Position numbers and translations under genes: made by a program | In this document: piece after piece, positions 1 through 64,000 of the stretch | How the letters are laid out: each line of letters starts with the position of its first letter | Position numbering within the stretch: the stretch's first letter is position 1 | Notes under the pieces: model-generated | What the model saw: only the letters and a program-made list of their open reading frames with translations | Databases searched by the model: none | Told to the model about the DNA's origin: nothing | Assembly: GCF_003010965.1 (NCBI RefSeq) | Contig: NZ_PGGM01000003.1 | Coordinates: forward strand, 124,001 to 188,000 | Direction: 5' to 3' | Length of the DNA stretch: 64,000 bases | From: Phyllobacterium sophorae | GTDB taxonomy: Bacteria > Pseudomonadota > Alphaproteobacteria > Rhizobiales > Rhizobiaceae

Positions 1-396
1 CGCCGCAGCCATATCCATTCCCCGCATTTCGGCCTGAAGCAGAATATTGTTGCTCACATTCCGCCACGCCATGAGCACAGCATTTTGGAAAACAATGCCG
101 ACATTCGTCTGTGGCCCAACGATGCGGCGGCCACCGATTCTTATTTCACCTCCTGAGGCGGGCGCGAGGCCGGCGACCAGTTTGAGCAACGTGCTCTTGC
201 CGCAGCCCGAGGGACCGACCACGGAAACGAACTCACCTTCGTTGATGGAAAGGTCTATCGGGCGCAATGATTCCGTGGGGCCATCGCGCCCTGGATAGGT
301 CTTCGTTACTCCCCGTACTTCGATTAACGGCACGTGGATTTTTGGAGGTTGGGCGGTTGGGCGCGCAGCGTCTTTCTTCATCGAAACAGCTAACAT
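1..396 (-). CDS. ABC transporter ATP-binding protein, nitrate/sulfonate/taurine type (3' part outside window)
   Basis: This is the N-terminal 132 residues of an ATPase that would energise import by the neighbouring permease and binding protein. A Walker A motif (GPSGCGKST) lies at residues 61-69, followed by a Q-loop (IVFQN) about 35 residues later. The signature and Walker B regions lie beyond base 1. The ATG at 396 is preceded by an AAAGG-like site and starts 10 bases after the binding-protein stop, so the genes are probably co-transcribed. An in-frame ATG at 381 has no suitable ribosome site. The family is SsuB/TauB/ThiZ-like, judged from the sequence and its neighbours; the substrate cannot be read from the ATPase. 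Confidence 0.9.
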   Translation of the reverse strand, partial: MLAVSMKKDAARPTAQPPKIHVPLIEVRGVTKTYPGRDGPTESLRPIDLSINEGEFVSVVGPSGCGKSTLLKLVAGLAPASGGEIRIGGRRIVGPQTNVGIVFQNAVLMAWRNVSNNILLQAEMRGMDMAAA

Positions 397-406
397 CCTC
401 GACCTT

Positions 407-1402
407 TCACGGTAGAAACTCGTTCGTAAAGAACTTCGAAGCGTTCATCTCCGATTTGTCGATGCCACCGGTATCGACCATGGTTTGGATTGTCTTTTCC
501 ATCGCCTGCGAGCTTACCCGAAGTGGCTTTTGGCCGACTGTATCCTGTGTATGGAACAGCGGGATGGCTGTTTTCAGCCCCGACATCAGGCTTTCCTTGG
601 CACCCGCTTTGGGAAAGGCGACCAGCAACGCATCCACCGCCGCTTCGGGTTCCTTGACCGCATCCTCGAACGCCAGCGTCGCTGCCCGCAGGAACCGCCG
701 GATCATTTCGGGGTGTTCTTTCAATGTAGCAGTATTGACGATAAACGACGATCCGACGCTGTCGACCCCGTGATCGGCAAAAAGCATCAAGCTGACCGGC
801 TTCTTGGTGACGAATTCGATCTGGTTCCCCTGATCCGTCGCAAAACCAAGCAGGGCATCTGCTTGACCGTTGATGACTGCATTGATCTTCGTCTTCGCGT
901 CGCCAGTCACCGTTTTGTAATCGGTGTCCTTTAGTCCATTCTTCTCCAAAAACAGCGGCCAGGCTTGCGATGGGGAGTCGCCCGCCGTCATCGCGATGGT
1001 TTTACCCCTGATGTCTGACGGTTGAAGTATCTTTTTTTCACTGAGGCTAATAACTGCGAAGGGGCTGCGCTCCAGGGCCGAACCGACCGATATGACTGGC
1101 GCGCCCTTTGAAACGAGCTTCATCATCGTGGTGATGTCGGCAAAGCCAATGGTTACGTTTTCCGCCGCGACGGCCTGGACGGTCGGTCCGGAACCCTTCC
1201 CCTCCTGTACTTCCAGGTCCAGCCCCTCTTTTTCAAAGTAACCCTTTTGCTTTCCCAGTAAAATGGGAGCATGCAAACCCGTCGCATACCAGTTCAGCAT
1301 GAGCGTTACCTTGTCGAGGGATTGTGCCCTCGCCGAGGCGACGACGATCGCCGTTACCATGGCGGCAGCGATGCAGGCCTTGAGCGAATTGCCGACTTTC
1401 AT
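407..1402 (-). CDS. NMT1/THI5-like ABC transporter substrate-binding protein
   Basis: This is a periplasmic binding protein of about 331 residues in the SsuA/ThiY/NMT1 superfamily. It has a signal peptide (charged start, hydrophobic core to about residue 24, cleavage near ASARA-Q). The mature part begins with the family's typical LMLNWYATGLHAPILLGKQKGYF stretch, shortened here to its hallmark LNWY-GLHAP, followed by EGLDLEVQEGKGSG. Two adjacent ATGs exist (1405 and 1402). GGAGG sits six bases before the second, so 1402 is preferred. The gene lies between its permease (34 bases upstream) and ATPase. LNWY-type members include pyrimidine-precursor binders, so a hydroxymethylpyrimidine-like or other small heterocyclic ligand is possible, but this is inference. 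Confidence 0.88.
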   Translation of the reverse strand: MKVGNSLKACIAAAMVTAIVVASARAQSLDKVTLMLNWYATGLHAPILLGKQKGYFEKEGLDLEVQEGKGSGPTVQAVAAENVTIGFADITTMMKLVSKGAPVISVGSALERSPFAVISLSEKKILQPSDIRGKTIAMTAGDSPSQAWPLFLEKNGLKDTDYKTVTGDAKTKINAVINGQADALLGFATDQGNQIEFVTKKPVSLMLFADHGVDSVGSSFIVNTATLKEHPEMIRRFLRAATLAFEDAVKEPEAAVDALLVAFPKAGAKESLMSGLKTAIPLFHTQDTVGQKPLRVSSQAMEKTIQTMVDTGGIDKSEMNASKFFTNEFLP

Positions 1403-1436
1403 CATTCTCCTCCTATGATGATTCACACCGAATTTG

Positions 1437-2219
1437 TTAATGCACTTGCGTGGAATCCAACCTGTTGGAGACATGCCACGGCAAAAGGTATTTCTCCAAC
1501 GCGTCGATAGTCATGAAGAGAATCACCCCCATGAGGGACAGGACGATCAATGCGGCAAACATCAGCGGCAGATCGAAGTTGCCGTTGGCACGCTGCAAGA
1601 CGTAACCGATACCCGCGTTTGATCCCACGAATTCGCCGACCACTGCGCCAACGACTGCCAAGGTAACGGATACCTTCATGCTGGAAAAAATAGCCGGCAT
1701 GGCATTCGGCAGGCTAACTTTGTAGAACATCTTCCAGCGTGAGCCGCCCATCGATCTGACAAGATCGACCATGTCGGCCTCCAGTGACTTGAACCCCATG
1801 ACTGTCGAAACCACCACGGGAAAGAAACCCAGCAGAAAGGCAACGATAATCTTTGGCAAAATGCCGAAGCCGAACCAGACGACAAACAACGGCGCTATCG
1901 CGACCTTGGGAACGCTTTGGGAGAAAACAAGCAAAGGGTAGAGGTAGCTTTCGACAGTTCGCGAATATGCAATCAGCATAGCAAGCGGAACGCCGATAAG
2001 GACTGAAAGTGCAAATCCGCCGAGGGTGGCGACCAAAGTGGGAACTGCCTCTGCCAGGAGCATCGGTCCCTCGAGGACGAGTTGCTCAAGGACCTGCCAC
2101 GGCGGCGGGACAAGATAGGCCGGTACATTCAACAGCCTGACTGAAATATCCCACACGACGATGACGATGGCCACCAAGAGGATCGGTCGGAGCCAAGCTG
2201 AATTAAAAGCGTTTCGCAT
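1437..2219 (-). CDS. ABC transporter permease (SsuC/TauC/ThiX type)
   Basis: This integral membrane permease of about 260 residues belongs to the BPD_transp_1 family. Hydrophobic segments begin near residue 9 (LLVAIVIVVWDISV), and the cytoplasmic EAA loop appears as EADMVDLVRSMGGSRWKMF, with the conserved Gly, followed by LPNAMPAI. Of two in-frame ATGs six bases apart, the one at 2219 is seven bases after GGAGG, while the one at 2225 is too close. The gene follows a 65-residue ORF by 67 bases and precedes the binding protein by 34, consistent with one operon driven from the TetR-side promoter near 2540. Confidence 0.9.
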   Translation of the reverse strand: MRNAFNSAWLRPILLVAIVIVVWDISVRLLNVPAYLVPPPWQVLEQLVLEGPMLLAEAVPTLVATLGGFALSVLIGVPLAMLIAYSRTVESYLYPLLVFSQSVPKVAIAPLFVVWFGFGILPKIIVAFLLGFFPVVVSTVMGFKSLEADMVDLVRSMGGSRWKMFYKVSLPNAMPAIFSSMKVSVTLAVVGAVVGEFVGSNAGIGYVLQRANGNFDLPLMFAALIVLSLMGVILFMTIDALEKYLLPWHVSNRLDSTQVH

Positions 2220-2286
2220 ACGCATTCCTCCGGGCATTGTCTGGCAACGACTACGCCAATGCAATCGTCAGCAACTGAAGTGCCAA

Positions 2287-2484
2287 TCAAACGATTGTCC
2301 GTCCACCGTCGCCCCGAGGGCTAAATTCGTATTCACGCACTGCCGAAATGCCGCGATATCGCAGCAAATCAACAAGGCTCGTGAACACGAGTTCCTGCGA
2401 AGGGACTTGGATGATCGGCTGATCAGGACTGGCGACTGCAGATCGTTTAGACGTGCATTCGGCGGCGGACTGTTTGCTTCCCAT
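2287..2484 (-). CDS. Small 65-residue protein of unknown function, first gene of the ABC operon
   Basis: The ATG at 2484 is preceded by GGGAGGAA with seven bases of spacing, one of the best ribosome sites in the window. It lies directly downstream of a promoter and operator (2504-2542), so it is very probably translated. The product is hydrophilic, with no signal peptide or membrane segment. Its C-terminal half (VDLLRYRGISAVREYEF, then a Gly/Arg-rich tail) looks folded rather than random. I do not recognise the family. It could be a small accessory protein of the transporter or pathway, or a remnant of a longer enzyme. The position says it is co-regulated with the importer. Confidence 0.55.
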   Translation of the reverse strand: MGSKQSAAECTSKRSAVASPDQPIIQVPSQELVFTSLVDLLRYRGISAVREYEFSPRGDGGRTIV

Positions 2485-2503
2485 TGAAATGTTCCTCCCT
2501 TGG

Positions 2504-2521
2504 AGTAACTCAATAGTTACT
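2504..2521. promoter_or_regulatory. TetR-type operator, site 1
   Basis: This is a perfect inverted repeat, AGTAACT-CAAT-AGTTACT (7+4+7). It overlaps the -10 of the minus-strand promoter of the ABC operon and lies just upstream of the ribosome site of the first gene. Matching sites occur at 2635, 11291 and 11861. Repression by occlusion of the promoter is the simplest reading. That the divergent TetR gene encodes the binder is inferred from adjacency. Confidence 0.75.
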
Positions 2522-2542
2522 TTTTGTCTTAAGAGTTGTCAA
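2514..2542 (-). promoter_or_regulatory. Promoter of the NMT1-type ABC operon
   Basis: On the minus strand, TTGACA (2542-2537) is followed by a 17-base spacer and TAACTA (2519-2514). The -35 is a consensus match. The -10 is weak and sits inside the inverted repeat at 2504-2521, so it would be blocked by a bound repressor. Confidence 0.6.
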
Positions 2543-2634
2543 CAGTTTGTAAGAAGGTGTCCCCTGCGAATGATAAAAGCGCATAGCGTCGGCATTTTCA
2601 AAGTCGGTCCCCTTAAAACGCCTGTCACATCCTG

Positions 2635-2652
2635 GATAACTATATGGTTACG
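2635..2652. promoter_or_regulatory. TetR-type operator, site 2 (probable autoregulatory site)
   Basis: GATAACT-ATAT-GGTTACG matches the AGTAACY-N4-RGTTACT pattern at 11 of 14 half-site positions, with mismatches only in the outer bases. It lies 112 bases upstream of the TetR start codon and 114 bases from site 1, as expected for a repressor controlling its own promoter and the divergent operon. Confidence 0.5.
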
Positions 2653-2733
2653 GCACTTGGCTTGTTGTTGTATTTGTGACAAGTTAATATTCGAAAAAAG
2701 GGACTCGAGGTCTCAATTTGAAATCGGGTGTCA

Positions 2734-2748
2734 AACATGTTGCATGTT
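2734..2748. promoter_or_regulatory. Short palindrome upstream of the TetR start
   Basis: AACATG-TTG-CATGTT is a perfect 6+3+6 inverted repeat ending 15 bases before the GTG start of the TetR gene. It may be an mRNA hairpin or a site for another regulator. It does not match the AGTAAC operator. Confidence 0.3.
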
Positions 2749-2763
2749 GTTCTGGAGTGAAAA

Positions 2764-3423
2764 GTGACTGAGCAGGGAACGGCAGACCCGGAACGCAAAG
2801 CACGCGCGCCCAGCGCGCGAGCCGACGCCACAAAAAAGCGCATCTTGAGCGCGGCAATCGAACAGTTCACCTTGAAGGGACTTGCAGGCGCGAGGGTCGA
2901 CGAAATCGCCGACGCCGCTCGGGTGAACAAGCGCATGCTCTACGCCCATTTTGGCAGCAAGGAGGAACTGTGGCTCGCCGTTCTTGAGGATGCCTATAGT
3001 CGCAAGCGCAACGAAGAACGCTTACTGGAAGTCGGCTCACTGCCCCCGGAACGGGCCATGGCACTTCTCGTGGCATTCAACCTGAGGTATGTCGTTGAGC
3101 ACCCGGAGTTCGTGCGCATCCTCAACGAAGAAAACCTGCACCAGGCAAGCTATATCCGGCAAAGCCGATTTGTGAAAAGCCTTTACCCGCCGCTGCTGGA
3201 GCTGCTGGACCAAGTCCTGCTCGACGGAGTCCGCAAAGAAGTTTTCCGCGAGGGGATATCGCCGATGCAACTATACATCACGATTGTAAGTCTCGGTCAC
3301 TTCTATGTCGCCAACCAGTACACCCTTTCGACAATATTCGATGTCAATCTTATGCACTATAACGCCCTGGCGGAACGGGAAGCGCACAACATCGACGTTG
3401 TCTTAAGGTATCTGGCCAAGTGA
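2764..3423 (+). CDS. TetR/AcrR family transcriptional regulator
   Basis: This 219-residue protein is of usual TetR length. The N-terminal DNA-binding domain is at about residues 24-70, with the helix-turn-helix in VDEIADAARVNKRMLYAHFGSKEEL and the classic YAHFGSKEEL ending. The rest is a ligand-binding and dimerisation domain resembling the RutR/NicS-type C-terminal family. Translation starts at GTG, seven bases after GGAG. The gene is divergent from the ABC operon. Two copies of one inverted repeat lie in the shared intergenic region and two more at the divergent carbohydrate promoters near 11.3 and 11.86 kb, so it may be a local master repressor (inference). Confidence 0.9.
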   Translation: MTEQGTADPERKARAPSARADATKKRILSAAIEQFTLKGLAGARVDEIADAARVNKRMLYAHFGSKEELWLAVLEDAYSRKRNEERLLEVGSLPPERAMALLVAFNLRYVVEHPEFVRILNEENLHQASYIRQSRFVKSLYPPLLELLDQVLLDGVRKEVFREGISPMQLYITIVSLGHFYVANQYTLSTIFDVNLMHYNALAEREAHNIDVVLRYLAK

Positions 3424-3649
3424 ATGTTTAGCTTTGCGAATTTTGGCAAGGTCCAGAATCACATTCCCCACCCCCCGCTTTCAAAACGGTCGCGCGTCTT
3501 ACCAGCGAAAGAAGTATCTTTCTGTAACATCAGGTATTTCCTTCGCGTAGTTTCGCAAACACCTTGCCCCTTGCCCTCGTGATTGTATCCCGCAGAGCTG
3601 CAGCTGAGCTGGTTCGAGGAACGTCAATTTCCGCCCGACATTGCGTGCT

Positions 3650-4693
3650 TTAAAATTGGGGCGTGAAGCTGGGCCTTGAGAAGTTTTGCGCGTTGCGATT
3701 TGCAATACGGGCAAAATCAGACGCCGAAATACCCAGCCCTTGGATCGATTTGAGTGTTTCCCGCACCAGATAGGAACCGCCTTCGGCATCGAACGGAAAA
3801 TCGCTTGCGAACATGACATGATCGATTCCAAAGAAGTCCAGGCCGCAGCGGAGTGCGCCCGTCGCTCCCGAGAGGGCGGTATCGCCAAAATACGCCTTGA
3901 AGTAAGTCAAAGCCGGATGTCTTAGCGGGACTGGCAGCAAATCCGCATCTGACGGTGGCGTGCGCGCACCCATTTCCAACCCCCAACCCTGTTCGATGCG
4001 CCCCGCAAAGAAGGGAATCATTCCACCCATATGATGAGTTAGAATTCGAAGGTGTGGATGGCGGTCCAACAGTCCGGAGAAAACCAATCGCGACAGCGCA
4101 ACTGTGGTTTCATAAGGCCAGCCGAAGCACCACCAGATTTCGTATTTCGACTTCTTCTCGGTTGGATAGTCGGGTACCGGACCGCGGATCGGGTGTAACC
4201 AAATCGGACGCCCCGATGCGGCAAGGGTGTCCCATATGGTGAAGAATCTCGGATCATCCAAGGGAATTCCTTGCACATGTGAAGGCAACTGAAACCCAAT
4301 GGCGCCCATATCCAAAGCTCGCTGGATCTCGCTACAAGCGGCCTTGGCGTTCATGAGCGATACCCCCGCCACGAAATAGGGAAAGCGATCAGGATATTGG
4401 GCGACCAGTGCGGCCAAGCCGTCGTTCATCAGTCGCGCCAGCGTTTGAGCTTCGCTCGGATCGGCAATTTCGTCAAAGGCGGGCATGGACGGCGTGAGGA
4501 TCTGCTTGTAGCCGCAAAATTGATCCATCAAGCGGAAACGTTCATCCAAATCGTATAGGGAACGCAGCGTCATCCAGCGCTTTAACGGCCCCGATGCGTT
4601 CGAAACAGTGTTGAGTTTTGCGAAATATGCCTGCGGAAAGATGTGCGTCCAGGCATCCAGCAAATGCGGCTCCGAAGTCTGATCGTTGTCCAA
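3650..4693 (-). CDS. Amidohydrolase family protein (ACMSD/COG2159-like)
   Basis: This 347-residue TIM-barrel metallohydrolase or decarboxylase is the last gene of the carbohydrate operon. The family pattern is visible: WLHPIRGP (metal His about residue 173), LTHHMGGM (about 227) and MFASDFPFDAEGG (catalytic Asp about 304). The N-terminal strand reads DAWTHIFP, where the family usually has D-x-H-x-H, so the first metal His is replaced by Trp while the second is kept. Translation probably starts at TTG (4693) after GGGAAG; no ATG exists before residue 41. In a sugar operon it may act as a lactonase or hydrolase. Decarboxylation is the main alternative. Confidence 0.8.
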   Translation of the reverse strand: MDNDQTSEPHLLDAWTHIFPQAYFAKLNTVSNASGPLKRWMTLRSLYDLDERFRLMDQFCGYKQILTPSMPAFDEIADPSEAQTLARLMNDGLAALVAQYPDRFPYFVAGVSLMNAKAACSEIQRALDMGAIGFQLPSHVQGIPLDDPRFFTIWDTLAASGRPIWLHPIRGPVPDYPTEKKSKYEIWWCFGWPYETTVALSRLVFSGLLDRHPHLRILTHHMGGMIPFFAGRIEQGWGLEMGARTPPSDADLLPVPLRHPALTYFKAYFGDTALSGATGALRCGLDFFGIDHVMFASDFPFDAEGGSYLVRETLKSIQGLGISASDFARIANRNAQNFSRPSFTPQF

Positions 4694-4780
4694 GGTGCTT
4701 CCCTACCCTAACGTCCAACCGGACGACCTACGCATCGCCAATCCTCAGGAGGAAATCGCAAGCTACGACAGCCCTGTCGT

Positions 4781-5932
4781 CTAGCTTGCAGCATGGTAAC
4801 GATCTGAAACAGAACCTCCGCCATTGGCGGCCGCATGTTCTTCATGCGCTTGAATGGCCACGCCATCGGCGCTGAATACGTGGCAGCGGGCCGGGTCGAA
4901 ATAAACCTTGATATTTGCGCCGTGCTCCACGTTCTGCTGGCCATCCAGCGCGACGGTCAACTGCTGGCCATCGGGCGTGGTCGTATAGAGCATCGTCGCG
5001 CCGCCGAGATTCTCGACCAGATCGACATTAACGGTAGCCAGTGCGATACCCGCCTCCCTGTCGGCAACCAGATGCTCAGGCCGGATGCCAAAGGCGACCT
5101 TATCTTCTTTCGTGCCGCCCTTCAGCTGCCATGGCAGACGCATCTTATTTCCACCGACACAAAGATCAGTATGGTTGGCACTGATTTCCTCGATGCGGGC
5201 ATCAAGGAAGTTCATCTTCGGACTGCCGATAAAGCCGGCCACGAAACGGTTGACCGGGTTGTTATAGAGTTCCAAAGGCGCACCGACCTGTTCGATCCGG
5301 CCAGCGTTTAACACGACGATCTTGTCAGCCATGGTCATCGCTTCGACCTGATCGTGGGTGACATAGATCATGGTATTGCCGAGCTTGCGATGAAGGCGCG
5401 AGATTTCCACCCGCATCTGCACGCGAAGTTCCGCATCGAGGTTGGAGAGTGGTTCATCGAACAGGAAGATGCGCGGCTCGCGTACAATGGCACGACCGAT
5501 CGCAACGCGCTGACGCTGCCCGCCGGAAAGCTGCTTGGGTTTGCGTTCAAGAAGTTTCTCGATCTGCAGGATCTGCGCGGCGCGGCGCACACGCGGTTCG
5601 ATTTCAGCTTTCTTGTATCCGGCGGTTTCCAGACCAAAGGCGAGATTTTTATAGACTGACATGTGCGGATAAAGTGCATAGGACTGGAACACCATGGCGA
5701 TGCCGCGTTTGGCTGATGCCACCTCGTTCATTCGCTCCCTATCAAGAAGCAGCGCGCCACCGCTGATTTCCTCCAGCCCGGCGATCATGCGCAGCAGGGT
5801 CGACTTCCCGCAGCCCGAAGGGCCGACGAAGACGACGAATTCGCCAGGTTCAATGTTGAGGTCGATGCCGTGGATGACGTCGACAGTTCCATAGCGCTTT
5901 TCAACCTTTTCAAGAACTACACTGGTCGACAT
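4781..5932 (-). CDS. Carbohydrate ABC transporter ATP-binding protein (MalK/UgpC type)
   Basis: This 383-residue ATPase has a complete nucleotide-binding domain. Walker [10 protein letters not shown] is at residues 37-45, the Q-loop [13 protein letters not shown] near 82, the signature LSGGQ at 135-139, Walker B FLFDE at 156-160 followed by [10 protein letters not shown], and the switch His in VTHDQVEAM. The C-terminal part from about residue 240 contains the MalK-type regulatory/TOBE region (FGIRPEHL). It energises the two permeases encoded at 8093-9929 and possibly serves both Tat binding proteins of the island. It lies 34 bases downstream of the Gfo/Idh gene. Confidence 0.95.
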
Positions 5933-5966
5933 GTCCCAAATCCTCTCTTTCGACTGATCTTAGACC

Positions 5967-7040
5967 TCATCGCGTGGTTGCACGCCATTTGGCATATTTC
6001 GGGCTGTCACCCTTGATTGGAAGCGTCACTTCGCAACCCGCGTCGGAAGACTGGTAGATGGCCGTGACGAGTTCCAACGCGTCGCGCGCATCGCGACTTG
6101 TGACCGGAAGCGGGCCCTGCCCGTTCAGATGGCGGTGAAAGTGCCGCATCTGCGTCGTGAAGCGCGGGGCAACCGGCGTCCAATCTGCAATCAGGGCATC
6201 AATCTGCCCCTGGACCTGGTCGTTGGCCGCGATGATCCTCCAGGGATCCTTGCCGGGTGCATAAGGCTCATGGCTGCTCTCAAAAGTGACATTTTGAAAG
6301 TGGAGCCGCAGCCGGCTGATCTCCTCCTGAGATCCGAGCGTGCACGACAGCGAAACGAGCGCCCCACTTTGCATAAGCAAGCTGGCTGAAGCGCAATCTT
6401 CAACTTCAATATCGTTGACCCGCGTGCTGACCCGGCCGAAGACCTTCGACACTGGCCCCATCAGATGCATCAGCATGTCATGTTGATGCAGCGCATGTGT
6501 CACCAGCACGCCGCCAAGTTCCGTCTCCCATTTGCCGCGCCAGGGCACAGCATAGTATTCCGGAGTCCGTAGCCAGAAAGTCTCTACCGATCCAAGATAA
6601 GGCTTTCCGGCCACGCCGGCCGCGATGATACGTTTTGCCTTCTCGATGCCGTCGCCATAACGGTACTGGAAGATTGGCATCAATACCCCTTTTGCGACCC
6701 TCTCTGCTTGCATGATCGCATCAACGCCAGCGAGCGATCCAGTCAATGGCTTTTCACAGATCACGTGCTTGCCGGCGCGAAGCGCCGCAATGACCTGTTC
6801 AAGGTGGATCCCGGGCGGTGTACAGATATCGATGATATCGATGGTCTCGTCGGTCAGGAGTTCGTCGAAGGATGCGGTACGGCGAGCGATGCCGAATTCG
6901 TCGCCAACCTCTTTGAGCCGCACCTCGTTGAGATCGCAGATCGCGGTGATCTTGAACATGTCCGGATGAGGCAGGTAGCCTTCGATGATATGCGATCTGC
7001 CGATGCCGCAGCCAACGACGGCGACTGTTTTGATACTCAT
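5967..7040 (-). CDS. Gfo/Idh/MocA family oxidoreductase
   Basis: This 357-residue NAD(P)-dependent dehydrogenase has the Rossmann motif VAVVGCGIGRSHI (residues 6-18). The EKP motif with catalytic Lys is at 96-98 (ICEKPL), and a His-rich active-site segment THALHQHD is near 181-188. Family members oxidise or reduce sugars and cyclitols at a ring hydroxyl, often making 3-keto sugars. The start is one base downstream of the stop of a second family member (7042-8058), so the pair may act together. The substrate is unknown. The operon has its own importer, so it is likely the imported sugar or a direct derivative. Confidence 0.92.
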   Translation of the reverse strand: MSIKTVAVVGCGIGRSHIIEGYLPHPDMFKITAICDLNEVRLKEVGDEFGIARRTASFDELLTDETIDIIDICTPPGIHLEQVIAALRAGKHVICEKPLTGSLAGVDAIMQAERVAKGVLMPIFQYRYGDGIEKAKRIIAAGVAGKPYLGSVETFWLRTPEYYAVPWRGKWETELGGVLVTHALHQHDMLMHLMGPVSKVFGRVSTRVNDIEVEDCASASLLMQSGALVSLSCTLGSQEEISRLRLHFQNVTFESSHEPYAPGKDPWRIIAANDQVQGQIDALIADWTPVAPRFTTQMRHFHRHLNGQGPLPVTSRDARDALELVTAIYQSSDAGCEVTLPIKGDSPKYAKWRATTR

Positions 7041-7041
7041 T

Positions 7042-8058
7042 TCAATATCTTTCCTGCTTGCTCTCGGCCATTTGCTGTGCGGTCAACGCAAGTTCCATTG
7101 CCGCAAAGCAGCGCTCCTGTGACATGGCGGTTTGAGTGCGATCGCGTATATCGGCCAAAAACTGCTGTCCGAAAGGTAATTCGAGCTTTGAGCAGTCAAC
7201 ATGCTGCACACCCTGCCGGTCCGTCAAAAACAGGTGATCGCCGCCGGGCCGCCCCGCGAGGTCGACGGCCTTGCGGATTTCAATAGCGCCGGTCGTTCCG
7301 ATAATGAAAAGCCGGCCATCGCCCCAGGTCGGCATCCCGTCTGGCGTGAACCAGTCAACATGGACCGTCCCCGTGGCTTTGCCGGTGGTCAGGTGAATAT
7401 CGCCGCTGTCCTGAAGCTCAGGCCGATCGGCATTGGCGTGATTGCCGATACTGGCCGAAAGGACGCGCGCTTTATCGGAACCGGTAAAGAACAGGAATTG
7501 CTCACATTGATGCGAAGCAATGTCGGTGAGAATGCCACCATATTCGGCGCGGCGGAAAAACCAGTCGGGACGCGTTTCTCGTCTAAGCCGATGCGGGCCA
7601 AGGCCCGCCGTATGCACAACCTCGCCGATAGCACCGGCGGCAACAAGCTGCCCGGCCCTGACCGTCGCCCGGCTCTCAAAATGTTCGGAATAAAGCACTG
7701 AGAAGATTTGCGCCGTTTCCGCCTGCACGGCACGGACGGCCTTGAGCTGATCGAAACTGACCATCGCTGGTTTGTCGACCAGCACATCTTTGCCGTGGCG
7801 CATCGCGGATACTGCCAGCTCCGCTCGCCGGGCCGGGATCGCCGCGGAAGTAATGAGGCTGATGGACCGGTTTTCAAGAATCTCCTGCAGAGATGCAGTT
7901 CGCGGCACATCGGCGTAGGTGGCAGAAAATTCTGCCGCAAGCCCATCATCTTCTTCGTGGAAAGCGACGAGCCTGGCCCCGGCCCGCAACAAGCAATTGA
8001 CCTGGCCGTAGATGTGATTGTGATTAAGGCCGACGGCCGCAAAAAGCAGTTCACTCAT
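7042..8058 (-). CDS. Gfo/Idh/MocA family oxidoreductase, divergent member
   Basis: This 338-residue protein has the two-domain family layout. The nucleotide-binding strand reads AAVGLNHNHIYGQ instead of the usual GxGxxG, and the catalytic motif is DKP at 95-97 rather than EKP; both are known variations in the family. A later segment (GILTDIASHQCEQFLFFTG) matches the conserved helix near the active site. The ATG at 8058 follows AAGG at moderate distance. It is co-transcribed with the neighbouring oxidoreductase, and both may catalyse sequential redox steps on one sugar. Confidence 0.88.
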   Translation of the reverse strand: MSELLFAAVGLNHNHIYGQVNCLLRAGARLVAFHEEDDGLAAEFSATYADVPRTASLQEILENRSISLITSAAIPARRAELAVSAMRHGKDVLVDKPAMVSFDQLKAVRAVQAETAQIFSVLYSEHFESRATVRAGQLVAAGAIGEVVHTAGLGPHRLRRETRPDWFFRRAEYGGILTDIASHQCEQFLFFTGSDKARVLSASIGNHANADRPELQDSGDIHLTTGKATGTVHVDWFTPDGMPTWGDGRLFIIGTTGAIEIRKAVDLAGRPGGDHLFLTDRQGVQHVDCSKLELPFGQQFLADIRDRTQTAMSQERCFAAMELALTAQQMAESKQERY

Positions 8059-8092
8059 GGATTTCTATACCTTGAAAATTGAAACGGCCCCG

Positions 8093-8977
8093 TCACCGCT
8101 TCATTCCCGTTGTGGCGATGCCCTCGATGAGCAGGCGCTGGAAGAACAGGAAGAAGAAAAAGACGGGAACGAGTGACAGCGTCGACATTGCGAAAAGCCC
8201 ACCCCAATCCGACGTGCTGCTCGAGTCGACGAATGTGCGCAGCCCCAGCTGGATCGTGTAGTTGTTCATGTCATTGAGATAGATCAGCGGACCGAAGAAA
8301 TCGTCCCATGTCCAGATAAACGAGAAGATTGCAGCCGTCGCCAGAACCGGCAAGGAGAGCGGGAGCATGATTTTCCAGTAGATCCGCCATGGACTGCATC
8401 CATCCATCATCGCGGCCTCGTCGAGTTCGCGCGGGATGCCGCGGAAGAACTGCACCATCAAAAAGATGAAGAATGCATCCGATGCGAGGAACTTGGGCAC
8501 CACCAGTGGCAGGTAGGTGTCCACCCAGCCAAGATTAAGAAAGAGCACATATTGGGGGATCAGCGTCACATGATAGGGAATCATGAGCGTGCCGAGCATA
8601 ATTGCAAACCAGAAGTTGCGGCCCTTGAACCTTAGTCGGGCGAACGCGTAAGCTGCAAGCGAACAGGCCATGACGTTGCCCGTGACCGTCAAAACCGAGA
8701 CGACAAGCGAGTTCCAGAAGAAACGGCCAAAGGATATGTCGAGCCCGAACCAACCGCGGATGTAGGAGCTGAAATCCACCGACGATGGCAAAAGCGACGT
8801 CGAGGAGAAAATTTCGTCTTCCGGCCGTATGGAGGCCGAGACCATCCAGAGCAAAGGATAAATCATCGCAATGGATGCTGCGATCAGCGCGGCGTGAATG
8901 AGCACGCTTGCCATCGGGTTGCGTCCGCTCACGGGTGGCGGCGGTGCCGTCACGGAGGTCATCGGCGTGTCAGTCAT
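8093..8977 (-). CDS. Carbohydrate ABC transporter permease (UgpE/AraQ/MalG type)
   Basis: This 294-residue inner-membrane permease has a first hydrophobic segment at about residues 25-46. The EAA loop reads ELDEAAMMDGCSPWRIYWKIMLPLSLP near residues 190-215, with the invariant Gly. The start overlaps the end of the upstream permease gene by eight bases, indicating translational coupling. It forms a heterodimeric channel with the protein encoded at 8970-9929, using the ATPase at 4781. Confidence 0.95.
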   Translation of the reverse strand: MTDTPMTSVTAPPPPVSGRNPMASVLIHAALIAASIAMIYPLLWMVSASIRPEDEIFSSTSLLPSSVDFSSYIRGWFGLDISFGRFFWNSLVVSVLTVTGNVMACSLAAYAFARLRFKGRNFWFAIMLGTLMIPYHVTLIPQYVLFLNLGWVDTYLPLVVPKFLASDAFFIFLMVQFFRGIPRELDEAAMMDGCSPWRIYWKIMLPLSLPVLATAAIFSFIWTWDDFFGPLIYLNDMNNYTIQLGLRTFVDSSSTSDWGGLFAMSTLSLVPVFFFFLFFQRLLIEGIATTGMKR

Positions 8978-9929
8978 CGTAATGTACCCAGTAGCGCGAT
9001 GTGAGGAAGGAGAAGGCGGTGAAGATTGCGATGATCACCACCAGGATCCAGGCCAGCGCGGAGGCGTAACCCATGCGGAAATTTCCGAATGCCTCCTGAT
9101 AGAGGTAGAGCGTATAAAACAGCGTCGAGTTGATTGGTCCGCCGGTGCCACCGGAAATGATAAAGGCCGGCGTGAAGGCTTTGAATGCATCGATCGTCTG
9201 GACAACGGCATTGAAAAAGATCACGGGCGTGAGAAGCGGCAACGTAATCTTGTAGAACTGGCGGAATTTGGAGGCGCCGTCGAGGCTGGCGGCTTCATAC
9301 ATGTCGGTGGGAATTTGCCGCAGACCGGCGAGGAAGATGATCATCGGTGAGCCGAATTGCCACACGCTAAGGGCGACAAGCGTATAGATCGAATAGTTCG
9401 GATGGGAAATCCAGCTTGGTCCTTCGATGCCGAACTGTGACAGAGCTGCGTTGACCAGCCCGTCGCCGGCAAACAGTTGCCGCCACAAAACGGCAATGGC
9501 AACACTGCCGCCAAGAAGCGAGGGCAGATAGAAGATGGCGCGATAAAAAGTCAGCCCTTTCACGCCGCGGTTAAGGGCTATAGCGACGAGAAGTGCGAAG
9601 GTGAGCTTAAAGGGCACGGAAAGAACCACATAGGTGAGGGTTACCTGCATGGCTGCCGCGAATTTCGGATCTGCGGTGGCGATCCGGACATAGTTCGCCG
9701 CACCCGTCCATTGCGGAGCGCGGATCAGGTCGAAATCTGTGAAAGATAGATAAAGTGACACCAGGGCCGGTCCGAGGGTCAGCCCGAAGAAGCCTAAGAG
9801 CCAGGGCAAAAGGAATAGATATCCTGGTGCGTTGCTGGCCCAAAGGCGTGCCAGACGTCCCCTGGCCCTCACACTCTGGTGTCTTTCTACAGCTATGTCG
9901 GCGGCAGATGCGTGCGTTGCCGTGTTCAT
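8970..9929 (-). CDS. Carbohydrate ABC transporter permease (UgpA/MalF type)
   Basis: This permease of about 319 residues has a cytoplasmic N-terminal stretch, then a membrane segment from about residue 37 (YLFLLPWLLGFFGLTLGPAL). The EAA loop reads DMYEAASLDGASKFRQFYKITLPLLTP. Two starts are possible: ATG at 9929, chosen here, or GTG at 9935, which overlaps the stop of the binding-protein gene. Either way the genes are tightly coupled. It is the partner of the next permease. Confidence 0.93.
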   Translation of the reverse strand: MNTATHASAADIAVERHQSVRARGRLARLWASNAPGYLFLLPWLLGFFGLTLGPALVSLYLSFTDFDLIRAPQWTGAANYVRIATADPKFAAAMQVTLTYVVLSVPFKLTFALLVAIALNRGVKGLTFYRAIFYLPSLLGGSVAIAVLWRQLFAGDGLVNAALSQFGIEGPSWISHPNYSIYTLVALSVWQFGSPMIIFLAGLRQIPTDMYEAASLDGASKFRQFYKITLPLLTPVIFFNAVVQTIDAFKAFTPAFIISGGTGGPINSTLFYTLYLYQEAFGNFRMGYASALAWILVVIIAIFTAFSFLTSRYWVHYDD

Positions 9930-9934
9930 GCGCA

Positions 9935-11227
9935 CTAGCCCCGGCTGACGATGCGCGAGATCTCTTCAGCCAACAACTTACCGCCATCGGCTGCCGATAG
10001 CTGGCCGAAGCCGACCTGCTCTGCGACGTTGCGCAACGCCAGTTCAGCTTCGCCGGCACCAGCTGGCGGCGGCGGCGGCAGCGCACCAGCAAGATCACCA
10101 AGACCAGTGACGTAGTCGAGTGCTACCTTGCCTTGGGCGTCGAGCTTGGATGCAATGACTTCACGCGTTGCAGCCGATTCCGGTATGCCGCGTTCAACAC
10201 CGAGAACGAGGGCTGCCTCCGGATCCTTGATGAAGAAATTAATATAGGCGACAGCCTGGTCGATCGCCTTCGACTGGGCCGACACGGAAAAGAACATGGA
10301 GGGCTTGCGATAGTGCCCGCCCTTGGAGTCTGCCGCGATACGCGGGTGGTTGGTGAGGCCGAGCTTGTCCTTGTTGATCGCTTGATAACCGACGAACTGA
10401 TTGGAATGAGCAAAGGCTGCAGCCGAGCGGGCGAGCGAAACGGTGTTTGTCTCGATGTCGTTCTTGTCGAGCGCCTGAACGTCTGGCGGAACACAGGCAC
10501 CGGCCTGGCGGAATTTGCTCCACATTTCAAACCATTCGGAGGCATCATTGTGATCGAAGGCGATCTTGCCTTCAGCCGTATAGAGAGCCTTGCCCCGCTG
10601 GCGTAGCCAGTTTTCCAGGAGCGGCTCCACGACGCTGCCATCGGCGATGCCATACATGCCTTTACGCTTGCCCGCCTTGGTAATTTCCGCGCCCATGCGG
10701 GCGAATTCTTCCCACGTCGTCGCCTGAGTTGGCAAAGGAACGCCGGCTTGCTCGAATGCGGAGACATTCAGGACTGTGGTTGCGGCGTTCGCGCCGAGAC
10801 TGACCCCGTAAAAATGCCCGTTGACGCTCCCCCCATCGATCTGTGTTTTGTCGAAATCGTCGATTTGCAATTTCGCCGGCATATAGCTTTCCAGCGGTGC
10901 CAGCGCTCCGCGCTGCGCATATTCGACGATGTAGCGATAGTCCATCTGGATGATATCGGGTGCATTGCGGCCGGCGACCTGCGTTGCAAGGCGTGGCCAG
11001 TAATCCGTCCACCCCAGGAATTCGCCATTGACGGTCGTGCCTGCATTCTTTGTCTGAAAGAGTTGGGAAACTTTGTTGGTGCGATCCGCCCGTGCTTGCG
11101 AGCCCCACCAAAGGAGGCGAAGACGGGTATCGGCTGCAAAAGAAGTACCCCCGCCCGCACCGGTCGTTGACAATGACAGAAACGCGGCTCCTCCCGCGAT
11201 GAAATTGCGTCTGCTCACACGTAGCAT
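9935..11227 (-). CDS. Tat-exported carbohydrate ABC substrate-binding protein
   Basis: This 430-residue family 1 extracellular solute-binding protein is the first gene of the minus-strand operon. The N-terminus carries a twin-arginine signal (SRRNFI at residues 5-10, then a hydrophobic stretch and a site near SFAAD), so it may be exported folded. The ATG at 11227 follows GGAGGAGGAACAGGTG. It is a clear paralog of the protein encoded at 22686-23978: same length, and aligned motifs such as RLRLLWWGSQ versus RLRAMWWGSN and LATQVAGR versus LATQMAGR. The promoter and a TetR-type operator lie 64-110 bases upstream. The ligand is unknown, probably an oligo- or modified sugar. Confidence 0.93.
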   Translation of the reverse strand: MLRVSRRNFIAGGAAFLSLSTTGAGGGTSFAADTRLRLLWWGSQARADRTNKVSQLFQTKNAGTTVNGEFLGWTDYWPRLATQVAGRNAPDIIQMDYRYIVEYAQRGALAPLESYMPAKLQIDDFDKTQIDGGSVNGHFYGVSLGANAATTVLNVSAFEQAGVPLPTQATTWEEFARMGAEITKAGKRKGMYGIADGSVVEPLLENWLRQRGKALYTAEGKIAFDHNDASEWFEMWSKFRQAGACVPPDVQALDKNDIETNTVSLARSAAAFAHSNQFVGYQAINKDKLGLTNHPRIAADSKGGHYRKPSMFFSVSAQSKAIDQAVAYINFFIKDPEAALVLGVERGIPESAATREVIASKLDAQGKVALDYVTGLGDLAGALPPPPPAGAGEAELALRNVAEQVGFGQLSAADGGKLLAEEISRIVSRG

Positions 11228-11290
11228 CACCTGTTCCTCCTCCTGTTGGAACGCCCTCCCGAACGTTCCGCGCATGTTTCCCTTGCAACA

Positions 11291-11308
11291 AATAACTAAT
11301 TAGTTACA
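11291..11308. promoter_or_regulatory. TetR-type operator, site 3
   Basis: AATAACT-AATT-AGTTACA matches 12 of 14 half-site positions of the perfect site at 2504. Its core TAACT-AATT-AGTTA is a fully symmetric 14-mer. It lies immediately downstream of the -10 of the binding-protein promoter and 64 bases before the start codon. Confidence 0.7.
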
Positions 11309-11337
11309 AGCTATGTTGAAAGCGGCGAGAGAGTCAA
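11309..11337 (-). promoter_or_regulatory. Promoter of the minus-strand carbohydrate operon
   Basis: On the minus strand, TTGACT (11337-11332), a 17-base spacer and ATAGCT (11314-11309) fit a sigma70 promoter with a fair -35 and weak -10. The initiation point would fall inside the adjoining operator at 11291-11308. Confidence 0.5.
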
Positions 11338-11831
11338 GCGGTTGTGTGGTGAACCAATCCTCGTTGGGCTTCAAGGCGCGAATGTAGGGCACAACGTCAC
11401 CGACGAAACGAGCGAACAAGCCGCCCCGCGCGCCTGCAGGGGAACCAAAATCGCCCGCTCCTTGCACAGTTGAGAACGGCATGGGCGCCAAGCTATCGCC
11501 AAGCGCGATGGCAAAAAAACGCATTTTCTACCGCTGTTTCACATAAAGGTGCAATTCACGCGGCTCTCCCGGGAAGCTTGGGCAACAGTTTTGTACAGCC
11601 GAGCGGGCGACTGGCCCCGGTAGACCCAGGCTCGCGGACATATTTGCGATCCCGCACGGGCAGCGGACTTTCGCTCTGTTCGGCTGTTCCACCTTTCAAA
11701 TCACTGCACCCTGGCATCGGTGTTTGACCACGACCACATCGAAACGCACAATCTGCAAAATGGCAATGGCGCTCTTGCCCGTCAGATGCTCATCCGTTCG
11801 CCGCTTGTTTTCGCGACATTTCGTTTTTTTG

Positions 11832-11860
11832 TTGACATATGCGCTTTTGCTCTGTCATCA
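11832..11860 (+). promoter_or_regulatory. Promoter of the plus-strand oxidoreductase/enolase operon
   Basis: A consensus TTGACA at 11832-11837 is followed by a 17-base spacer and a poor -10 (TCATCA, 11855-11860). A perfect inverted-repeat operator starts at the next base. A weak -10 plus operator at the start site suggests tight control. Confidence 0.5.
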
Positions 11861-11878
11861 AGTAACCGTTTGGTTACT
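11861..11878. promoter_or_regulatory. TetR-type operator, site 4
   Basis: This perfect inverted repeat, AGTAACC-GTTT-GGTTACT (7+4+7), has the same architecture as site 1 at 2504. It overlaps the expected transcription start of the plus-strand operon, 64 bases before its first start codon. The same operator-to-ATG distance (64 bases) applies at site 3 on the other side. Confidence 0.75.
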
Positions 11879-11941
11879 GATTATGAAAAGCGCGGCCCTG
11901 GCTGCCGCTTCCACAATCGACCCCATGCAGGGAGGAAAGCA

Positions 11942-13090
11942 ATGGCGCGTCTTGGAATCATTCTACACGGGGTTACGGGGCGCATGGGATACAATCAGCA
12001 TCTCGTGCGCTCCATACTTGCCATCAGGGATCAGGGCGGGCTGGCGCTACAATCGGGAGAACGTCTCGAAATCGATCCAATCATTGTTGGCCGCAACCGC
12101 GCCAAGATTGAGCAACTTGCCCGCAGGCACGCCATAGAGCGCTGGTCGACGGACATCGATGCGGCCCTGGCGGACCCTCGCGATACTGTCTTTTTTGATG
12201 CAGGCACCACCCTCATGCGTGCCGGGCTGATCGGCCGGGCGCTGGACGCCGGCAAACATGTCTACTGCGAAAAACCGATATCGGACGATCTGGGCATCGC
12301 AATCCAGCTGGCCAAAAAGGCGCGCGCATCCGGTCTCAAGCATGGCGTCGTCCAGGACAAGTTGTTTCTTCCGGGGCTGCGCAAGCTCGCAATGCTGCGC
12401 GACTCAGGCTTCTTCGGCAAGATCCTCTCCGTGCGCGGTGAGTTCGGCTATTGGGTGTTCGAAGGCAATTGGGGCGTGCCGTCGCAGCGCCCCTCTTGGA
12501 ACTACCGAAAGGCCGATGGCGGCGGCATCATCCTCGATATGCTGTGCCATTGGCGCTATGTTCTGGACAACCTGTTCGGCGAAGTCCGGGCCGTCTCCTG
12601 CCTCGGCGCCACACACGTCCCAGCGCGGATCGATGAGAACGGCAAGAGCTATGGCTGCGATACCGACGATGCGGCTTACGCGACCTTCGAACTTGAAGGC
12701 GGCATCGTGGCACAGATCAACTCCTCCTGGGCCGTCCGTGTCCGCCGCGACGACCTTGTCACCTTCCAGGTTGACGGCACCCACGGCTCAGCCGTCGCCG
12801 GGCTGACGAAATGCTGGACGCAGCATCGCGTTAACACACCAAAACCGGTCTGGAATCCTGATCAGCCGCAAACGATCGACTTCTACAAGACCTGGGATGA
12901 GGTTCCCGACACCCAGCTTTTCGACAATGGCTTCAAGGCGCAATGGGACATGTTCCTTCGCCATGTCGCCGAAGATGCCCCCTGGCCCTATGGGCTCGAA
13001 GCCGGCGCCAAGGGTGTCCAACTTGCCGAACTCGGGTTGAAATCCTGGGCGGAACGGCGCTGGCTTGATGTTCCAACCCTGGAGTTCTAG
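11942..13090 (+). CDS. Gfo/Idh/MocA family oxidoreductase
   Basis: This 382-residue dehydrogenase is the first gene of the plus-strand operon. The frame is open from 11720, but the ATG at 11942 is preceded by GGGAGGAAAGCA and lies after the promoter, so it is the start. The Rossmann segment is LHGVTGRMGYNQH near residues 8-20. The EKP motif follows as YCEKPI (about 103-106). The C-terminal domain includes GGGIILDMLCHW, with the His of the active-site helix. It is four bases upstream of the DUF993 gene. The probable role is sugar or sugar-acid oxidation as the first or second step of the pathway. Confidence 0.9.
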   Translation: MARLGIILHGVTGRMGYNQHLVRSILAIRDQGGLALQSGERLEIDPIIVGRNRAKIEQLARRHAIERWSTDIDAALADPRDTVFFDAGTTLMRAGLIGRALDAGKHVYCEKPISDDLGIAIQLAKKARASGLKHGVVQDKLFLPGLRKLAMLRDSGFFGKILSVRGEFGYWVFEGNWGVPSQRPSWNYRKADGGGIILDMLCHWRYVLDNLFGEVRAVSCLGATHVPARIDENGKSYGCDTDDAAYATFELEGGIVAQINSSWAVRVRRDDLVTFQVDGTHGSAVAGLTKCWTQHRVNTPKPVWNPDQPQTIDFYKTWDEVPDTQLFDNGFKAQWDMFLRHVAEDAPWPYGLEAGAKGVQLAELGLKSWAERRWLDVPTLEF

Positions 13091-13093
13091 GCG

Positions 13094-14257
13094 ATGACCA
13101 CAATCAATCTGCCGCTAGCGGGGCAAATTACGCCCTATACGCTCACCGGTACACCGATACCGCTTGCACGGCGTGACGCGAAATCATTTCCGCGCGTGGT
13201 CTTCGCTGCCGCCCATGTTGTCGCCGACCCTCTCGCCGACAACGATCCATGGCTGACGCCTGCAATCGATTGGGAGCGCACGCTTGCCTTCCGTCACCGG
13301 CTGTGGGATCTGGGCCTTGGCGTTGCCGAAGCAATGGACACAGCGCAACGGGGCATGGGCCTTGGCTGGGCGGAAGCACAGGAATTGATCAAGCGGTCCC
13401 TCGCGGAGGCGCGCACGCGCGGCGACACACTGATTGCTTGTGGTGCTGGCACAGATCATTTGGCCCCTGGACCAGACGTGACGCTTGATATGATCATCCG
13501 GGCCTACGAGGAACAGATCAGCATCGTGGAGGCCGCGGGTGGCCGGATCATTTTGATGGCGAGCCGGGCCCTGGCATCGGCTGCCGAAGGTCCGGACGAC
13601 TACGTCAAGATCTATGATCGCATTCTGTCCCAGGTCCGCGAGCCAGTGATCATCCATTGGCTTGGCGAAATGTTCGATCCAGCGTTGGAAGGCTATTGGG
13701 GCAATCGGGATCATCTCAAGGCGATGGACACGTGTCTCGACGTCATCGCTGCCCATGCCGCCAAGGTCGACGGGATCAAGGTCTCGCTATTGTCCAAGGA
13801 AAAGGAAATCGCCATGCGACGCCGCCTGCCAGAGGGCGTGCGCATGTATACCGGTGACGACTTCAACTACGCAGAACTGATCGCGGGTGATGAAGTTGGC
13901 CATTCCGATGCGCTGCTCGGCATCTTTGATGCGATCGCACCGGCCGCCTCAATGGCGATGGAGGCACTTGGCGGTGGCCGCGAAGCCGAGTTTTTCAATC
14001 TCCTCAATCCGACAGTTCCTCTGTCGCGGCACATCTTCAAGGCCCCGACGCGGTTCTACAAGACCGGCGTTGTTTTTCTCGCCTATCTCAATGGCTTGCA
14101 GGATCATTTTGCCATGATTGGCGGGCAGCAAAGCGCGCGATCACTTGCCCATCTTGCTGAGCTGTTTCGACTGGCCGATCAGGCGCGGGTCCTGTCCGAT
14201 CCCGATCGCGCCATCGAGCGGATGCGCCGCATCCTCGCCGTTCACGGCGTCGGCTGA
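13094..14257 (+). CDS. DUF993 family protein (dihydrodipicolinate synthase/aldolase-like TIM barrel)
   Basis: This 387-residue protein matches the DUF993 family, distant relatives of class I lyases such as dihydrodipicolinate synthase. Visible family features include the N-terminal PRVVFAAAHVVADP, the segment GTDHLAPG, the motif HWLGEMFDP, and IKVSLLSKEKE near residue 230, where a Schiff-base Lys would be expected. Family members sit in sugar-catabolic clusters, and an aldolase or retro-aldol cleavage of a keto acid is plausible. The downstream enolase-type dehydratase starts six bases later, which fits a dehydratase/aldolase pair producing and splitting a 2-keto-3-deoxy acid (inference). Confidence 0.85.
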   Translation: MTTINLPLAGQITPYTLTGTPIPLARRDAKSFPRVVFAAAHVVADPLADNDPWLTPAIDWERTLAFRHRLWDLGLGVAEAMDTAQRGMGLGWAEAQELIKRSLAEARTRGDTLIACGAGTDHLAPGPDVTLDMIIRAYEEQISIVEAAGGRIILMASRALASAAEGPDDYVKIYDRILSQVREPVIIHWLGEMFDPALEGYWGNRDHLKAMDTCLDVIAAHAAKVDGIKVSLLSKEKEIAMRRRLPEGVRMYTGDDFNYAELIAGDEVGHSDALLGIFDAIAPAASMAMEALGGGREAEFFNLLNPTVPLSRHIFKAPTRFYKTGVVFLAYLNGLQDHFAMIGGQQSARSLAHLAELFRLADQARVLSDPDRAIERMRRILAVHGVG

Positions 14258-14262
14258 AGGCA

Positions 14263-15684
14263 ATGACCAGCCCCATGCGCATAAAGCTTGAGGAAGCCGA
14301 GGTCATGGAACGTCCCGTTCACTTCCGTTTCCCCTTCCGTTTTGGCGCAGCACGGGTTACGGCGGCGCCGCAAGCCTTCGTCAGGGTCCGCATCAACGAC
14401 GCCCGGGGACGCAGTGCCGTCGGTTGGTCAGCGGAAATGATGATGCCCAGGTGGTTCGACAAGAACCCGTCGCTTGCGCCCGGCGATAATATCGATCAGT
14501 TGCGCATTTCCTTGCGTCTTGCCATCGACGCCTACCGAAACACGGGGCGCAACACGCCCTTTGGCCTGCATGCACTCAACGAGGCGCAGCACCATCGACA
14601 GGCCGCCAAGCTCCAGCTTCCTGGCCTTGTCGCCTCCTACGGCCTGGCGTTGGTCGATCGTGCGGTGATTGACGCAACCTGCCGCCTGGAAAGTTTGAGT
14701 GCCGTTGAAGCCGTGCGGTTGGGCCGCCTTGGCATCAATGCCGCGACGGCTCCAGACCTCGCGGAATTTGATCTATCTGCATATTTCGCCACCATAAAGC
14801 CCGCCTCCAGCATGGCCGTGCGCCATACGATCGGTCTGGTCGACGCACTCACTTCGGCCGATGTCGAACCCGACAGCCGGCTTGAAGACGGTCTTCCACA
14901 GACGCTCGAGGCGGTGATTGCCAGCTACGGCCATCGACATTTCAAGATCAAGGTGTCCGGCCACCCTGTTGAGGACGTTGAACGGCTGATCCAGATTGCG
15001 GCCGTGCTCGATGCTGCGGCGGACGGCTATCAAGCGACACTGGACGGCAATGAGCAGTTCGGTGGCAGCGATGCTGTCGGCGAATTCCTTGAGCGAATTT
15101 CCTCCGAACCCCGGCTCCGCCGGCTGCGCAGCTCGATCTTGTTTTTCGAACAGCCCATCGCCCGCGCCGATGCCTTGACGACTTCGCTTGCCGACATAGC
15201 CCGCCACGTCCCGCTGGAAATCGATGAATCTGACGGCGAGATGGGCGCTTTCATTGAGGCGAGAGCCCTCGGATATGCCGGCATTTCCTCAAAGTCGTGC
15301 AAGGGATTTTATCGTTCGCTACTCAATCGCGCCCGTGTTGAAAAATGGAACAATGAGGAAAAGAGCAGCCGCTATTTCATGTCCGCCGAAGATTTGACGA
15401 CGCAATCGGGTCTCGCCTTGCAGCAGGATCTCGTGCTCGCCTCTCTCGTTGGGGCAACGCACGTCGAACGCAATGGCCATCACTATGTCGACGGCATGTT
15501 TGGCGCTCCTAAAGGAGAGCAGGCCGCCTATCTTCGCGGGCATGGCGACCTGTATCGGCAGGCTGGTAGCGGTGCCCGGTTGGCGATCCGCAGTGGCCGC
15601 GTCGATTTCTCCTCGGCTGTCACAGCAAAAGGGCTTGGATCCGCTGTCGAACCCGATTGGGAGACAATGGCACGCCAAGAGTAG
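14263..15684 (+). CDS. Enolase-superfamily protein (mandelate racemase/muconate lactonizing-like)
   Basis: This 473-residue enzyme is longer than the usual 360-420. The barrel motifs can be followed: KIK at 228-230 (general-base lysines), the metal ligand Asp261 in LDGNEQ, Glu296 in FEQPI, Asp321 in EIDESDG, and Lys344/Lys347 in ISSKSCKG as possible opposite-face base. This makes acid-sugar dehydration, epimerisation or cycloisomerisation likely. The extra length lies mainly in the N-terminal capping domain and a C-terminal tail after residue 440. It lies between the DUF993 lyase and an isomerase gene in one operon. I cannot assign a precise substrate. Confidence 0.85.
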   Translation: MTSPMRIKLEEAEVMERPVHFRFPFRFGAARVTAAPQAFVRVRINDARGRSAVGWSAEMMMPRWFDKNPSLAPGDNIDQLRISLRLAIDAYRNTGRNTPFGLHALNEAQHHRQAAKLQLPGLVASYGLALVDRAVIDATCRLESLSAVEAVRLGRLGINAATAPDLAEFDLSAYFATIKPASSMAVRHTIGLVDALTSADVEPDSRLEDGLPQTLEAVIASYGHRHFKIKVSGHPVEDVERLIQIAAVLDAAADGYQATLDGNEQFGGSDAVGEFLERISSEPRLRRLRSSILFFEQPIARADALTTSLADIARHVPLEIDESDGEMGAFIEARALGYAGISSKSCKGFYRSLLNRARVEKWNNEEKSSRYFMSAEDLTTQSGLALQQDLVLASLVGATHVERNGHHYVDGMFGAPKGEQAAYLRGHGDLYRQAGSGARLAIRSGRVDFSSAVTAKGLGSAVEPDWETMARQE

Positions 15685-15707
15685 TGCAACAGGGAGGAAA
15701 TCCGACG

Positions 15708-16529
15708 ATGCAGTCCCAAGGCCTATCCATCAACCTTGCCACTATTCGCGAACAATGCGGTTTCGCGCAAGCGGTTGACATCTGCCTGCAACACGGCATC
15801 ACCGCAATCGCGCCCTGGCGCGAGCAGGTTGCTGCAATCGGTTTGAACGAGGCGGCAAATATCGTGCACTCCAATGAGTTGCGGTTGACAGGCCTCTGCC
15901 GGGGCGGCTTCTTTCCCGCCGCCAGTTTCGACGACCGGCAAAAGGCGCTGGACGATAATCGGCGCGCGATCGATGAGGCCGCCACGCTCGGCGCAGATTG
16001 CCTGGTGCTCGTTGTTGGCGGCCTGCCGGGCGGTTCGCGGAATCTCGACGAGGCACGCAAGATGGTCGCCGATGGCATCTCGGCCGTTCTTCCGCATGCA
16101 CGCCAGGCAAATGTGCCGCTCGCCATAGAACCGCTGCATCCCATGTATGCCGCCGACCGCTCATGTGTGAATACGCTTGGCCAGGCGCTCGATATCTGCG
16201 AGCTGGTAGGAGAAGGCGCCGGTGTCGCGGTCGACGCCTATCATGTTTGGTGGGATCCCGACCTTGCGCAGCAGGTTGCGCGAGCCGGACAGATGAATGC
16301 CATCCTCGCCCACCACATTTGTGACTGGCTTGTTCCAACTGCACACATGTTGACGGATCGCGGCATGATGGGCGACGGCGTGATCGACTTGCCGGGCCTG
16401 CGCCGTATGATCGAAGCGGCGGGCTTTCACGGCGCGCAGGAGGTTGAGATCTTTTCGGACAATTGGTGGGCACGCCCGGCGCAGGAGGTCATTGCGACGT
16501 GCGTTGGACGATATCAGGCGTGCTGCTGA
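15708..16529 (+). CDS. Sugar phosphate isomerase/epimerase (xylose isomerase-like TIM barrel)
   Basis: This 273-residue AP-endonuclease-2/xylose-isomerase-like protein begins at the ATG at 15708, which follows AGGGAGGAAA by seven bases; the frame is open slightly further upstream, inside the enolase gene. The divalent-metal tetrad is complete: Glu141 (AIEPLHP), Asp176 (VDAYHVWWD), His203 (AHHICDW) and Glu247 (EVEIFSD). Such proteins isomerise or epimerise ketoses or, paired with Gfo/Idh enzymes, handle 3-keto sugars. The operon context with oxidoreductases on both sides favours the latter as a hypothesis. Confidence 0.88.
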   Translation: MQSQGLSINLATIREQCGFAQAVDICLQHGITAIAPWREQVAAIGLNEAANIVHSNELRLTGLCRGGFFPAASFDDRQKALDDNRRAIDEAATLGADCLVLVVGGLPGGSRNLDEARKMVADGISAVLPHARQANVPLAIEPLHPMYAADRSCVNTLGQALDICELVGEGAGVAVDAYHVWWDPDLAQQVARAGQMNAILAHHICDWLVPTAHMLTDRGMMGDGVIDLPGLRRMIEAAGFHGAQEVEIFSDNWWARPAQEVIATCVGRYQACC

Positions 16530-16605
16530 TAGGGACGCCACATTTTAACAAGCCGGGTTTGTACCGATAAGCTGAACCCGACACGGCAGGAACCACGAGG
16601 ATAGC

Positions 16606-17865
16606 ATGGAAAAAAAGCGGCGTTTTGCCCTGATCGGCACCGGTAATCGTGGCACGACCATGTGGGGCACTGATCTGCTCGCTGGCTGGGCAGAACATGT
16701 CGAGATGGTTGCGATCGTCGACCGGAATCGACTGCGGGCCGAACGGGCCCGGGCAATGATCGGCGCTGAGGCACCCATCTACACCGAGCTCGATCCGATG
16801 TTGCAGGCGGTAAGGCCGGACCTTGTTATTGTCTGCACACCCGACGATTCCCATGACGATATTGTCGTGCGTTCGCTCGAGTCCGGCGCAGACGTCATCA
16901 CCGAGAAACCGATGACCACCACCGTCGACAAGATTCGCCGCATCATTGAGGCGGAGAAACGGACCGGCCGGCGCGTTGACGTCTCCTTTAACTATCGTTA
17001 CGCACCAACGGCCGCCCGCATCAAGACGCTGCTTGATGCGGGCGAGATCGGCCGGGTGACCTCAGTCGACTTTCATTGGTATCTCGACACCTCACATGGC
17101 GCCGACTATTTCCGCCGCTGGCATGCCTATGCCAAGCACTCCGGCAGTCTGTTCGTGCATAAGGCCACCCACCACTTCGACTTACTGAACTGGTACCTCG
17201 GCAGTGACCCGCAAGCTGTTACCGCCTTTGCCGATCTTAAGATGTATGGTCGCAAGGGCCCATTTCGCGGATCGCGCTGCAGGCACTGCGCACACATGAA
17301 GGAATGTGATTTCTATTTCGATCTTGAAGCTGATCCCTTCCTCGGCGCCCTCTATGAAGAACCCTCAAAGCTTGATGGTTATTTTCGCGACGGCTGCGTC
17401 TTCCGTGAGGACATTGACATTCCCGACACGATGGTCGCCGCCATCCGCTACGGCAATGGTGTCCATGTGTCCTATTCCCTCAACACGTTCCAGCCGATCG
17501 AGGGTCACCACATTGCCTTCAATGGAACCGGGGGACGTATCGAACTGCGGCAATATGAGAGCCAGCCCTGGGAGGTACCTGCGCAAGACACGATCCTGGT
17601 CGTGCGGAACTTCCAAAAGGGCGCGCAAGCTGTCGAACGCATTGCAGTACCGCACGCCTCAGGGGGGCATTATGGTGGTGACGACCGCATGCGCAACATG
17701 ATCTTTAAGCCCGGCATGTCCGATCCGCTCGCGCAGCGTGCCGGCTCCCGCGCCGGTGCGGTTTCAGTTCTTTGCGGCATTGCAGCGCTGTCCAGCGCTC
17801 GCGCCGGCACAACGGTGCGCCTTGCCGAACTGATGCCAGAGCTCCTGGGCGAACAACTGCTCTAG
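16606..17865 (+). CDS. Gfo/Idh/MocA oxidoreductase with Cys cluster
   Basis: This 419-residue oxidoreductase is longer than the other family members here. The Rossmann motif FALIGTGNRGTTMW is at residues 6-19 and EKPM near 102-105 (ITEKPM), followed by the conserved FNYRYAPTAARIK. A short insert near residues 222-235 contains CRHCAHMKEC, a CxxC-x5-C group that might bind metal. The ATG at 16606 follows a GAGGATAGC stretch. It lies 76 bases after the isomerase gene and ends the plus-strand operon. The convergent neighbour begins its stop 15 bases later. Confidence 0.9.
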   Translation: MEKKRRFALIGTGNRGTTMWGTDLLAGWAEHVEMVAIVDRNRLRAERARAMIGAEAPIYTELDPMLQAVRPDLVIVCTPDDSHDDIVVRSLESGADVITEKPMTTTVDKIRRIIEAEKRTGRRVDVSFNYRYAPTAARIKTLLDAGEIGRVTSVDFHWYLDTSHGADYFRRWHAYAKHSGSLFVHKATHHFDLLNWYLGSDPQAVTAFADLKMYGRKGPFRGSRCRHCAHMKECDFYFDLEADPFLGALYEEPSKLDGYFRDGCVFREDIDIPDTMVAAIRYGNGVHVSYSLNTFQPIEGHHIAFNGTGGRIELRQYESQPWEVPAQDTILVVRNFQKGAQAVERIAVPHASGGHYGGDDRMRNMIFKPGMSDPLAQRAGSRAGAVSVLCGIAALSSARAGTTVRLAELMPELLGEQLL

Positions 17866-17880
17866 CCGGTGGCGGCTTTT

Positions 17881-18651
17881 TCACGCTTTAAGGATCTGCC
17901 TGAGCGTTGCCGCGTCATCGAGCAACGCGAGCGGATCGTCATCGACCACAAATTCCAGCATGGCAAACCGCCGGCCGGTCCATCTTGACGCGGGCATGGC
18001 GCTGAACACGGTTCGCCAATACGCAGACGCCGTCTTTAGCGAGAAGCGATTACGGGTGCTATTCCAGGCGAAGACATGGACATGGGACACATGGGCGCCA
18101 ATTTCGGCGATCTCGGCCAGCGCGTCATCAAGCGCCAATCCAGGCCGCGGCTGCCAATAGAGATAGACGTTGGAATGGGCAATCGCGTCAATCAGACGGC
18201 GGGCGGAATCGGTATTTTCGGTCAGCGAGAGCGGATGATATTCGAGCGCGACCGTCAAGCCGGACCGCGCGGCCTCCGTTGCCATGTCGCGGATCGCATC
18301 TACTGTGCTGCGCCGTTCGTCCGCATTGTAATCCGAAGACGCACGCTCGCGCGTGCCTGGCCAGATGCGGATATTGGAGGCATCAAGGGCGATCGCTGTT
18401 TCAAGTGCTCGTCGGAAGACAGCCAGGTCCGCGGTTGGTGGCGCTACATAGGAACCATAGGACGTTGCAAATCCTGCCTTGCGGGACAGGCGCGCGACAT
18501 GCGTGGCGATCATTGTGTCGCCAAGGGGAACATGCGCGTCCCCGGCCCATTCGATGGCGGCGAGCCCGGCATCGAGCGAAAGCTCCACGATTTTTTCCGG
18601 GGTCAATTTGCGGAAGGTGACCGAGCAGAGCGCTGGTTCGAAACTGCTCAT
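17881..18651 (-). CDS. Sugar phosphate isomerase/epimerase family protein, variant metal site
   Basis: This 256-residue xylose-isomerase-like TIM barrel is the last gene of the LacI-led operon. Its ATG overlaps the TGA of the dehydrogenase gene (ATGA). The expected tetrad is Glu137 (ALEYHP), then Gln167 (YLYWQPRPG) where most relatives have Asp, then His190/His192 (SHVHVF), and Glu233 (MLEFV). The replaced Asp suggests a subgroup with altered metal binding or a different chemistry. It probably acts on the product of the DUF2264 or dehydrogenase step. Confidence 0.85.
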   Translation of the reverse strand: MSSFEPALCSVTFRKLTPEKIVELSLDAGLAAIEWAGDAHVPLGDTMIATHVARLSRKAGFATSYGSYVAPPTADLAVFRRALETAIALDASNIRIWPGTRERASSDYNADERRSTVDAIRDMATEAARSGLTVALEYHPLSLTENTDSARRLIDAIAHSNVYLYWQPRPGLALDDALAEIAEIGAHVSHVHVFAWNSTRNRFSLKTASAYWRTVFSAMPASRWTGRRFAMLEFVVDDDPLALLDDAATLRQILKA

Positions 18652-19655
18652 GCCATGCGCTCCAGATCGTCCTTGCGAACCTCGAAAAGCAGTGGTTTGC
18701 CCTGAACGAACCTGGTGATTTCGTCGACCACCGTCGCGCCGAGGCGCATGCGTTCAAGGCCGATGGCGCCGGCAATATGCGGTGTCAGAAACACATTCTC
18801 AAGTTGATATAGCGGCGAGTTTTTCTCTGGCACTTCAGGATCGGTGACGTCAAGGATGGCATCGATCGCACCCGATTTCAGCCGGTCGATCAGCGCCGCT
18901 TCGTCGATCAGCGCGCCACGCGCCGTATTGATCAAGGTCGCACCGTTTTTCATCAGGGCGAGGCGCTGCGCATCGATCATGTGCCGCGTCTGAGGAAGCA
19001 ATGGCGCGTGCACCGATACAATGTCCGATTGCGCCATTAGCGTGTCGAGATCCACTTTCTCGACCTTAAGCAAGCGGGCGCTGTCGTGCCCGACCAGCGG
19101 ATCGTAGAGCAGCACGTCATAGTCAAACGGGCGAAGAAGTTCGATCACCCGTCGCCCGATGCGGGAAGCGCCGACAATCCCGACCGTGCGGCGATAATTT
19201 CCAATCGGCTGCGCCTGGAGCAGATGGGTTCGCATGCGTCCCTTGTCGGCGACATACAGATCACGCAATCGAATGATCTGCTTGCCGGCAAAGATGATCG
19301 CCGCGAGGGTAAACTCGGCCACGGGCTGAGCGTTTGCTTCAGCTGCATGACTGACGGCCATTCCAGCTTCGAACACGCAATCGTCGATCAACCCCTTGAT
19401 CGTACCGGCCGCATGGACGAGGAGTTGGAGGCGCGGTGCTGATGCGAGCGTTGCTGCGTCAAACACAGGCGCTCCCCAGCCGGTGACAAGAATTTCCGCT
19501 TCAGCCAGCAGCCGTTTTCCCCGATCGTCGTCGAAGCGCGTCATCGGTTCCTGATCGAGAATGCGTCCGATATCATCGAGTTTCGACAAAAGTTCGGGCG
19601 GGAAAACATATTGGGTCCGCTCCGGTTGCATGGCAAAGGCAATCGTCCGGCGCAT
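18648..19655 (-). CDS. D-2-hydroxyacid dehydrogenase (NAD-binding)
   Basis: This 335-residue protein of the 2-Hacid_dh family starts at an ATG whose A is the last base of the DUF2264 stop codon (TGATG), although the frame is open further upstream. The NAD-binding motif is GIVGASRIGRRV, with Ser in place of the middle Gly of GxGxxG. The catalytic triad appears as Arg in NTARGALIDE, Glu in DVTDPEVPEK and His in LTPHIAGA. It would interconvert a 2-hydroxy acid and a 2-keto acid, suiting an oxidised sugar pathway. It is tightly coupled to both neighbours. Confidence 0.9.
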   Translation of the reverse strand: MRRTIAFAMQPERTQYVFPPELLSKLDDIGRILDQEPMTRFDDDRGKRLLAEAEILVTGWGAPVFDAATLASAPRLQLLVHAAGTIKGLIDDCVFEAGMAVSHAAEANAQPVAEFTLAAIIFAGKQIIRLRDLYVADKGRMRTHLLQAQPIGNYRRTVGIVGASRIGRRVIELLRPFDYDVLLYDPLVGHDSARLLKVEKVDLDTLMAQSDIVSVHAPLLPQTRHMIDAQRLALMKNGATLINTARGALIDEAALIDRLKSGAIDAILDVTDPEVPEKNSPLYQLENVFLTPHIAGAIGLERMRLGATVVDEITRFVQGKPLLFEVRKDDLERMA

Positions 19656-21508
19656 CACGGCTTGTGCCCCGGCGCATCCATCGCGCTGACGGTCGCGCCC
19701 CCCGCTTTCATGGCGAGCAACACGTCTAGATCGGGAGCCCCCGGCGGCATCAACCAGGTGTCCGACACGGCGCCGGTGTCGCGAAGCGCCACGACCGCGC
19801 AACGAAGAATGGTTTCACCCATCGGTATCGTGGCGCGCAATTGCGGCACCAGGGTCTTTGCCACCATCAGGTTGGTATTCGGGGGCGCCTTTTGCACCAC
19901 ACCGGTGCGCGCAACGCTCGAACCGAGGTCGCAGATACCGCTGAAATCATCCGCGCCAACGGCATGGGCTGTGCCTGTGCCAGAGGAAAGGAGATCGGCG
20001 TCGAGATCTCTCCTGGCGATGGCAAATCCACCTTCGGCGGTCTGAAGCGGCCTTGGTGTCGTGATCCGGTGCACGCGGATATGCCAGGGTGCACACGGCA
20101 ACAGCCAGGTTTCAACCACAACATCTGGCCAAGGAGACCATTTGGCCAAAAGCACCTTGCCGGCAAGTTTGGCCTCCTGGTTGGTCTCGCGTACTCTGTA
20201 GTGGATGCCGTCATCGCTGAAGGCCAGCATTGAATCGAATGCGCCGCCGCCAAATGCCCGCTCATCGCTCTCCACGCTAAAGCCGTACCGGCTCGAATAG
20301 GCGAATTTCGCGTATTTTTCCGAACCGAAGCGCATTTGCAGGTTCTCCTGGCCGGAGGAAAGCGCGACAACATCACCCTTGCAAGGCATTATCACCATGC
20401 CTGGATGACGAAGGGCCAGGGTCACGGCGGGTGTCTCAGGCACGGTTTCGGGGGTCGTCCAGAACGGGTGATCTTTGCTCACTGCCAGGGGCAGGAAGGC
20501 CTTGAAGGCCCAATAGGGCGAGCCGGCCGAATTGTAGTTTTCCGACATCAGCAAATTGGGGTAGCCGTACCCGATCGACAGCACGCCATCGCGATGCGTC
20601 ATGGGCTTGTCCGCCCACCACCGCAGGTGCCGAAGGCACAAGGATTTGATCTCGCCCCAAGGCAGTGCCTCCAGATCTGCGAAGGCAAGCGCGGACCAAA
20701 ACCCGGCGCAGGCGAAGCGATAGGTCAAGCTGCGGCCAAAGGCTATCGTCGCGCCATCTTGCGCGAACCAGTGACGAAAATCCTGTGCGAATGCGATCGC
20801 GCGGTCACGGTATCGCTTGGCGTGATCGTCTTCGACCAGGCGCGAATAGATCAGGCCGTAAAAATGCATGGCAAAGGGAATGTAATGGTCAACGCGCCGT
20901 ACATTACCATCGCGGTACCAGCCATCGGCAATGTAGAATTCATCGAGTTCGGCCAGATAGCTTTTTGTCAAGCTGCGGTCGTACTTTATGCCAAGGCGTT
21001 CAAGGGCGATGTCAACGAGAATGCGGAAGAATTTCCAGTTATTGTCGGCATAATCGAACTGCCGGGCATCAAGGAGATAGTTGACGAGATTGTCTCGCGC
21101 CCGTGCATTGAGCGGGTCCCACAATTTCTCCGGCACAAGGGCGAGCGCGAAACCAAGTGCGGCAAGCTCTACCATGCGTTGATCCCGGCCCTTGACGGTG
21201 CCCCAGTATTCGGGATGCGCAGGATCCGTGCCATTGGCGACACCCTGCGCATAACGGTCCCAGTGGGCGAAAGTGCCGCCACCGGCGCCAAGCGGCGCAA
21301 GACCCCAAAGTGGCCTTGCAAAGCCTTCCAGATCGGCCGCAGCGCGGTCGAAATGCCCGGCGGCAGCATCAAGACGCACGCGCGCATTCCCTGTTGAAAA
21401 ATGCGGCAACAGCGGATTGAAGAGGTCAATGAGAGCACGCTGCATGTCGGTGCGTGTTTGCATTAAATTCGCGGCAAGGGGATTGGCGCTGGCGGGATCA
21501 GGGATCAT
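19655..21508 (-). CDS. DUF2264 domain-containing protein (probable alpha/alpha-toroid glycan enzyme)
   Basis: This 617-residue cytoplasmic protein without signal peptide matches the DUF2264 family along its length. The N-terminal two thirds is helical with Trp/Tyr-rich segments such as RPLWGLAPLG, DNNWKFFRI and ADGWYRDGN. The C-terminal third is beta-rich (SRYGFSVES, DDGIHYRVRE). This layout recalls six-hairpin glycosidases and heparinase-like lyases, so hydrolysis or elimination of an imported glycoside is plausible. No catalytic residue is assigned. The ATG at 21508 overlaps the LacI stop (ATGA), so it is directly under LacI expression. Confidence 0.85.
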   Translation of the reverse strand: MIPDPASANPLAANLMQTRTDMQRALIDLFNPLLPHFSTGNARVRLDAAAGHFDRAAADLEGFARPLWGLAPLGAGGGTFAHWDRYAQGVANGTDPAHPEYWGTVKGRDQRMVELAALGFALALVPEKLWDPLNARARDNLVNYLLDARQFDYADNNWKFFRILVDIALERLGIKYDRSLTKSYLAELDEFYIADGWYRDGNVRRVDHYIPFAMHFYGLIYSRLVEDDHAKRYRDRAIAFAQDFRHWFAQDGATIAFGRSLTYRFACAGFWSALAFADLEALPWGEIKSLCLRHLRWWADKPMTHRDGVLSIGYGYPNLLMSENYNSAGSPYWAFKAFLPLAVSKDHPFWTTPETVPETPAVTLALRHPGMVIMPCKGDVVALSSGQENLQMRFGSEKYAKFAYSSRYGFSVESDERAFGGGAFDSMLAFSDDGIHYRVRETNQEAKLAGKVLLAKWSPWPDVVVETWLLPCAPWHIRVHRITTPRPLQTAEGGFAIARRDLDADLLSSGTGTAHAVGADDFSGICDLGSSVARTGVVQKAPPNTNLMVAKTLVPQLRATIPMGETILRCAVVALRDTGAVSDTWLMPPGAPDLDVLLAMKAGGATVSAMDAPGHKP

Positions 21509-22536
21509 GCGTGCAATCCTTCATTGGCAATCGTGCCTCCGGCAACCGGAACGACCGCGTGACAAACGTGACGGGCGGGTGCGTCCCGGTCGTGAAAGCG
21601 GGACGTCATCAAGCTGACCGCTTCACGACCCAGTGCGACGCGGTCGACCCGCATCGTTGCAAGGCGTGGATTGGCCATCTGGGCGCAAGGCAGGTCGTCG
21701 AAACCGACAATGGCGAAATCCTCTGGAACGCGAAGCCCGATTTCAGTAACCGCCTCGAGAACGCCCACGGCAATAAAGTCGTTCATGCAAAAAGCCGCCG
21801 TGAACCCCGGCGCCTCTGCCAGTGTTGCAATCGTCGCTCCATGCGCTTCGATGCTCGCATTGGCTTGGAGCGCCAGCTGGACAATGCGAGCCTCGCCATC
21901 CTTGACTGATGCGAGTGCAGCTTCAAAACCGCGCACACGCTCGCGGATCGTGTGGCGATGCGATCCAGTCAGGTGCAAAATACGGTGATGACCAGCGTAA
22001 AGCAGTCGGCGTGTCGCGGCATAGGCGCCGAAGAAATTCGATGGAGAGACGCCATCGAAGCGCAATTGCGGGTCGGTACCGTTGACCAGGACCACCGGAA
22101 TGCGGCTCTCCTCCAGCCATCCGCACAGCGCATCAGCTGGATCGATACCGACCAGGAAGAGCCCTTGTGCACCGACGGACTCCATTAGACCCTGAACGGT
22201 TTGCGGTGTTGCCTTTGCTTCACGCACAAGCCTGATTTCAAACGGCATGCCATGCTCAACCGCGCCGGAACGCAGGCCTTCGACAATGCCCTCATAAAAA
22301 ACACTCAACCCACCGGTGACGCCGTCACTGGCAATGAGAGCAAGCGCTCCATGACTGGTCTTTGGACTGATCTTCAACGGATAGCCGAGATCCGTTGCGA
22401 CCTGCAGAATCTGCCGCCTGACGCTTTCGCTGATGCCTTGCTCGTTGGCAAGCACGCGCGAGACGGTGGAGACCGAAACGCCTGCCCGTTCGGCAATGTC
22501 GGCTTGACGGAATCGTTTGGGTGCAGGATCGATCAT
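21505..22536 (-). CDS. LacI family transcriptional regulator
   Basis: This 343-residue repressor has an N-terminal helix-turn-helix (FRQADIAERAGVSVSTVSRVLAN, residues 9-31) and a periplasmic-binding-protein-like sensor ending GFDDLPCAQM and VAGGT. The ATG at 22536 is chosen because the domain begins right after it; the upstream open frame has no family match. It is the first gene of a four-gene operon (LacI, DUF2264, dehydrogenase, isomerase) and divergent from the binding protein at 22686. The shared 149-base region holds repeats that may be its operators, so autoregulation is likely. Confidence 0.92.
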   Translation of the reverse strand: MIDPAPKRFRQADIAERAGVSVSTVSRVLANEQGISESVRRQILQVATDLGYPLKISPKTSHGALALIASDGVTGGLSVFYEGIVEGLRSGAVEHGMPFEIRLVREAKATPQTVQGLMESVGAQGLFLVGIDPADALCGWLEESRIPVVLVNGTDPQLRFDGVSPSNFFGAYAATRRLLYAGHHRILHLTGSHRHTIRERVRGFEAALASVKDGEARIVQLALQANASIEAHGATIATLAEAPGFTAAFCMNDFIAVGVLEAVTEIGLRVPEDFAIVGFDDLPCAQMANPRLATMRVDRVALGREAVSLMTSRFHDRDAPARHVCHAVVPVAGGTIANEGLHA

Positions 22537-22548
22537 GCCGCAAATGTT

Positions 22549-22591
22549 ACGCAAATTACGCAAATTTGCAAGATATAAACAACTTCTTGCA
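22549..22591. promoter_or_regulatory. Repeat cluster, probable LacI operator region
   Basis: Two perfect tandem copies of ACGCAAATT (22549-22566) run into the palindrome GCAAATTTGC (22560-22569). That overlaps a second inverted repeat, TGCAAGA-N11-TCTTGCA (22567-22591). All lie between the divergent LacI and binding-protein genes. Which element is the functional operator cannot be told from sequence alone. Confidence 0.5.
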
Positions 22592-22685
22592 TCATATCGG
22601 TTTTTTGCATAGGATTTGATCTGAAACTTCGCCCCGTCAGACGCCGGAGGAGCGCAGCGGGTCGGCAATGACAGGGAGGAATGTC

Positions 22686-23978
22686 ATGCTACACAATCGA
22701 CGCTCATTCATGCTCGGCGCGGCGGGCACCGCCGTTGGTATCGCGCTCAGTTCTGTGGCGCCCCGACCGGCCCATGCGCAAAACGTGCGCCTGCGCGCTA
22801 TGTGGTGGGGATCCAACGATCGCTCAAAGCGAACATTGAGCGTTGCCAAGCTGTTTCAGGAGAAGAACCCCGATATCGCGATTGTCGGTGAAACGCTCAG
22901 CGGTGACAGTTACTGGACGAAACTTGCGACCCAGATGGCCGGCCGCTCCGTCGCAGATATTTTCCAGCTTGAGCCAACGACGATATCTGACTACTCCAAG
23001 CGCGGGGCATGCCTTGCCCTTGATCCCTTCGTCCCGTCGGCGCTCAATATCGACGCCTTCGGCAAAGACGTGCTGAAACTGACGACGGTCGATGAAAAGC
23101 TCTGGGGCATTGGCCTTGGTCTGAACTCTTTCGCGCTCATGTACGACGCCGATGCCTTTGCCAAAGCCGGCATCACGCCGCCCGGTGCAGAAACCACCTG
23201 GGCGCAGTACGCCGATATCGCGGTCGAGATGACCAAGGCCGCTGGTAAGAAAAACTATTGGGGCGGCCCTTATGGTGCACGCTACCAATACGTCTTCGAC
23301 GCCTGGCTGAGACAGCGCGGAAGCAGCCTTTACACCGATAGCGGCCTTGGATTTACCGTCGATGAAGCCAAGGAATGGTTCGCCTACTGGGAAGATTTGC
23401 GCAAGCGAGGCGGTACCGTTGGCGCCGATATCCAGACGCTTGACCAAAATACGATCGAGACCAACGGCCTGGCGCTCGGTCATGCGGCTATAAGCATGGC
23501 CTATTCGAACCAGTTGGTCGGCTATCAGCTATTGGCAAAGAGCAAACTCGGCATCACCATGCTGCCGCGCGGCAAAAAAGGTGGCCCCTCCGGGCATTAT
23601 TATCGCCCGGCCTTGATCTGGAGCATCGGCGCAACGACAAAACATGGCGAGGATGCTGCAAAGTTCATCAACTTTTTTGTCAATGACGTCGATGCCGGCA
23701 AGATCCTCGGTGTCGAACGCGGCGTTCCGATGTCGCCGGCCGTGCGCAAGGCGATTTTGCCGTCGCTCAATCCGACGGAAACGGAAACGGTCAATTACAT
23801 TAACGCCTTGGCGGATCAGGTGGGCAGCTATCCTTCGCCCGCTCCGCTTGGCTCCACCGAATTCGACCAGCGCGTTCTTCGTCCCATTGCCGACGAGCTT
23901 GCCTTTGAGCGGATTTCTGTCGCCGACGCCGCAACACGCTTGGTCAGCGAGGGCAAGTCCACCATCAAAGCAGGCTGA
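22686..23978 (+). CDS. Tat-exported carbohydrate ABC substrate-binding protein (orphan)
   Basis: This 430-residue family 1 solute-binding protein is exactly as long as its paralog at 9935-11227. Its twin-arginine signal is NRRSFML (residues 4-10), with a cleavage region near PAHAQ. The ATG at 22686 follows AGGGAGGAATGTC. No permease or ATPase gene adjoins it: a LacI gene lies divergently upstream and another LacI gene follows convergently. It probably docks onto the permeases encoded at 8093-9929, giving the same importer a second specificity under LacI control (inference). Confidence 0.92.
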   Translation: MLHNRRSFMLGAAGTAVGIALSSVAPRPAHAQNVRLRAMWWGSNDRSKRTLSVAKLFQEKNPDIAIVGETLSGDSYWTKLATQMAGRSVADIFQLEPTTISDYSKRGACLALDPFVPSALNIDAFGKDVLKLTTVDEKLWGIGLGLNSFALMYDADAFAKAGITPPGAETTWAQYADIAVEMTKAAGKKNYWGGPYGARYQYVFDAWLRQRGSSLYTDSGLGFTVDEAKEWFAYWEDLRKRGGTVGADIQTLDQNTIETNGLALGHAAISMAYSNQLVGYQLLAKSKLGITMLPRGKKGGPSGHYYRPALIWSIGATTKHGEDAAKFINFFVNDVDAGKILGVERGVPMSPAVRKAILPSLNPTETETVNYINALADQVGSYPSPAPLGSTEFDQRVLRPIADELAFERISVADAATRLVSEGKSTIKAG

Positions 23979-24158
23979 TTGACCATGACAAGACCAAGCC
24001 AGGCGGGAAACGGGCGACCATTGTCGAAGCGACTTCTATGAGAGGCCGCAACGACATTGCGGGTCGCAGGGCACATTGATCCTTCCGCAGCCCTACCCTC
24101 GCCGCGACCTGCGGGTTCCCGCACGGCCATGCCGTCATGGCCGCAGCGTTGCGCACAC

Positions 24159-25217
24159 CTATTCGATGTCCTTTATGGCATCGAGAGGCCCCTTCAGTGC
24201 AGTGCGTGGCGGCACAAGGTGCGGCTGAATGAGGTAGGTGCGTACCGCCGGGCGATTCTCCGACAGGATCTGAAACGCTTTTGTGATCATCGCGTCAGCA
24301 TCCTGGCGGATCATGATAACGGGGAACGGCAGGAATGACCCGAAAGGATCATAATCGTAGCAGCCGACAACGATATCCGCGAACGCTTCGTCTGGATGCT
24401 GTGACATGAACCGCAGCAGCCCCTCGAAATTGATCGACGAGTTTATGAAGAGCCCTCGCGGCAGTTTTCCCTCGCGCTCGTAAAACCGTTCGAACGCCGT
24501 TTGCGCCGTGTTGGGCGAATAGCCCGTGGGTTCGATACATTTGTCAGCGTCGCCCTGCATGCGTTCGCGCTTGATGGCGCGAAAGCCGCGGATGCGTTCA
24601 CGGCTGGCGTGGTCGTCACGCCCGCCGAACAGATAGAGTTCATCGGCTTTGAGCTGCATGTCCTGGCTGAAACGGCAAATTATCGCCTCCGTCAGCATAC
24701 GCGCGCCTTGATAATTGTCGCTGATTACAGAGGGAGCCAAAGTGCCAGGCAGGTCGATATTCACATGCCTTAGTCCTGATGCGACGCAAAGGGCATGAAC
24801 ACCGTCCGGATCAGTGGCGCCGGCCACAATGAGTTCGTCGACGGAATAGGCAATGAGCGTTTCGACAGTATGGCGCTCCTCTTGCGGGTCGCGGCAGGCA
24901 CTGACGACGATCGGGCATTGCCCTCGGCTGCGCACATGCGCTTCGAAGGTTTGTGCCATGGATGAAAAATAGCGGTTGTCATGAACCGGCAGCAGCAGTC
25001 CGACCAAACCGGAGCGGGAACTGCGCAGGCCTCGCGCCTGAAGATTGGCGGTATATTGATGCTGCTGCGCCAGATCGCGAATAAGGTTGGCCGTACTTTC
25101 CTTGATACGCCGCTTGCGCCACGTGCCGTTGAGCACCGCGCTGACCGTCGAGGGTGAGCTACCGGAAAGCACGGACAGGTCGTAGATCGTCGCCTTTTTC
25201 TTTGGTTGATGTTCCAT
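24159..25217 (-). CDS. LacI family transcriptional regulator of the LsrB-like ABC operon
   Basis: This 352-residue repressor has its helix-turn-helix at residues 9-32 (ATIYDLSVLSGSSPSTVSAVLNG) and a sensor domain resembling periplasmic sugar-binding proteins. The ATG at 25217 lies five bases after GGAGA; the longer upstream frame would run through the promoter region. It is divergent from the importer operon at 25443. Two similar 20-bp sites lie between them, one with a central CG as is typical for LacI-family operators, so this gene very probably encodes the repressor of that operon and of itself. Confidence 0.9.
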   Translation of the reverse strand: MEHQPKKKATIYDLSVLSGSSPSTVSAVLNGTWRKRRIKESTANLIRDLAQQHQYTANLQARGLRSSRSGLVGLLLPVHDNRYFSSMAQTFEAHVRSRGQCPIVVSACRDPQEERHTVETLIAYSVDELIVAGATDPDGVHALCVASGLRHVNIDLPGTLAPSVISDNYQGARMLTEAIICRFSQDMQLKADELYLFGGRDDHASRERIRGFRAIKRERMQGDADKCIEPTGYSPNTAQTAFERFYEREGKLPRGLFINSSINFEGLLRFMSQHPDEAFADIVVGCYDYDPFGSFLPFPVIMIRQDADAMITKAFQILSENRPAVRTYLIQPHLVPPRTALKGPLDAIKDIE

Positions 25218-25253
25218 CCCACTCTCCTGGCGTCTTCTAGTGCCAAAGACCGC

Positions 25254-25282
25254 TTGACGAACAATTAAAACTGACTGATATT
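25254..25282 (+). promoter_or_regulatory. Promoter of the RbsB/LsrB-like ABC operon
   Basis: TTGACG (25254-25259), a 17-base spacer and GATATT (25277-25282) form a good sigma70 promoter. The predicted start falls inside operator O1 three bases downstream of the -10. The resulting leader is about 150 bases. Confidence 0.6.
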
Positions 25283-25284
25283 CA

Positions 25285-25304
25285 TTGCACCATCGATTGT
25301 GCAA
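25285..25304. promoter_or_regulatory. LacI-type operator O1
   Basis: TTGCACCATCGATTGTGCAA is a 20-bp palindrome with a single mismatched pair and the central CG typical of LacI-family sites. It covers the predicted transcription start. Confidence 0.7.
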
Positions 25305-25306
25305 AT

Positions 25307-25326
25307 ATGCAACAACAATGGTGCAA
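25307..25326. promoter_or_regulatory. LacI-type operator O2
   Basis: Read on the minus strand this 20-mer (TTGCACCATTGTTGTTGCAT) matches O1 at 15 of 20 positions. Its centre lies 22 bases from that of O1, about two helical turns, which suits cooperative binding on one face. Confidence 0.55.
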
Positions 25327-25442
25327 GAGCATACCGCGAGGAGGCGGTGACCAGGCAACTGGAACGTCCGGGCCATTTTAGCTGCCTGCTGTTTGGTTGG
25401 ATGATAAGCTCCCGCAGGGAGCAATGTGGAGGAGGAATTCAA

Positions 25443-26429
25443 ATGAAAAAGCTTTTGATCGCTGCATTTGCGGCAGCGTTGTCCATGGCGGCCACGTTTG
25501 CGGCAACTGCAGCCGATGGCAAGGTTGGTATCGTTGTCAAGATTGGCGGTATTCCATGGTTCAATGCCATGGACGCCGGCATCAAGGAGCAAGGCAAGAA
25601 AATCGGCGTTGACGCTTTCATGGTCGGTCCAACGAGTGCCGATCCTGCACTTCAGGTTCGCGCCATTGAGGACTTAATTGCGCAAGGCGTGAAGGTCATA
25701 GGCGTGGTTCCGAACGATGCGAAAGTGCTTGAGCCGGTGCTCGGCAAGGCAAAAGAAAAAGGCATCATTGTCATTACCCATGAGTCGCCGAGCCAGAAGG
25801 GCGCCGACTGGGATTTCGAGCTTGCATCTTCCACCGGGTTCGGGGAAGCACATGCGAAGCTTCTGGCCGAAAAGATGGGCGGAAAAGGCGAATATGCTGT
25901 TTTCGTTGGATCGCTGACCGTTCCACTCCACAATGCATGGGCTGACGCGGCCAACGAATATATCAAGAAGAACTATCCGGACATGAAGCTCGTTGGTGAA
26001 CGCTACGGTGTTGCCGAAGATGTTGACAAGAGCCGTGCTACTGCCCTCGACCTTATTTCGGCTCATCCGAACCTTAAGGGTTTCCTTGCTTTCGGCAGCC
26101 AGGGTCCGATCGGGGCTGGACGCGCTGTGGAGGAACGCCGCAAGATCGGTGAAATATTCGTGCTTGGCCCCTTCTCGCCTGGCCAGGGACAAAAGCTTAT
26201 CAAGTCGGATGCAATCTCTGGCGGCTTTATGTGGAATCCGAAGCAGGCGGGCGAAGTCTTCGTCACACTGGCCGACAAGCTCATGAAGGGCGAAAAACTT
26301 AAAGACGGCGATAACATCGAGGGGCTTGGTGTAATCCACCCCGATTTCGAAAACCACAATATCATTGTCGACCAGTTGGTGCCCATCAACAAGGAAACCG
26401 TCGGCGACCTGGCCAAAATGGGCCTCTGA
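25443..26429 (+). CDS. Sugar ABC transporter substrate-binding protein (RbsB/LsrB-like)
   Basis: This 328-residue periplasmic protein of the Peripla_BP_4 family, which includes ribose and autoinducer-2 binders, has an N-terminal signal peptide (MKKLLIAAFAAALSMAATFA, site near ATAAD). The ATG at 25443 follows GGAGGAGGAATTCAA. Motifs include VGIVVKIGGIPWFNAMDAGIK and VGPTSADPALQVRAIEDLI. It resembles LsrB more than RbsB in the GPT segment. However, the operon lacks Lsr processing enzymes and ends with a ketose 3-epimerase, so a rare ketose or pentose is the more likely ligand. Confidence 0.92.
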   Translation: MKKLLIAAFAAALSMAATFAATAADGKVGIVVKIGGIPWFNAMDAGIKEQGKKIGVDAFMVGPTSADPALQVRAIEDLIAQGVKVIGVVPNDAKVLEPVLGKAKEKGIIVITHESPSQKGADWDFELASSTGFGEAHAKLLAEKMGGKGEYAVFVGSLTVPLHNAWADAANEYIKKNYPDMKLVGERYGVAEDVDKSRATALDLISAHPNLKGFLAFGSQGPIGAGRAVEERRKIGEIFVLGPFSPGQGQKLIKSDAISGGFMWNPKQAGEVFVTLADKLMKGEKLKDGDNIEGLGVIHPDFENHNIIVDQLVPINKETVGDLAKMGL

Positions 26430-26448
26430 TCCTTTGCGGATTTTCCTG

Positions 26449-26475
26449 CTGCCGGCGGTCATGGCCGTCCGGCAG
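26449..26475 (+). terminator. Intercistronic hairpin between binding-protein and ATPase genes
   Basis: CTGCCGG pairs with CCGGCAG (26449-26455 and 26469-26475), with an inner CGG/CCG extension. It has no U-tract, so it is more likely a stabilising or partially attenuating structure that keeps binding-protein mRNA in excess, as is common in ABC operons. Confidence 0.5.
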
Positions 26476-26507
26476 TTTCGACTTTCGGTTTTGACGGGCA
26501 GAACACA

Positions 26508-28019
26508 ATGGCTGAGACTATGAGCACTGGCGGCGTTAAACCGCTGTTGTCGTTGCACAATATCAATATGACCTTCGGCGGGATCAAGGCGCTGAAGGAT
26601 GTGAGCTTCGAGGTGCTGCCAGGCGAGATTCATTGCCTGGCCGGCGAAAACGGCTCCGGCAAGAGCACGCTCATCAAAATCATAACCGGCGTCTATCGTC
26701 CCGAAGCCGGTGCTGTTATCGAGTATGACGGACAGACATTTTCCCATATGTCTCCCGTCACCGCACAGGCCGGTGGAATTCAGGTGATCTGGCAGGATCT
26801 GGCGCTGTTTCCCGAGATGACGGTGGCCGAGAACATCGCCTTTCACACTGTAATTGGACGCTGGCCACGGCTGGTGGACTACCGGCATATGCGACGAACC
26901 GCATTAAAGGCGCTCCAACGCCTTGGCGTTGCGCTTGATGTCGACCTCCCATTGAAAGACTATTCCATTGCACAGCGGCAGATCGTGGCAATCGCCCGCG
27001 CTCTTGTGGGCGAGGCCAAGCTCGTATTCATGGATGAACCGACCGCCTCGCTGACACAGTCGGAAACCGATCACCTGATCGACATCGCGCGTTCCCTTTC
27101 AGTCTCCGGCGTCGCGGTCGTTTTCGTCAGCCACCGCCTGGCCGAAGTACTGGAAATCTCGAGCCGCATCACCGTGCTGCGTGACGGCGCGCTTGTCGGC
27201 GTCTATCCGGTAGAAGGCATGACACAGTCGCGCATTACCGAGCTAATGACTGGAAAGACATTCAACCAGCAGGTTCGTGCAAAGCCGGTTGGTGATGAAC
27301 CCATCGTTCTTGAGGTCAAAGGCCTGTCGCGTCCGGGGCAGTTTGAAGATATATCGTTCGCCGTCCGGCGCGGCGAGACCCTCGGCATAACCGGGCTCTT
27401 GGGCGCCGGCAGAACGGAACTTGCTTTATCGATCTTCGGCATGCTGAAACCCCGCTCCGGTCGTGTCTGGCTGAACGGAAGGCCGGTGCGTTTTTCCTCG
27501 AACCGCAAGGCAATCGAGGCGGGGGTTGCGTATCTTTCGGAAGACCGCCTGTCGCTTGGTCTCATTCAGCCGCAGTCGATTGCCGACAATTTGGCGATCG
27601 CCTCGCTCGACCGTATCAAATCCGGCGGTCTGCTGTCCGATGAACGCAAAAGAAGATTGGTCGACCGTTGGATTGCTGATCTGGGGGTCAAGATCGGCCG
27701 GCAAAGCGATGCGGTTTCAACCTTGTCAGGCGGCAATCAGCAGCGCATTGCCATTGCCAAATGGCTGGCCACTGATCCGAAGCTTCTTATTCTCGATGCG
27801 CCGACGGTTGGCGTTGATGTTGGCGCACGCGCAGGTATTTTTGAAATTGTCGCCAAGCTTGCCGAATGTGGCCTGGCTATCATCCTGATTTCGGACGAAG
27901 TCCCGGAAGTTTATTTCAACGCCGACCGGGTGCTCCACATGGCGCAGGGCAAGATGGCCGGATGGTTCGATCCGCGCACCTGCTCCCTTGGGCAAATCGA
28001 GGCTGCCGTCTATGGGTAA
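26508..28019 (+). CDS. Sugar ABC transporter ATP-binding protein (RbsA/MglA/LsrA type, two ABC domains)
   Basis: This 503-residue protein contains two fused nucleotide-binding domains. The first has Walker A GENGSGKST (46-54) and Walker B VFMDEPTAS. The second has the usual degenerate P-loop (GLLGAGRTE), an intact signature LSGGNQQR and LLILDAPTVGVDVGAR. This is typical of ribose/galactose-type importers. The start could be ATG 26508 or ATG 26520; neither has a strong ribosome site. The stop overlaps the start of the first permease gene, showing translational coupling. Confidence 0.95.
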   Translation: MAETMSTGGVKPLLSLHNINMTFGGIKALKDVSFEVLPGEIHCLAGENGSGKSTLIKIITGVYRPEAGAVIEYDGQTFSHMSPVTAQAGGIQVIWQDLALFPEMTVAENIAFHTVIGRWPRLVDYRHMRRTALKALQRLGVALDVDLPLKDYSIAQRQIVAIARALVGEAKLVFMDEPTASLTQSETDHLIDIARSLSVSGVAVVFVSHRLAEVLEISSRITVLRDGALVGVYPVEGMTQSRITELMTGKTFNQQVRAKPVGDEPIVLEVKGLSRPGQFEDISFAVRRGETLGITGLLGAGRTELALSIFGMLKPRSGRVWLNGRPVRFSSNRKAIEAGVAYLSEDRLSLGLIQPQSIADNLAIASLDRIKSGGLLSDERKRRLVDRWIADLGVKIGRQSDAVSTLSGGNQQRIAIAKWLATDPKLLILDAPTVGVDVGARAGIFEIVAKLAECGLAIILISDEVPEVYFNADRVLHMAQGKMAGWFDPRTCSLGQIEAAVYG

Positions 28020-29013
28020 GCTCGTTCGATCCCACGCCACCGAGTTCGCGCTGCTCGCCGTCATTGCGGCGATGTGCGTTTTCCTTTCCCTTGCGACGAA
28101 CAATTTCTTTTCCCTGGGAAATGCATTCGATCTGCTCAATACAAGCTCCGTCAACATCATCTTCGCTGTCGGACTGCTGGTCGTCCTTATTGCGGGGGGT
28201 ATCGATATCTCGTTCGCTGTCGCTGCGTCCGTCGTCCAGTACGGGGCGGCCCTGATCCTTGGCTGGATCGGCGGCGGGGGATGGATAAGCGGGCTGCTGA
28301 TCGCCGGCGGCCTCGGGATCCTGCTTGGCGCATTCAACGCTTTTCTGATCCACCGGTTTCGCATTATTTCCATCGTCGCGACCATTGCCACCTTCAACAT
28401 CTATTTCGGCCTGCTGATGTTCTTCACGCAGGGCGTATCAATCTACGACCTGCCGGATTGGCTGACGGACAGGATCATACTCTTCGAACAGGAGATGGCT
28501 GACGGTACATGGGCGGAAATAACATTGCCAGTGCTGGTCATGGCAGTCTGTGTCTTTGCGACCTGGCTGCTTATTACGCGTACGACAACCGGGCGGCAGC
28601 TTTATGCCTTTGGCGACAATCCCGAAGGCGCGCGCCGCTTTGGTATCAATATCGGCGCGATGCAATTTATCGCCTTCGGCTGGCTCGGCATGATGGCAGG
28701 CATCGGCGGTCTGATCCAGGCGCATTATGCGCAAGAGGTCGTGCCCAATGCGCTTTATGGGCGCGAACTCGACGTGCTTGCCGCCGTCGTTCTTGGCGGC
28801 GCAAGACTTGGCGGCGGCAAGGGTTCTGTTCTGGGCTGTGTGCTCGGTGTGCTGCTGATTGCCATCACCCAAAACGGGTTGAATCTGTTGGGCGTTTCGC
28901 CATTTGCATTCAAGATGATCATCGGCGCCATCATCCTGGCAGCTATTACGCTTTCCAATACCAGTTTGGAAAAACTCCTGCCATTCATGCGCCAGCGGGG
29001 AGCGCGCCAATGA
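28012..29013 (+). CDS. Sugar ABC transporter permease (RbsC/LsrC type)
   Basis: This 333-residue integral membrane protein of the BPD_transp_2 family has many hydrophobic segments, from residue 12 onward. Family signatures are VGLLVVLIAGGIDISFA, RTTTGRQLYAFGDNPEGARRFGI and VVLGGARLGGGKGS. The ATG at 28012 overlaps the last codons of the ATPase gene, and its stop overlaps the start of the second permease gene. It forms a heterodimeric channel with that permease. Confidence 0.93.
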   Translation: MGKLVRSHATEFALLAVIAAMCVFLSLATNNFFSLGNAFDLLNTSSVNIIFAVGLLVVLIAGGIDISFAVAASVVQYGAALILGWIGGGGWISGLLIAGGLGILLGAFNAFLIHRFRIISIVATIATFNIYFGLLMFFTQGVSIYDLPDWLTDRIILFEQEMADGTWAEITLPVLVMAVCVFATWLLITRTTTGRQLYAFGDNPEGARRFGINIGAMQFIAFGWLGMMAGIGGLIQAHYAQEVVPNALYGRELDVLAAVVLGGARLGGGKGSVLGCVLGVLLIAITQNGLNLLGVSPFAFKMIIGAIILAAITLSNTSLEKLLPFMRQRGARQ

Positions 29014-30005
29014 ACAGTGTTGCAACGCGGATCAAGGACCTGTTGGGACCGGAGATCGCTGGACCGGGCTTTGCGTTTTTGGCTGTGATGCTGTTCTTCG
29101 GCTTTGCCTCTCCGCAATTCCTCAGTGAAGCAACATTCGGCTCAGTGGCGTTCCAACTCCCGGAACTTGGCCTGCTCACGCTGGCAATGCTTTTGCCCGT
29201 ACTGACGGGCGGCCTCAATCTGGCGATCACTTTCACCGCAAACATCGCCGGACTGACAGTCGCCTGGGTGCTTCAGGCCAATGGCGGTGTGGACGCGGGC
29301 ATTGCATGGTTTGCTCTTGGCTGTGTTCTTGCGGTTGCCGTCGGGGCAGCCACGGGCGTCGTGATGGGCCTCGTGATTGCCTATACGCGTGCTCATCCGA
29401 TCTTGGTCTCGCTGTCGATGATGATCTTTGTGCGCGGTCTTGGCGAGTTCCTGACCCGCGGTGGAGATGTTTCGGGGTTCCCGGCCTTCTTGCAACCGAT
29501 CGGTCACGGCAGCATTCTGGGCTTTCCAATACCGCTTTTGATCTTTATCGCCTGCGTCCTCCTCTGGCACGTGCTTTTGACGCGCATGAAGCTTGGCTTC
29601 AACACCTATATGATCGGTTCCAATATTGAGGCAGCGCGTTATTCCGGCGTCAACACACGTAAGGTGATCGTGCTGGTCTATACGCTGTCCGGAGCCATGT
29701 GCGCGGTTGCCGGCATCATTATGCTGGCGCGCTTCAATTCCGTGCGCGTCGGGCACGGCGAGTCCTATTTGCTGATCACCGTGCTCGCCTGTTTCCTTGG
29801 CGGCGTCAATCCGTTCGGCGGCTTTGGCCGCGTTATTCCAGTGTTCGTCGCACTGGTCGTTCTTCAGCTTCTTTCATCGGGGCTGAACCTCATGGGGGCC
29901 AATCAGCATCTGGCAACCGCGGTCTGGGGCATACTTCTGATCGCGGTCATGATCCTGCGTTGGCTCGCCGCTCAGCTTATGATTCTCAATCGCAGAAAAG
30001 GGTAA
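29010..30005 (+). CDS. Sugar ABC transporter permease (RbsC/LsrD type)
   Basis: This 331-residue permease is a paralog of the preceding one. Motifs include MLLPVLTGGLNLAITF, RMKLGFNTYMIGSNIEAARYSGV and CFLGGVNPFGGFGRV. The ATG at 29010 overlaps the preceding TGA (ATGA), so the much longer upstream frame is not coding. The epimerase gene follows after four bases. Confidence 0.93.
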   Translation: MNSVATRIKDLLGPEIAGPGFAFLAVMLFFGFASPQFLSEATFGSVAFQLPELGLLTLAMLLPVLTGGLNLAITFTANIAGLTVAWVLQANGGVDAGIAWFALGCVLAVAVGAATGVVMGLVIAYTRAHPILVSLSMMIFVRGLGEFLTRGGDVSGFPAFLQPIGHGSILGFPIPLLIFIACVLLWHVLLTRMKLGFNTYMIGSNIEAARYSGVNTRKVIVLVYTLSGAMCAVAGIIMLARFNSVRVGHGESYLLITVLACFLGGVNPFGGFGRVIPVFVALVVLQLLSSGLNLMGANQHLATAVWGILLIAVMILRWLAAQLMILNRRKG

Positions 30006-30009
30006 GACA

Positions 30010-30864
30010 ATGTCGGTTCAAGGATTTGGCGTCCATACCAGCATGTGGACAATGAACTGGGATCGCGCTGGGGCCGAAAAGGCCATTGCGGCCGCGGTCA
30101 AATACAAAATGGATTTCATCGAGATTGCCCTTCTCAATGCGCCGGCAGTCGACGCGGCACATACGCGGGCCCTTCTCGACAAGCACCAGCTGCGGGCCGT
30201 CTGTTCACTCGGCCTGCCCGAACCGGCATGGGCATCGGTTCGCCCTGATGCGGCGATCGAACATCTGAAAGTCGCGATCGACAAGACCGCCGAGATGGGA
30301 GCAGAAGCACTTTCCGGCGTCATCTTCGGTGGTATTGGCGAACGCACCGGTGTGCCGCCAACACAAGGCGAATACGACAATATCGCCCGTGTGCTGACGG
30401 CGGCAGCCAAACATGCCAAGACCCTTGGCATCGAGCTTGGCGTTGAGGCGGTCAACCGCTATGAAAACCATCTCATCAACACGGGCCGGCAGGCGGTGCA
30501 GATGATTGAGCGCGTCGGTGCCAGCAACATCTTTGTCCACCTGGATACCTACCACATGAACATCGAGGAGAAAGGCGCGGCCAACGGTATTCTCGACGCA
30601 CGCGACTACCTGAAATACATCCATCTTTCAGAAAGCGATCGAGGAACGCCGGGCTACGGCAACTGTCCGTGGGACGAAATCTACGCGGCGCTCGCGGCCA
30701 TTGGCTTTAAAGGGGGGCTGGCGATGGAAAGTTTCATCAACATGCCGCCTGAAGTCGCATACGGCCTTGCCGTGTGGCGTCCGGTCGCAAAGGACGAGGA
30801 AGAGGTGATGGGCAACGGCCTGCCCTTCTTGCGCAACAAGGCGAAACAATACGGCCTCATCTGA
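30010..30864 (+). CDS. Ketose 3-epimerase family protein (D-tagatose/D-psicose 3-epimerase-like)
   Basis: This 284-residue TIM-barrel enzyme closely follows the D-psicose/D-tagatose 3-epimerase pattern. The N-terminus is GVHTSMW, Glu146 is in GVEAVNRYENHLINT, Asp179 in LDTYHMNIEE, His205 in IHLSESD and Glu240 in AMESF, with an AVWRP tail motif. The two Glu are the catalytic acid/base pair and all four bind Mn or Co in the family. It would epimerise a ketose at C3 and so feed a rare imported sugar into central metabolism. It ends the importer operon; the ketose kinases of the convergent operon could use its product. Confidence 0.85.
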   Translation: MSVQGFGVHTSMWTMNWDRAGAEKAIAAAVKYKMDFIEIALLNAPAVDAAHTRALLDKHQLRAVCSLGLPEPAWASVRPDAAIEHLKVAIDKTAEMGAEALSGVIFGGIGERTGVPPTQGEYDNIARVLTAAAKHAKTLGIELGVEAVNRYENHLINTGRQAVQMIERVGASNIFVHLDTYHMNIEEKGAANGILDARDYLKYIHLSESDRGTPGYGNCPWDEIYAALAAIGFKGGLAMESFINMPPEVAYGLAVWRPVAKDEEEVMGNGLPFLRNKAKQYGLI

Positions 30865-30875
30865 TCGGTTGCCCT

Positions 30876-30895
30876 TGCGGCGCGTTCGCGCCGCA
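30876..30895. terminator. Convergent-gene hairpin (possible bidirectional terminator)
   Basis: TGCGGCGCG pairs with CGCGCCGCA across a TT loop (perfect 9-bp GC-rich stem). It sits between the stops of the epimerase gene (30864) and the xylulokinase gene (30901). There is no U-run on either side, so termination efficiency is uncertain. Confidence 0.55.
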
Positions 30896-30900
30896 GCCCG

Positions 30901-32382
30901 TCAGGCAACAGGTGGAGCTGAATACAGCCGAAGATAGCGATCGCGCCGTTCAGCGAGAATTGAGCTTTTGGCCGGATCAGGTTCGAAACGGGCACGAATC
31001 GCGGGCTTGCGGCAGATGGCCCTGACTGACCCCGCACCGGCAGCCACCATTGCCAGCCGGGCTGCTCCAAACGCTGCACCGATTTCCGCCCCTTGCGGCA
31101 AATCGAGTGACAGTCCCAAGACATCAGCCAAAAGAGCATTCCAGTATGCGCTGCGGGATCCGCCACCGACCAACATGCACGAACGCGGGGCTGCATTGGC
31201 TGCCTTGAGCACATCGAGACCATCTGCCAGGGCAAAAGCCACGCCTTCAAGTACACCGTAGGCGAGCGCCCCGGCATCGTGCTCGGCTCGTAAGCCATCG
31301 AATTTGGCGGTGGCGTTAGGATCGTTGTGCGGTGTGCGTTCCCCGGTAAGATAGGGCAAGAAAACCGGCGCGCTCTCGCGGCGTCCAGGATCGGCCGCGA
31401 ATGCATTTGCCTTGCCGATGAGACCGCCGATATCGTGTTCGTGGCCGGTGAGACTTCCAAGCCAACTGAGTGCCGAGGCGGCTGAAAGCGTCACCACCAT
31501 ACCATGCCAGCGGTTCGGGAGCGCATGGCAAAAGCCATGCAGCGTCCGCTCTGGCAGCGAAACGAGCTGATCGGTAGAAACAAACAGGACGCCAGACGTT
31601 CCCAGCGACAAAAAGCCATCGCCCGGATCAACAGCACCTATGCCGACGGCCGAGGATGCATTGTCCCCGCCGCCGCCAGCAATCGGGATTTTCCGATCTG
31701 TCAGACCCCAGGAAGCCGCCACGTCGCTGGAGAGGTACGAAGAGATCGCCGATCCTTCAACAAGATCAGGCATTTGCGCGCGTTTCATCCCACTTGCGTT
31801 TAAAAGCACCTCATCCCACGACCGGCGGCCGACATCGAGCCATAGTGTGCCGGCCGAATCCGACATGTCCGACACATACGCACCGGACAGCCGGAAACGA
31901 AGGTAATCTTTTGGTAACAGGACTTTGGCGGTCGCGGCGAAGATTTCCGGCTCGTGCCGTGCCACCCAGAGCAGCTTTGGTGCGGTGAACCCTGGCATGG
32001 CCGTATTCGATGCGCGCGTCAGAAAATCCGGGATGCGTGCAACGAGCTCGGCACACTCCCTTCCGCAACGTCCATCATTCCAAAGGATCGCGGGGCGCAG
32101 GACAGTCCCATGCCGGTCCAATAAGGTCGCACTGTGCTGCTGGCCGGACAAGCCAATGCCCTCCAGCTGCAGGAAATCTTGCGCGGCAATCGTGCGCACC
32201 TGCGAAATGGCTTGGTGCGCGGCCTTCCACCACGCGTGCGGATCCTGTTCCGACCAGAGGGGTTGGGGCCGTGCGACCTCTATCGGGGACGAACCCTCGG
32301 CAATGACATTTTGATCCTGATCGAGCAGGACCGCCTTTACCGAAGAGGTTCCAACATCGATGCCAAGATAGCTGGCCATCAA
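30901..32382 (-). CDS. xylB: Xylulokinase-like FGGY carbohydrate kinase
   Basis: This 493-residue protein has two actin-like domains. The N-terminal phosphate motif is [16 protein letters not shown], followed by the XylB-typical [14 protein letters not shown] and ILWNDGRC. The C-terminal ATP-binding segment is [21 protein letters not shown]. The expected reaction is D-xylulose plus ATP to D-xylulose 5-phosphate. It is the last gene of the polyol operon; two ATGs (32382 and 32379) overlap the TGA of the ATPase gene. A second, different FGGY kinase is encoded upstream, so the operon can probably phosphorylate two ketoses. Confidence 0.88.
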
Positions 32383-33464
32383 ATTCCAAGGCCCTGCTTG
32401 TCGAACAGATAGATGTGATCTGGAGCAATCCCGATTGGCAAATCCTCGTTCTTGCTGATGGGTGGACGTCCGGGAACGACGATGGTCATCAGTGCGCCAC
32501 CATCCGGCTGGGCATAGATCTGGCTCGCTCCGCCGAGATATTCGGCAAAATCGGCCTTAAGGGTCAGTACGGGCCTGGCCGTTCGCAGTTCAAGATGTTC
32601 GGGCCTCATCCCGACGCTCACCTCCTCGCCAATACGTACCTGATGCGCTCCCTTGGTGGCCACCGTCAGCGTGCCGCCGGTGAATGCCGGGCTTGAAACG
32701 GTCAACTGCCCGTCCGTCGCGGCCGTCACGCAAGCTGGAAGGAAATTCATCCTGGGCGAGCCGATAAAACCTGCAACGAACACATTGGCCGGTCGGTCAT
32801 AAAGTTCGGTCGGTGTGCCCACCTGTTCAACCAGCCCCGCCCGCAGCACAACAATGCGATCCGCCAGTGTCATGGCCTCGATCTGGTCATGGGTGACATA
32901 GACCATCGTAACTCCAAGCGCGCGGTGAAGCTTTGCGATCTCGACGCGCATTTGTGTGCGCAGTTCCGCGTCGAGATTCGAAAGCGGCTCATCGAACAAA
33001 AAGAGCTTTGGATTACGAACAATCGCCCGGCCAATCGCGACACGCTGGCGTTGTCCGCCGGAAAGCTGACGGGGCTTGCGCTGCAGCAACGCTTCGATTT
33101 GAAGGATCCGCGCGGCTTCCGCGACCCGCCGCTTGATTTCACCCTCGCTGGTCTTCACCATACGCAGGCCAAAAGCGAGATTTTCAAAGACACTCATATG
33201 CGGATAAAGGGCGTAGGACTGGAACACCATGGCAACTTCACGGCGCGCGGGTTCCACATGGGTAACAACTTTCTCGTCAATAAGGACATCGCCGTCGCTG
33301 ATTTCTTCCAGGCCTGCAATCATGCGTAAAAGCGTGGATTTCCCGCATCCCGAAGGGCCAACGAAAACGACGAACTCACCCTTTTCTGCAGAGAAGCTGA
33401 CACCTTGAACCGCGGAATGTTCGCCGTAGCGCTTGACGACATTATCGAGACGAAGAAATGGCAT
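32379..33464 (-). CDS. Polyol/sugar ABC transporter ATP-binding protein (MalK/SmoK/UgpC type)
   Basis: This ATPase of about 361 residues starts at ATG 33464, two bases after the kinase stop; an upstream in-frame ATG inside the kinase gene is unlikely. Walker [10 protein letters not shown] is at 36-44, the signature LSGGQRQRV near 134, Walker [17 protein letters not shown] and switch [11 protein letters not shown]-terminal regulatory domain includes VGMRPEHL. It powers the permeases encoded at 37005-38716. It is paralogous to, but distinct from, the ATPase at 4781. Confidence 0.95.
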
Positions 33465-33465
33465 G

Positions 33466-35073
33466 CTAAAGGGCTCCGCTGCGTTTATGGGGCAAAAGGG
33501 CTTCAAGCGCCCGGCCGGCGACCTCCACCTCGTTCCTGACGTTGAACAGCTTCAAGTAGATGCGATAGGCAGCGTCATGAGCCAATTGCCAATCGGGATC
33601 GGGTTCCAATGTCGTTTGCCGAGGTGCCATGGCTTCAAGAGCCGTGAACAGATCGGGATAAAGCCCCGCTGCGCGCGAAGCCACCATGGCTGTTCCTAGC
33701 AAGACCGGTTCTTTGGCGTCACTGACAATGAGTTTCGCGCCGATTGCATCGCGGTAAAGTCTCACCAGGAGGGGATTATGCAGATGGCCGCCTGCCAGCG
33801 CCACGCTATCGATGGCATAGCGGCCGCGGGCATTGAGATGATCGATAATGTGCCGTGTCTGCAAGGCAAGGGCTCGCGCCGTGGCGTAATAGCTTTCAAG
33901 AAACGACCGCTCGCCTGTTTCCGTGCCAAGACCCGTGGCCAGTGCGCGAACCCGGCCATCGCCAAGTGGCGCCCGATTGCCAAGCCAATCTGGAACAATA
34001 TGGCGCGTTGCGGCGAAACCCGATCCCTCTTCGTCCAGCAGTTTCAAAATCCGGTTGGCGGTTTGCCGGTGCAACTCGCTGCTCGGCTGGCCGGGGCTTG
34101 CCGGATGATGCGCGAGCACCGCGTCAAGAGCTGTACCGGAAAGGCTTTGACCAGCCTCATGCATCCAGTAGCCAGGAAATACGGCATCCTTGAACGGGCC
34201 CCACACCCCCGGAACGAACCGTTCATCGCGTGCAAACGGCATGTAACAGGTTGATGTACCACCGATCATGGGCAACAGATTGTTCATTCGGGCAAGGTAG
34301 TTGCGTCCCAGAACGCCGAGTGCCCCTGCCTCCGCGTCGATCAAGCCAATAGCAACCGGTACACCGGCCAAGATGCCAAGTTCTGCGGCCGCTTTCTTGG
34401 ACACCGTTGCGTGAACCTCGCCGACCTTGCCGGGCCTGTCGCTCAGATGGTCGAGGGTTGTCAGATCGCCGATACCAAGATCATCGAGCAAATCCTGGCA
34501 CCAGGGCTCCGTATCATTGGGAAGGTAGGGCCATTTGCAGGCCAGACCGCAAACCGAATGACGCCCGACGGAGGTTGCACGCCGGGCAAGCTCGTCACAA
34601 AGGTCGCGCACGCCTCGCACGCGTGCCCAGGCCTCGGGGCGATTTCGCTTGAGCCACAAAAGCTTCGGCAGGTTCGTTTCCGGGGAAAGCGATCCGCCGA
34701 CGTGGCTGAGAAAACGGTGTCCCGTCGCATCGACTTCCGCCGCTTGCGCTTCGCCGCGATGATCCATCCAGCAGATTACATCACCGCCACCATCAAGGGG
34801 TGGCTCTCCTTGTGCATCGATATAGACCGATGACGTCGCATCGAACGCTAGTCCCGCGATCGTCTTCGCGCCGCCCGGGGTCTGGGCAATGCATTGTGCA
34901 ACTGCCCTGCAAACGGCGGTCCAGATATCTTCCATACGGTAGATCGCATGGTGCTCGGCCGGCTTGATCAACTCGAACGAAGCAGCCGCGGTTGCATGCA
35001 GGGTTCCTTCACCATCGAAGACCCCTGCTCGGGCTGACAGTGTTCCGACATCGATTGCCAGGAGATGGTTCAT
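33466..35073 (-). CDS. FGGY carbohydrate kinase (D-ribulokinase/YpCarbK-like)
   Basis: This 535-residue kinase belongs to the longer FGGY subgroup. Motifs are [17 protein letters not shown] at the N-terminus, [13 protein letters not shown], the substrate loop [20 protein letters not shown], and [20 protein letters not shown] in the ATPase domain. The DATSS and WMDHR pattern is that of ribulokinase-like proteins (FGGY/YpCarbK) rather than xylulokinases or glycerol kinases. It probably phosphorylates D-ribulose or a related ketose. EryA-type erythritol kinase is less likely on sequence but worth considering given the EryC-like neighbour. Confidence 0.82.
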
Positions 35074-35110
35074 CGCGTGTGCACCTGTGTCTTGCTTGAT
35101 GCTGCCGGTT

Positions 35111-36082
35111 TCATGGCGTCCTCAGGATCGCTTCTGCAACATCTTCATCCGTGACCAGACGATTGACGTAGCCAGCACGCAAGACAGCCCTGATAATGGG
35201 AGCCTTGTACATGGCGCCCGACGCCAGGATAGACGATGGAATGCGTTTCAAGTCTGATGGACTCATGGCCATGACCCGCTGGTTGAGCGGGTGATCGACC
35301 GGACTACCGTTTTCATCAAGGAACACGCCAAGGATATCCCCAACTGCACCGGCGGCTTTCAGCGTTGGCAAATTCTCCGTAACGATCTGCGTCTTGGCAA
35401 GCAGCGATTGATCGGAAAGGTCGCCGCACGCGATCAAGGCGACGGACGTGTTGCGGCCACGTTCCATCACCTCGGCCAGACCATAATGGGTAAGCAAGGT
35501 CGTCCTGCTTTCGCTGGAGGGACAGTAGATGGGAGCGGCAACATAATAGCATTCAGCACCCAGAATTCGCGCAAATTCCGTCGATACTTCAAAGGTGTTT
35601 GTCCCCGAGCCGCGTGTCAACCCACCCATGAGCGCCGCGACCCAGGCATTGCCGAGGCGCCGCGGCGTCAGGTGCCTTCGCGCTGCCGAAAGCGTCTGGC
35701 CCCAGCCAATGCCAAATCCCTTGCCATCGACGAGGAGAGGATCCAGCATCGCGGCGGTGGCGCGGCCCAAGACCCTGTGCAAATCGCCCATATGCGGAAC
35801 CGAAGGCACGACCGAACAATCGACAAGCCCGAAGCGTTCCTTCAATTTCTCCTCCAGAACCACGCAATGCGTGAGCGGCATTCTGATGTCGACACTGACC
35901 AGACCATCGTTTCGCGCCTGCACGACAATCTTGTTCACACGCAAACGCGTTATCGACAGCTTGTCGGCAATTTCCTGCTGGGTCAGGCCGCCAACATAAT
36001 AATACCACGCCACACGCGCCCGGATTTGCTCGGTATCGGCTTGAGAATATGAAAGTGCTTCGTCGGCAGTGGTTTCGTTCAA
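35111..36082 (-). CDS. SorC/DeoR-type sugar-binding transcriptional regulator (EryD-like)
   Basis: This 323-residue regulator has an N-terminal helix-turn-helix (VGGLTQQEIADKLSITRLRVNKIV, about residues 30-53) and a C-terminal SorC sugar-phosphate-binding domain (GFGIGWGQTLSA, GGLTRGSGTNTFEVS). Translation appears to begin at TTG 36082, nine bases after the isomerase stop; no suitable ATG is nearby. It sits inside the operon it probably controls. The effector is expected to be a phosphorylated pathway intermediate. Inverted repeats upstream of the operon (41859-41892) are candidate sites. Confidence 0.88.
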   Translation of the reverse strand: MNETTADEALSYSQADTEQIRARVAWYYYVGGLTQQEIADKLSITRLRVNKIVVQARNDGLVSVDIRMPLTHCVVLEEKLKERFGLVDCSVVPSVPHMGDLHRVLGRATAAMLDPLLVDGKGFGIGWGQTLSAARRHLTPRRLGNAWVAALMGGLTRGSGTNTFEVSTEFARILGAECYYVAAPIYCPSSESRTTLLTHYGLAEVMERGRNTSVALIACGDLSDQSLLAKTQIVTENLPTLKAAGAVGDILGVFLDENGSPVDHPLNQRVMAMSPSDLKRIPSSILASGAMYKAPIIRAVLRAGYVNRLVTDEDVAEAILRTP

Positions 36083-36090
36083 GGGAGTTC

Positions 36091-37008
36091 TCAGGCAAAG
36101 GCCGGTTTGAGGACAGATATCGTATGCGCGAGTGCTTTGAGAATCGATGCATCATCCCGCTCGAATGGATAGAACACTTCAAGGAAAACCGGCTGGTTCG
36201 CAAGGCCGGCTTCGCGTTGCAATCGAGCAGCCTCAGCCGGGTTGACGGCGCCTGTTTCGGTAAAGTCCCAGTGGCGATCATATTGAAAGTCAGTTTGTTG
36301 CATATGCACCATGCCGACATGCGGCGCCAAGTCTTGAAGCCATTGCGCCATCCTCGCCCGGTACCGTCCGTAAAGCGGCTCGAATGTCGCGTGTCCCCAG
36401 TCAAGGCAGAATTTCCAAGGAACCGGTGTACCGGCCAGGTCCGCCGCCATGCGCTGCGCCTGGGAAATTGTCCATGGCCATTCGCGCCGCATCGGCGTTG
36501 GTTCGATGTAAAGTTCAACGATTCCAGATCGTTGTGCTGCTACCGAGAGCCGGTTCAATCGGGCAATCAGATCATCGTAGTCAGACGCAGGAATGCTATC
36601 CATCTCGACGCCATCCGTTCGTGACGCAATTGCGCCGAGCGGACCGCCGACGCGGTTAATCCCCGCCAGACCAGCAAAACGATAAGCCCGTGTCATCCAT
36701 TCTTCCGCCACGTCGCGAACACGCGCATTGGGGTGGAGCAGCTGGTTGAACGTATAATGAGCCAGACCGATGAAAGCGCTGTGGATCGCGATCGAATATT
36801 GATCAGCCGCAGCGCGGATGTCTCTTGCACAATCGTGAAGAACGTCGTCTGGCCACATGGGATCGACGAGGTCGAACGACAATTGCACAAGATCAAGGTC
36901 TAGCTGCTCGCGGACAATCGGTGCCCAGAGCTCCGGCGTTACCCATCGCTTGACGCAAAAGGAAAGATTGATCCCAAGTTGCATGGAAGGCGGTTGCGAT
37001 CCAGTCAT
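36091..37008 (-). CDS. EryC-like sugar phosphate isomerase/epimerase
   Basis: This 305-residue TIM-barrel protein has a full metal tetrad: Glu169 (LYIEPTP), Asp203 (CLDWGHATFEP), His235 (VHMQQTD) and Glu277 (FLEVFYPFE). The N-terminal LGINLSFCVKRW and the segments DWGHA-F-P, VH-QQ-D and DRHW-FT recall EryC, the tetrulose-4-phosphate racemase of Brucella-type erythritol catabolism; the comparison is from memory of the family. Its ATG overlaps the permease TGA. It could isomerise or epimerise a ketose phosphate made by one of the two kinases. Confidence 0.8.
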   Translation of the reverse strand: MTGSQPPSMQLGINLSFCVKRWVTPELWAPIVREQLDLDLVQLSFDLVDPMWPDDVLHDCARDIRAAADQYSIAIHSAFIGLAHYTFNQLLHPNARVRDVAEEWMTRAYRFAGLAGINRVGGPLGAIASRTDGVEMDSIPASDYDDLIARLNRLSVAAQRSGIVELYIEPTPMRREWPWTISQAQRMAADLAGTPVPWKFCLDWGHATFEPLYGRYRARMAQWLQDLAPHVGMVHMQQTDFQYDRHWDFTETGAVNPAEAARLQREAGLANQPVFLEVFYPFERDDASILKALAHTISVLKPAFA

Positions 37009-37817
37009 TTGGTTGCGCCCATCGTGAGACCCCGAACCATGTGTTTGGAGACGAGCAAGGCAAATACCGTTACAGGCAACACGATGACCGTGCCCGTCGC
37101 CATGATCTTGCCCCAGGGCAACTCATAGCCAGACATGAAGCTCGTTGCGATCACGGGCGCTGTCTGGACACTTCTACGTGTTAGAACGAGGGCATAGAGC
37201 AGTTCATTCCATGAAAAGATGAAGCTGAAGATCGCCGAGACGGCGATGCCGGGCAATCCGAGCGGAATATAGATCTTGCGGAAGATCGTAAACTGATTGG
37301 CGCCGTCAAGGCGTGCGGCCTGCTCCAGTTCGATTGGGATGGAACGGAATTGATCGGTACAAATCCACACCACGATCGGCAGATTGAACGTCAGATAAAT
37401 CAGAACAAGCACAAGATGGGTATCGAGAAGATTCATTTGCAATGCGAGCAGATAGACCGGAAGCGCCAATACGATCGGGCTGATCATGCGATTGGAAATG
37501 AACCAGAACCAAAGGTCTGATTTACCGCGGAAATCGAACCGGGCCAAAGCATAGGCGGCCGGCGCGCCCAGAAGCACTGAAAGCGCCGTTGTCAGCGTCG
37601 CGATAATCAACGAGTTGACGATGGCACCGAACACTTTCTCATCGGCGAAAATATCAGCATAGTTGGCGAGCGTGGGCGTAAATAGCCAGACCGGCGGCGA
37701 GGCCAACAGATCGGTTTGATCCTTGAAGCTGGAGGAAACCATCCAGTAAAATGGAAACAGCGTAAAGCAAAGGACGACCACAAGGCCCAGGCCATGGAGC
37801 AGGCGGCGAAGCATCAT
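37005..37817 (-). CDS. Polyol/sugar ABC transporter permease (MalG/SmoG type)
   Basis: This 270-residue permease has a first membrane segment at about residues 8-30. The EAA loop reads IPIELEQAARLDGANQFTIFRKIYIPLGLPG, with the conserved Gly, near residues 175-205. Its ATG overlaps the upstream permease stop, and its stop overlaps the isomerase start, both as ATGA. It is the MalG-like half of the channel. Confidence 0.94.
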   Translation of the reverse strand: MMLRRLLHGLGLVVVLCFTLFPFYWMVSSSFKDQTDLLASPPVWLFTPTLANYADIFADEKVFGAIVNSLIIATLTTALSVLLGAPAAYALARFDFRGKSDLWFWFISNRMISPIVLALPVYLLALQMNLLDTHLVLVLIYLTFNLPIVVWICTDQFRSIPIELEQAARLDGANQFTIFRKIYIPLGLPGIAVSAIFSFIFSWNELLYALVLTRRSVQTAPVIATSFMSGYELPWGKIMATGTVIVLPVTVFALLVSKHMVRGLTMGATK

Positions 37818-38716
37818 TCGATCTCCTTGTAGATAAGCTTGATGTAGAGCCGGCTTAGGATGATTGTGACGATCAAAAGCAGAATGGCCTGAGCCGAGGC
37901 GGTGCCCATATCGAAGATACGAAATCCCACACGTTGAATGTAAACGGAGACGAGGTCGGTGGCAGCACCCGGCCCGCCCCGCGTCATGACGAAGACCATA
38001 TCAAAGAGCTTGAGGATATCGGCCGAACGCAGGATCAACATTGCCGTCAGCCCGGGCAACAGATAGGGCAACTGCACGTACCGCAGTTGTGCCAGTTTGG
38101 AGGTTGTCTCCAGCCTGGCCGCTTCCTCGATCTCAACCGGTACCATGGACAAACCGGCGAGAAAGATAAGGGCGCAAAACGGCGTCCATTGCCAGATGTC
38201 CATCACCGCAGTTGCAATGAAAGCCCCCGTCGTCGAGCCAAGCCAGTCAAGTCCGCCAATTCCGACCCAATCAAGAAACTGGTTGGCAACGCCAAAATCA
38301 CGGTTAAAAACCAATCGCCCGATCAGACCGACGACCGCATAGGTCGTGGCGAGTGGAACGACCAGCGACACGCGCGCCAAGGCACGCAACAGACCTTGAC
38401 CTGGCTGATGCAAGAGCAGTGCAATGCAAATGCCAAACAGGAGTTCAAAAGGCAGCACCGTCAAAAAGAACTGCGTTGTCAGCCCCAAGGATTGCCAGAA
38501 GGTCTGATCAGACAGCACGCTGATATAGTTGTCGAACCCGACGAAGGGAAATCCGTCGCGCGGACGGGTGATATTGTATCGCCTGAACGAGGTTACCAAC
38601 GCGGAAATCGTCGGATAGATGCCGATGACCAGCAAGGCAAAGACGGCCGGTGCAAGAAACCAAAATGGCGTCCAACGTCCGTAGCCCGGATTGAGTTTGG
38701 TCCGTGTCTGCCCCAC
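37814..38716 (-). CDS. Polyol/sugar ABC transporter permease (MalF/SmoF type)
   Basis: This permease of about 300 residues has a first membrane segment FWFLAPAVFALLVIGIYP and the EAA loop PVEIEEAARLETTSKLAQLRYVQLPYLLPG, where the usual Gly of the loop is Glu-Thr. The GTG at 38716 is favoured as start because AAGGAAGG lies seven bases before it; ATGs at 38737 and 38746 have no ribosome site. It pairs with the permease encoded at 37005. Confidence 0.9.
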   Translation of the reverse strand: MGQTRTKLNPGYGRWTPFWFLAPAVFALLVIGIYPTISALVTSFRRYNITRPRDGFPFVGFDNYISVLSDQTFWQSLGLTTQFFLTVLPFELLFGICIALLLHQPGQGLLRALARVSLVVPLATTYAVVGLIGRLVFNRDFGVANQFLDWVGIGGLDWLGSTTGAFIATAVMDIWQWTPFCALIFLAGLSMVPVEIEEAARLETTSKLAQLRYVQLPYLLPGLTAMLILRSADILKLFDMVFVMTRGGPGAATDLVSVYIQRVGFRIFDMGTASAQAILLLIVTIILSRLYIKLIYKEIE

Positions 38717-38759
38717 GAAGTTTCCTTCCTTCCTCATCTGGTACAAAGCGCCCCGACGT

Positions 38760-39311
38760 TCATTCCAGATTGGTATGATTGGCGCGCATTGTCTCGGGCG
38801 ATATGGCGAGCCGTTCCTTGAGTTTTAGAACGATCACCTCAAAGAGGACATACTGCGCGCCTTCAAATAGCGAGCCCATCGGCAGAACCGAGGTGCGTGC
38901 GCCCCGATCATCGGCCATCGTCTGCGCTGGAATGGTCAATACGTAGTCTGCCCGCCCGGCAGCTTCGCCGTTTGGCTGCGCTGTGACTACCATTGTTTTT
39001 GCGCCGGCTGCCTTGGCCTCCCCCATTAATCCGAGAACAGTTGAGAAGCTGCCGGGACCGGCGGAGACGATCAGCAAGTCCCCCTTGCCGACAGGCGGCG
39101 TTGTCATATCGCCGACCACTGACGCCTTGAGCCCCAGATGGAAAAGCCGCATGGCGAGGCCCTTGATCTGCAACCCCTCGCGGCCAACGCCATAAAGCGC
39201 GATGCGTGCGGCATCGCCCATTACTTCAACGGCGGCATCGACTGCCCTTTCGTCGATACGATCAAAGACAGCCGACAGTTCCTGGAGAGCCTGATTGTAT
39301 AAGCTGGGCAA
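38760..39311 (-). CDS. SIS domain protein (6-phospho-3-hexuloisomerase/HxlB-like)
   Basis: This 183-residue protein is of normal HxlB length and is one SIS phosphosugar-binding domain. Visible are IALYGVGREGLQIKGLAMRLFHLG (phosphosugar loop), DLLIVSAGPGSFSTVLG and MVVTAQPNGEAAGRAD. Translation starts at TTG 39311, five bases after AGGAGG. HxlB converts D-arabino-hex-3-ulose 6-phosphate to fructose 6-phosphate. In this operon it might act on a 3-ketohexose phosphate formed from a hexitol or rare ketose. It lies between the binding-protein and permease genes, an unusual place for an isomerase. Confidence 0.85.
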   Translation of the reverse strand: MPSLYNQALQELSAVFDRIDERAVDAAVEVMGDAARIALYGVGREGLQIKGLAMRLFHLGLKASVVGDMTTPPVGKGDLLIVSAGPGSFSTVLGLMGEAKAAGAKTMVVTAQPNGEAAGRADYVLTIPAQTMADDRGARTSVLPMGSLFEGAQYVLFEVIVLKLKERLAISPETMRANHTNLE

Positions 39312-39343
39312 CGCTGCCTCCTGAAGCTTTGAGCAAGGGGAGC

Positions 39344-39359
39344 GGAAGAAATTTCTTCC
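39344..39359. repeat. Perfect 16-bp palindrome between binding-protein and SIS genes
   Basis: GGAAGAAATTTCTTCC is fully self-complementary. It lies in the 79-base gap inside the polyol operon and is flanked by GCG/CGC-like bases that could lengthen it. With no loop it is more like a protein-binding site than an mRNA hairpin. Confidence 0.5.
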
Positions 39360-39390
39360 ATCCGCCCTCCTTCAACACAGCAACTCTGAC

Positions 39391-40743
39391 TTACTGCAGC
39401 AGTTCCTTCTTACCGTCATAGTAGCCTTCCTTGCCAAGGATGCTCTCCATACGGGTGCCAATCTCTTTGGCGCCGGCTTCGGTGGTAACCTCACCCAGCA
39501 TCATCTTGGAGCCCCATTCGGCGACCACCTCGGATATTGCTGGCCAAGCCGGGAATCGGGGCCGGAATTCAGGCACACCTTTTTGCCAGGAAGCGACCAT
39601 AGGCTCGACGAACTTATACTTCGCCTTGATGTCCGCCTGCTCATAGATGGAGGTTCGCCCCGAAACACCGCCGGCTTCAACATAGGGCCGGGCGATTTCC
39701 TCTGATGTTGCCCACTGAATAAAGAGCCAGGATGCTTTCTTCAGATCATCGGGAGCCTGTTGGGCGACGGCAAGAGAGAAGCCGCCAAGGGCGGGCAGTC
39801 TTCCGGCAGGGCCAGCTGGTTCTGGAGCTACGCCCAGACAATCACCAAGCTTGGACGTCGCCGGATCGGTCAAGGTGCCGTAAAAGGCAGACCATTCGGT
39901 GATCATGGACACTTGTCCTTGGGCAAGTGCGTTGACCGCTTCCGCGTGATCGAAGCTGACAATGCCGGGAGGCATATATTTCATCAGGTCCTGACGAAAT
40001 GTCAGACCCTTTTGGCTTTCCGCACTGAGCAGATTGGACTTGAATTCCTTGGTCAGAAGTGATCCGCCAAATGGCCACAAGACCCGCATGAAGCTGTCGG
40101 CGGACTGCGTTTCACCACGCAGCGACTGCAGGGCGAATGCATAGCGATTCTTGGCCGCGTCCGTCAGCTTCGGAGCGTAGTCCTTCATCAACTCGTCCCA
40201 GGTCGCGGGCGGTTTTTCGAAGCCCGCCTCTTTCAACTGGCAGGAATTATAGAACAAAAGGCCCGAATAATTGTCGAAGGGAAGTCCGTAGGTCTTGCCG
40301 CCCCAAGAGCCGAACGCATCAAGCAACAGCGGAAAGAAACCCTCAAGCTTCAGATTTGGATCGGTGATGGACTTGTCTGCAGTAAACTCATCAATGGGCG
40401 CGATCCAGTTGTTTTCGGCAAATTCACCAATCCAGACAAGGTCGACCAGAGCAATTGTCAGATCGCCGTTGGAGGTGAAGTTGAGCACCTGTTTTTCACG
40501 CGTGTTCTCATAGGGCACAATTTCGTAGTTGACCTTGATTCCCGTCTTCTTCTCGAACTCCGGCAGGAGCTTGATAACGGCGCGATAGCCTGGCCGATCC
40601 AGGAAAATCACGTTGATTTCTTTGCCCTTGAAGGGTTGCGCCGCAGTCTCGAGCCAATCTGCAGCGAGCGATACGGACGGCAACGATACGACGCCGGCCA
40701 AAAGCGCCACTGCGCTTAGTGATGCATATAAAAGCTTTCTCAC
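39391..40743 (-). CDS. Polyol/sugar ABC transporter substrate-binding protein
   Basis: This 450-residue family 1 extracellular binding protein has a Sec signal peptide (MRKLLYASLSAVALLAGVV, cleavage near SLAAD). Motifs include INVIFLDRPGYRAVIKLLPEFEKKTGIKVNYEIVP, YGLPFDNYSG and a C-terminal SWLFIQWATSEE. Translation begins at GTG 40743, after GGGAGGATGAC, one base downstream of the dehydrogenase stop. It delivers substrate to the permeases encoded at 37005-38716. Judged from the dehydrogenase and kinases, the ligand is probably a pentitol or hexitol. Confidence 0.93.
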   Translation of the reverse strand: MRKLLYASLSAVALLAGVVSLPSVSLAADWLETAAQPFKGKEINVIFLDRPGYRAVIKLLPEFEKKTGIKVNYEIVPYENTREKQVLNFTSNGDLTIALVDLVWIGEFAENNWIAPIDEFTADKSITDPNLKLEGFFPLLLDAFGSWGGKTYGLPFDNYSGLLFYNSCQLKEAGFEKPPATWDELMKDYAPKLTDAAKNRYAFALQSLRGETQSADSFMRVLWPFGGSLLTKEFKSNLLSAESQKGLTFRQDLMKYMPPGIVSFDHAEAVNALAQGQVSMITEWSAFYGTLTDPATSKLGDCLGVAPEPAGPAGRLPALGGFSLAVAQQAPDDLKKASWLFIQWATSEEIARPYVEAGGVSGRTSIYEQADIKAKYKFVEPMVASWQKGVPEFRPRFPAWPAISEVVAEWGSKMMLGEVTTEAGAKEIGTRMESILGKEGYYDGKKELLQ

Positions 40744-40744
40744 G

Positions 40745-41785
40745 TCATCCTCCCAGTTTTGAAAAGCCTTTCGGGTAGATCAGACTCTTGATGTATCCCG
40801 GCACATTGTCCGCGTGGTTGCGAAATGTATCGGGAGCCTCGTCCAGACCGACTTGATGTGTCACAAGTGAAGTGACATCGACCTTTCCTCCAGCGACGAG
40901 TTCGATTGCGCGCGGATAGACCTCTCCCATCCGCCGCGCGAATTTGATCTTGAGCCCGCGCCGACGCGCTTCGGCAGCAGGCAAGGTGTAGGTATCGCCG
41001 TCAGGTATGCCAACAAGCACGATACGCCCGCCAATCTTTGCAGCAACGACCGCGTCACGGAAACCCAGTGGTGAATTGGTGGCCTCGATGACGAGTGGCG
41101 CGCCCGCACGATCCGTCCATTCACGAATATCGTCAACTGAAGTGCCCGTGCGGGCGGCGCCAAGTTGCCCGGCCATGTCACGGCGGTGCTGCAGTGGATC
41201 AACGGCGAGAATCTCGCCGGCGCCGGCGGCTTTGAGAACCTGAAGTATAAGGAGGCCAATGGGACCGCACCCGACAAGTGCCACCCGCTCCAGGAGCTTG
41301 GGCTTGGCAAGATCGACAGCATGAATTGCAACACCCAGAGGCTCAAGCATGACCGCTTCGAGCGGGGTGAAATTGTCGGGCAGTGGCACAATCTGCGATG
41401 ACGGAACCCAGATCCGTTCCGTCATCGCCCCGTTGAAAGGCGGAGCTCCGATAAATTCTACATTGGGGCAAAGATTGGCATAGCCTTTTTCGCAATACTC
41501 GCAATGCCCACAAGCCCGGTTCGGGTCCACTGCCACAAGCGATCCTTTGGCCAGCCCGAGATCATCAAAATCTTCGCAGAGATAGCCGCCAAATTCGTGT
41601 CCTGGAACAAACGGTTCTTTGACCACGGCAGAGCCAATCCCTCCATCCTTGTAATAGTGGAGATCGGAACCACACAGCCCCACGCAAGCGACATCGATAA
41701 GTATCTCGCCAGGTTGACCCTCACGAAGGTTGAAGGGGGCGACATAGGCGTCGTTGGCTCCACGGATAAAGAGGGCGCGGCTCAT
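40745..41785 (-). CDS. Zinc-dependent alcohol/polyol dehydrogenase (sorbitol dehydrogenase-like MDR)
   Basis: This 346-residue medium-chain dehydrogenase has catalytic zinc ligands Cys38 (GLCGSDLHYYKDGG), His63 and Glu64 (GHEFGG), and structural-zinc cysteines 92, 95, 98 and 106 (CGHCEYCEKGYANLC). The NAD-binding motif is LVGCGPIGLLILQVLKAAG. The HYY segment is typical of sorbitol/xylitol dehydrogenases. It would oxidise an imported polyol to a ketose for the two kinases. It is the first gene of the ten-gene minus-strand operon; its promoter should lie in 41786-42231. Confidence 0.92.
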   Translation of the reverse strand: MSRALFIRGANDAYVAPFNLREGQPGEILIDVACVGLCGSDLHYYKDGGIGSAVVKEPFVPGHEFGGYLCEDFDDLGLAKGSLVAVDPNRACGHCEYCEKGYANLCPNVEFIGAPPFNGAMTERIWVPSSQIVPLPDNFTPLEAVMLEPLGVAIHAVDLAKPKLLERVALVGCGPIGLLILQVLKAAGAGEILAVDPLQHRRDMAGQLGAARTGTSVDDIREWTDRAGAPLVIEATNSPLGFRDAVVAAKIGGRIVLVGIPDGDTYTLPAAEARRRGLKIKFARRMGEVYPRAIELVAGGKVDVTSLVTHQVGLDEAPDTFRNHADNVPGYIKSLIYPKGFSKLGG

Positions 41786-41858
41786 TTTGGGTTTCCAAAT
41801 GCGGTAAATCGAATTGCAGCATACAAATGTAATTTTAATGTTTCAAGTGTATTATGAA

Positions 41859-41892
41859 GGCAAGTCACGGCTGTCAGAAATTGCGACTTGCC
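41859..41892. promoter_or_regulatory. Inverted repeat, candidate SorC operator of the polyol operon
   Basis: GGCAAGTC (41859-41866) and GACTTGCC (41885-41892) are perfect inverted halves with 18 bases between. The right half overlaps a smaller palindrome, CTTGC-C-GCAAG. They lie 74-107 bases upstream of the dehydrogenase start. Assignment to the SorC-type regulator is inference. Confidence 0.45.
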
Positions 41893-42000
41893 GCAAGCCA
41901 GCCGCTACGTTTGGGATCGTGCTCCCGCTGCCCTTCGACGTGGAAAGGGCCGTATTTCAAACGCGCGTTGATTTCTCTGGCGCGGCAAACTTATGTTTAA

Positions 42001-42046
42001 TGTCAATTATTTATATGGTATTTTTCATATCTTCGGTGAATTGACA
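42001..42046. repeat. Inverted repeat with outward TTGACA boxes
   Basis: TGTCAATT (42001-42008) and AATTGACA (42039-42046) are perfect inverted halves. Inside lies ATATG-N8-CATAT (42013-42030). Each arm contains an outward-facing TTGACA, but neither has a convincing -10 at 17 bases. Confidence 0.4.
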
Positions 42047-42231
42047 GGCGCAGTTGATGTTCGGTATCAGGAAAAGTCCGAATGAACCGAAACGAACACG
42101 GGTTCTGGCGCTTTGGCATGTCGCCGGCTGTGAAGCACGATACAACGCCCGCCCCAGTAGGCTGCCGATTCAGGCACACAATCACAGATTTTGAGGACTG
42201 TGCTCAAAGGGCAGCAAAGCGGCAAACTGTG

Positions 42232-44003
42232 TTACGTGAGCGGCCAGAACACCATCAATGCTGGCACCGCCGTCAGCACGATAATCAATGATAGCGGCAA
42301 ACCAAGGCGCGGGTAGTCACTGAACCTATAGCCGCCGGTGCCCATGACCAGCGTGTTGCATTGGTGGCCGATCGGTGTCAGGAAATCGCAGCCCGCGCCG
42401 ATCGCCACGGCCATCAAGAAGGCTTCCGGCTTAAAGCCGAGGGTGCTGGCGAAACTCGTAGCAATGGGCGCCATCACCAGGACCGTTGCAGCATTGTTCA
42501 AAAAGGGTGTAACGGCCATTGCGGCCACCAGTATGAGGGTCAGTGCGCCGAAGGGCGGCAACTGATGGGCAACCTGTGTGAGCCAGTAGGCGATCAGGTC
42601 GGTGCCGCCCGATGTCCGCAAGGCGTCACTAACAGGTATGAGGGCGGCGAGCATAATCAGTATCGGGCCGTCAATGGCCCCATACACCTCAGACAGTGGA
42701 ATAGCACGAAACAGGACCATTGCGACGGCGCCGGCGAAGAATGCAATCGAGACCGGAAGCAGACCGATTGCCGTTGCTCCTATCGCACACAGCAGGATGA
42801 AAAGCGGTATGAGCCCGCGCCGGACACTTCCCAGCATGATCGTCCGTTTTGCCAGCGGCAGACATCCGAATTCGCGTAGTAGCGAAGGCAGCACACTGCT
42901 TTGCCCCTGAAGCACAATAACGTCGCCAAACCGGAAGGTGATTTCGCCCCGACGCTGCTCGATCCGTTCACCATGACGGCTGACTGCCAGCAAGTTGACG
43001 TTATACTGATCGAACATGGCAAGTCGCTGCGCTGAAATATCGATAAGCGGCGAGTGTTCACCGATGACCGCCTCGATGGCCTCGATTTCGGCCGATTGCT
43101 CCTTATCGGATGGGAACCGGTTACGCGACAACTTCAGCCGCCCCACCATGACGATGGCGTCCAGCGCATGCGGGTTACCTTCAAGCACCAACACGTCACC
43201 TTCAGCAGCACAGAATCGGGAAGCGGTGTAACGCGGTGATTGGCCCGAACAATAGATGTTACCTTCGCGCCACCCTCGGCCGGCTTCACCAGATCCATCA
43301 CCGTCTTGCCGACCGCTGCAGAGTCCTTCGCCACGGCTGCCTCGGACACATAATTGCGAATTTCGATCGCTTCGGCGACAGAAACGGTTTCGCGCGTCCT
43401 TTCCGGTACAAGCCGGTAGCACAACACCAGATAAATGATCCCGGCAGCAGCCAGTGTCGCGCCAACGGGCGTGAAATCAAACATGGAAAAACTTTGTCCA
43501 ACCATTTCCGCACGTACGCGCGAAACCACAATGTTTGGCGAGGTGCCGATTTGGGTCATCAGACCGCCGATCAGTGCGCCGAATGCCATGGGCATCAGAA
43601 ACACGGACGCCGATACATTGGACCGTCGGGCAAACTGAAAGGCGATTGGAATCATGATTGCCAATGCCCCAATATTTTTTACGAAAGCCGACAGGACAGT
43701 CACAATGATCACGAGTACGGCAAGCTGGGCCCTGACGGAGGACAGGTCCGGCACAAAACGCTGTACAGCCGCTTCCATCAGGCCGGAGCGCGCCACACCG
43801 GCACTCACAACAAGTGCACTGCCCACGATAATGACGATTTCATCGCTAAAACCGCTGAACGCCGCCTCAAGGGGCACGATCCCGACGGCGAGAGCTGCAA
43901 GGAGCGAGCACATCGCCACGATATCATAGCGAACACGTCCCCAGACGAAAGCAATCATCATCAAGCCGATGACGGCAAAGGCCAGATATTGTTGCGTTGT
44001 CAT
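42232..44003 (-). pseudogene. SLC13 family (DASS) permease with TrkA-C domains, frameshifted
   Basis: The gene is read in two frames. From ATG 44003 (RBS GGGAGA) the first part encodes the N-terminal membrane half (QYLAFAVIGLMMIAFVWG, GTSPNIVVSRVRAE) and the first TrkA-C domain, ending near PLPDSVL. The sequence then continues in another frame from AEGDVLVLEG through the second TrkA-C domain and the C-terminal membrane half (FLNNAATVLVMAPIA, FLTPIGHQCNTLVMG). The switch lies at about 43201-43212, in a CAGCAGCA run, and one missing base would explain it. Repaired, it is a normal protein of about 590 residues importing sulfate or a dicarboxylate. This is either a recent pseudogene or a sequencing error. 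Confidence 0.8.
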
Positions 44004-44233
44004 GGAGTCTCCCGTCTCTACGCAATGTCGATAGACCAGGAACGCTCTTGGCTCAATGAATTTTCCTGACGGCTCGAGCGCGTGACCGAGCAATTCAACC
44101 AGTAGCGGGCGGGCGGCTGAGAACACATTTCAACGCGCGCCTCTACAACAGTGCGGGAAAGCGGATCAAGTTGTATTGAGTTCCCTCCTCCAAGCAAAAA
44201 GCCATACACTCTGGTGATTTCCTTACGGGAGAG

Positions 44234-45841
44234 TTGAGATTGTCTTTCCATCGCACCCTTGCATGTCTTGCAGTCGCTTTTGGGCTTGCGGCTTCGCCAG
44301 CCCTTTCGCAGAACGATACGCGGCAATATAGTGGCGCGAACGCGCACAATGCGATGATCTCGCAATCTCAGCCGTCTTCCGGGAAAGCAGAACCGCAAAC
44401 GACGAACGGCGTCGCTTCGACAGGTATATTAAGTCTCCTGCCGGCCGATTCGGTTACTGACCACATCCTAAAGATCAAAACACAGGATCTTGCCTATAGG
44501 GCAACGGCTGGCACGCTCGATCTCTTCGGGCAAGATGGCGCGCCATCTGCCAAGATTTTCTATACGGCCTATGTGGCGCGCAACAGACAACCGGGGCGTC
44601 CCCTCACCTTTGCCTTCAACGGCGGACCGGGGGCCGCTTCAGCCTATCTTCACCTTGGGCTGGTTGGGCCACGCATTCTCGATTTCGGTCCGGGCGGACA
44701 CGATGGTACCAGCCCCACCCTCGTGGATAACCCCGATAGCTGGCTGGAATTCACCGATCTTGTGCTGATTGATCCCGTCGGCACGGGCTGGAGTCGTGCA
44801 GCAAACGACAGCGTCGCTTCGAATTTCTATGGCGTGGGACAGGATGCGGAGAGCATCGCCAAGGCGATCGCACTCTACGTCAATCACAATGACCGCATGG
44901 CTTCGCCGAAATACCTGCTTGGTGAGAGTTATGGAGGATTTCGCGCGGCTAAAGTTGCTTCCGCACTGAAAGATGGCCAAGGTATTCTTGTCTCTGGAAT
45001 TATCATGCTGTCGCCATTGATCGAGGGGCAGCTCTTGTTTGGGGCGAGCCAATATCCGCTGGGCGCAGCCCTTCAACTTCCCTCACTTGCAGCCGCAGAA
45101 ATGGAACGCCGAAACACCTTCAGCACAAAGGCGATGGAAGAGGCGGAAGCATTTGCCATGTCCGACTATCTTGTGACGCTTGCAGGACCCGAGCCCTCAG
45201 GAAAAACCGCAATAGACTTTTATGCGCGGGTTTCGCAATTGACCGGCATACCCGAAGCGGTCGTGAGCCGCACGCGCGGCTTTCTCACAGACGCTTACGT
45301 CAAACACTCGAAGGGCAACGAATTTGAAGTGGTCAGTCCCTATGACGCATCCTTTGCCGTTGCAGACCCTTATCCTGAGTCCGATGCGGACCGAAGCAGC
45401 GATCCGGTCCTTGACGGTTTCACACGCGCCTACGGCGCGGCCCTGGCCAGCTACGCCCGCAATGAACTGGGTTTCCGCACGGAAATGACCTACACGCTGC
45501 TTGCCAGCGATGTGAACGAACGTTGGGAATGGGGCCGCCGTGGCCCCAATGGCGGCACGCGGGCCCAAGTGAGCGCGACCGGCAATATTCGCGACCTGCT
45601 TTCGCTTATACCGTCTTTCCGCGTGCTGGTAGCGCAGGGCTATAGTGATGCGATAACGCCCTATGGGATCAGCAAATATGTCATTGATCATCTGCCGTCA
45701 TCGCTTGCCGCAGGCCGGGTTGGGCTCAAGCTTTATCGTGGTGGTCATATGTTCTATACGCGGCCAAGCTCGCGCCAGGAACTGAGCTCAGATGCCAGGG
45801 CTTTTGTTTTGGCAGCGACTGGAAAAGCGCATGGGGAATAA
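44234..45841 (+). CDS. Secreted S10 family serine carboxypeptidase
   Basis: This 535-residue peptidase has a signal peptide (LACLAVAFGLAASPALS-Q). The S10 fold is shown by the oxyanion segment FAFNGGPGAASAYLHLGLVGP, the nucleophile Ser232 in LGESYGGFRA, Asp472 in QGYSDAITP and His505 in RGGHMFY. Translation starts at TTG: either 44234 or 44240, the latter eight bases after GGGAG. No ATG precedes the signal peptide. It probably trims peptides in the periplasm or outside. It is convergent with a small secreted protein gene and close to another secreted peptidase-like hydrolase. Confidence 0.9.
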   Translation: MRLSFHRTLACLAVAFGLAASPALSQNDTRQYSGANAHNAMISQSQPSSGKAEPQTTNGVASTGILSLLPADSVTDHILKIKTQDLAYRATAGTLDLFGQDGAPSAKIFYTAYVARNRQPGRPLTFAFNGGPGAASAYLHLGLVGPRILDFGPGGHDGTSPTLVDNPDSWLEFTDLVLIDPVGTGWSRAANDSVASNFYGVGQDAESIAKAIALYVNHNDRMASPKYLLGESYGGFRAAKVASALKDGQGILVSGIIMLSPLIEGQLLFGASQYPLGAALQLPSLAAAEMERRNTFSTKAMEEAEAFAMSDYLVTLAGPEPSGKTAIDFYARVSQLTGIPEAVVSRTRGFLTDAYVKHSKGNEFEVVSPYDASFAVADPYPESDADRSSDPVLDGFTRAYGAALASYARNELGFRTEMTYTLLASDVNERWEWGRRGPNGGTRAQVSATGNIRDLLSLIPSFRVLVAQGYSDAITPYGISKYVIDHLPSSLAAGRVGLKLYRGGHMFYTRPSSRQELSSDARAFVLAATGKAHGE

Positions 45842-45844
45842 TGG

Positions 45845-45863
45845 AGCGTGGGGCTTGCACGCT
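45845..45863. terminator. Weak hairpin between convergent genes
   Basis: AGCGTG and CACGCT flank a seven-base loop just after the carboxypeptidase stop. The stem is short and no U-run follows, so a role as terminator is tentative. Confidence 0.3.
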
Positions 45864-45913
45864 TGACCTTTGCCGGACAAACAATCGCGCATCCGTCTTG
45901 GGCCGGTACGCGT

Positions 45914-46174
45914 TCATTTAATTGCAATGCTGATGACCATGTTATTATGGGTCTGGCAGACATAGCTCGCACCACCCGTCGCCTTCCCCTCGACCGTCAC
46001 CCGATTGCCTCTTGGATTGAAGGTCGCTGTCGGTGCGGAGACGGGTTTCAGGTTCTTTTTCGCAAGTGCTGTCGTGCACGCGACAACAGACCGTTGTTTC
46101 TCGGAGGCGGCCTGCGCGCCAACGCTGAATAAGGCAGTGCAAAGCGCCACCATCAAGACCAGACATTTTCTCAT
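45914..46174 (-). CDS. Small secreted protein of unknown function
   Basis: This 86-residue protein has a clear Sec signal (MRKCLVLMVALCTALFSVGAQA). The mature part is about 64 residues with two cysteines (VVACTTALAKKNLKPVSAP and GASYVCQTHNN) that could form a disulfide in the periplasm. The ATG at 46174 follows GGAGGGGCTC. The central NPRGNRVTVEGKATGG suggests a small beta-rich domain. I do not recognise the family. It is the downstream neighbour of the S33-type hydrolase gene (33-base gap) and may be co-transcribed. Confidence 0.7.
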   Translation of the reverse strand: MRKCLVLMVALCTALFSVGAQAASEKQRSVVACTTALAKKNLKPVSAPTATFNPRGNRVTVEGKATGGASYVCQTHNNMVISIAIK

Positions 46175-46206
46175 GAGCCCCTCCAAAAGCTTGAGTCCAA
46201 CCCAAT

Positions 46207-47796
46207 TTATCTGTGCAACATTGATGGCAGCACCGATACAGTCATGAGTGCATCGGTATTGTCACCCTCGGGTATTGAAAATTGAGGAGCCGACATCTCC
46301 CGCACACAGGATGTTTTGATCCGGTCTTGCGGATTTGTCAGAAAGTCGGCGACCACGTCTCCACCGCATTTCGTGGCATCAATCACATCATGGCCAACGC
46401 CGCGAAACAATACAAACTGACTGCGCCCCATGTTTTTTGCCAGGTCCTCCGCCCAGGTCGAGGGCGTAGCAGGATCATATTCTCCTGCTAGCAGCAGGAC
46501 TGGAACCTCATTTTTCTGGCGCGGTCCATTTGGTTCGACTGATTTTACAAAGGGCCAAAGCGGACAAGCCCAATTGTAGAAATTATCGCGCGCCCAGCTA
46601 TCCAACAGCGCAAATTTTTCCGGCCTCGCTGCAGGAGGCATGCGGTCACCGCATACGACCGACAAATGCATACCATCGGCGAACGCACGACTGTCTTCCT
46701 TCATGTCGTAAAAGCTGAGCATCTGGGCAAGCGGCCCATAATCCTGATCCGCAGTCTGCCGGATCAACTGCGGTAACATTTCAATCGCGCCCCGGTCATA
46801 GAATTGATTGAATATCAATTCCAGAAAGTCGGCTCCCGACACCCGTGTGAAGGCAGTTGAGCGGTCCTCTCTTTTGAGCCGCAGCAACATTGGTTCGGCA
46901 TCCAATTGTTGCACAATCTCGTTGATCAATGCCTTCATATTTCCAATGCCACCGCGGCAGTCGCGGTGCGCCGCACAATCCTTATCAAGTTTATTTAGGA
47001 CCCTGTCCAAATTCGCGGCATCATGATCGACGTAGTTAACGTCGAGCGGCAGCGTTGAATCGAGCACTGCGGCAATGATCTCCTGGGGATGATGTTTAAG
47101 GACGTGCAAAGCAACCTTGGTTCCGTACGAAATGCCGAACAGCACCCATTTTTCTATTTTGAGCGCCACACGCAAGTCGTGAATGTCGGCAGCGTTCTCG
47201 CTGGTATTGTAGGCGGCCAGATCAATCCCCTTGCCGATCAAATCATCGCGGCATGCCTCTACTTCGCGTTTTTGCGCCAGCTCAAAATCGAGGGGGTCGT
47301 CAGGGTGTGATATAATTCCATTCCAGACCGCAGGACTGTAGTGTTTCGAACAGCTCAGTGACGGTTCCGACAGGCCGGCGCCCCGCTGGTCCAATACGAC
47401 CAAGCGGCGCCCGCGTAACCATGCGCCATTGTCGATGAAGCTCCACCATTCTTCGATGTCATCCTTGCTCTCGATCCGCGCGGCTTGACCCGGTCCCCCG
47501 CTTAGATAGACAACAGGCTCATGCCGCTCGCGATCCGGCTCGAAAACAACAACCGCCAACTTGATAACGGCGCTGTTTGCTTTGGTACGGTTTTCCGGCA
47601 CCACCAGATGCCCGCAGCGCATATCGCGATCCTTGGGGACGGTGAACCAGCATGTGGTCTGCTTGAATTCCGCTTGCATTGCAGAAACCGGCCCCGCAAT
47701 CAGCACGATGACGAGCAGGATGAGCCAAAACAGGCTTCCGGCAGGCGCGGTCCTGTCGGACGGTTGCAGACAGATTTTGGATTTGATCGCGCGCAT
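46207..47796 (-). CDS. Exported alpha/beta hydrolase (S33, tripeptidyl aminopeptidase/TAP-like)
   Basis: This protein of about 529 residues has an N-terminal membrane or signal segment (FWLILLVIVLIAGPVSA). The alpha/beta-hydrolase fold shows the S33 motifs YLSGGPGQAA, LDQRGAGLS and nucleophile motif GISYGT, with Asp in AGEYDPATP and His in GVGHDVID near the C-terminus. The ATG at 47796 follows GGGGGTG; an upstream TTG at 47808 is less likely. Family members release N-terminal residues or tripeptides or hydrolyse esters. With the S10 enzyme nearby, peptide scavenging in the periplasm is a reasonable guess. Confidence 0.88.
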   Translation of the reverse strand: MRAIKSKICLQPSDRTAPAGSLFWLILLVIVLIAGPVSAMQAEFKQTTCWFTVPKDRDMRCGHLVVPENRTKANSAVIKLAVVVFEPDRERHEPVVYLSGGPGQAARIESKDDIEEWWSFIDNGAWLRGRRLVVLDQRGAGLSEPSLSCSKHYSPAVWNGIISHPDDPLDFELAQKREVEACRDDLIGKGIDLAAYNTSENAADIHDLRVALKIEKWVLFGISYGTKVALHVLKHHPQEIIAAVLDSTLPLDVNYVDHDAANLDRVLNKLDKDCAAHRDCRGGIGNMKALINEIVQQLDAEPMLLRLKREDRSTAFTRVSGADFLELIFNQFYDRGAIEMLPQLIRQTADQDYGPLAQMLSFYDMKEDSRAFADGMHLSVVCGDRMPPAARPEKFALLDSWARDNFYNWACPLWPFVKSVEPNGPRQKNEVPVLLLAGEYDPATPSTWAEDLAKNMGRSQFVLFRGVGHDVIDATKCGGDVVADFLTNPQDRIKTSCVREMSAPQFSIPEGDNTDALMTVSVLPSMLHR

Positions 47797-48113
47797 CGTC
47801 ACCCCCAATACTCAGACCGCTGTCATTATCCGGTGAAATGGCGGTTTTCGAAACACCCATTTGGGTGGCATTGCCGGTCATCTTTTAGGATGCATCGCAG
47901 TGGCAGCGGTCCTGCCGGTTTGTGTGCCCAACTTTAGTGTTTGGTTGTTGCCTCGGCAGGTGACGCGGCTATCTCAGTTGTGCAACTTACGTATATTTGA
48001 CTAGGTGGCCTGAGGGATTTGTCCCTTTTGGTCTATTTTGTCGTGAAACAACGTTGGGTATTGTTACGGCTCCGCATTGGTTTGCGTATGGCGGCTGGAG
48101 GGAAGGCGTGCCG
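47797..48113. other. Intergenic region between hydrolase and LuxR-type regulator
   Basis: These 317 bases must hold the divergent promoters. I see no clear palindrome, RNA gene or supported ORF. The LuxR reading frame is open back to 47997, but without a ribosome site. Confidence 0.5.
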
Positions 48114-49307
48114 ATGGGACAGGACCGCCTGACGGACAGGGTTGGAAGATGGCCTGCCCCCGTCTTCGATGAGAAACGCGTTGCTACTATTGGCAGCGCC
48201 GTTGCTGAGGCAATCGACGCGGCGGCGTTAGGGAGCGCTGCGTGGGATGAGGTTCCGCGCGTGCTGGGGGAGGCATTTCCCGGATCACTATGCTCCCTCC
48301 TCAATCACAATGTTGCCGAGAACAAACTGAATTTTCAGGCAGTGCACAATATAGACCCAGAATTCCTGAAATCTTATGCGGAACACTACGCTCCATTGAA
48401 TCCTTGGATCTCCTTGTGGCAGACGGTCGAAAGCGGAACCGTACTGATCGCCGAAAGAGACTGTCCTGCACGTCTGTTCGCCGATACCGAATTCTACAAT
48501 GACTGGCTTCGTCCGCAAAACATTGAGGCAGCGGTCGGTATCAAAGTCGAAGGATCGCTGCGAGAAGTCATTCATCTTCCCATGCACTATCCCCTGTCCA
48601 AAGCTGGCACATATGATCGCGCCGCGGCCGAAGTCTTCGCCCGCATACGAGGACACCTGCGAAGGGCGGTTGATCTTGGTCACCTGCTTCGGAAACGAAC
48701 CGAGGACGCTATGGCCGGAGCGGCCTTGGTAGAACGTGCCTGCTGCGCGGCTTTTGTCATTGATGGCGACGGGCAGCTGCGTGAAGCGAACCAGCGGGCT
48801 GTTGACCTGTTTTCAGAAGGTTCAGTGACGGTGCTGCGGCACGGCGGCGTTTCCCTCGCCGATACCCGCGCCGACAAGCTGTTCCGCAATGAGATTTCCG
48901 CGCTCTCCAAAGGGTTGCCGGCGACATTGTCCCGAATTCCCCTGTGCACGGATCACCGTAACTGGCAAGTTTCGCTTGCGCCGCTTCCCACCATGTCAGG
49001 GGCTGCAGGCGGCATCCTGTCCCTTTTCCCGATAAGGCCGATGGTCCTCGTCTCTATCCGGGATTTGGATGCGCGCGTCCGCGATCCTGGCGACTTGTCG
49101 GCATTTGCCCTACAGTACCGGCTTACTCGCGCCGAAATAGCGTTTTGCGAACGGTTAGCCGATGGGCACTCGCTTGCTGAAGCGGCCGATATGCTCGGCA
49201 TCAAGGTTGAAACAGCGCGCGACCGTGTCAAATCGATATTCCATAAAACCGGAACGCATCGACAGGGACAACTTGTGGCAATGCTCGGTGTGTGCATGCA
49301 GGGCTGA
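48114..49307 (+). CDS. LuxR-family helix-turn-helix transcriptional regulator
   Basis: This 397-residue regulator has a C-terminal LuxR/GerE-type DNA-binding domain (LTRAEIAFCERLADGHSLAEAADMLGIKVETARDRVKSIFHKTGTHRQGQLV). The N-terminal 200 residues look PAS/GAF-like, with many conserved features of rhizobial orphan regulators (APLNPWISLW, HYPLSKAGTYDRAA), not an acyl-homoserine-lactone pocket. The ATG at 48114 follows GGAGGGAAGG; the frame is open upstream to 47997. No signal synthase gene is nearby. The target may be the adjacent small membrane-protein gene or the divergent hydrolase gene. Confidence 0.85.
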   Translation: MGQDRLTDRVGRWPAPVFDEKRVATIGSAVAEAIDAAALGSAAWDEVPRVLGEAFPGSLCSLLNHNVAENKLNFQAVHNIDPEFLKSYAEHYAPLNPWISLWQTVESGTVLIAERDCPARLFADTEFYNDWLRPQNIEAAVGIKVEGSLREVIHLPMHYPLSKAGTYDRAAAEVFARIRGHLRRAVDLGHLLRKRTEDAMAGAALVERACCAAFVIDGDGQLREANQRAVDLFSEGSVTVLRHGGVSLADTRADKLFRNEISALSKGLPATLSRIPLCTDHRNWQVSLAPLPTMSGAAGGILSLFPIRPMVLVSIRDLDARVRDPGDLSAFALQYRLTRAEIAFCERLADGHSLAEAADMLGIKVETARDRVKSIFHKTGTHRQGQLVAMLGVCMQG

Positions 49308-49411
49308 TGTTTCAGGCACAATCCTACTCTCCGGCGCATGGTGACCGGGTGTTGGCAGATTGGAACAATGTTTCCAATAATCGGTTATCTCCAAAATAGG
49401 AGGCAACGACA

Positions 49412-49564
49412 ATGAGCGAATATCTCTGGGTTCTGGCCCTCGTTGGCGTGCCGGCCGTCCTTGGTGCAGCAATTGCATTCGGCATGATGTTTCGCAGGCG
49501 ATTGTCCCGCAGCGATCGCGAAGACAGTGCGATCGACAGGCTGTATCACGATGCGAATAAATAG
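49412..49564 (+). CDS. Small single-pass membrane protein, 50 residues
   Basis: The ATG at 49412 follows AGGAGG by seven bases, one of the strongest ribosome sites locally. The product has one hydrophobic segment (residues 5-26, LWVLALVGVPAVLGAAIAFGMM), then a basic stop-transfer patch (FRRRLSRSDR) and an acidic soluble tail. This predicts an N-out, C-in inner-membrane peptide. It lies 104 bases after the LuxR-type gene on the same strand. Function is unknown. Confidence 0.7.
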   Translation: MSEYLWVLALVGVPAVLGAAIAFGMMFRRRLSRSDREDSAIDRLYHDANK

Positions 49565-49660
49565 TTGGAATAGTTCGAAGAAAATTGCACGCCAGGAGGC
49601 GGCGCCTTTTCCTGCATTCGTTTCCCACACCTGAAGCCGAGACCTTAACTTTGATCAGGG

Positions 49661-50128
49661 TTAATAGCGGAACGCGGCAATGCTGTGTTCCGCCGTTCCA
49701 ATCAGTTGAACAACGTTCCATCCGGTTAAAAATCCCTGAATGTTCAGTGGAGCGCCAATTTGAACAAGACCAGTATCGATATTCACTGCCATGGGGGTGG
49801 GCTCATGATGCATCAGCAAGAAAGTCGATCCGGCACCCACTCCTATCCAGCCCGCATGGCCATTCGTTGCGGCCCCGAATTCTACTGTCGATGGCTCGCC
49901 GTAGGCAACGAACCTGCAATTCTCTAGCTCGAAGACGGGGTCATTTGATGGTGGCGAGAACGCCTGGGATGCGGGATCATCAAGGTTGAGAATGTACATG
50001 TCCTCATTATCTGCCTCGCCCCAACCGAAGACCAGACCTGGAAAAGAAACCCCGTGCCGTTTAGCGATAACAATACTGCCAAAAGGGACATTTTTTGCCT
50101 TTTGAAAATGACCGTTCGATCGAAACAT
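49661..50128 (-). CDS. Hypothetical protein, 155 residues
   Basis: The ATG at 50128 is preceded by GGAGGGGGCGTTAAG, supporting translation. The protein has no signal peptide or membrane segment. It looks beta-rich, with Gly/aromatic patches (VSFPGLVFGWGEADNEDMYILNL, AGWIGVGAGSTFLLMHHEP). I do not recognise a family. It is an isolated minus-strand gene; two intrinsic-terminator-like hairpins lie upstream on the same strand and would isolate it from readthrough. Confidence 0.6.
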   Translation of the reverse strand: MFRSNGHFQKAKNVPFGSIVIAKRHGVSFPGLVFGWGEADNEDMYILNLDDPASQAFSPPSNDPVFELENCRFVAYGEPSTVEFGAATNGHAGWIGVGAGSTFLLMHHEPTPMAVNIDTGLVQIGAPLNIQGFLTGWNVVQLIGTAEHSIAAFRY

Positions 50129-50304
50129 CTTAACGCCCCCTCCTCAGAAATACTTTTGGGCTGAGCAGTCGTTGGAGCAAGTCTGTGTTTCTGAACGATG
50201 CCAGCGCGCGCAATGCTTACGATTGATGTAAGCGTTCAGAGATTGCATCCACGCCAAACCTTTATTGATCCTCGTCAATCTCGCCCCCGGCAGTTTGCAA
50301 CGAA

Positions 50305-50348
50305 AAGAGGCTCGGCGGCCCTGGGAAGATATACAGGCCGAGCCTCTT
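50305..50348 (-). terminator. Intrinsic terminator with 12-bp stem, minus strand
   Basis: AAGAGGCTCGGC (50305-50316) and GCCGAGCCTCTT (50337-50348) are perfectly complementary across 20 bases. Read on the minus strand the stem is followed by TTCG, giving a run of four T including the stem end. It could end a small RNA transcribed from about 50600 downward. Confidence 0.6.
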
Positions 50349-50604
50349 GCTGGGTTTCAACACCAAACTGCAAAACTGTCCTCCCGTCGCCATGTCCAGT
50401 CAAATCAAAAAGCAGGTAAGATGTCGGCGCCTTGCGCGTACTCACGAAGTCGCGCCTAACGAGGCGACGTTTTGAATTCCAACCTGTCCGGCCGCCAAGC
50501 ACAGTTCACCCGCCTTTACCCGCTTCATCCATGGAATTTTGGCTCTCGCGGCCAGGCCAACTGCTTATGGCGTGTGCTGGCTGCCCACGCATGCGCAAAA
50601 GAAA

Positions 50605-50631
50605 GCCCTCCCAACAGCTGACAGGGAGGGC
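50605..50631 (-). terminator. Intrinsic terminator downstream of the SRPBCC gene, minus strand
   Basis: GCCCTCCC (50605-50612) and GGGAGGGC (50624-50631) form an 8-bp GC-rich stem with an 11-base loop. On the minus strand it is followed by TTTCTTTTG, a good U-tract. It is the first strong terminator after the SRPBCC gene ending at 51017. Confidence 0.65.
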
Positions 50632-51016
50632 GCCAGAATAACGGTGTTTCCACTCCTATATTTTAGCTCTTAACCAAGGGAATACGCAATAAAAAATGCA
50701 GGGCATAAGAAGATTTCCTTTTGCAAGCAAGGGATTCGGCATGTGAAGAGTTGGAGCAAAGCTGACGCCGTTAGGATGCTTTGAGAAACGCGTTTGCCTC
50801 AAGCTCCGGTCCTGAAAGCTTTTCAGGGGAGGACGACAACTGGGCGATCTTGACGCCAGCGCGTTCGCACAACGCCGGTTCAGCGGTTGTACGTCTTTTG
50901 AACTGGCACCCAAGGTACCACAGTATTGAAGCACTCGGGCGCCCCGTTCGGCGAAACCGAGCAATCGCTCGGCCGCCGGTCGACATCTGTATCCGCTTGC
51001 GATTGTCTTCAGGCCT

Positions 51017-51454
51017 TCACGCATCGACAGGTCTATCCGGTCCCGGGTCGCCGCCAGCTGCGGCGACGGCCAGCCGGCGCAAATAGTGATTCCAACCCTT
51101 CTCGTGGCTGGCGCGTTCCTGCTCGTCGGGCAACCCGCCATGGGTGAAGCGCACCAAGGTGCCCCCATCCTTCTCGACAAGGTCGATTTCGATCAGGCCC
51201 GACCCCGGCGGCACATTCTCGTGCCCTTCCCAGCCGAAACTGTAGGCCAGGCGGTGGACCGGGATCACCTCCGTGAACTGCCCGCGGGCAGTTTGTGTGT
51301 CATTCATGCTGAGGAGATAGATGCCCCCGGGATACGGCTCAACCGTCGCCTTCGTACCCATCCAGCGCAGGATCTTGTCGGGATCGGTGAGGAAGGCGAA
51401 GACCGTTGCCTGCGGGGCTGCGATCTCGATCTCACTGCGATATGTCTCGGTCAT
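51017..51454 (-). CDS. SRPBCC/AHSA1 domain protein
   Basis: This 145-residue START/Bet v1-like protein shows the typical AHSA1 pattern: SEIEIAAPQATVFAFLTDPDKILRWMG at the start, PGGIYLLSMND, a strand RLAYSFGWEGHENVPPG, LVRFTHGGLPDEQERASHEKGWNHYLRRL near the end. Such domains bind small hydrophobic ligands; many are encoded with ArsR regulators, but none is present here. The start at 51454 overlaps nothing and is 109 bases from the divergent cyclase gene. Confidence 0.88.
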   Translation of the reverse strand: MTETYRSEIEIAAPQATVFAFLTDPDKILRWMGTKATVEPYPGGIYLLSMNDTQTARGQFTEVIPVHRLAYSFGWEGHENVPPGSGLIEIDLVEKDGGTLVRFTHGGLPDEQERASHEKGWNHYLRRLAVAAAGGDPGPDRPVDA

Positions 51455-51563
51455 GGACCTCCTCCCCAGCTAAGGCACTGTCGTACCGGCCAGGGGACAA
51501 TCTAAGCCAATCGAGATATCGCGCAAGAAACAAAAAAACGTGACAGGTTGCGGGCATCGCTGC

Positions 51564-52649
51564 ATGATGACGCGTATGCAACTGCCATCTGTTCTTTCCT
51601 TCCTGATCGACGAGGCGAGCGATATTCCGGACGGCGACGCTTTCCTGACAGCGCTCGCTGCACGGCTTATGGCCGACGGTGTGCCGCTGGCCGGTGGCGC
51701 GCTTACACAAGCGGCCCCGCACCCACTCATCGAGCGTCGGACCTGGCTATGGCGCGCCGACACGGGAAGGGTGATTGAGGCGCTGGGTTTGGCCAAGCCT
51801 GCCGATCCGGAACATGCGAATATTGCTGGTAACTGGCTGACTGGCCTCGGTAGCGGTCTTGTGCAGGAAGATGTAGTCGGCGGCCCGGCAAATGGTGCCG
51901 TGCTGGGCTGGACGTCAGCCCGGCCGTTCAGCGGGTTCGAATCGGAGCTGCTGCGAGAGGTTGCGCGCTTTGCCGCTGCGCCACTTGCCTTGCTGGCTGC
52001 GCGCTCGACGCTGGCGGCGCTGCTAACGGCCTACCTTGGCCAGCGCAGCGCGGCACAGGTGCTGGCCGGCCGTTTGCGGCGCGAGCCCGGTGAGACCATA
52101 AAGGCAGCCCTGCTTTTCGCCGACCTTCGTAGCTTCACCGAATTGTCGGAGTCGACTGAACCGAAGGAGGTGGTTGCCGCCCTCGATGCCTGGTTTGACC
52201 GCATCGCCGGTGCTGTCCATGCCTTCGGCGGCGAGGTCCTAAAATTCATTGGCGACGGCGTGCTGGCGATCTTTCCAATTGGCGAGCGTGACGCTGCCGC
52301 CGCATGCGAAGCAGCGCTACGCGCCGTTGTCGCCGCACGCGCCGGTATGGATCACCTCAATCGCACTCGCGCTGCGCAAGACGTGCCGCCTCTGTCGTTC
52401 GGCACGGCGCTGCATCTCGGCGAAATGCTGTGGGGGAACATCGGCACGGCGGACCGGCTCGATTTTACCGCAATCGGCCCCGCGGTGAACCTGGTGAGCC
52501 GGTTGGAGGGCCTTTGCCGGCCGCTTGGCCGCACTGCTTTGCTCTCGGGCGCCTTTGCAGCGGAAACGACGCAGCCCCTCATCGCACTGGGCCAACACAC
52601 GCTGCGCGGCATCGCGTTGCCGTGCACGGTGTTTGCGCTGAAGGAGTAA
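51564..52649 (+). CDS. Class III adenylate/guanylate cyclase domain protein
   Basis: This protein of about 361 residues has an N-terminal sensor-like region (about 1-165, weakly GAF-like) and a C-terminal cyclase domain. The catalytic metal Asp appears in LLFADLRSFTELSE and the second in LKFIGDGVLAIFP; the segment GNIGTADRLDFTAIGPAVNLVSRLE contains the Asn/Arg transition-state residues. It would make cAMP or cGMP. Start choice is uncertain: ATGs at 51564, 51567 and 51576 are in frame, and none has a strong ribosome site. The neighbours give no hint of the signal sensed. Confidence 0.88.
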   Translation: MMTRMQLPSVLSFLIDEASDIPDGDAFLTALAARLMADGVPLAGGALTQAAPHPLIERRTWLWRADTGRVIEALGLAKPADPEHANIAGNWLTGLGSGLVQEDVVGGPANGAVLGWTSARPFSGFESELLREVARFAAAPLALLAARSTLAALLTAYLGQRSAAQVLAGRLRREPGETIKAALLFADLRSFTELSESTEPKEVVAALDAWFDRIAGAVHAFGGEVLKFIGDGVLAIFPIGERDAAAACEAALRAVVAARAGMDHLNRTRAAQDVPPLSFGTALHLGEMLWGNIGTADRLDFTAIGPAVNLVSRLEGLCRPLGRTALLSGAFAAETTQPLIALGQHTLRGIALPCTVFALKE

Positions 52650-53391
52650 AACGCCGCGCTTCTTGCGCGCTCCCGAGTTCCCAGAGGCTTTTGAGTGATC
52701 GACGCGCTCAAGCGGGTTGAGACCTGCCAAGTCGTTGTAGCTTCCATGCTTGTTCGCAAGGACCGTTGCGTCCCTCGATACGTGATCTCGAACAGCGGCC
52801 CACGCTGCCTCGCCATTTTCGTCACGGGTGAACCGCGTAAAGGTTTGCCCTGCCAGTCCCCGTTACGCTTCGCCAGGCGATTGACTCGCGAAGTTTCATG
52901 AGGAGCACCCACGGGGTCTTGTTCTCGACGCCGATCTCGCGTGACAACTGGACCTTGCCTTTCACTAAGGCGGCAATCTGGTGTCAGTAGGAAGTGCTGA
53001 CCTTGCGGCCTGTCCTGCAAAGGGGCTATTGCTCAGGGCCTCCTCACCACGAGAATCTGCAGAGCATATTTCCAAGCCCCCGCTCATCATGCAGACGGGA
53101 TGAACTTCAGCTCTGGCGCAACGGGAGGAAGTAATGGCGTATAGGGGCATGTTCAAGCTCCAGATAGACTACAGCGGATCGACGGCCTCCAAGGGGGCGC
53201 GGGAAGATCAAAACTGTATTCGTATCATCCTGAACATAACGGAGACTCTTACCACGAGATATAGGAAGAGTGATCAATGGCGAGCGTGGATGGTTAATGC
53301 CACACCGGGCTCGCAGATGGGCTATAACCGTTCCTCCGCGGGTTCGTCTTCGATCGATCGATCGGCCTTCGCTCCGTGCAGTGCTCGCATT
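52650..53391. other. Region without intact genes between cyclase and DUF3604 genes
   Basis: The left half (52686-52995) holds the decayed transposase described separately. In the rest I see no supported gene; a frame at 53134-53460 has a fair ribosome site but runs into the DUF3604 gene and has no recognisable product. Confidence 0.5.
52686..52995 (-). pseudogene. Decayed IS1595-family transposase remnant
   Basis: Two fragments in different minus-strand frames can be recognised. One (about 52876-52995) reads ALVKGKVQLSREIGVENKT followed by LLMKLRES, matching the N-terminal HTH region of IS1595 transposases (typically KGKSALQLSRDLGVSYKTAFVL-HKLRE). The other (52686-52811) reads VLANKHGSYNDLAGL then ERVDHSKA, matching the region around the second catalytic Asp. 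The first catalytic Asp region and the C-terminus are missing, stop codons interrupt the frame and no terminal inverted repeats are seen, so the element is long dead. Confidence 0.65.
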
Positions 53392-55356
53392 TTACCTCGA
53401 TGGATTGTACCAGATCGGCGAGGTATAGGCCCGTTCCTGCATCTTCATCGTTACTTCTGATGGCATAGTAACGCCGAAGTACTTCGCGTCGTATGCGGTC
53501 CAGCGCGGCGTCGGGATTTCGATGACACGGCCATAATAGAATGCACGCTGGGCCGCATCAAATTCAGGGTCCTTCCACACCGCGATTAGCTCAGGCGCAC
53601 CGATTGTGTTGCTCCACGTTGCATTGGCGATGTCTACCGTGTCACCGACAGGTGGCAGCTTGCCTTCACTGCCCGGCTTGCGATCGCCCGACCATGCCAC
53701 GTCGTATACCTTTTCATGGACTTCACCGGCTGCGTCCAGCCAACCCTTGACGATCTGGTATCGGTCGAGATTGGCACCAATCGGGTCTTTCAGCGCCGCG
53801 ACGAGGAAGGTCGGCATCTTTCCGGCGGGAGCCGGTCCAATGTCACCCCCCATCGGTACCCCCTTGGTATAGCCCGCGATTGCAGGACTACGCGTATTGG
53901 CATCACTTTCGTCGAAGTCGAAGCCACCGAAAAAGCGGACCAGCATCCGCGGACCAGTCGTGGCGTAGGTCTCGCGGCGCTGCATCGCATCGAAAAGCGC
54001 CTCGCGCGTGTTTTCGCTCGCCCATACGCCGGCGTAGCCGGAGGCCGTCTGCTCCCAACCCATGATGACGCGATCGCCTTGCTTCACGAAGGGATGGGAG
54101 GCCCGCACTGCGCTCGGCTCGCTGCTCGATGTCTTGCCGAAAAAGTTGTCCTCCTCGACCGCCGTCAGGCTGGTATGGGCATCGGTCGATCCTACCATTC
54201 CAAACTTGTAGGGGTTGACGCCCAGCTGCTGCTCGAGCTTGAGGCCGTTCTTGAGAGCCGAGCGGGCATATTCGTATTCGAGCATGTCCGGCGTCTTGGC
54301 GACTGTCAGGTCGAGATTGCCTTTGTCCCAACGCTCGAAATTGGCAAACTCGTCATTCGGCGACAGGAAGGGATGGGTCTCGCCATCGCCCTTCATCTGC
54401 GTCACCTCATAGAGCCGCTCCCACTTGTTGCGAATTTCCGCATACTCGCGGTCGATCGGAGAATTTGTTCCCGGCTCGATCATCGGAAACATGCGCCCGT
54501 TCGACAGATTGCCATTATGGGCGATCGCAAGCACACTGCCGCCAGTCTTGTCTTCGTACCCGGCCATCCACTTCCACAGATCAAGTGGATTGTCGCTTCC
54601 AGGCGGTAGAGTTGTGTACGGCACGACCTGACTCGCCCGGTCGCCATTGTCGCGGAAAATGATGTTGCGGTGCAGATTGTTGCCCCCGGTACCCGAGGTC
54701 CACTCGTAGCCGATGAAGGCCGTGAAGCGACCGGGCTCATTGGCCTCCTCCGCCGCCTTGATGGTCTGCTGCCAGGCCCCGCGGTAGGCTGCTGAATCAG
54801 GCGAATAAAGGATTGGTCCTTTGAATTTGCCAGCACCGAATGCGGTAATAATATCGACGGCCGCCGCCGCGCCCTGCCCGGACTGCATCATGTCGTACCA
54901 TTTGCGCCCCAGCGGATCAGCCAGAAGCTCAGGCTTTCCTGCCAGGAGATCAGGGAAGAAACCCATATTGTCGGAATGATCCGCGACGACGAGGAAGTCG
55001 AGTGGCCGTGAGAGCTTCGCCAGTTGGCCGGATGAAGCCATGATCTCCTCGCCCTTGGCAAAGCGATAGGCGTCCGCAGGGCCAAGCCGTGCGCCAAACG
55101 CGCCGGCGTCCATGGAAAAGGATGTATGCAAATGAGTGTCGCCGAAAAAAGGACGCGAAGGGAAGTTGCGTCCTGCCCAAGGTGAGTATGGCCGCTTGAC
55201 GGGATAGAGCTTCGCGGCCGTATCAGCATCGAATGTTCCGACGTCGGTGGCGACGCTCTCCTGTGCCGAGACCGGGGGAGCGAGGCCGACGGCCAACAGT
55301 CCCGCCAATGCGGCTCCACAAAGTAGGCTTGTTCTGGCTTCGACCGTTTTCATCAA
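53392..55356 (-). CDS. DUF3604 domain-containing exported protein
   Basis: This 654-residue protein has a signal peptide (LLCGAALAGLLAVGLAPPVSA-Q), so it is periplasmic or surface-located. DUF3604 resembles PHP metallohydrolases: FFGDTHLHTSFSMDAG (metal HLH near residue 75), VVADHSDNMGFFPD, LAIAHNGNLSNG and GSTDAHTSL supply His/Asp ligands for a multinuclear metal site. Substrate is unknown. It follows the HupE-like gene by 15 bases on the same strand and belongs to a recurring trio with HupE/UreJ and PpiC proteins. Phosphoesterase activity is an inference from the PHP-like motifs only. Confidence 0.88.
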   Translation of the reverse strand: MMKTVEARTSLLCGAALAGLLAVGLAPPVSAQESVATDVGTFDADTAAKLYPVKRPYSPWAGRNFPSRPFFGDTHLHTSFSMDAGAFGARLGPADAYRFAKGEEIMASSGQLAKLSRPLDFLVVADHSDNMGFFPDLLAGKPELLADPLGRKWYDMMQSGQGAAAAVDIITAFGAGKFKGPILYSPDSAAYRGAWQQTIKAAEEANEPGRFTAFIGYEWTSGTGGNNLHRNIIFRDNGDRASQVVPYTTLPPGSDNPLDLWKWMAGYEDKTGGSVLAIAHNGNLSNGRMFPMIEPGTNSPIDREYAEIRNKWERLYEVTQMKGDGETHPFLSPNDEFANFERWDKGNLDLTVAKTPDMLEYEYARSALKNGLKLEQQLGVNPYKFGMVGSTDAHTSLTAVEEDNFFGKTSSSEPSAVRASHPFVKQGDRVIMGWEQTASGYAGVWASENTREALFDAMQRRETYATTGPRMLVRFFGGFDFDESDANTRSPAIAGYTKGVPMGGDIGPAPAGKMPTFLVAALKDPIGANLDRYQIVKGWLDAAGEVHEKVYDVAWSGDRKPGSEGKLPPVGDTVDIANATWSNTIGAPELIAVWKDPEFDAAQRAFYYGRVIEIPTPRWTAYDAKYFGVTMPSEVTMKMQERAYTSPIWYNPSR

Positions 55357-55371
55357 CTTCCTCCTCCAGCT

Positions 55372-56397
55372 TCAAAATTGTGGGAACATCGCGTCCAGCC
55401 GCTGGACGCTCCAGAACGCCGCTACAACGCCGATCGCGTATGCCGAGCCGACGATGGCCTGTCGCGGAACCATGACGACATGCCTTGCCGAATAGACCGC
55501 AGTCAGTAGCACCGTGATGAAGGCGAGCTGTCCAAGCTCCACGCCTACATTGAAGGCGAGCAGCGCCAAGGGAATGTCATCTTGCGGCAGGCCAAGCTCA
55601 ACCAGCGCGCCCGCAAAGCCAAATCCGTGCAGAAGCCCAAACGCGAAGGCGACTATCCACGGGCTGGTGATGGTCAAGCTGCGCTGACCACGCTCCATAC
55701 GAACGACCTCTGCTGCAACCAGGACAATGCTGATCGCAATCATCGTTTCGACCGGAGCTGACGGGAGTTTTACCCATCCGAGCGTTGCGCATGTCAGGGT
55801 GATCGAATGTGCCGCCGTAAAGGCGGTGACGGCTTTCACCAGCTTGCGCCAATCACGCACGATCAGCATCAGCGCCGTAACGAACAGCAAGTGGTCGAAG
55901 CCGAATGCGATGTGCTCGATACCGTGTCGCATATAGACAGTGAAAACCCGCGCACTGCTTTGTGCGGCAGGTATGAGGGCTGAGGGCTCGCTGGGGGTTA
56001 GCCGCGTTGTCCATGTATTGCCGTTGGCAAGAACGACATGCACAAGAGCATCGGTCATGCTGTTCGTCAGCCCGTCGATGACGATGTTCTGGCCCGAAAG
56101 CGGCTCGGCGGTACGCATGCGCCATGTTTGGACCATCGCGTCGCTGGTCTGGCGGGAAACGACAGCCGTCAAATGCTCGATTTTGCCTGAAAACAGCGCT
56201 GACAATGCGAGCCGCGCATCGCCTTGCATCGGTGTCTTGAAAAGCACGCTGAATTCACCCGGGGACTTTTCCACAACGCTCAAGTAAGCAGGTCTTACTT
56301 CATGCGCATTGGCCGAAACCGCGCTCAGAAACAGGATGAGCGAGACAAACCAACACCGCCACAGTGGGTTCGACAAGCCATGGAAGAGCCGCGTCAT
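55372..56397 (-). CDS. HupE/UreJ_2 family membrane protein
   Basis: This 341-residue protein has a signal peptide (WFVSLILFLSAVSANA), then an extracytoplasmic beta-rich domain of about 130 residues (PAYLSVVEKSPGEFSVLFKTP), then six or so membrane helices. The membrane part contains metal-type histidine motifs RHGIEHIAFGFDHLLFV, AAHSITLT and LLHGFGFAG. It is related to nickel/cobalt transporters of the HupE/UreJ group, fused to a periplasmic domain, suggesting metal delivery to the DUF3604 enzyme (inference). Its ATG overlaps the PpiC gene stop by four bases. Confidence 0.88.
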   Translation of the reverse strand: MTRLFHGLSNPLWRCWFVSLILFLSAVSANAHEVRPAYLSVVEKSPGEFSVLFKTPMQGDARLALSALFSGKIEHLTAVVSRQTSDAMVQTWRMRTAEPLSGQNIVIDGLTNSMTDALVHVVLANGNTWTTRLTPSEPSALIPAAQSSARVFTVYMRHGIEHIAFGFDHLLFVTALMLIVRDWRKLVKAVTAFTAAHSITLTCATLGWVKLPSAPVETMIAISIVLVAAEVVRMERGQRSLTITSPWIVAFAFGLLHGFGFAGALVELGLPQDDIPLALLAFNVGVELGQLAFITVLLTAVYSARHVVMVPRQAIVGSAYAIGVVAAFWSVQRLDAMFPQF

Positions 56398-57290
56398 TTC
56401 GCGGCCACACTGGGCAGGCCTGGCGATGCCAGCAAGGCTTTCGAGCCTTCATCGTATTGAACACCGTATTTCTTGCGCAGACCTTCGAGATAGGCACGGC
56501 TAAGGTCATTCTGTTGGCTGTTGCGCCACTGCGTGACGATGGCATCCCTGACAATGTCGAAGGGACGGGACTCCGCCGGCACGTGTTCGGTTACCATGAC
56601 CAGGTGCAGGCCGTATCCTGATTTGATCGGCCCTTTCCAGCTTCCCGGCTCCAGTGCGAAGACTTGATTGGCAAATTCCGCGCCAAACATTCCAGAAAGG
56701 GCGGAATTCTCCATCCGCTGAAAGTCGTCTCCGAGCAACAACCTATCCCCCGCAACAGTGTCGCCGTTTCCCTTGGATCGCATCTCGGCGAGCAGAGCAG
56801 TGGCATCGGCCATGGGCTCCTTCCGCTGTTCGGGATTGAGATAGATTTGCTTGAATGAGACTGTGCCAGCCGTGGCGAAGCTCGCCATATGGCTGGCGTA
56901 AAACTGCCGCAGCTCATCCTCCGTGGGTTCGGCCAGCTGGACGGTATCCTCGATCACGAATTTGAGCTTCTGCGCCAGGCGACGGCGGATGATCGTGTCG
57001 TTCTCGCCGAGGCCCACCGCCTCGGCCTCCCGCGCCAGCAGTTGTTCGCCGACAAGATCCTTCACCAGACCGCTCAATTCCTCGGCAGTCGGATCGCGCA
57101 GCCACTGGCTCGCCCACGTCTGTTTCAGCCATTGAATATCGCCTTCGCCGATGTGTATGGGTTCCGCCTTGTCCGCTTCTGGCAATCGGCCGTTCAGCCA
57201 GTGGTAGCCGCCAAACACCACTGCGCCGATAAGCGCGAAATGCAGCAGCGGCTCCTTGGAAAGTACGCGATAGATGTTGGAACTTTTCAC
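56394..57290 (-). CDS. PpiC-type peptidyl-prolyl cis-trans isomerase, membrane-anchored
   Basis: This 298-residue protein has an N-terminal membrane anchor (LHFALIGAVVFGGYHWL, residues 16-32), a SurA-like helical part (VGEQLLAREAEAVGLGEND-IIRRRLAQK) and a C-terminal parvulin-like domain (VSFKQIYL, GLHLVMVTEHVP). It would act as a periplasmic folding factor. Gene order with HupE and DUF3604 suggests a dedicated chaperone for the exported enzyme or the membrane protein. It follows the DUF900 hydrolase gene stop at once. Confidence 0.88.
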   Translation of the reverse strand: MKSSNIYRVLSKEPLLHFALIGAVVFGGYHWLNGRLPEADKAEPIHIGEGDIQWLKQTWASQWLRDPTAEELSGLVKDLVGEQLLAREAEAVGLGENDTIIRRRLAQKLKFVIEDTVQLAEPTEDELRQFYASHMASFATAGTVSFKQIYLNPEQRKEPMADATALLAEMRSKGNGDTVAGDRLLLGDDFQRMENSALSGMFGAEFANQVFALEPGSWKGPIKSGYGLHLVMVTEHVPAESRPFDIVRDAIVTQWRNSQQNDLSRAYLEGLRKKYGVQYDEGSKALLASPGLPSVAAK

Positions 57291-58583
57291 CTAGTTGCAC
57301 CTCTCCGCTGGACTGGGTCCGGTACTGCAGCCCGCTGGGACCGCTGTCTTTGCTCCACTTTTCGGCCCGGTAAGTGCACCGACCTGGTTCGCGTAATTGT
57401 CCCTTGTATTTTGATCGACGACGGCTATGGGAGCAGCCAATATCATTCCAGCTGCATTACCTGCCGCGGCCGCCGTTCCGGACGTAGCCACCAGTATCTG
57501 GTCGCCGAGACCGATCCTGTTGTCCGTCAGGGTCTGGCCTTCCGAAATGCGGGCACCGATGAGTTGGACGACCTCGGGCGATTCCGCGAACTTGGCGTGG
57601 TTGAGGCTGTCGCCGGCTTTGACCTTGGTGAGGTCGATCACGGCGATCTTGTTGTCTTCAAGTTCCTGTTTATAGGGAGCCTCTTCGGGATCGATGGAGC
57701 CAAGTCTCGGTATATCTCCCCAAACCCGCCGCGAGAACGCCAGCGCGCGGTCATCGCGGGAAACGAACAGGGTGAACTGCGGATGCTGTTTTCCCATGTC
57801 GGCAATTTGCGAGCGGAACACGTCGACATCGACATCGGGAGCCGCCAGCATGACATTCTTGAATTTGGCCGGCAGCTTGCCATTGCGGATTGCCATCTGA
57901 CGCAGCGACTCCAGAGCGAGCCAGTTCCCCATCGAATGCGCAAGTACCGAGACTTCCCTCACGTCAGGATCACGCGCCAGATACTGGAACAGAGTTTCCA
58001 AGGCGTTGCGTGTATAATTGGTGCTTTCGCGGTCATACCCATAGGCGAGCAGGCTGCCTCGCGACGGCCAGGTCACCAGCACGGGCGCACTGTGCACGCC
58101 TGAATCCTGCACGATCTGCGCGAAACGATAGACGGAATCCTCAAACCTGTTGTTGAACCCATGAATAAAGACCAGCACGCTGCGATCAGGGCTTTTCCTG
58201 ACAGAGGCGCTGAGCCATTTCTTGGCCGCTTCCGATGTCAACTCAACGGCTTTCAACGTTGCGAAATCAGTCGCCGGATTGGAAGGCAATCTCTTGGGCC
58301 AAGCGACTTCGCCTTCCTTGCGGGCACCCGTGGGCGGGATCGATACGGTGATATCGGCAAACGCTGGTGTCCGCCCGCGCTCGCCGGTAAACATCTCTCC
58401 GGGAATCGACGAGCGGCTGCGCGTCGTCGCAACCAGCATATCAACCCTGCTTGATCTAGGAGCTGTGTCGGCGACAGGTAAAAGCACATTTTTCGGATGA
58501 CCAGCGCACCCTGGACCGAGGATGATCGACATTACGATCAACACCCATTGCAAGCATCCGAAACGGCTGTTGCTCATCCGCAT
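57291..58583 (-). CDS. Alpha/beta hydrolase lipoprotein (DUF900)
   Basis: This protein of about 430 residues has a signal peptide with lipobox (IILGPGC, Cys about residue 26), so it is a predicted lipoprotein. The DUF900 domain shows VLVFIHGFNNRFEDSVYRFAQI, LVTWPSRG, and the nucleophile elbow VLAHSMGNWLALESLR, followed by MLAAPDVDVDVF. Start codons at 58583 and 58577 are both possible; 58583 follows GGAGACACCCA. It overlaps in position, not in frame, with no other coding gene and precedes the PpiC gene directly (stop 57291, next start 57290). Probably an esterase or lipase of unknown substrate. Confidence 0.87.
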   Translation of the reverse strand: MRMSNSRFGCLQWVLIVMSIILGPGCAGHPKNVLLPVADTAPRSSRVDMLVATTRSRSSIPGEMFTGERGRTPAFADITVSIPPTGARKEGEVAWPKRLPSNPATDFATLKAVELTSEAAKKWLSASVRKSPDRSVLVFIHGFNNRFEDSVYRFAQIVQDSGVHSAPVLVTWPSRGSLLAYGYDRESTNYTRNALETLFQYLARDPDVREVSVLAHSMGNWLALESLRQMAIRNGKLPAKFKNVMLAAPDVDVDVFRSQIADMGKQHPQFTLFVSRDDRALAFSRRVWGDIPRLGSIDPEEAPYKQELEDNKIAVIDLTKVKAGDSLNHAKFAESPEVVQLIGARISEGQTLTDNRIGLGDQILVATSGTAAAAGNAAGMILAAPIAVVDQNTRDNYANQVGALTGPKSGAKTAVPAGCSTGPSPAERCN

Positions 58584-58606
58584 TGGGTGTCTCCGTCGGT
58601 AGAAAC

Positions 58607-58819
58607 CTAACAATAGTACACGCCGACCGCACAGCGCCGTACCGTGCGCCGGGCAACACCTGCGACGCTGACGGGGGTTAGCGGACGTCCGACCCTGGCC
58701 TCGGCGGTGCCGACAAAGCCATATAAGCTCGGAACCGAGAACTCTGATCCAGGTTCCAGCCCGAACAATCCGACAATTGCGGTCAGCAGAATGACTTTGA
58801 GTTTTCTGGACACGGTCAT
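58607..58819 (-). CDS. Small secreted protein ending in VYYC, 70 residues
   Basis: The ATG at 58819 follows AGGAGGTACCAA. The product has a long hydrophobic start (LKVILLTAIVGLFGL) and a possible cleavage site near GTAEA. The mature tail is short, basic and ends in Cys-Ala-Val-Gly-Val-Tyr-Tyr-Cys, so two cysteines could pair. The start overlaps the DUF2092 gene stop by four bases (ATGA), so the two are translated together. I do not know the function; it may be a small partner of the DUF2092 protein. Confidence 0.65.
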   Translation of the reverse strand: MTVSRKLKVILLTAIVGLFGLEPGSEFSVPSLYGFVGTAEARVGRPLTPVSVAGVARRTVRRCAVGVYYC

Positions 58820-59628
58820 TTGGTACCTCCTACGGCAAAGTGATCGGGAAGTTCATCGATGTTTACGAGTTTCTTCGGGTCGTCGACCTGCTTGGCGTCA
58901 GTCGGGGCCTTAAAGCCGAAATCCTGCGCAACGACGTCCGTGCCGGTCTTCCAGTCGCTGATCTGGACGCTGTATTGCGGGGCTTGGTCTACTTGATGGG
59001 AAGTGATGACATATCTGCAGGGATAGGGTTGCTCGCCCTGTGCGATCCATATCTGCCAGTCGACTTCCTTGGTCCGGAACGCGAGATGGTCGCATTCGGT
59101 GCCGCCAATCACACCGCTGCCAAGGTCCTTCACGTCGGTGACGTCACGCATTAACTCCTCGTAGACATTTGTCAGAAGGAGATCAGCCCCAGGGACGGGC
59201 CTTTGGTGCTTGTTTCTCAACTCGTCGATCAGATGATCAATCGTCCCCGGCACCTCGATCTGTGTGTAGAGGTTGTCATCCTTGCCGAGGAGCGTGAGGG
59301 TCTTTCCGTCGAAGGTCATCTCGACATTGGCAAATCCCCCGGAGCGCGTGGCGCGGAACTTGTCGGGCCGGCCCATTTCAACCTTGCCCGAGCTTGCCAG
59401 CAGCAGCTTCTGGTGATCCTTGGTGACGACCTCAAAATTGGTATCATAAGCGAAAGAAATAGCCTTTTGCTTCGCCATATAGTCGGACATTGCCTTGAGC
59501 AGGTCCTTGGCCTCCGCCTCGCCAGCAAACGCAACTGAAGACGCGCTGGACACGATGATCAGGGACAGCGCCACCGAAAAAAGGGCTGTCACAGTAAACT
59601 GCTTCGCTTTTCGAGCTGTGTTCTTCAT
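58816..59628 (-). CDS. DUF2092 domain-containing periplasmic protein
   Basis: This 270-residue protein has a signal peptide (VTALFSVALSLIIVSSASSVAFA). The DUF2092 domain begins at EAKDLLKAMSDYMAKQKAISFAYD and includes KVEMGRPDKFRATRSG and GGTECDHLAFR, followed by VDWQIWIAQGEQPYPCRYVIT. It is related in fold to LolA/LolB-type outer-membrane lipoprotein carriers, so lipid binding is possible. The ATG at 59628 is chosen because the signal peptide begins there; an open frame continues upstream. It is first in the run of minus-strand envelope genes that continues to 53392. Confidence 0.85.
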   Translation of the reverse strand: MKNTARKAKQFTVTALFSVALSLIIVSSASSVAFAGEAEAKDLLKAMSDYMAKQKAISFAYDTNFEVVTKDHQKLLLASSGKVEMGRPDKFRATRSGGFANVEMTFDGKTLTLLGKDDNLYTQIEVPGTIDHLIDELRNKHQRPVPGADLLLTNVYEELMRDVTDVKDLGSGVIGGTECDHLAFRTKEVDWQIWIAQGEQPYPCRYVITSHQVDQAPQYSVQISDWKTGTDVVAQDFGFKAPTDAKQVDDPKKLVNIDELPDHFAVGGTK

Positions 59629-59762
59629 CGAACTTGCCTTCCATTGGCTTCGCGCATTCGCCGACATCGGTCCGGATTGGGAACGCACAAAATGCATTCA
59701 CGCTTGATCAGGACGACATGGCCTCCGAACGGAAGAACACTACGCGATGCAGGAAGGTAAAA

Positions 59763-59787
59763 CCCGTAACCTCTAGTATGTTACGGG
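59763..59787. terminator. Stem-loop between the TPR regulator and DUF2092 genes
   Basis: CCCGTAAC and GTTACGGG form a perfect 8-bp stem with a nine-base loop, 46 bases past the stop of the TPR gene and 135 bases upstream of the DUF2092 start. It may be a terminator without a U-tract, or an operator for the DUF2092 promoter. Confidence 0.45.
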
Positions 59788-59832
59788 CGGCTCGCGGCTC
59801 CGTACCGTGTAGAGTCAAGGCGGGCGACGGCG

Positions 59833-61626
59833 CTACTGCAGTTGAGGATCGGATCCTTCACTCGGAGAGATATCCGCCTCTGCCGGAATCGGAAGACCCG
59901 CTTTGCGAACGCCTGCGATCATACGTGCTCGATCATGAGGTTGAATATTACGGTTTTTGAGTTCTGCCGAGAGGTTGGCGAGAAACTCCGGTCGCATCGC
60001 GACAAACACTGCACCCGCGCGCCTTGCATCCTCCGCCATGCCCTGCTGCGCATAGATGACGGCAGCAACAAGGTGGAAGAGGGGGAATTTCTGCAGATTG
60101 GCCTGCCGGATTTCGAGCAGAGCCGTATCATAATCCTCAAGCATATAGGCGGCGAGCGCCCGGTTGCCGTGATAATAGCCAGCGCCACCCGGGTTAAAAG
60201 CGAGGGCTTGATCCAACACCGCCGCGCCACGGCTCCATTGGCCGCCCATGGCCAGGCGAACGCCGTATTCCCCCATTAGTTCGGTATCGTTGGGATTGGT
60301 TGCGAGCGCCTGCTCTCCCACCCGCATCGATTCTGCCAATTGCTGGTTGAAGAACAGTGCTGTCATCAAAGCCTGAAGCGCGCGGGCATTCTCCGGGTCC
60401 AGCTCAACCGCGCGCCGCGCGGCCTTGAGCGCGCGCTCCAGAGGGGCGGACGGATCGGATTTTGGATTGTACCCAAACCGATCCTCGTCAAGGTAAATGA
60501 TCGACAACATCGCCCAGGCTGTCGCATACGACGGATAGCGGGCAATGGCACTTTCCAGACACTCTCGAACGCCCGCATGGCGTTCCACGCTCAACTCGGC
60601 ACGATAGGCGTAGAAACGAAGCGTGCAGCCGTAAGCGTCGAGATCGTCCGGTGGAGGATTCGCCGTGACGGCCTGCATGATAATGCCATAGGGCTGCGCC
60701 ACGGCCGTTGCGACCTTGGCTGCGACATCGGACTGAATGGCGAACAGGCCCCGGGAGCGCAAGTCGTCGTCATAGGTTTGCGACCACAAAATTGCGTTTG
60801 TCGCCGTGTCCATAACGCGGGCTGTCACCCGCACGCGACTTTCCGAAACACGCACACCACCCGCCAGCAAAAAACGGGCACCAAACGTGCCACGGATGTC
60901 AGACGGTTTAACCTCCGGCGGCAAGGACTCTGAGGTCTCCCTGCCGAAGACCTTGAGTTCCTTGAAACGAGGCAGAGCTGTCAACAGTTCCTCGGTAAGT
61001 CCCAGTGCATAGAGCCTTGCTTCAGGCTGTTCGCCAAGATTGGCGAATGGTGCAACGACGAGCGTCGGCCCGCCGGGGACAGGTGCAGTTAATGCTCGCA
61101 TGGATGCATCGGAGGCGGGCCGAACAATGATCCAATAGCCAAGCATTGCTGCGCTAATCAGGCCAATAAAGATCGTCCACCGCCCAGGCCTCAATAAATA
61201 TTTTGGAGAAGACTCCATCTTGCTGGCAGGAGGCTCCGCCATCGGGTCGTTCCAGGTAAAGAACGGCACATACTTGCCTTTCGGGATATCGATCCGGACG
61301 GGGTCGTTTGGACCAGCAACCAGATAATAGCGCTCGAGCGTGCGCCGCAATCGCCCAGCCTCGATCCGCACGACGGGATCATCCTGATTAAAGCCCTCGT
61401 CGCGGTTGAACACCTCGACCGCAATCGAGTAGCCCTTTATGCGCTCGGCGCGCCCCGCGAGGGCCTCCTCGACAACATAGCGCAGGAAAGCGTGCGCGTG
61501 CCCGGCATTCGGAAATTCCGGGCTGCCAATTATTCGCTCCAGTTGGGCTCGGATGTCCTCGTCAGCAGGCGACGGTCGCGAGGCGCTGGTGATCTGGTCG
61601 ACCCGAGCATCGAATGGGCCCTGCAT
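59833..61626 (-). CDS. Membrane-anchored TPR regulatory protein (often annotated adenylate cyclase-like)
   Basis: This 597-residue protein has an N-terminal conserved domain (residues 28-122: LERIIGSPEFP, AHAFLRYVVEEALAGRAERIKGYSIAVEVF, VVRIEAGRLRRTLERYY), probably DNA-binding or protein-binding. A single membrane helix lies near 148-168, followed by a periplasmic FlgO/TolB-like domain (LVVAPFANLGEQPEARLYALGLTEELLTAL) and at least four TPR-like helix pairs (about 380-570). It has no cyclase catalytic motif. It is divergent from a small gene at 61757. It may sense an envelope state and regulate the neighbouring envelope genes (inference). Confidence 0.82.
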   Translation of the reverse strand: MQGPFDARVDQITSASRPSPADEDIRAQLERIIGSPEFPNAGHAHAFLRYVVEEALAGRAERIKGYSIAVEVFNRDEGFNQDDPVVRIEAGRLRRTLERYYLVAGPNDPVRIDIPKGKYVPFFTWNDPMAEPPASKMESSPKYLLRPGRWTIFIGLISAAMLGYWIIVRPASDASMRALTAPVPGGPTLVVAPFANLGEQPEARLYALGLTEELLTALPRFKELKVFGRETSESLPPEVKPSDIRGTFGARFLLAGGVRVSESRVRVTARVMDTATNAILWSQTYDDDLRSRGLFAIQSDVAAKVATAVAQPYGIIMQAVTANPPPDDLDAYGCTLRFYAYRAELSVERHAGVRECLESAIARYPSYATAWAMLSIIYLDEDRFGYNPKSDPSAPLERALKAARRAVELDPENARALQALMTALFFNQQLAESMRVGEQALATNPNDTELMGEYGVRLAMGGQWSRGAAVLDQALAFNPGGAGYYHGNRALAAYMLEDYDTALLEIRQANLQKFPLFHLVAAVIYAQQGMAEDARRAGAVFVAMRPEFLANLSAELKNRNIQPHDRARMIAGVRKAGLPIPAEADISPSEGSDPQLQ

Positions 61627-61756
61627 CCCTCGTTCCCCCCATGGACAGAAGCGTCCGCATTTTAGGGTATGCTACTGTAACCTACTCCCCAAACGCGGAT
61701 CCGTCCATGATAGTCGGTCGGCAACTCCGCCTGCTCAAGGAGAGGATGACTGTGAG

Positions 61757-62038
61757 ATGGACAAGGGCGTGGTGGCCGCGACACGGCGCTTTCCCTTCCA
61801 AGGTATGGCGATCAAGGAACGCGCCGCCCGTGACGAAGAGTTCCGTGATCTATGCACCGACTTCGCCGACGCAGAGATAGAGCTGCTCCGGTGGGAACAA
61901 TCGACGGAACTGAAGCGCGACGAACGTTGTGCTGAATACCAGGAATTGGTGACCGATCTGGCGCGAGAGATTGCGGCGGCGCTCGATACCGCCGCCATCA
62001 TCCCCTTCCACAAGCGATGGCCCAAGCCCCGCCTATAG
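61757..62038 (+). CDS. Small conserved-looking soluble protein, 93 residues
   Basis: From ATG 61757 the product is a highly charged helical protein (IKERAARDEEFRDLCTDFADAEIELLRWEQ, KRDERCAEYQELVTDLAREIAAAL). It resembles small proteobacterial proteins of unknown function with a DEEFRDLC-DF-DAE pattern. No signal peptide is present. The ribosome site is weak (GGAGAGG about 12 bases upstream). The divergent neighbour is the TPR regulator gene. Confidence 0.6.
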   Translation: MDKGVVAATRRFPFQGMAIKERAARDEEFRDLCTDFADAEIELLRWEQSTELKRDERCAEYQELVTDLAREIAAALDTAAIIPFHKRWPKPRL

Positions 62039-62460
62039 CCTCGGAAGTATAAGCAGCAGCAATCCCGTGGTGGATACTCGCCTTCCTGTTGGACAAGCAA
62101 TCAAAATAGGAATGCTATTTCTCACCGACTCAAGCGCCGCTACTACAGCAAGCGCTTCGCCCTCACGTGGGAGAGGGATAACTTGACGCAACTCAAAACG
62201 AATTTCCCGAAGATCACGACTGCATGACCGCAGGCATCCGAGCAGCGTAACATACCCGATATTACGGGCGGAGCGGAACCGCAGCGCGTAGAATGTTTGA
62301 TCTGATGGGCAAGTCGCCCTGACCATGCGGTCGCTATATGACGAACGTCTGAAGCCGAAAGCCTGTTTCGATGAAGTCGATAAATCGAAGTCTTTGCAGG
62401 CTGGAGGCTCGTTGTTTGAAATCGACCAGGAACTGCTTCCATCGGCGAGGATAACGCACC
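62039..62460. other. Intergenic region upstream of the metallo-hydrolase gene
   Basis: No gene is seen in these 422 bases. Minus-strand open frames exist but lack ribosome sites. The promoter of the following gene should lie here; I could not pick one confidently. Confidence 0.5.
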
Positions 62461-63975
62461 ATGAAAAAGGAACCGAGAGAAGGACACATCAGGAGCGATG
62501 AAGCTGGCGCGGATCAGCGCCCGGTGAATCGCCGCGATGCGCTCAAGGCAGCGGGGCTGGTTGGAGCCGCGGCCCTATCAACGGGGACCGTGATGTCGGC
62601 GCAGGCGGCCGACGATCCTTCAACCGCAGCCCAGGCAAAAAACCCCTATGGCGGCGTGCCGAGCGGGGGGATCACGCTACCGCCCTATTACCGTCCCACC
62701 CCATATCTCGTCAGCAACAACATCTATTACCCAGGCCGGGAGCCGATCGGCCCCGACGAGATGCGGATATCCTTCATCGGCAGTACGCCGATCCCGGTCA
62801 CGAAGGCACAGGCCGGCACCTGCATCATGGTCGAGCCGGGGAACGGCAAGCGGTTCTTCTTTGATTTCGGCTCCGGCTGCATGCGGAACATCATTGCGAT
62901 GGCCGTGCCGTTGCAGACGGTCAACGATATTTTCTTCACCCATCTGCATGTGGATCACTACGCAGACCTTCCCTACCTCTTCGCGTTTGCTCCGTGGATG
63001 GGGCGGTGGAAGCCGCTGCGCGTCCACGGGCCATCGGGCCGCACACCCAAGGATGGCATCAAGCACATGATCGAAGGCATGAAGATGATGACCCAGTGGC
63101 ACACCGACTCGTTCAACGCACTCCCGATCGGCGACGGCTACGAGATCGAGGTCAACGAGTTCGATTTCCGCGACGACAATGGCATCTGCTACGACAAGGA
63201 CGGCGTCGTCATTCGCCATTGGCGGCGTGCGCACACGAAGGACGGCGCGTCGGCCTACAGGCTCGACTGGAACGGGCTCTCCTTCGTCTGGACGGGTGAC
63301 GGGCGTCCCGATGAACTCTCGTTGGAACTTGCCAAGGGTGTGGATGTGTTCGTGACCGAGGTGCAACCAGACGTGGCGAACCTCCAGGCGTTGAAGTTCG
63401 GCATGCCACCTATCATGGCTCAAAACACGATCGATCAGGCACACAGCCCGCATTACGCGGTAGGATACATGTTCGACCAGATCCAGCCGCGCCTGGCGAT
63501 GGTCACTCACGTGAGTTACGACGAGGAACTGATCCCGGAAATCGTTGCCGGGATTCGCGTCCATTACGGCGGATTGTTCCAGTTCGGTGCGCCCGACGTC
63601 GTGGTCGTCAACGTCACTAAAGATGCTGTCTGGACGCGCAAGGCTGCGCTCCCCGAAGCTGGTAACATGGCTCAACCGAGCCCGAGAGACGCCATCGGCC
63701 TGTTCGACCTGAGCCCGACGAATCTGGAGGTCAAGTTTCCAAATCCCCGGCATACGGTCGCCGAGGTGCAGGAGCAGACTGTCCGCGATGCGGAGATTGA
63801 CCCGAAGAAATACTACCCGCCCGACGTGTATCGCGAGCCGCAACCTGATTTCCCGAAGGACTTCAAGATAGATGTCAGTCAGCTCGTCCAGAAGAAGCTC
63901 CACGCGATGCAGGTCAAACTCACGGGCGAGCAGGAGAAGCTCCAGCAAATCATCGACAAGCTTGAGGGCCAATAA
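62461..63975 (+). CDS. Tat-exported MBL-fold metallo-hydrolase (GntH-like)
   Basis: This 504-residue protein has a twin-arginine signal (NRRDALKAAG, residues 23-32, site near SAQAAD). The metallo-beta-lactamase motif HLHVDH lies at residues 161-166 (FFTHLHVDHYADL), and later ligands lie in HWRRAHTKDG, WTGDGRPD and THVSYDEEL. The N-terminal PYYRPTPYLVSNNIYYPG and PDEMRISFIGS resemble proteins annotated as guanitoxin-type MBL hydrolases (GntH), but that name reflects homology, not toxin synthesis. A coiled-coil-like C-terminus (residues 478-504) is extra. Its TAA overlaps an ATG (TAATG), so a downstream partner is coupled. Confidence 0.87.
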   Translation: MKKEPREGHIRSDEAGADQRPVNRRDALKAAGLVGAAALSTGTVMSAQAADDPSTAAQAKNPYGGVPSGGITLPPYYRPTPYLVSNNIYYPGREPIGPDEMRISFIGSTPIPVTKAQAGTCIMVEPGNGKRFFFDFGSGCMRNIIAMAVPLQTVNDIFFTHLHVDHYADLPYLFAFAPWMGRWKPLRVHGPSGRTPKDGIKHMIEGMKMMTQWHTDSFNALPIGDGYEIEVNEFDFRDDNGICYDKDGVVIRHWRRAHTKDGASAYRLDWNGLSFVWTGDGRPDELSLELAKGVDVFVTEVQPDVANLQALKFGMPPIMAQNTIDQAHSPHYAVGYMFDQIQPRLAMVTHVSYDEELIPEIVAGIRVHYGGLFQFGAPDVVVVNVTKDAVWTRKAALPEAGNMAQPSPRDAIGLFDLSPTNLEVKFPNPRHTVAEVQEQTVRDAEIDPKKYYPPDVYREPQPDFPKDFKIDVSQLVQKKLHAMQVKLTGEQEKLQQIIDKLEGQ

Positions 63976-64000
63976 TGCCGATGGATCACGACATCACGCT
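63975..64000 (+). CDS. Start of a translationally coupled downstream gene (truncated by window end)
   Basis: The ATG at 63975 overlaps the TAA of the metallo-hydrolase gene and begins M-P-M-D-H-D-I-T before the window ends. The overlap suggests an operon partner. Nothing can be said about its function. Confidence 0.4.

Follow-up and report, generated by a model that had tools for sequence, protein, structure and literature searches.

The 64-kb window (the whole stretch of DNA analysed here) contains an operon for an NMT1-type importer and, approximately 9 kb away, two divergent sugar-type operons, with the same operator at all three (Table 1). An intact tetR gene is divergent from the importer operon, and the palindromic sites at 2504 and 2635 sit between the two, close to the gene of their candidate regulator. 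The encoded protein matches PF00440 (E 2.4e-14) and PF17938 (E 6.1e-37), the domain content of a TetR/AcrR regulator. In the left sugar-type operon, the identification of the two permeases (8093-9935) rests on their translated sequences rather than on a family search. The DUF993 protein and GFO3 match solved structures titled only 'Uncharacterized protein' and 'Oxidoreductase', and the enolase-like protein has no match among solved structures. Literature searches returned no paper on DUF993, on 4DNH or 3OQB, or on a TetR with Roseomonas and dihydrodipicolinate synthase; no description of this regulon was found in the titles and opening lines of abstracts.

Table 1. Features of the locus, with positions counted from the first letter of the window.
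Feature	Position	Strand	Evidence or remark
NMT1/THI5-type substrate-binding protein of the importer	410..1411	-	Pfam PF09084, E 2.3e-47
Importer permease (BPD_transp_1)	1437..2264	-	Pfam PF00528, E 1.6e-33
65-aa ORF, first in the importer operon	2287..2484	-	no Pfam family
Operator 1	2504..2521	.	importer promoter; perfect 7+4+7 palindrome
Operator 2	2635..2652	.	upstream of tetR; core is exact RTAACYRNNYRGTTAY
TetR, intact (TetR_N + TetR_C_29)	2764..3423	+	Pfam and tree; recognition helix NKRMLYAHF
Amidohydrolase (Amidohydro_2)	3650..4693	-	Pfam; adjoins tetR
Left sugar-type operon	4781..11227	-	ABC ATPase, two GFO/IDH/MocA oxidoreductases, two permeases, substrate-binding protein
Left-operon leader and operator region	11183..11353	.	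aligns to relatives, nhmmer E 1.1e-32
Operator 3	11291..11308	.	left sugar-type operon promoter; top matrix score in the window, 30.0
Native TetR relic, helix-turn-helix part	11471..11540	+	nhmmer E 1.8e-6
Native TetR relic, C-terminal part	11647..11830	+	nhmmer E 2.3e-32 (whole match 11647-11970); tblastn E 1.8e-4
Operator 4	11861..11878	.	right operon promoter; perfect 7+4+7 palindrome
GFO3, first oxidoreductase of the right operon	11942..13090	+	family search
DUF993 protein	13094..14257	+	Pfam PF06187, E 4.5e-187
Enolase-superfamily protein (MR_MLE_C) and TIM-barrel protein (AP_endonuc_2)	14263..16529	+	family search
LacI-family regulator	21505-22668		end of the same cluster; adjoins DUF2264/2-hydroxyacid dehydrogenase genes

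All four sites proposed in the initial annotation of this DNA are present. Relative to AGTAACYNNNNRGTTACT, sites 2504 and 11861 have no mismatches, 11291 has two and 2635 has three; a fifth match, also with three mismatches, lies at 48957 of the 64-kb window, giving five matches against 1.34 expected, a number reached in 3 of 100 shuffles. Across the genome (6,354,559 bases), 2504 and 11861 are the only perfect matches to AGTAACYNNNNRGTTACT, and the core GTAACYNNNNRGTTAC occurs with at most one mismatch at 17 places, four of which are these operators. The consensus RTAACYRNNYRGTTAY has exactly three copies in the 6.35-Mb genome, all inside this 9.4 kb, and site 2504 is one mismatch from it. 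A matrix trained on 83 sites, all from other genomes, ranks the four operators first to fourth in 64 kb (11291, 30.0; 11861, 28.7; 2504, 19.2; 2635, 16.4; next-best score 3.0), with its outer letters partly built in because the training sites were collected by the core pattern with at most one mismatch. Genome-wide counts and matrix scores together exclude chance palindromes, and a motif this rare in 6.35 Mb is not one scattered at random sites, the possibility that the initial annotation had set against its own model.

The four sites are not equally good matches. Site 2504 carries a C at core position 7, where the frequency of C in the 83-site matrix is 0.00, and its score falls slightly below the training minimum of 20.0; with 2635 also scoring low, the importer-side operators are weaker matches than those of the sugar operons. 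The centre of operator 2504 differs from the sites of relatives. TTGACA or TTGACT hexamers resembling a -35 element lie upstream of three sites, as previously described, but the -10 hexamers at a 17-base distance (TAACTA, ATAGCT and TCATCA) are poor matches, so that the promoter positions, and with them the placement of these sites at or just after a -10, are merely suggested. The equal spacing between operator and ATG holds, with 64 from 11878 to 11942 and likewise 64 from 11291 to 11227; the left-hand value takes 11227 as the start of the substrate-binding protein, for which an ATG further upstream in the same frame, at 11275, is the alternative.

The window TetR is alone among 17 TetR matches in its genome in carrying an NKRM recognition helix. 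With the operator at 11861, it belongs to the NKRM-helix TetRs with operator RTAACYRNNYRGTTAY, a group defined in this analysis by this helix and an operator at the GFO3-DUF993 operon. Among the 86 GFO3 loci compared, 72 include an NKRM TetR, and 71 of these have an operator within 1.25 kb upstream of GFO3; the count is 0 of 5 where the TetR carries a different helix and 2 of 9 where the available stretch has no TetR. Considering the TetR genes themselves (124, window included), the operator lies within 400 bp of 72 of 100 NKRM TetRs versus 0 of 24 others, and six control palindromes matched only 0-2 of the 124. For 24 of the 28 remaining NKRM TetRs, the operator lies at the GFO3 operon, in another part of the genome. 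The motif therefore accompanies the conserved TetR in the large majority of relatives, with the exception of L007, L010, L014 and L017, where no operator was found within 400 bp or at the GFO3 operon. The operator is also kept in 13 of the 13 Acetobacteraceae-type genomes in which tetR does not adjoin the operon; in the five where the distance was checked, the TetR lies on another contig (three), 123 kb away (one) or 5 kb away (one).

The initial proposal of a single regulon, with the importer and the two sugar operons under the window TetR, is supported by this cross-genome conservation, since the same operator precedes the GFO3-DUF993 operon in relatives whose TetR has the same helix. NMT1 genes like those of the window occur in just 4 of the 101 loci searched, so that the predicted link to the importer rests mainly on the operator sites. 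The amidohydrolase and the 65-aa ORF of the window were found in none of these 101 loci.

The sugar operons had been described as having no regulator beside them. No intact regulator gene lies between them, but a decayed one does: the native tetR, which close relatives retain at this position, has been reduced to a remnant, with both operators intact. Three nhmmer matches in the inter-operon interval (E 1.1e-32, 1.8e-6 and 2.3e-32) are collinear with relatives. The C-terminal match reaches into the conserved right-operon promoter, and its portion up to 11829 alone retains an E of 6.7e-8. Against 500 chunk-shuffles, the real values were 6.7e-8 and 6.8e-6, compared with 2.3 for the best shuffle. 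About 434 bases occupy the place of 684 coding bases in a relative; identity over this part is 34-37% with gaps counted, compared with 70-93% among the natives and 88-94% for the operators. Support for the relic comes from the nhmmer profile and from the global-alignment score (114, versus at most 78 in 100 shuffles); global-alignment identity is about 76% for real and shuffled sequences alike, and is thus uninformative.

With the native gene clearly broken and the sites overlapping promoter-like sequence, the sugar operons might be free of any TetR, operators 11291 and 11861 being undecayed leftovers or kept by promoter overlap. This is very unlikely given the state of the sites: both are exact to the family consensus, while the adjoining gene has lost about a third of its length and the remainder is eroded. 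Compared with the sites of the closest relatives (L176 and L180-L182), 11861 has a single core difference, and this change makes its palindrome perfect. There is also, 8-9 kb away, an intact TetR whose recognition helix is of the same NKRM type.

The phylogeny of the intact regulator points to a different source. The window TetR groups with 43 Acetobacteraceae-type TetRs (support 100/100), as sister to or inside these rows (92/69) and on a long branch (0.93). A group uniting it with 40 native rows was rejected by the AU test (p-AU 0.000247), for groups picked after the tree had been seen. A fast-evolving native gene that had moved was considered and is rejected by the same test, with the same reservations of branch length and post hoc grouping. 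On tree and test, the window TetR, which is about 43-44% identical to native TetRs, is not the native gene of the sugar operons and is of foreign ancestry. On sequence identity, the predicted target genes differ in this respect: GFO3 is 88-91% identical to the nine nearest relatives within the family versus 63-71% with Acetobacteraceae-type GFO3s, except for one short piece at 74%. No native-type TetR was found elsewhere in the genome, where the best intact match to native TetR is the window TetR itself (43%); the relic is all that is left of the original regulator, one of the features expected of a xenologous replacement. The initial annotation had missed that the window TetR is not the original regulator, and that the original is the relic between the two operators. 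The nearest solved structure by sequence is 3npi, which matches residues 23-217 of the window TetR; it is named merely 'TetR family regulatory protein', and no operator or ligand was found for it.

Two other regulators could be proposed for the sugar operons. The TetR paralog encoded on contig C10, at 42% identity to a native TetR nearly as close to it as the window TetR (43%), might bind their operators and leave the TetR at 2764 to serve the importer alone. This arrangement is hardly to be expected, since C10 has the recognition helix SKRMIY rather than NKRM and sits on a long branch (1.68) outside both operator-bearing clades, while the 19.5 kb around its gene contain no operator with up to two mismatches. 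The C10 gene adjoins a TRAP transporter (DctM, DctP), with none of the genes of this pathway found nearby. Main control by the LacI-family regulator, with the palindromes playing a minor part, is most improbable: its gene ends the same cluster and a LacI also occurs in the related cluster L228, but the window gene adjoins DUF2264/2-hydroxyacid dehydrogenase genes, and in L228 the LacI coexists with a TetR located between the substrate-binding protein and the rightward genes and flanked by operators on both sides. The sugar operons may be under double control by LacI and TetR.

Taken together, the four sites are very probably operators of one TetR repressor, the window TetR, which likely replaced the decayed native one while the operators were retained, so that the importer and sugar operons would form a single regulon. 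The locus is best read as a probable xenologous replacement, in which a local repressor was exchanged and its old operators were kept. The sequence itself shows the operator sites, how they are conserved, the tetR relic and that the present TetR is foreign; the scheme of binding, blocking and history that follows is inferred. A TetR dimer would occupy the RTAACY...RGTTAY half-sites, on the -10 or immediately past it, and so keep the importer, the ABC transporter/oxidoreductase operon and the oxidoreductase-DUF993 operon from being transcribed; via site 2635 it would probably also repress itself. Release would come from a small molecule, with the imported substrate or an intermediate of the pathway as plausible candidates. 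A tetR of Acetobacteraceae type, sharing the DNA specificity of the local gene, would have arrived next to the operon pair, and the local tetR, then redundant, would have decayed in place.

A broader and more tentative suggestion, which we consider somewhat improbable, is that the operator acts as a fixed socket for repressors of different ancestry, the swap having rewired the input of the sugar operons from a local sensor of their own to the ligand of the repressor that would also control the importer. Genome G037 could be a parallel case. It has no TetR between the operons, yet both operators are retained, and the one TetR of this type that it has lies about 19 kb off, at the end of an NMT1 cluster; no TetR relic was detectable there (best E 0.0088, at the promoter).

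The swapping of same-family regulators between lineages is already known. In lactic acid bacteria, xenologous replacement of transcription factors was inferred from complementary regulator distributions among genomes (PMC3616900). As in the cases given in the available part of that paper, a family member has here probably been displaced by another of the same family over the same subsystem; unlike those cases, the relic of the displaced gene is still in place and both operators are retained. According to the accessible text of PMC5343134, FadP and LiuQ are non-orthologous TetR regulators of fatty acid and branched-chain amino acid pathways in Proteobacteria, with counterparts (PsrA, FadR; LiuR) from other groups or families. 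They likewise illustrate a TetR taking over a catabolic pathway in some lineages, whereas at the present locus the DNA motif itself is common to old and new regulator. LacI-family sugar regulons resemble this system, as far as the available sections of PMC4052901 describe them, in having local regulators of sugar operons and palindromic operators. In its sucrose example, non-orthologous LacI-family regulators have clearly different motifs, while at this locus a single motif is associated with regulators of about 43-44% identity.

No visible intermediate state of a regulator swap was found in the available parts of these papers. At this locus, the decayed original gene, its undamaged operators and the incoming TetR are all contained in 9 kb, a proximity that allows a direct test. 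The locus thereby raises the question of whether a repressor about 44% identical to its predecessor can hold the old operators and alter what the operons respond to. For the uncharacterised pathway that includes DUF993, it also supplies a candidate regulon, along with a DNA motif and a signature in the recognition helix.

The four 18-bp palindromic operators predicted in the initial annotation were found again at their positions, two on the importer side and two at the sugar operons (see table). A scan of the genome (6,354,559 bases, 49 contigs) for AGTAACYNNNNRGTTACT returned two perfect matches, 2504 and 11861. The four sites are also among the 17 genome places that match the core GTAACYNNNNRGTTAC with at most one mismatch. 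The 83 distinct sites used to build a 22-bp matrix all come from other genomes, where they precede homologues of GFO3, the oxidoreductase gene that opens the right operon. Because these sites were collected with the core pattern at ≤1 mismatch, the collection itself partly fixes the outer letters, but not the flanks, the A or G at position 1, or the inner R and Y. Training sites score 20.0-31.5, the next score in the 64 kb after the four sites is 3.0, and the best of the 11 scored places among the 13 one-mismatch places outside the region reaches 12.3. The tighter consensus RTAACYRNNYRGTTAY, derived from the matrix, has exactly three genome occurrences (2635, 11291 and 11861); 2504 departs from it at one central letter, whose frequency in the matrix is 0.00. 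By these scores and RTAACYRNNYRGTTAY matching, the family pattern is fitted best by the predicted sugar-operon sites and less well by those on the importer side. Genome-wide, the reversed pattern outnumbers the pattern itself for AGTAACYNNNNRGTTACT (62 vs 10), GTAACYNNNNRGTTAC (752 vs 225) and RTAACYRNNYRGTTAY (45 vs 23).

Predicted operators and matches to the nucleotide profile of the native TetR interval
Feature	Window position	Mismatches to AGTAACYNNNNRGTTACT	Matrix score	E value	Content
Importer-side operator	2504	0	19.2		
Importer-side operator	2635	3	16.4		
Sugar-operon operator	11291	2	30.0		
Sugar-operon operator	11861	0	28.7		
Top profile match overall	2762-3351			5.3e-48	intact TetR
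Profile match 1	11183-11353			1.1e-32	contains operator 11291
Profile match 2	11471-11540			1.8e-6	TetR helix-turn-helix part
Profile match 3	11647-11970			2.3e-32	TetR C-terminus, promoter, operator 11861

Elsewhere in the genome, contig C9 carries two adjoining sites at 70121-70152 (about 6122-6153 of fetched locus L273), each one mismatch from the consensus, flanked by a putative class A beta-lactamase gene (read from the letters) and a small opposite-strand ORF; they are possible further targets of the same TetR.

The operator goes with TetRs carrying the recognition-helix letters NKRM, as the window TetR does. GFO3 was searched in 394 same-family genomes; 53 matched, including our own, with 55 matches, and the 54 outside our genome were fetched, one (L227) falling under the 60% cut. 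Adding 45 of 49 TetR loci (L055-L099; 12 of the 45 without GFO3) gave 86 GFO3 loci. Since the loci and TetRs share kinship, the following counts are not independent events. Of the 72 loci with an NKRM TetR, 71 have an operator (≤1 mismatch) no more than 1.25 kb upstream of GFO3; the same holds for none of five with another helix (SKPMIY, NKALIY, SKPLIY twice, SKPLLY) and for two of nine without a TetR in the stretch examined. Among 124 distinct TetRs (of 139 read, the window TetR included), 72 of the 100 with NKRM[LIM]Y and none of the 24 others have an operator within 400 bp; six control palindromes gave 0, 1, 2, 0, 0 and 0 of 124. Two Clostridia MAG TetRs with 36-37% identity to the window TetR share its helix NKRMLYAHF, and the same operator flanks their genes on both sides (L102, 9814-9829 and 10658-10673; L103, 9811-9826 and 10625-10640). 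Helix and operator are therefore linked across phyla.

Most of the 28 NKRM TetRs lacking an operator within 400 bp fall into two groups. Thirteen are Acetobacteraceae-type TetRs, with the operator at the GFO3 operon elsewhere. Ten come from five loci of family f1, taken here to be Rhizobiaceae, that hold paired TetRs (L188, L194, L195, L197 and L199); the two NKRM-type TetRs lie near each other, GFO3 carries the operator, and the nearer TetR is 4-6 kb upstream of it. L016 belongs to genome G037, whose operators are at GFO3. For the remaining L007, L010, L014 and L017 no explanation was found. L007 is the same G043 locus as L213, the sole miss among the 72 loci: an NKRM TetR stands beside GFO3, yet no operator appears even allowing two mismatches. 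In genome G128, one locus (L208) has an operator at GFO3 and no TetR within the 10.6 kb examined; another contig (L228) has a TetR with operators between the substrate-binding protein gene (SBP) and GFO4.

In the f1-family loci nearest the window (L174-L187), a TetR, here called native, lies between divergent SBP and GFO3 with operators on both sides (14/14), and 11291 and 11861 are arranged like these pairs. When nine relatives (L174-L182) were used to build a nucleotide profile for the SBP-TetR-GFO3 interval, it gave three collinear matches between the sugar operons. Within 11354-11830 alone, two relic matches were obtained (E 6.7e-8, with its end slightly inside the promoter, past the native stop codon, and 6.8e-6); the best of 500 chunk-shuffles was 2.3. 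Protein searches agree (C-terminal part, E 1.8e-4; helix-turn-helix part, E 0.022). In the window, about 434 bases take the place of the 684 coding bases of L182. Their identity to natives, gaps counted, is 34-37%, that among natives 70-93%, and that of the two operators 88-94%.

No better match to the native TetR than the window TetR (43%) was found in the genome; the runner-up is a C10 paralog (42%; helix SKRMIY, TRAP transporter adjoining). Among the genome's 17 TetR matches, the window locus alone has NKRM in any frame. In a tree of the 124 TetRs, the window protein groups (100/100) with 43 rows, named Acetobacteraceae or Roseomonadaceae bar five MAGs named Rhodospirillales or Alphaproteobacteria only. 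Forty native rows form a separate clade (98/90), and a tree constrained to group the window TetR with it was rejected (p-AU 0.000247, groups picked after seeing the tree). Because the branch is long and may sit within or beside the 43 rows (92/69), the ancestry we claim from this phylogeny is that of the group, not of a donor. Protein matches are at most 65% identical among 120 listed of 565, the own entry (99%) aside; searches of 151 and 397 partly overlapping genomes gave, among matches listed, none above 50% outside the window's own.

The right operon itself is, judged by GFO3, of f1-family type. GFO3 is 88-91% identical to its nine closest f1-family relatives and 63-71% to Acetobacteraceae-type homologues, except one short piece at 74%; no such GFO3 was found in seven other same-genus genomes listed (E ≤1e-130). 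A second DUF993 gene (C11, 565024-566175; 57% identical) lies near a LacI-like gene, and of 19 other genomes searched in the genus, 18 have a single DUF993 gene (56-58%). Replacement of regulators by non-orthologous or xenologous ones is described in PMC5343134, PMC4052901 and PMC3616900; PMC4052901 notes that sucrose regulators which are not orthologous have clearly different motifs. A published case with a relic and retained operators together was not found in the partial literature covered, most subscription journals lying outside it.

Control in trans has, by gene arrangement, precedent in the Acetobacteraceae-type genomes. In 13 of them the TetR is away from GFO3, and in all 13 a perfect core site precedes GFO3 (69-71% identity) by about 1.1 kb; three of these genomes also carry another, more divergent GFO3 (55-56%), which lacks a core site. 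In the five checked, TetR and GFO3 lie on separate contigs (three), 123 kb apart (one) or 5 kb apart (one). At L056, where the TetR is still near, the single case examined by Pfam, a DHDPS-family gene separates the site from GFO3.

The direct evidence tying the importer to the regulon, as the initial annotation proposed, is the two importer-side sites, and gene order lends some support. At L243, a TetR and an operator occur together with the divergently oriented gene of an NMT1-type binding protein, and this group adjoins NMT1-type permease and ATPase genes running with GFO3, DUF993 and a TIM-barrel gene. NMT1 relatives are present in 4 of 101 loci searched; the window's amidohydrolase and 65-aa ORF are in none. 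This ORF (2287-2484, minus strand), first of the importer operon, matched no Pfam family. G037 has both operators, and no TetR, between its sugar operons; its sole TetR (E ≤1e-15) is some 19 kb away from GFO3, ending an NMT1-enolase cluster in which only one weak site (two mismatches) was found, close to where the NMT1 genes start. TTGACA/TTGACT hexamers sit just upstream of three of the four window sites. A TetR dimer bound downstream of these hexamers would block RNA polymerase, and blocking polymerase from the operator is the usual TetR mode.
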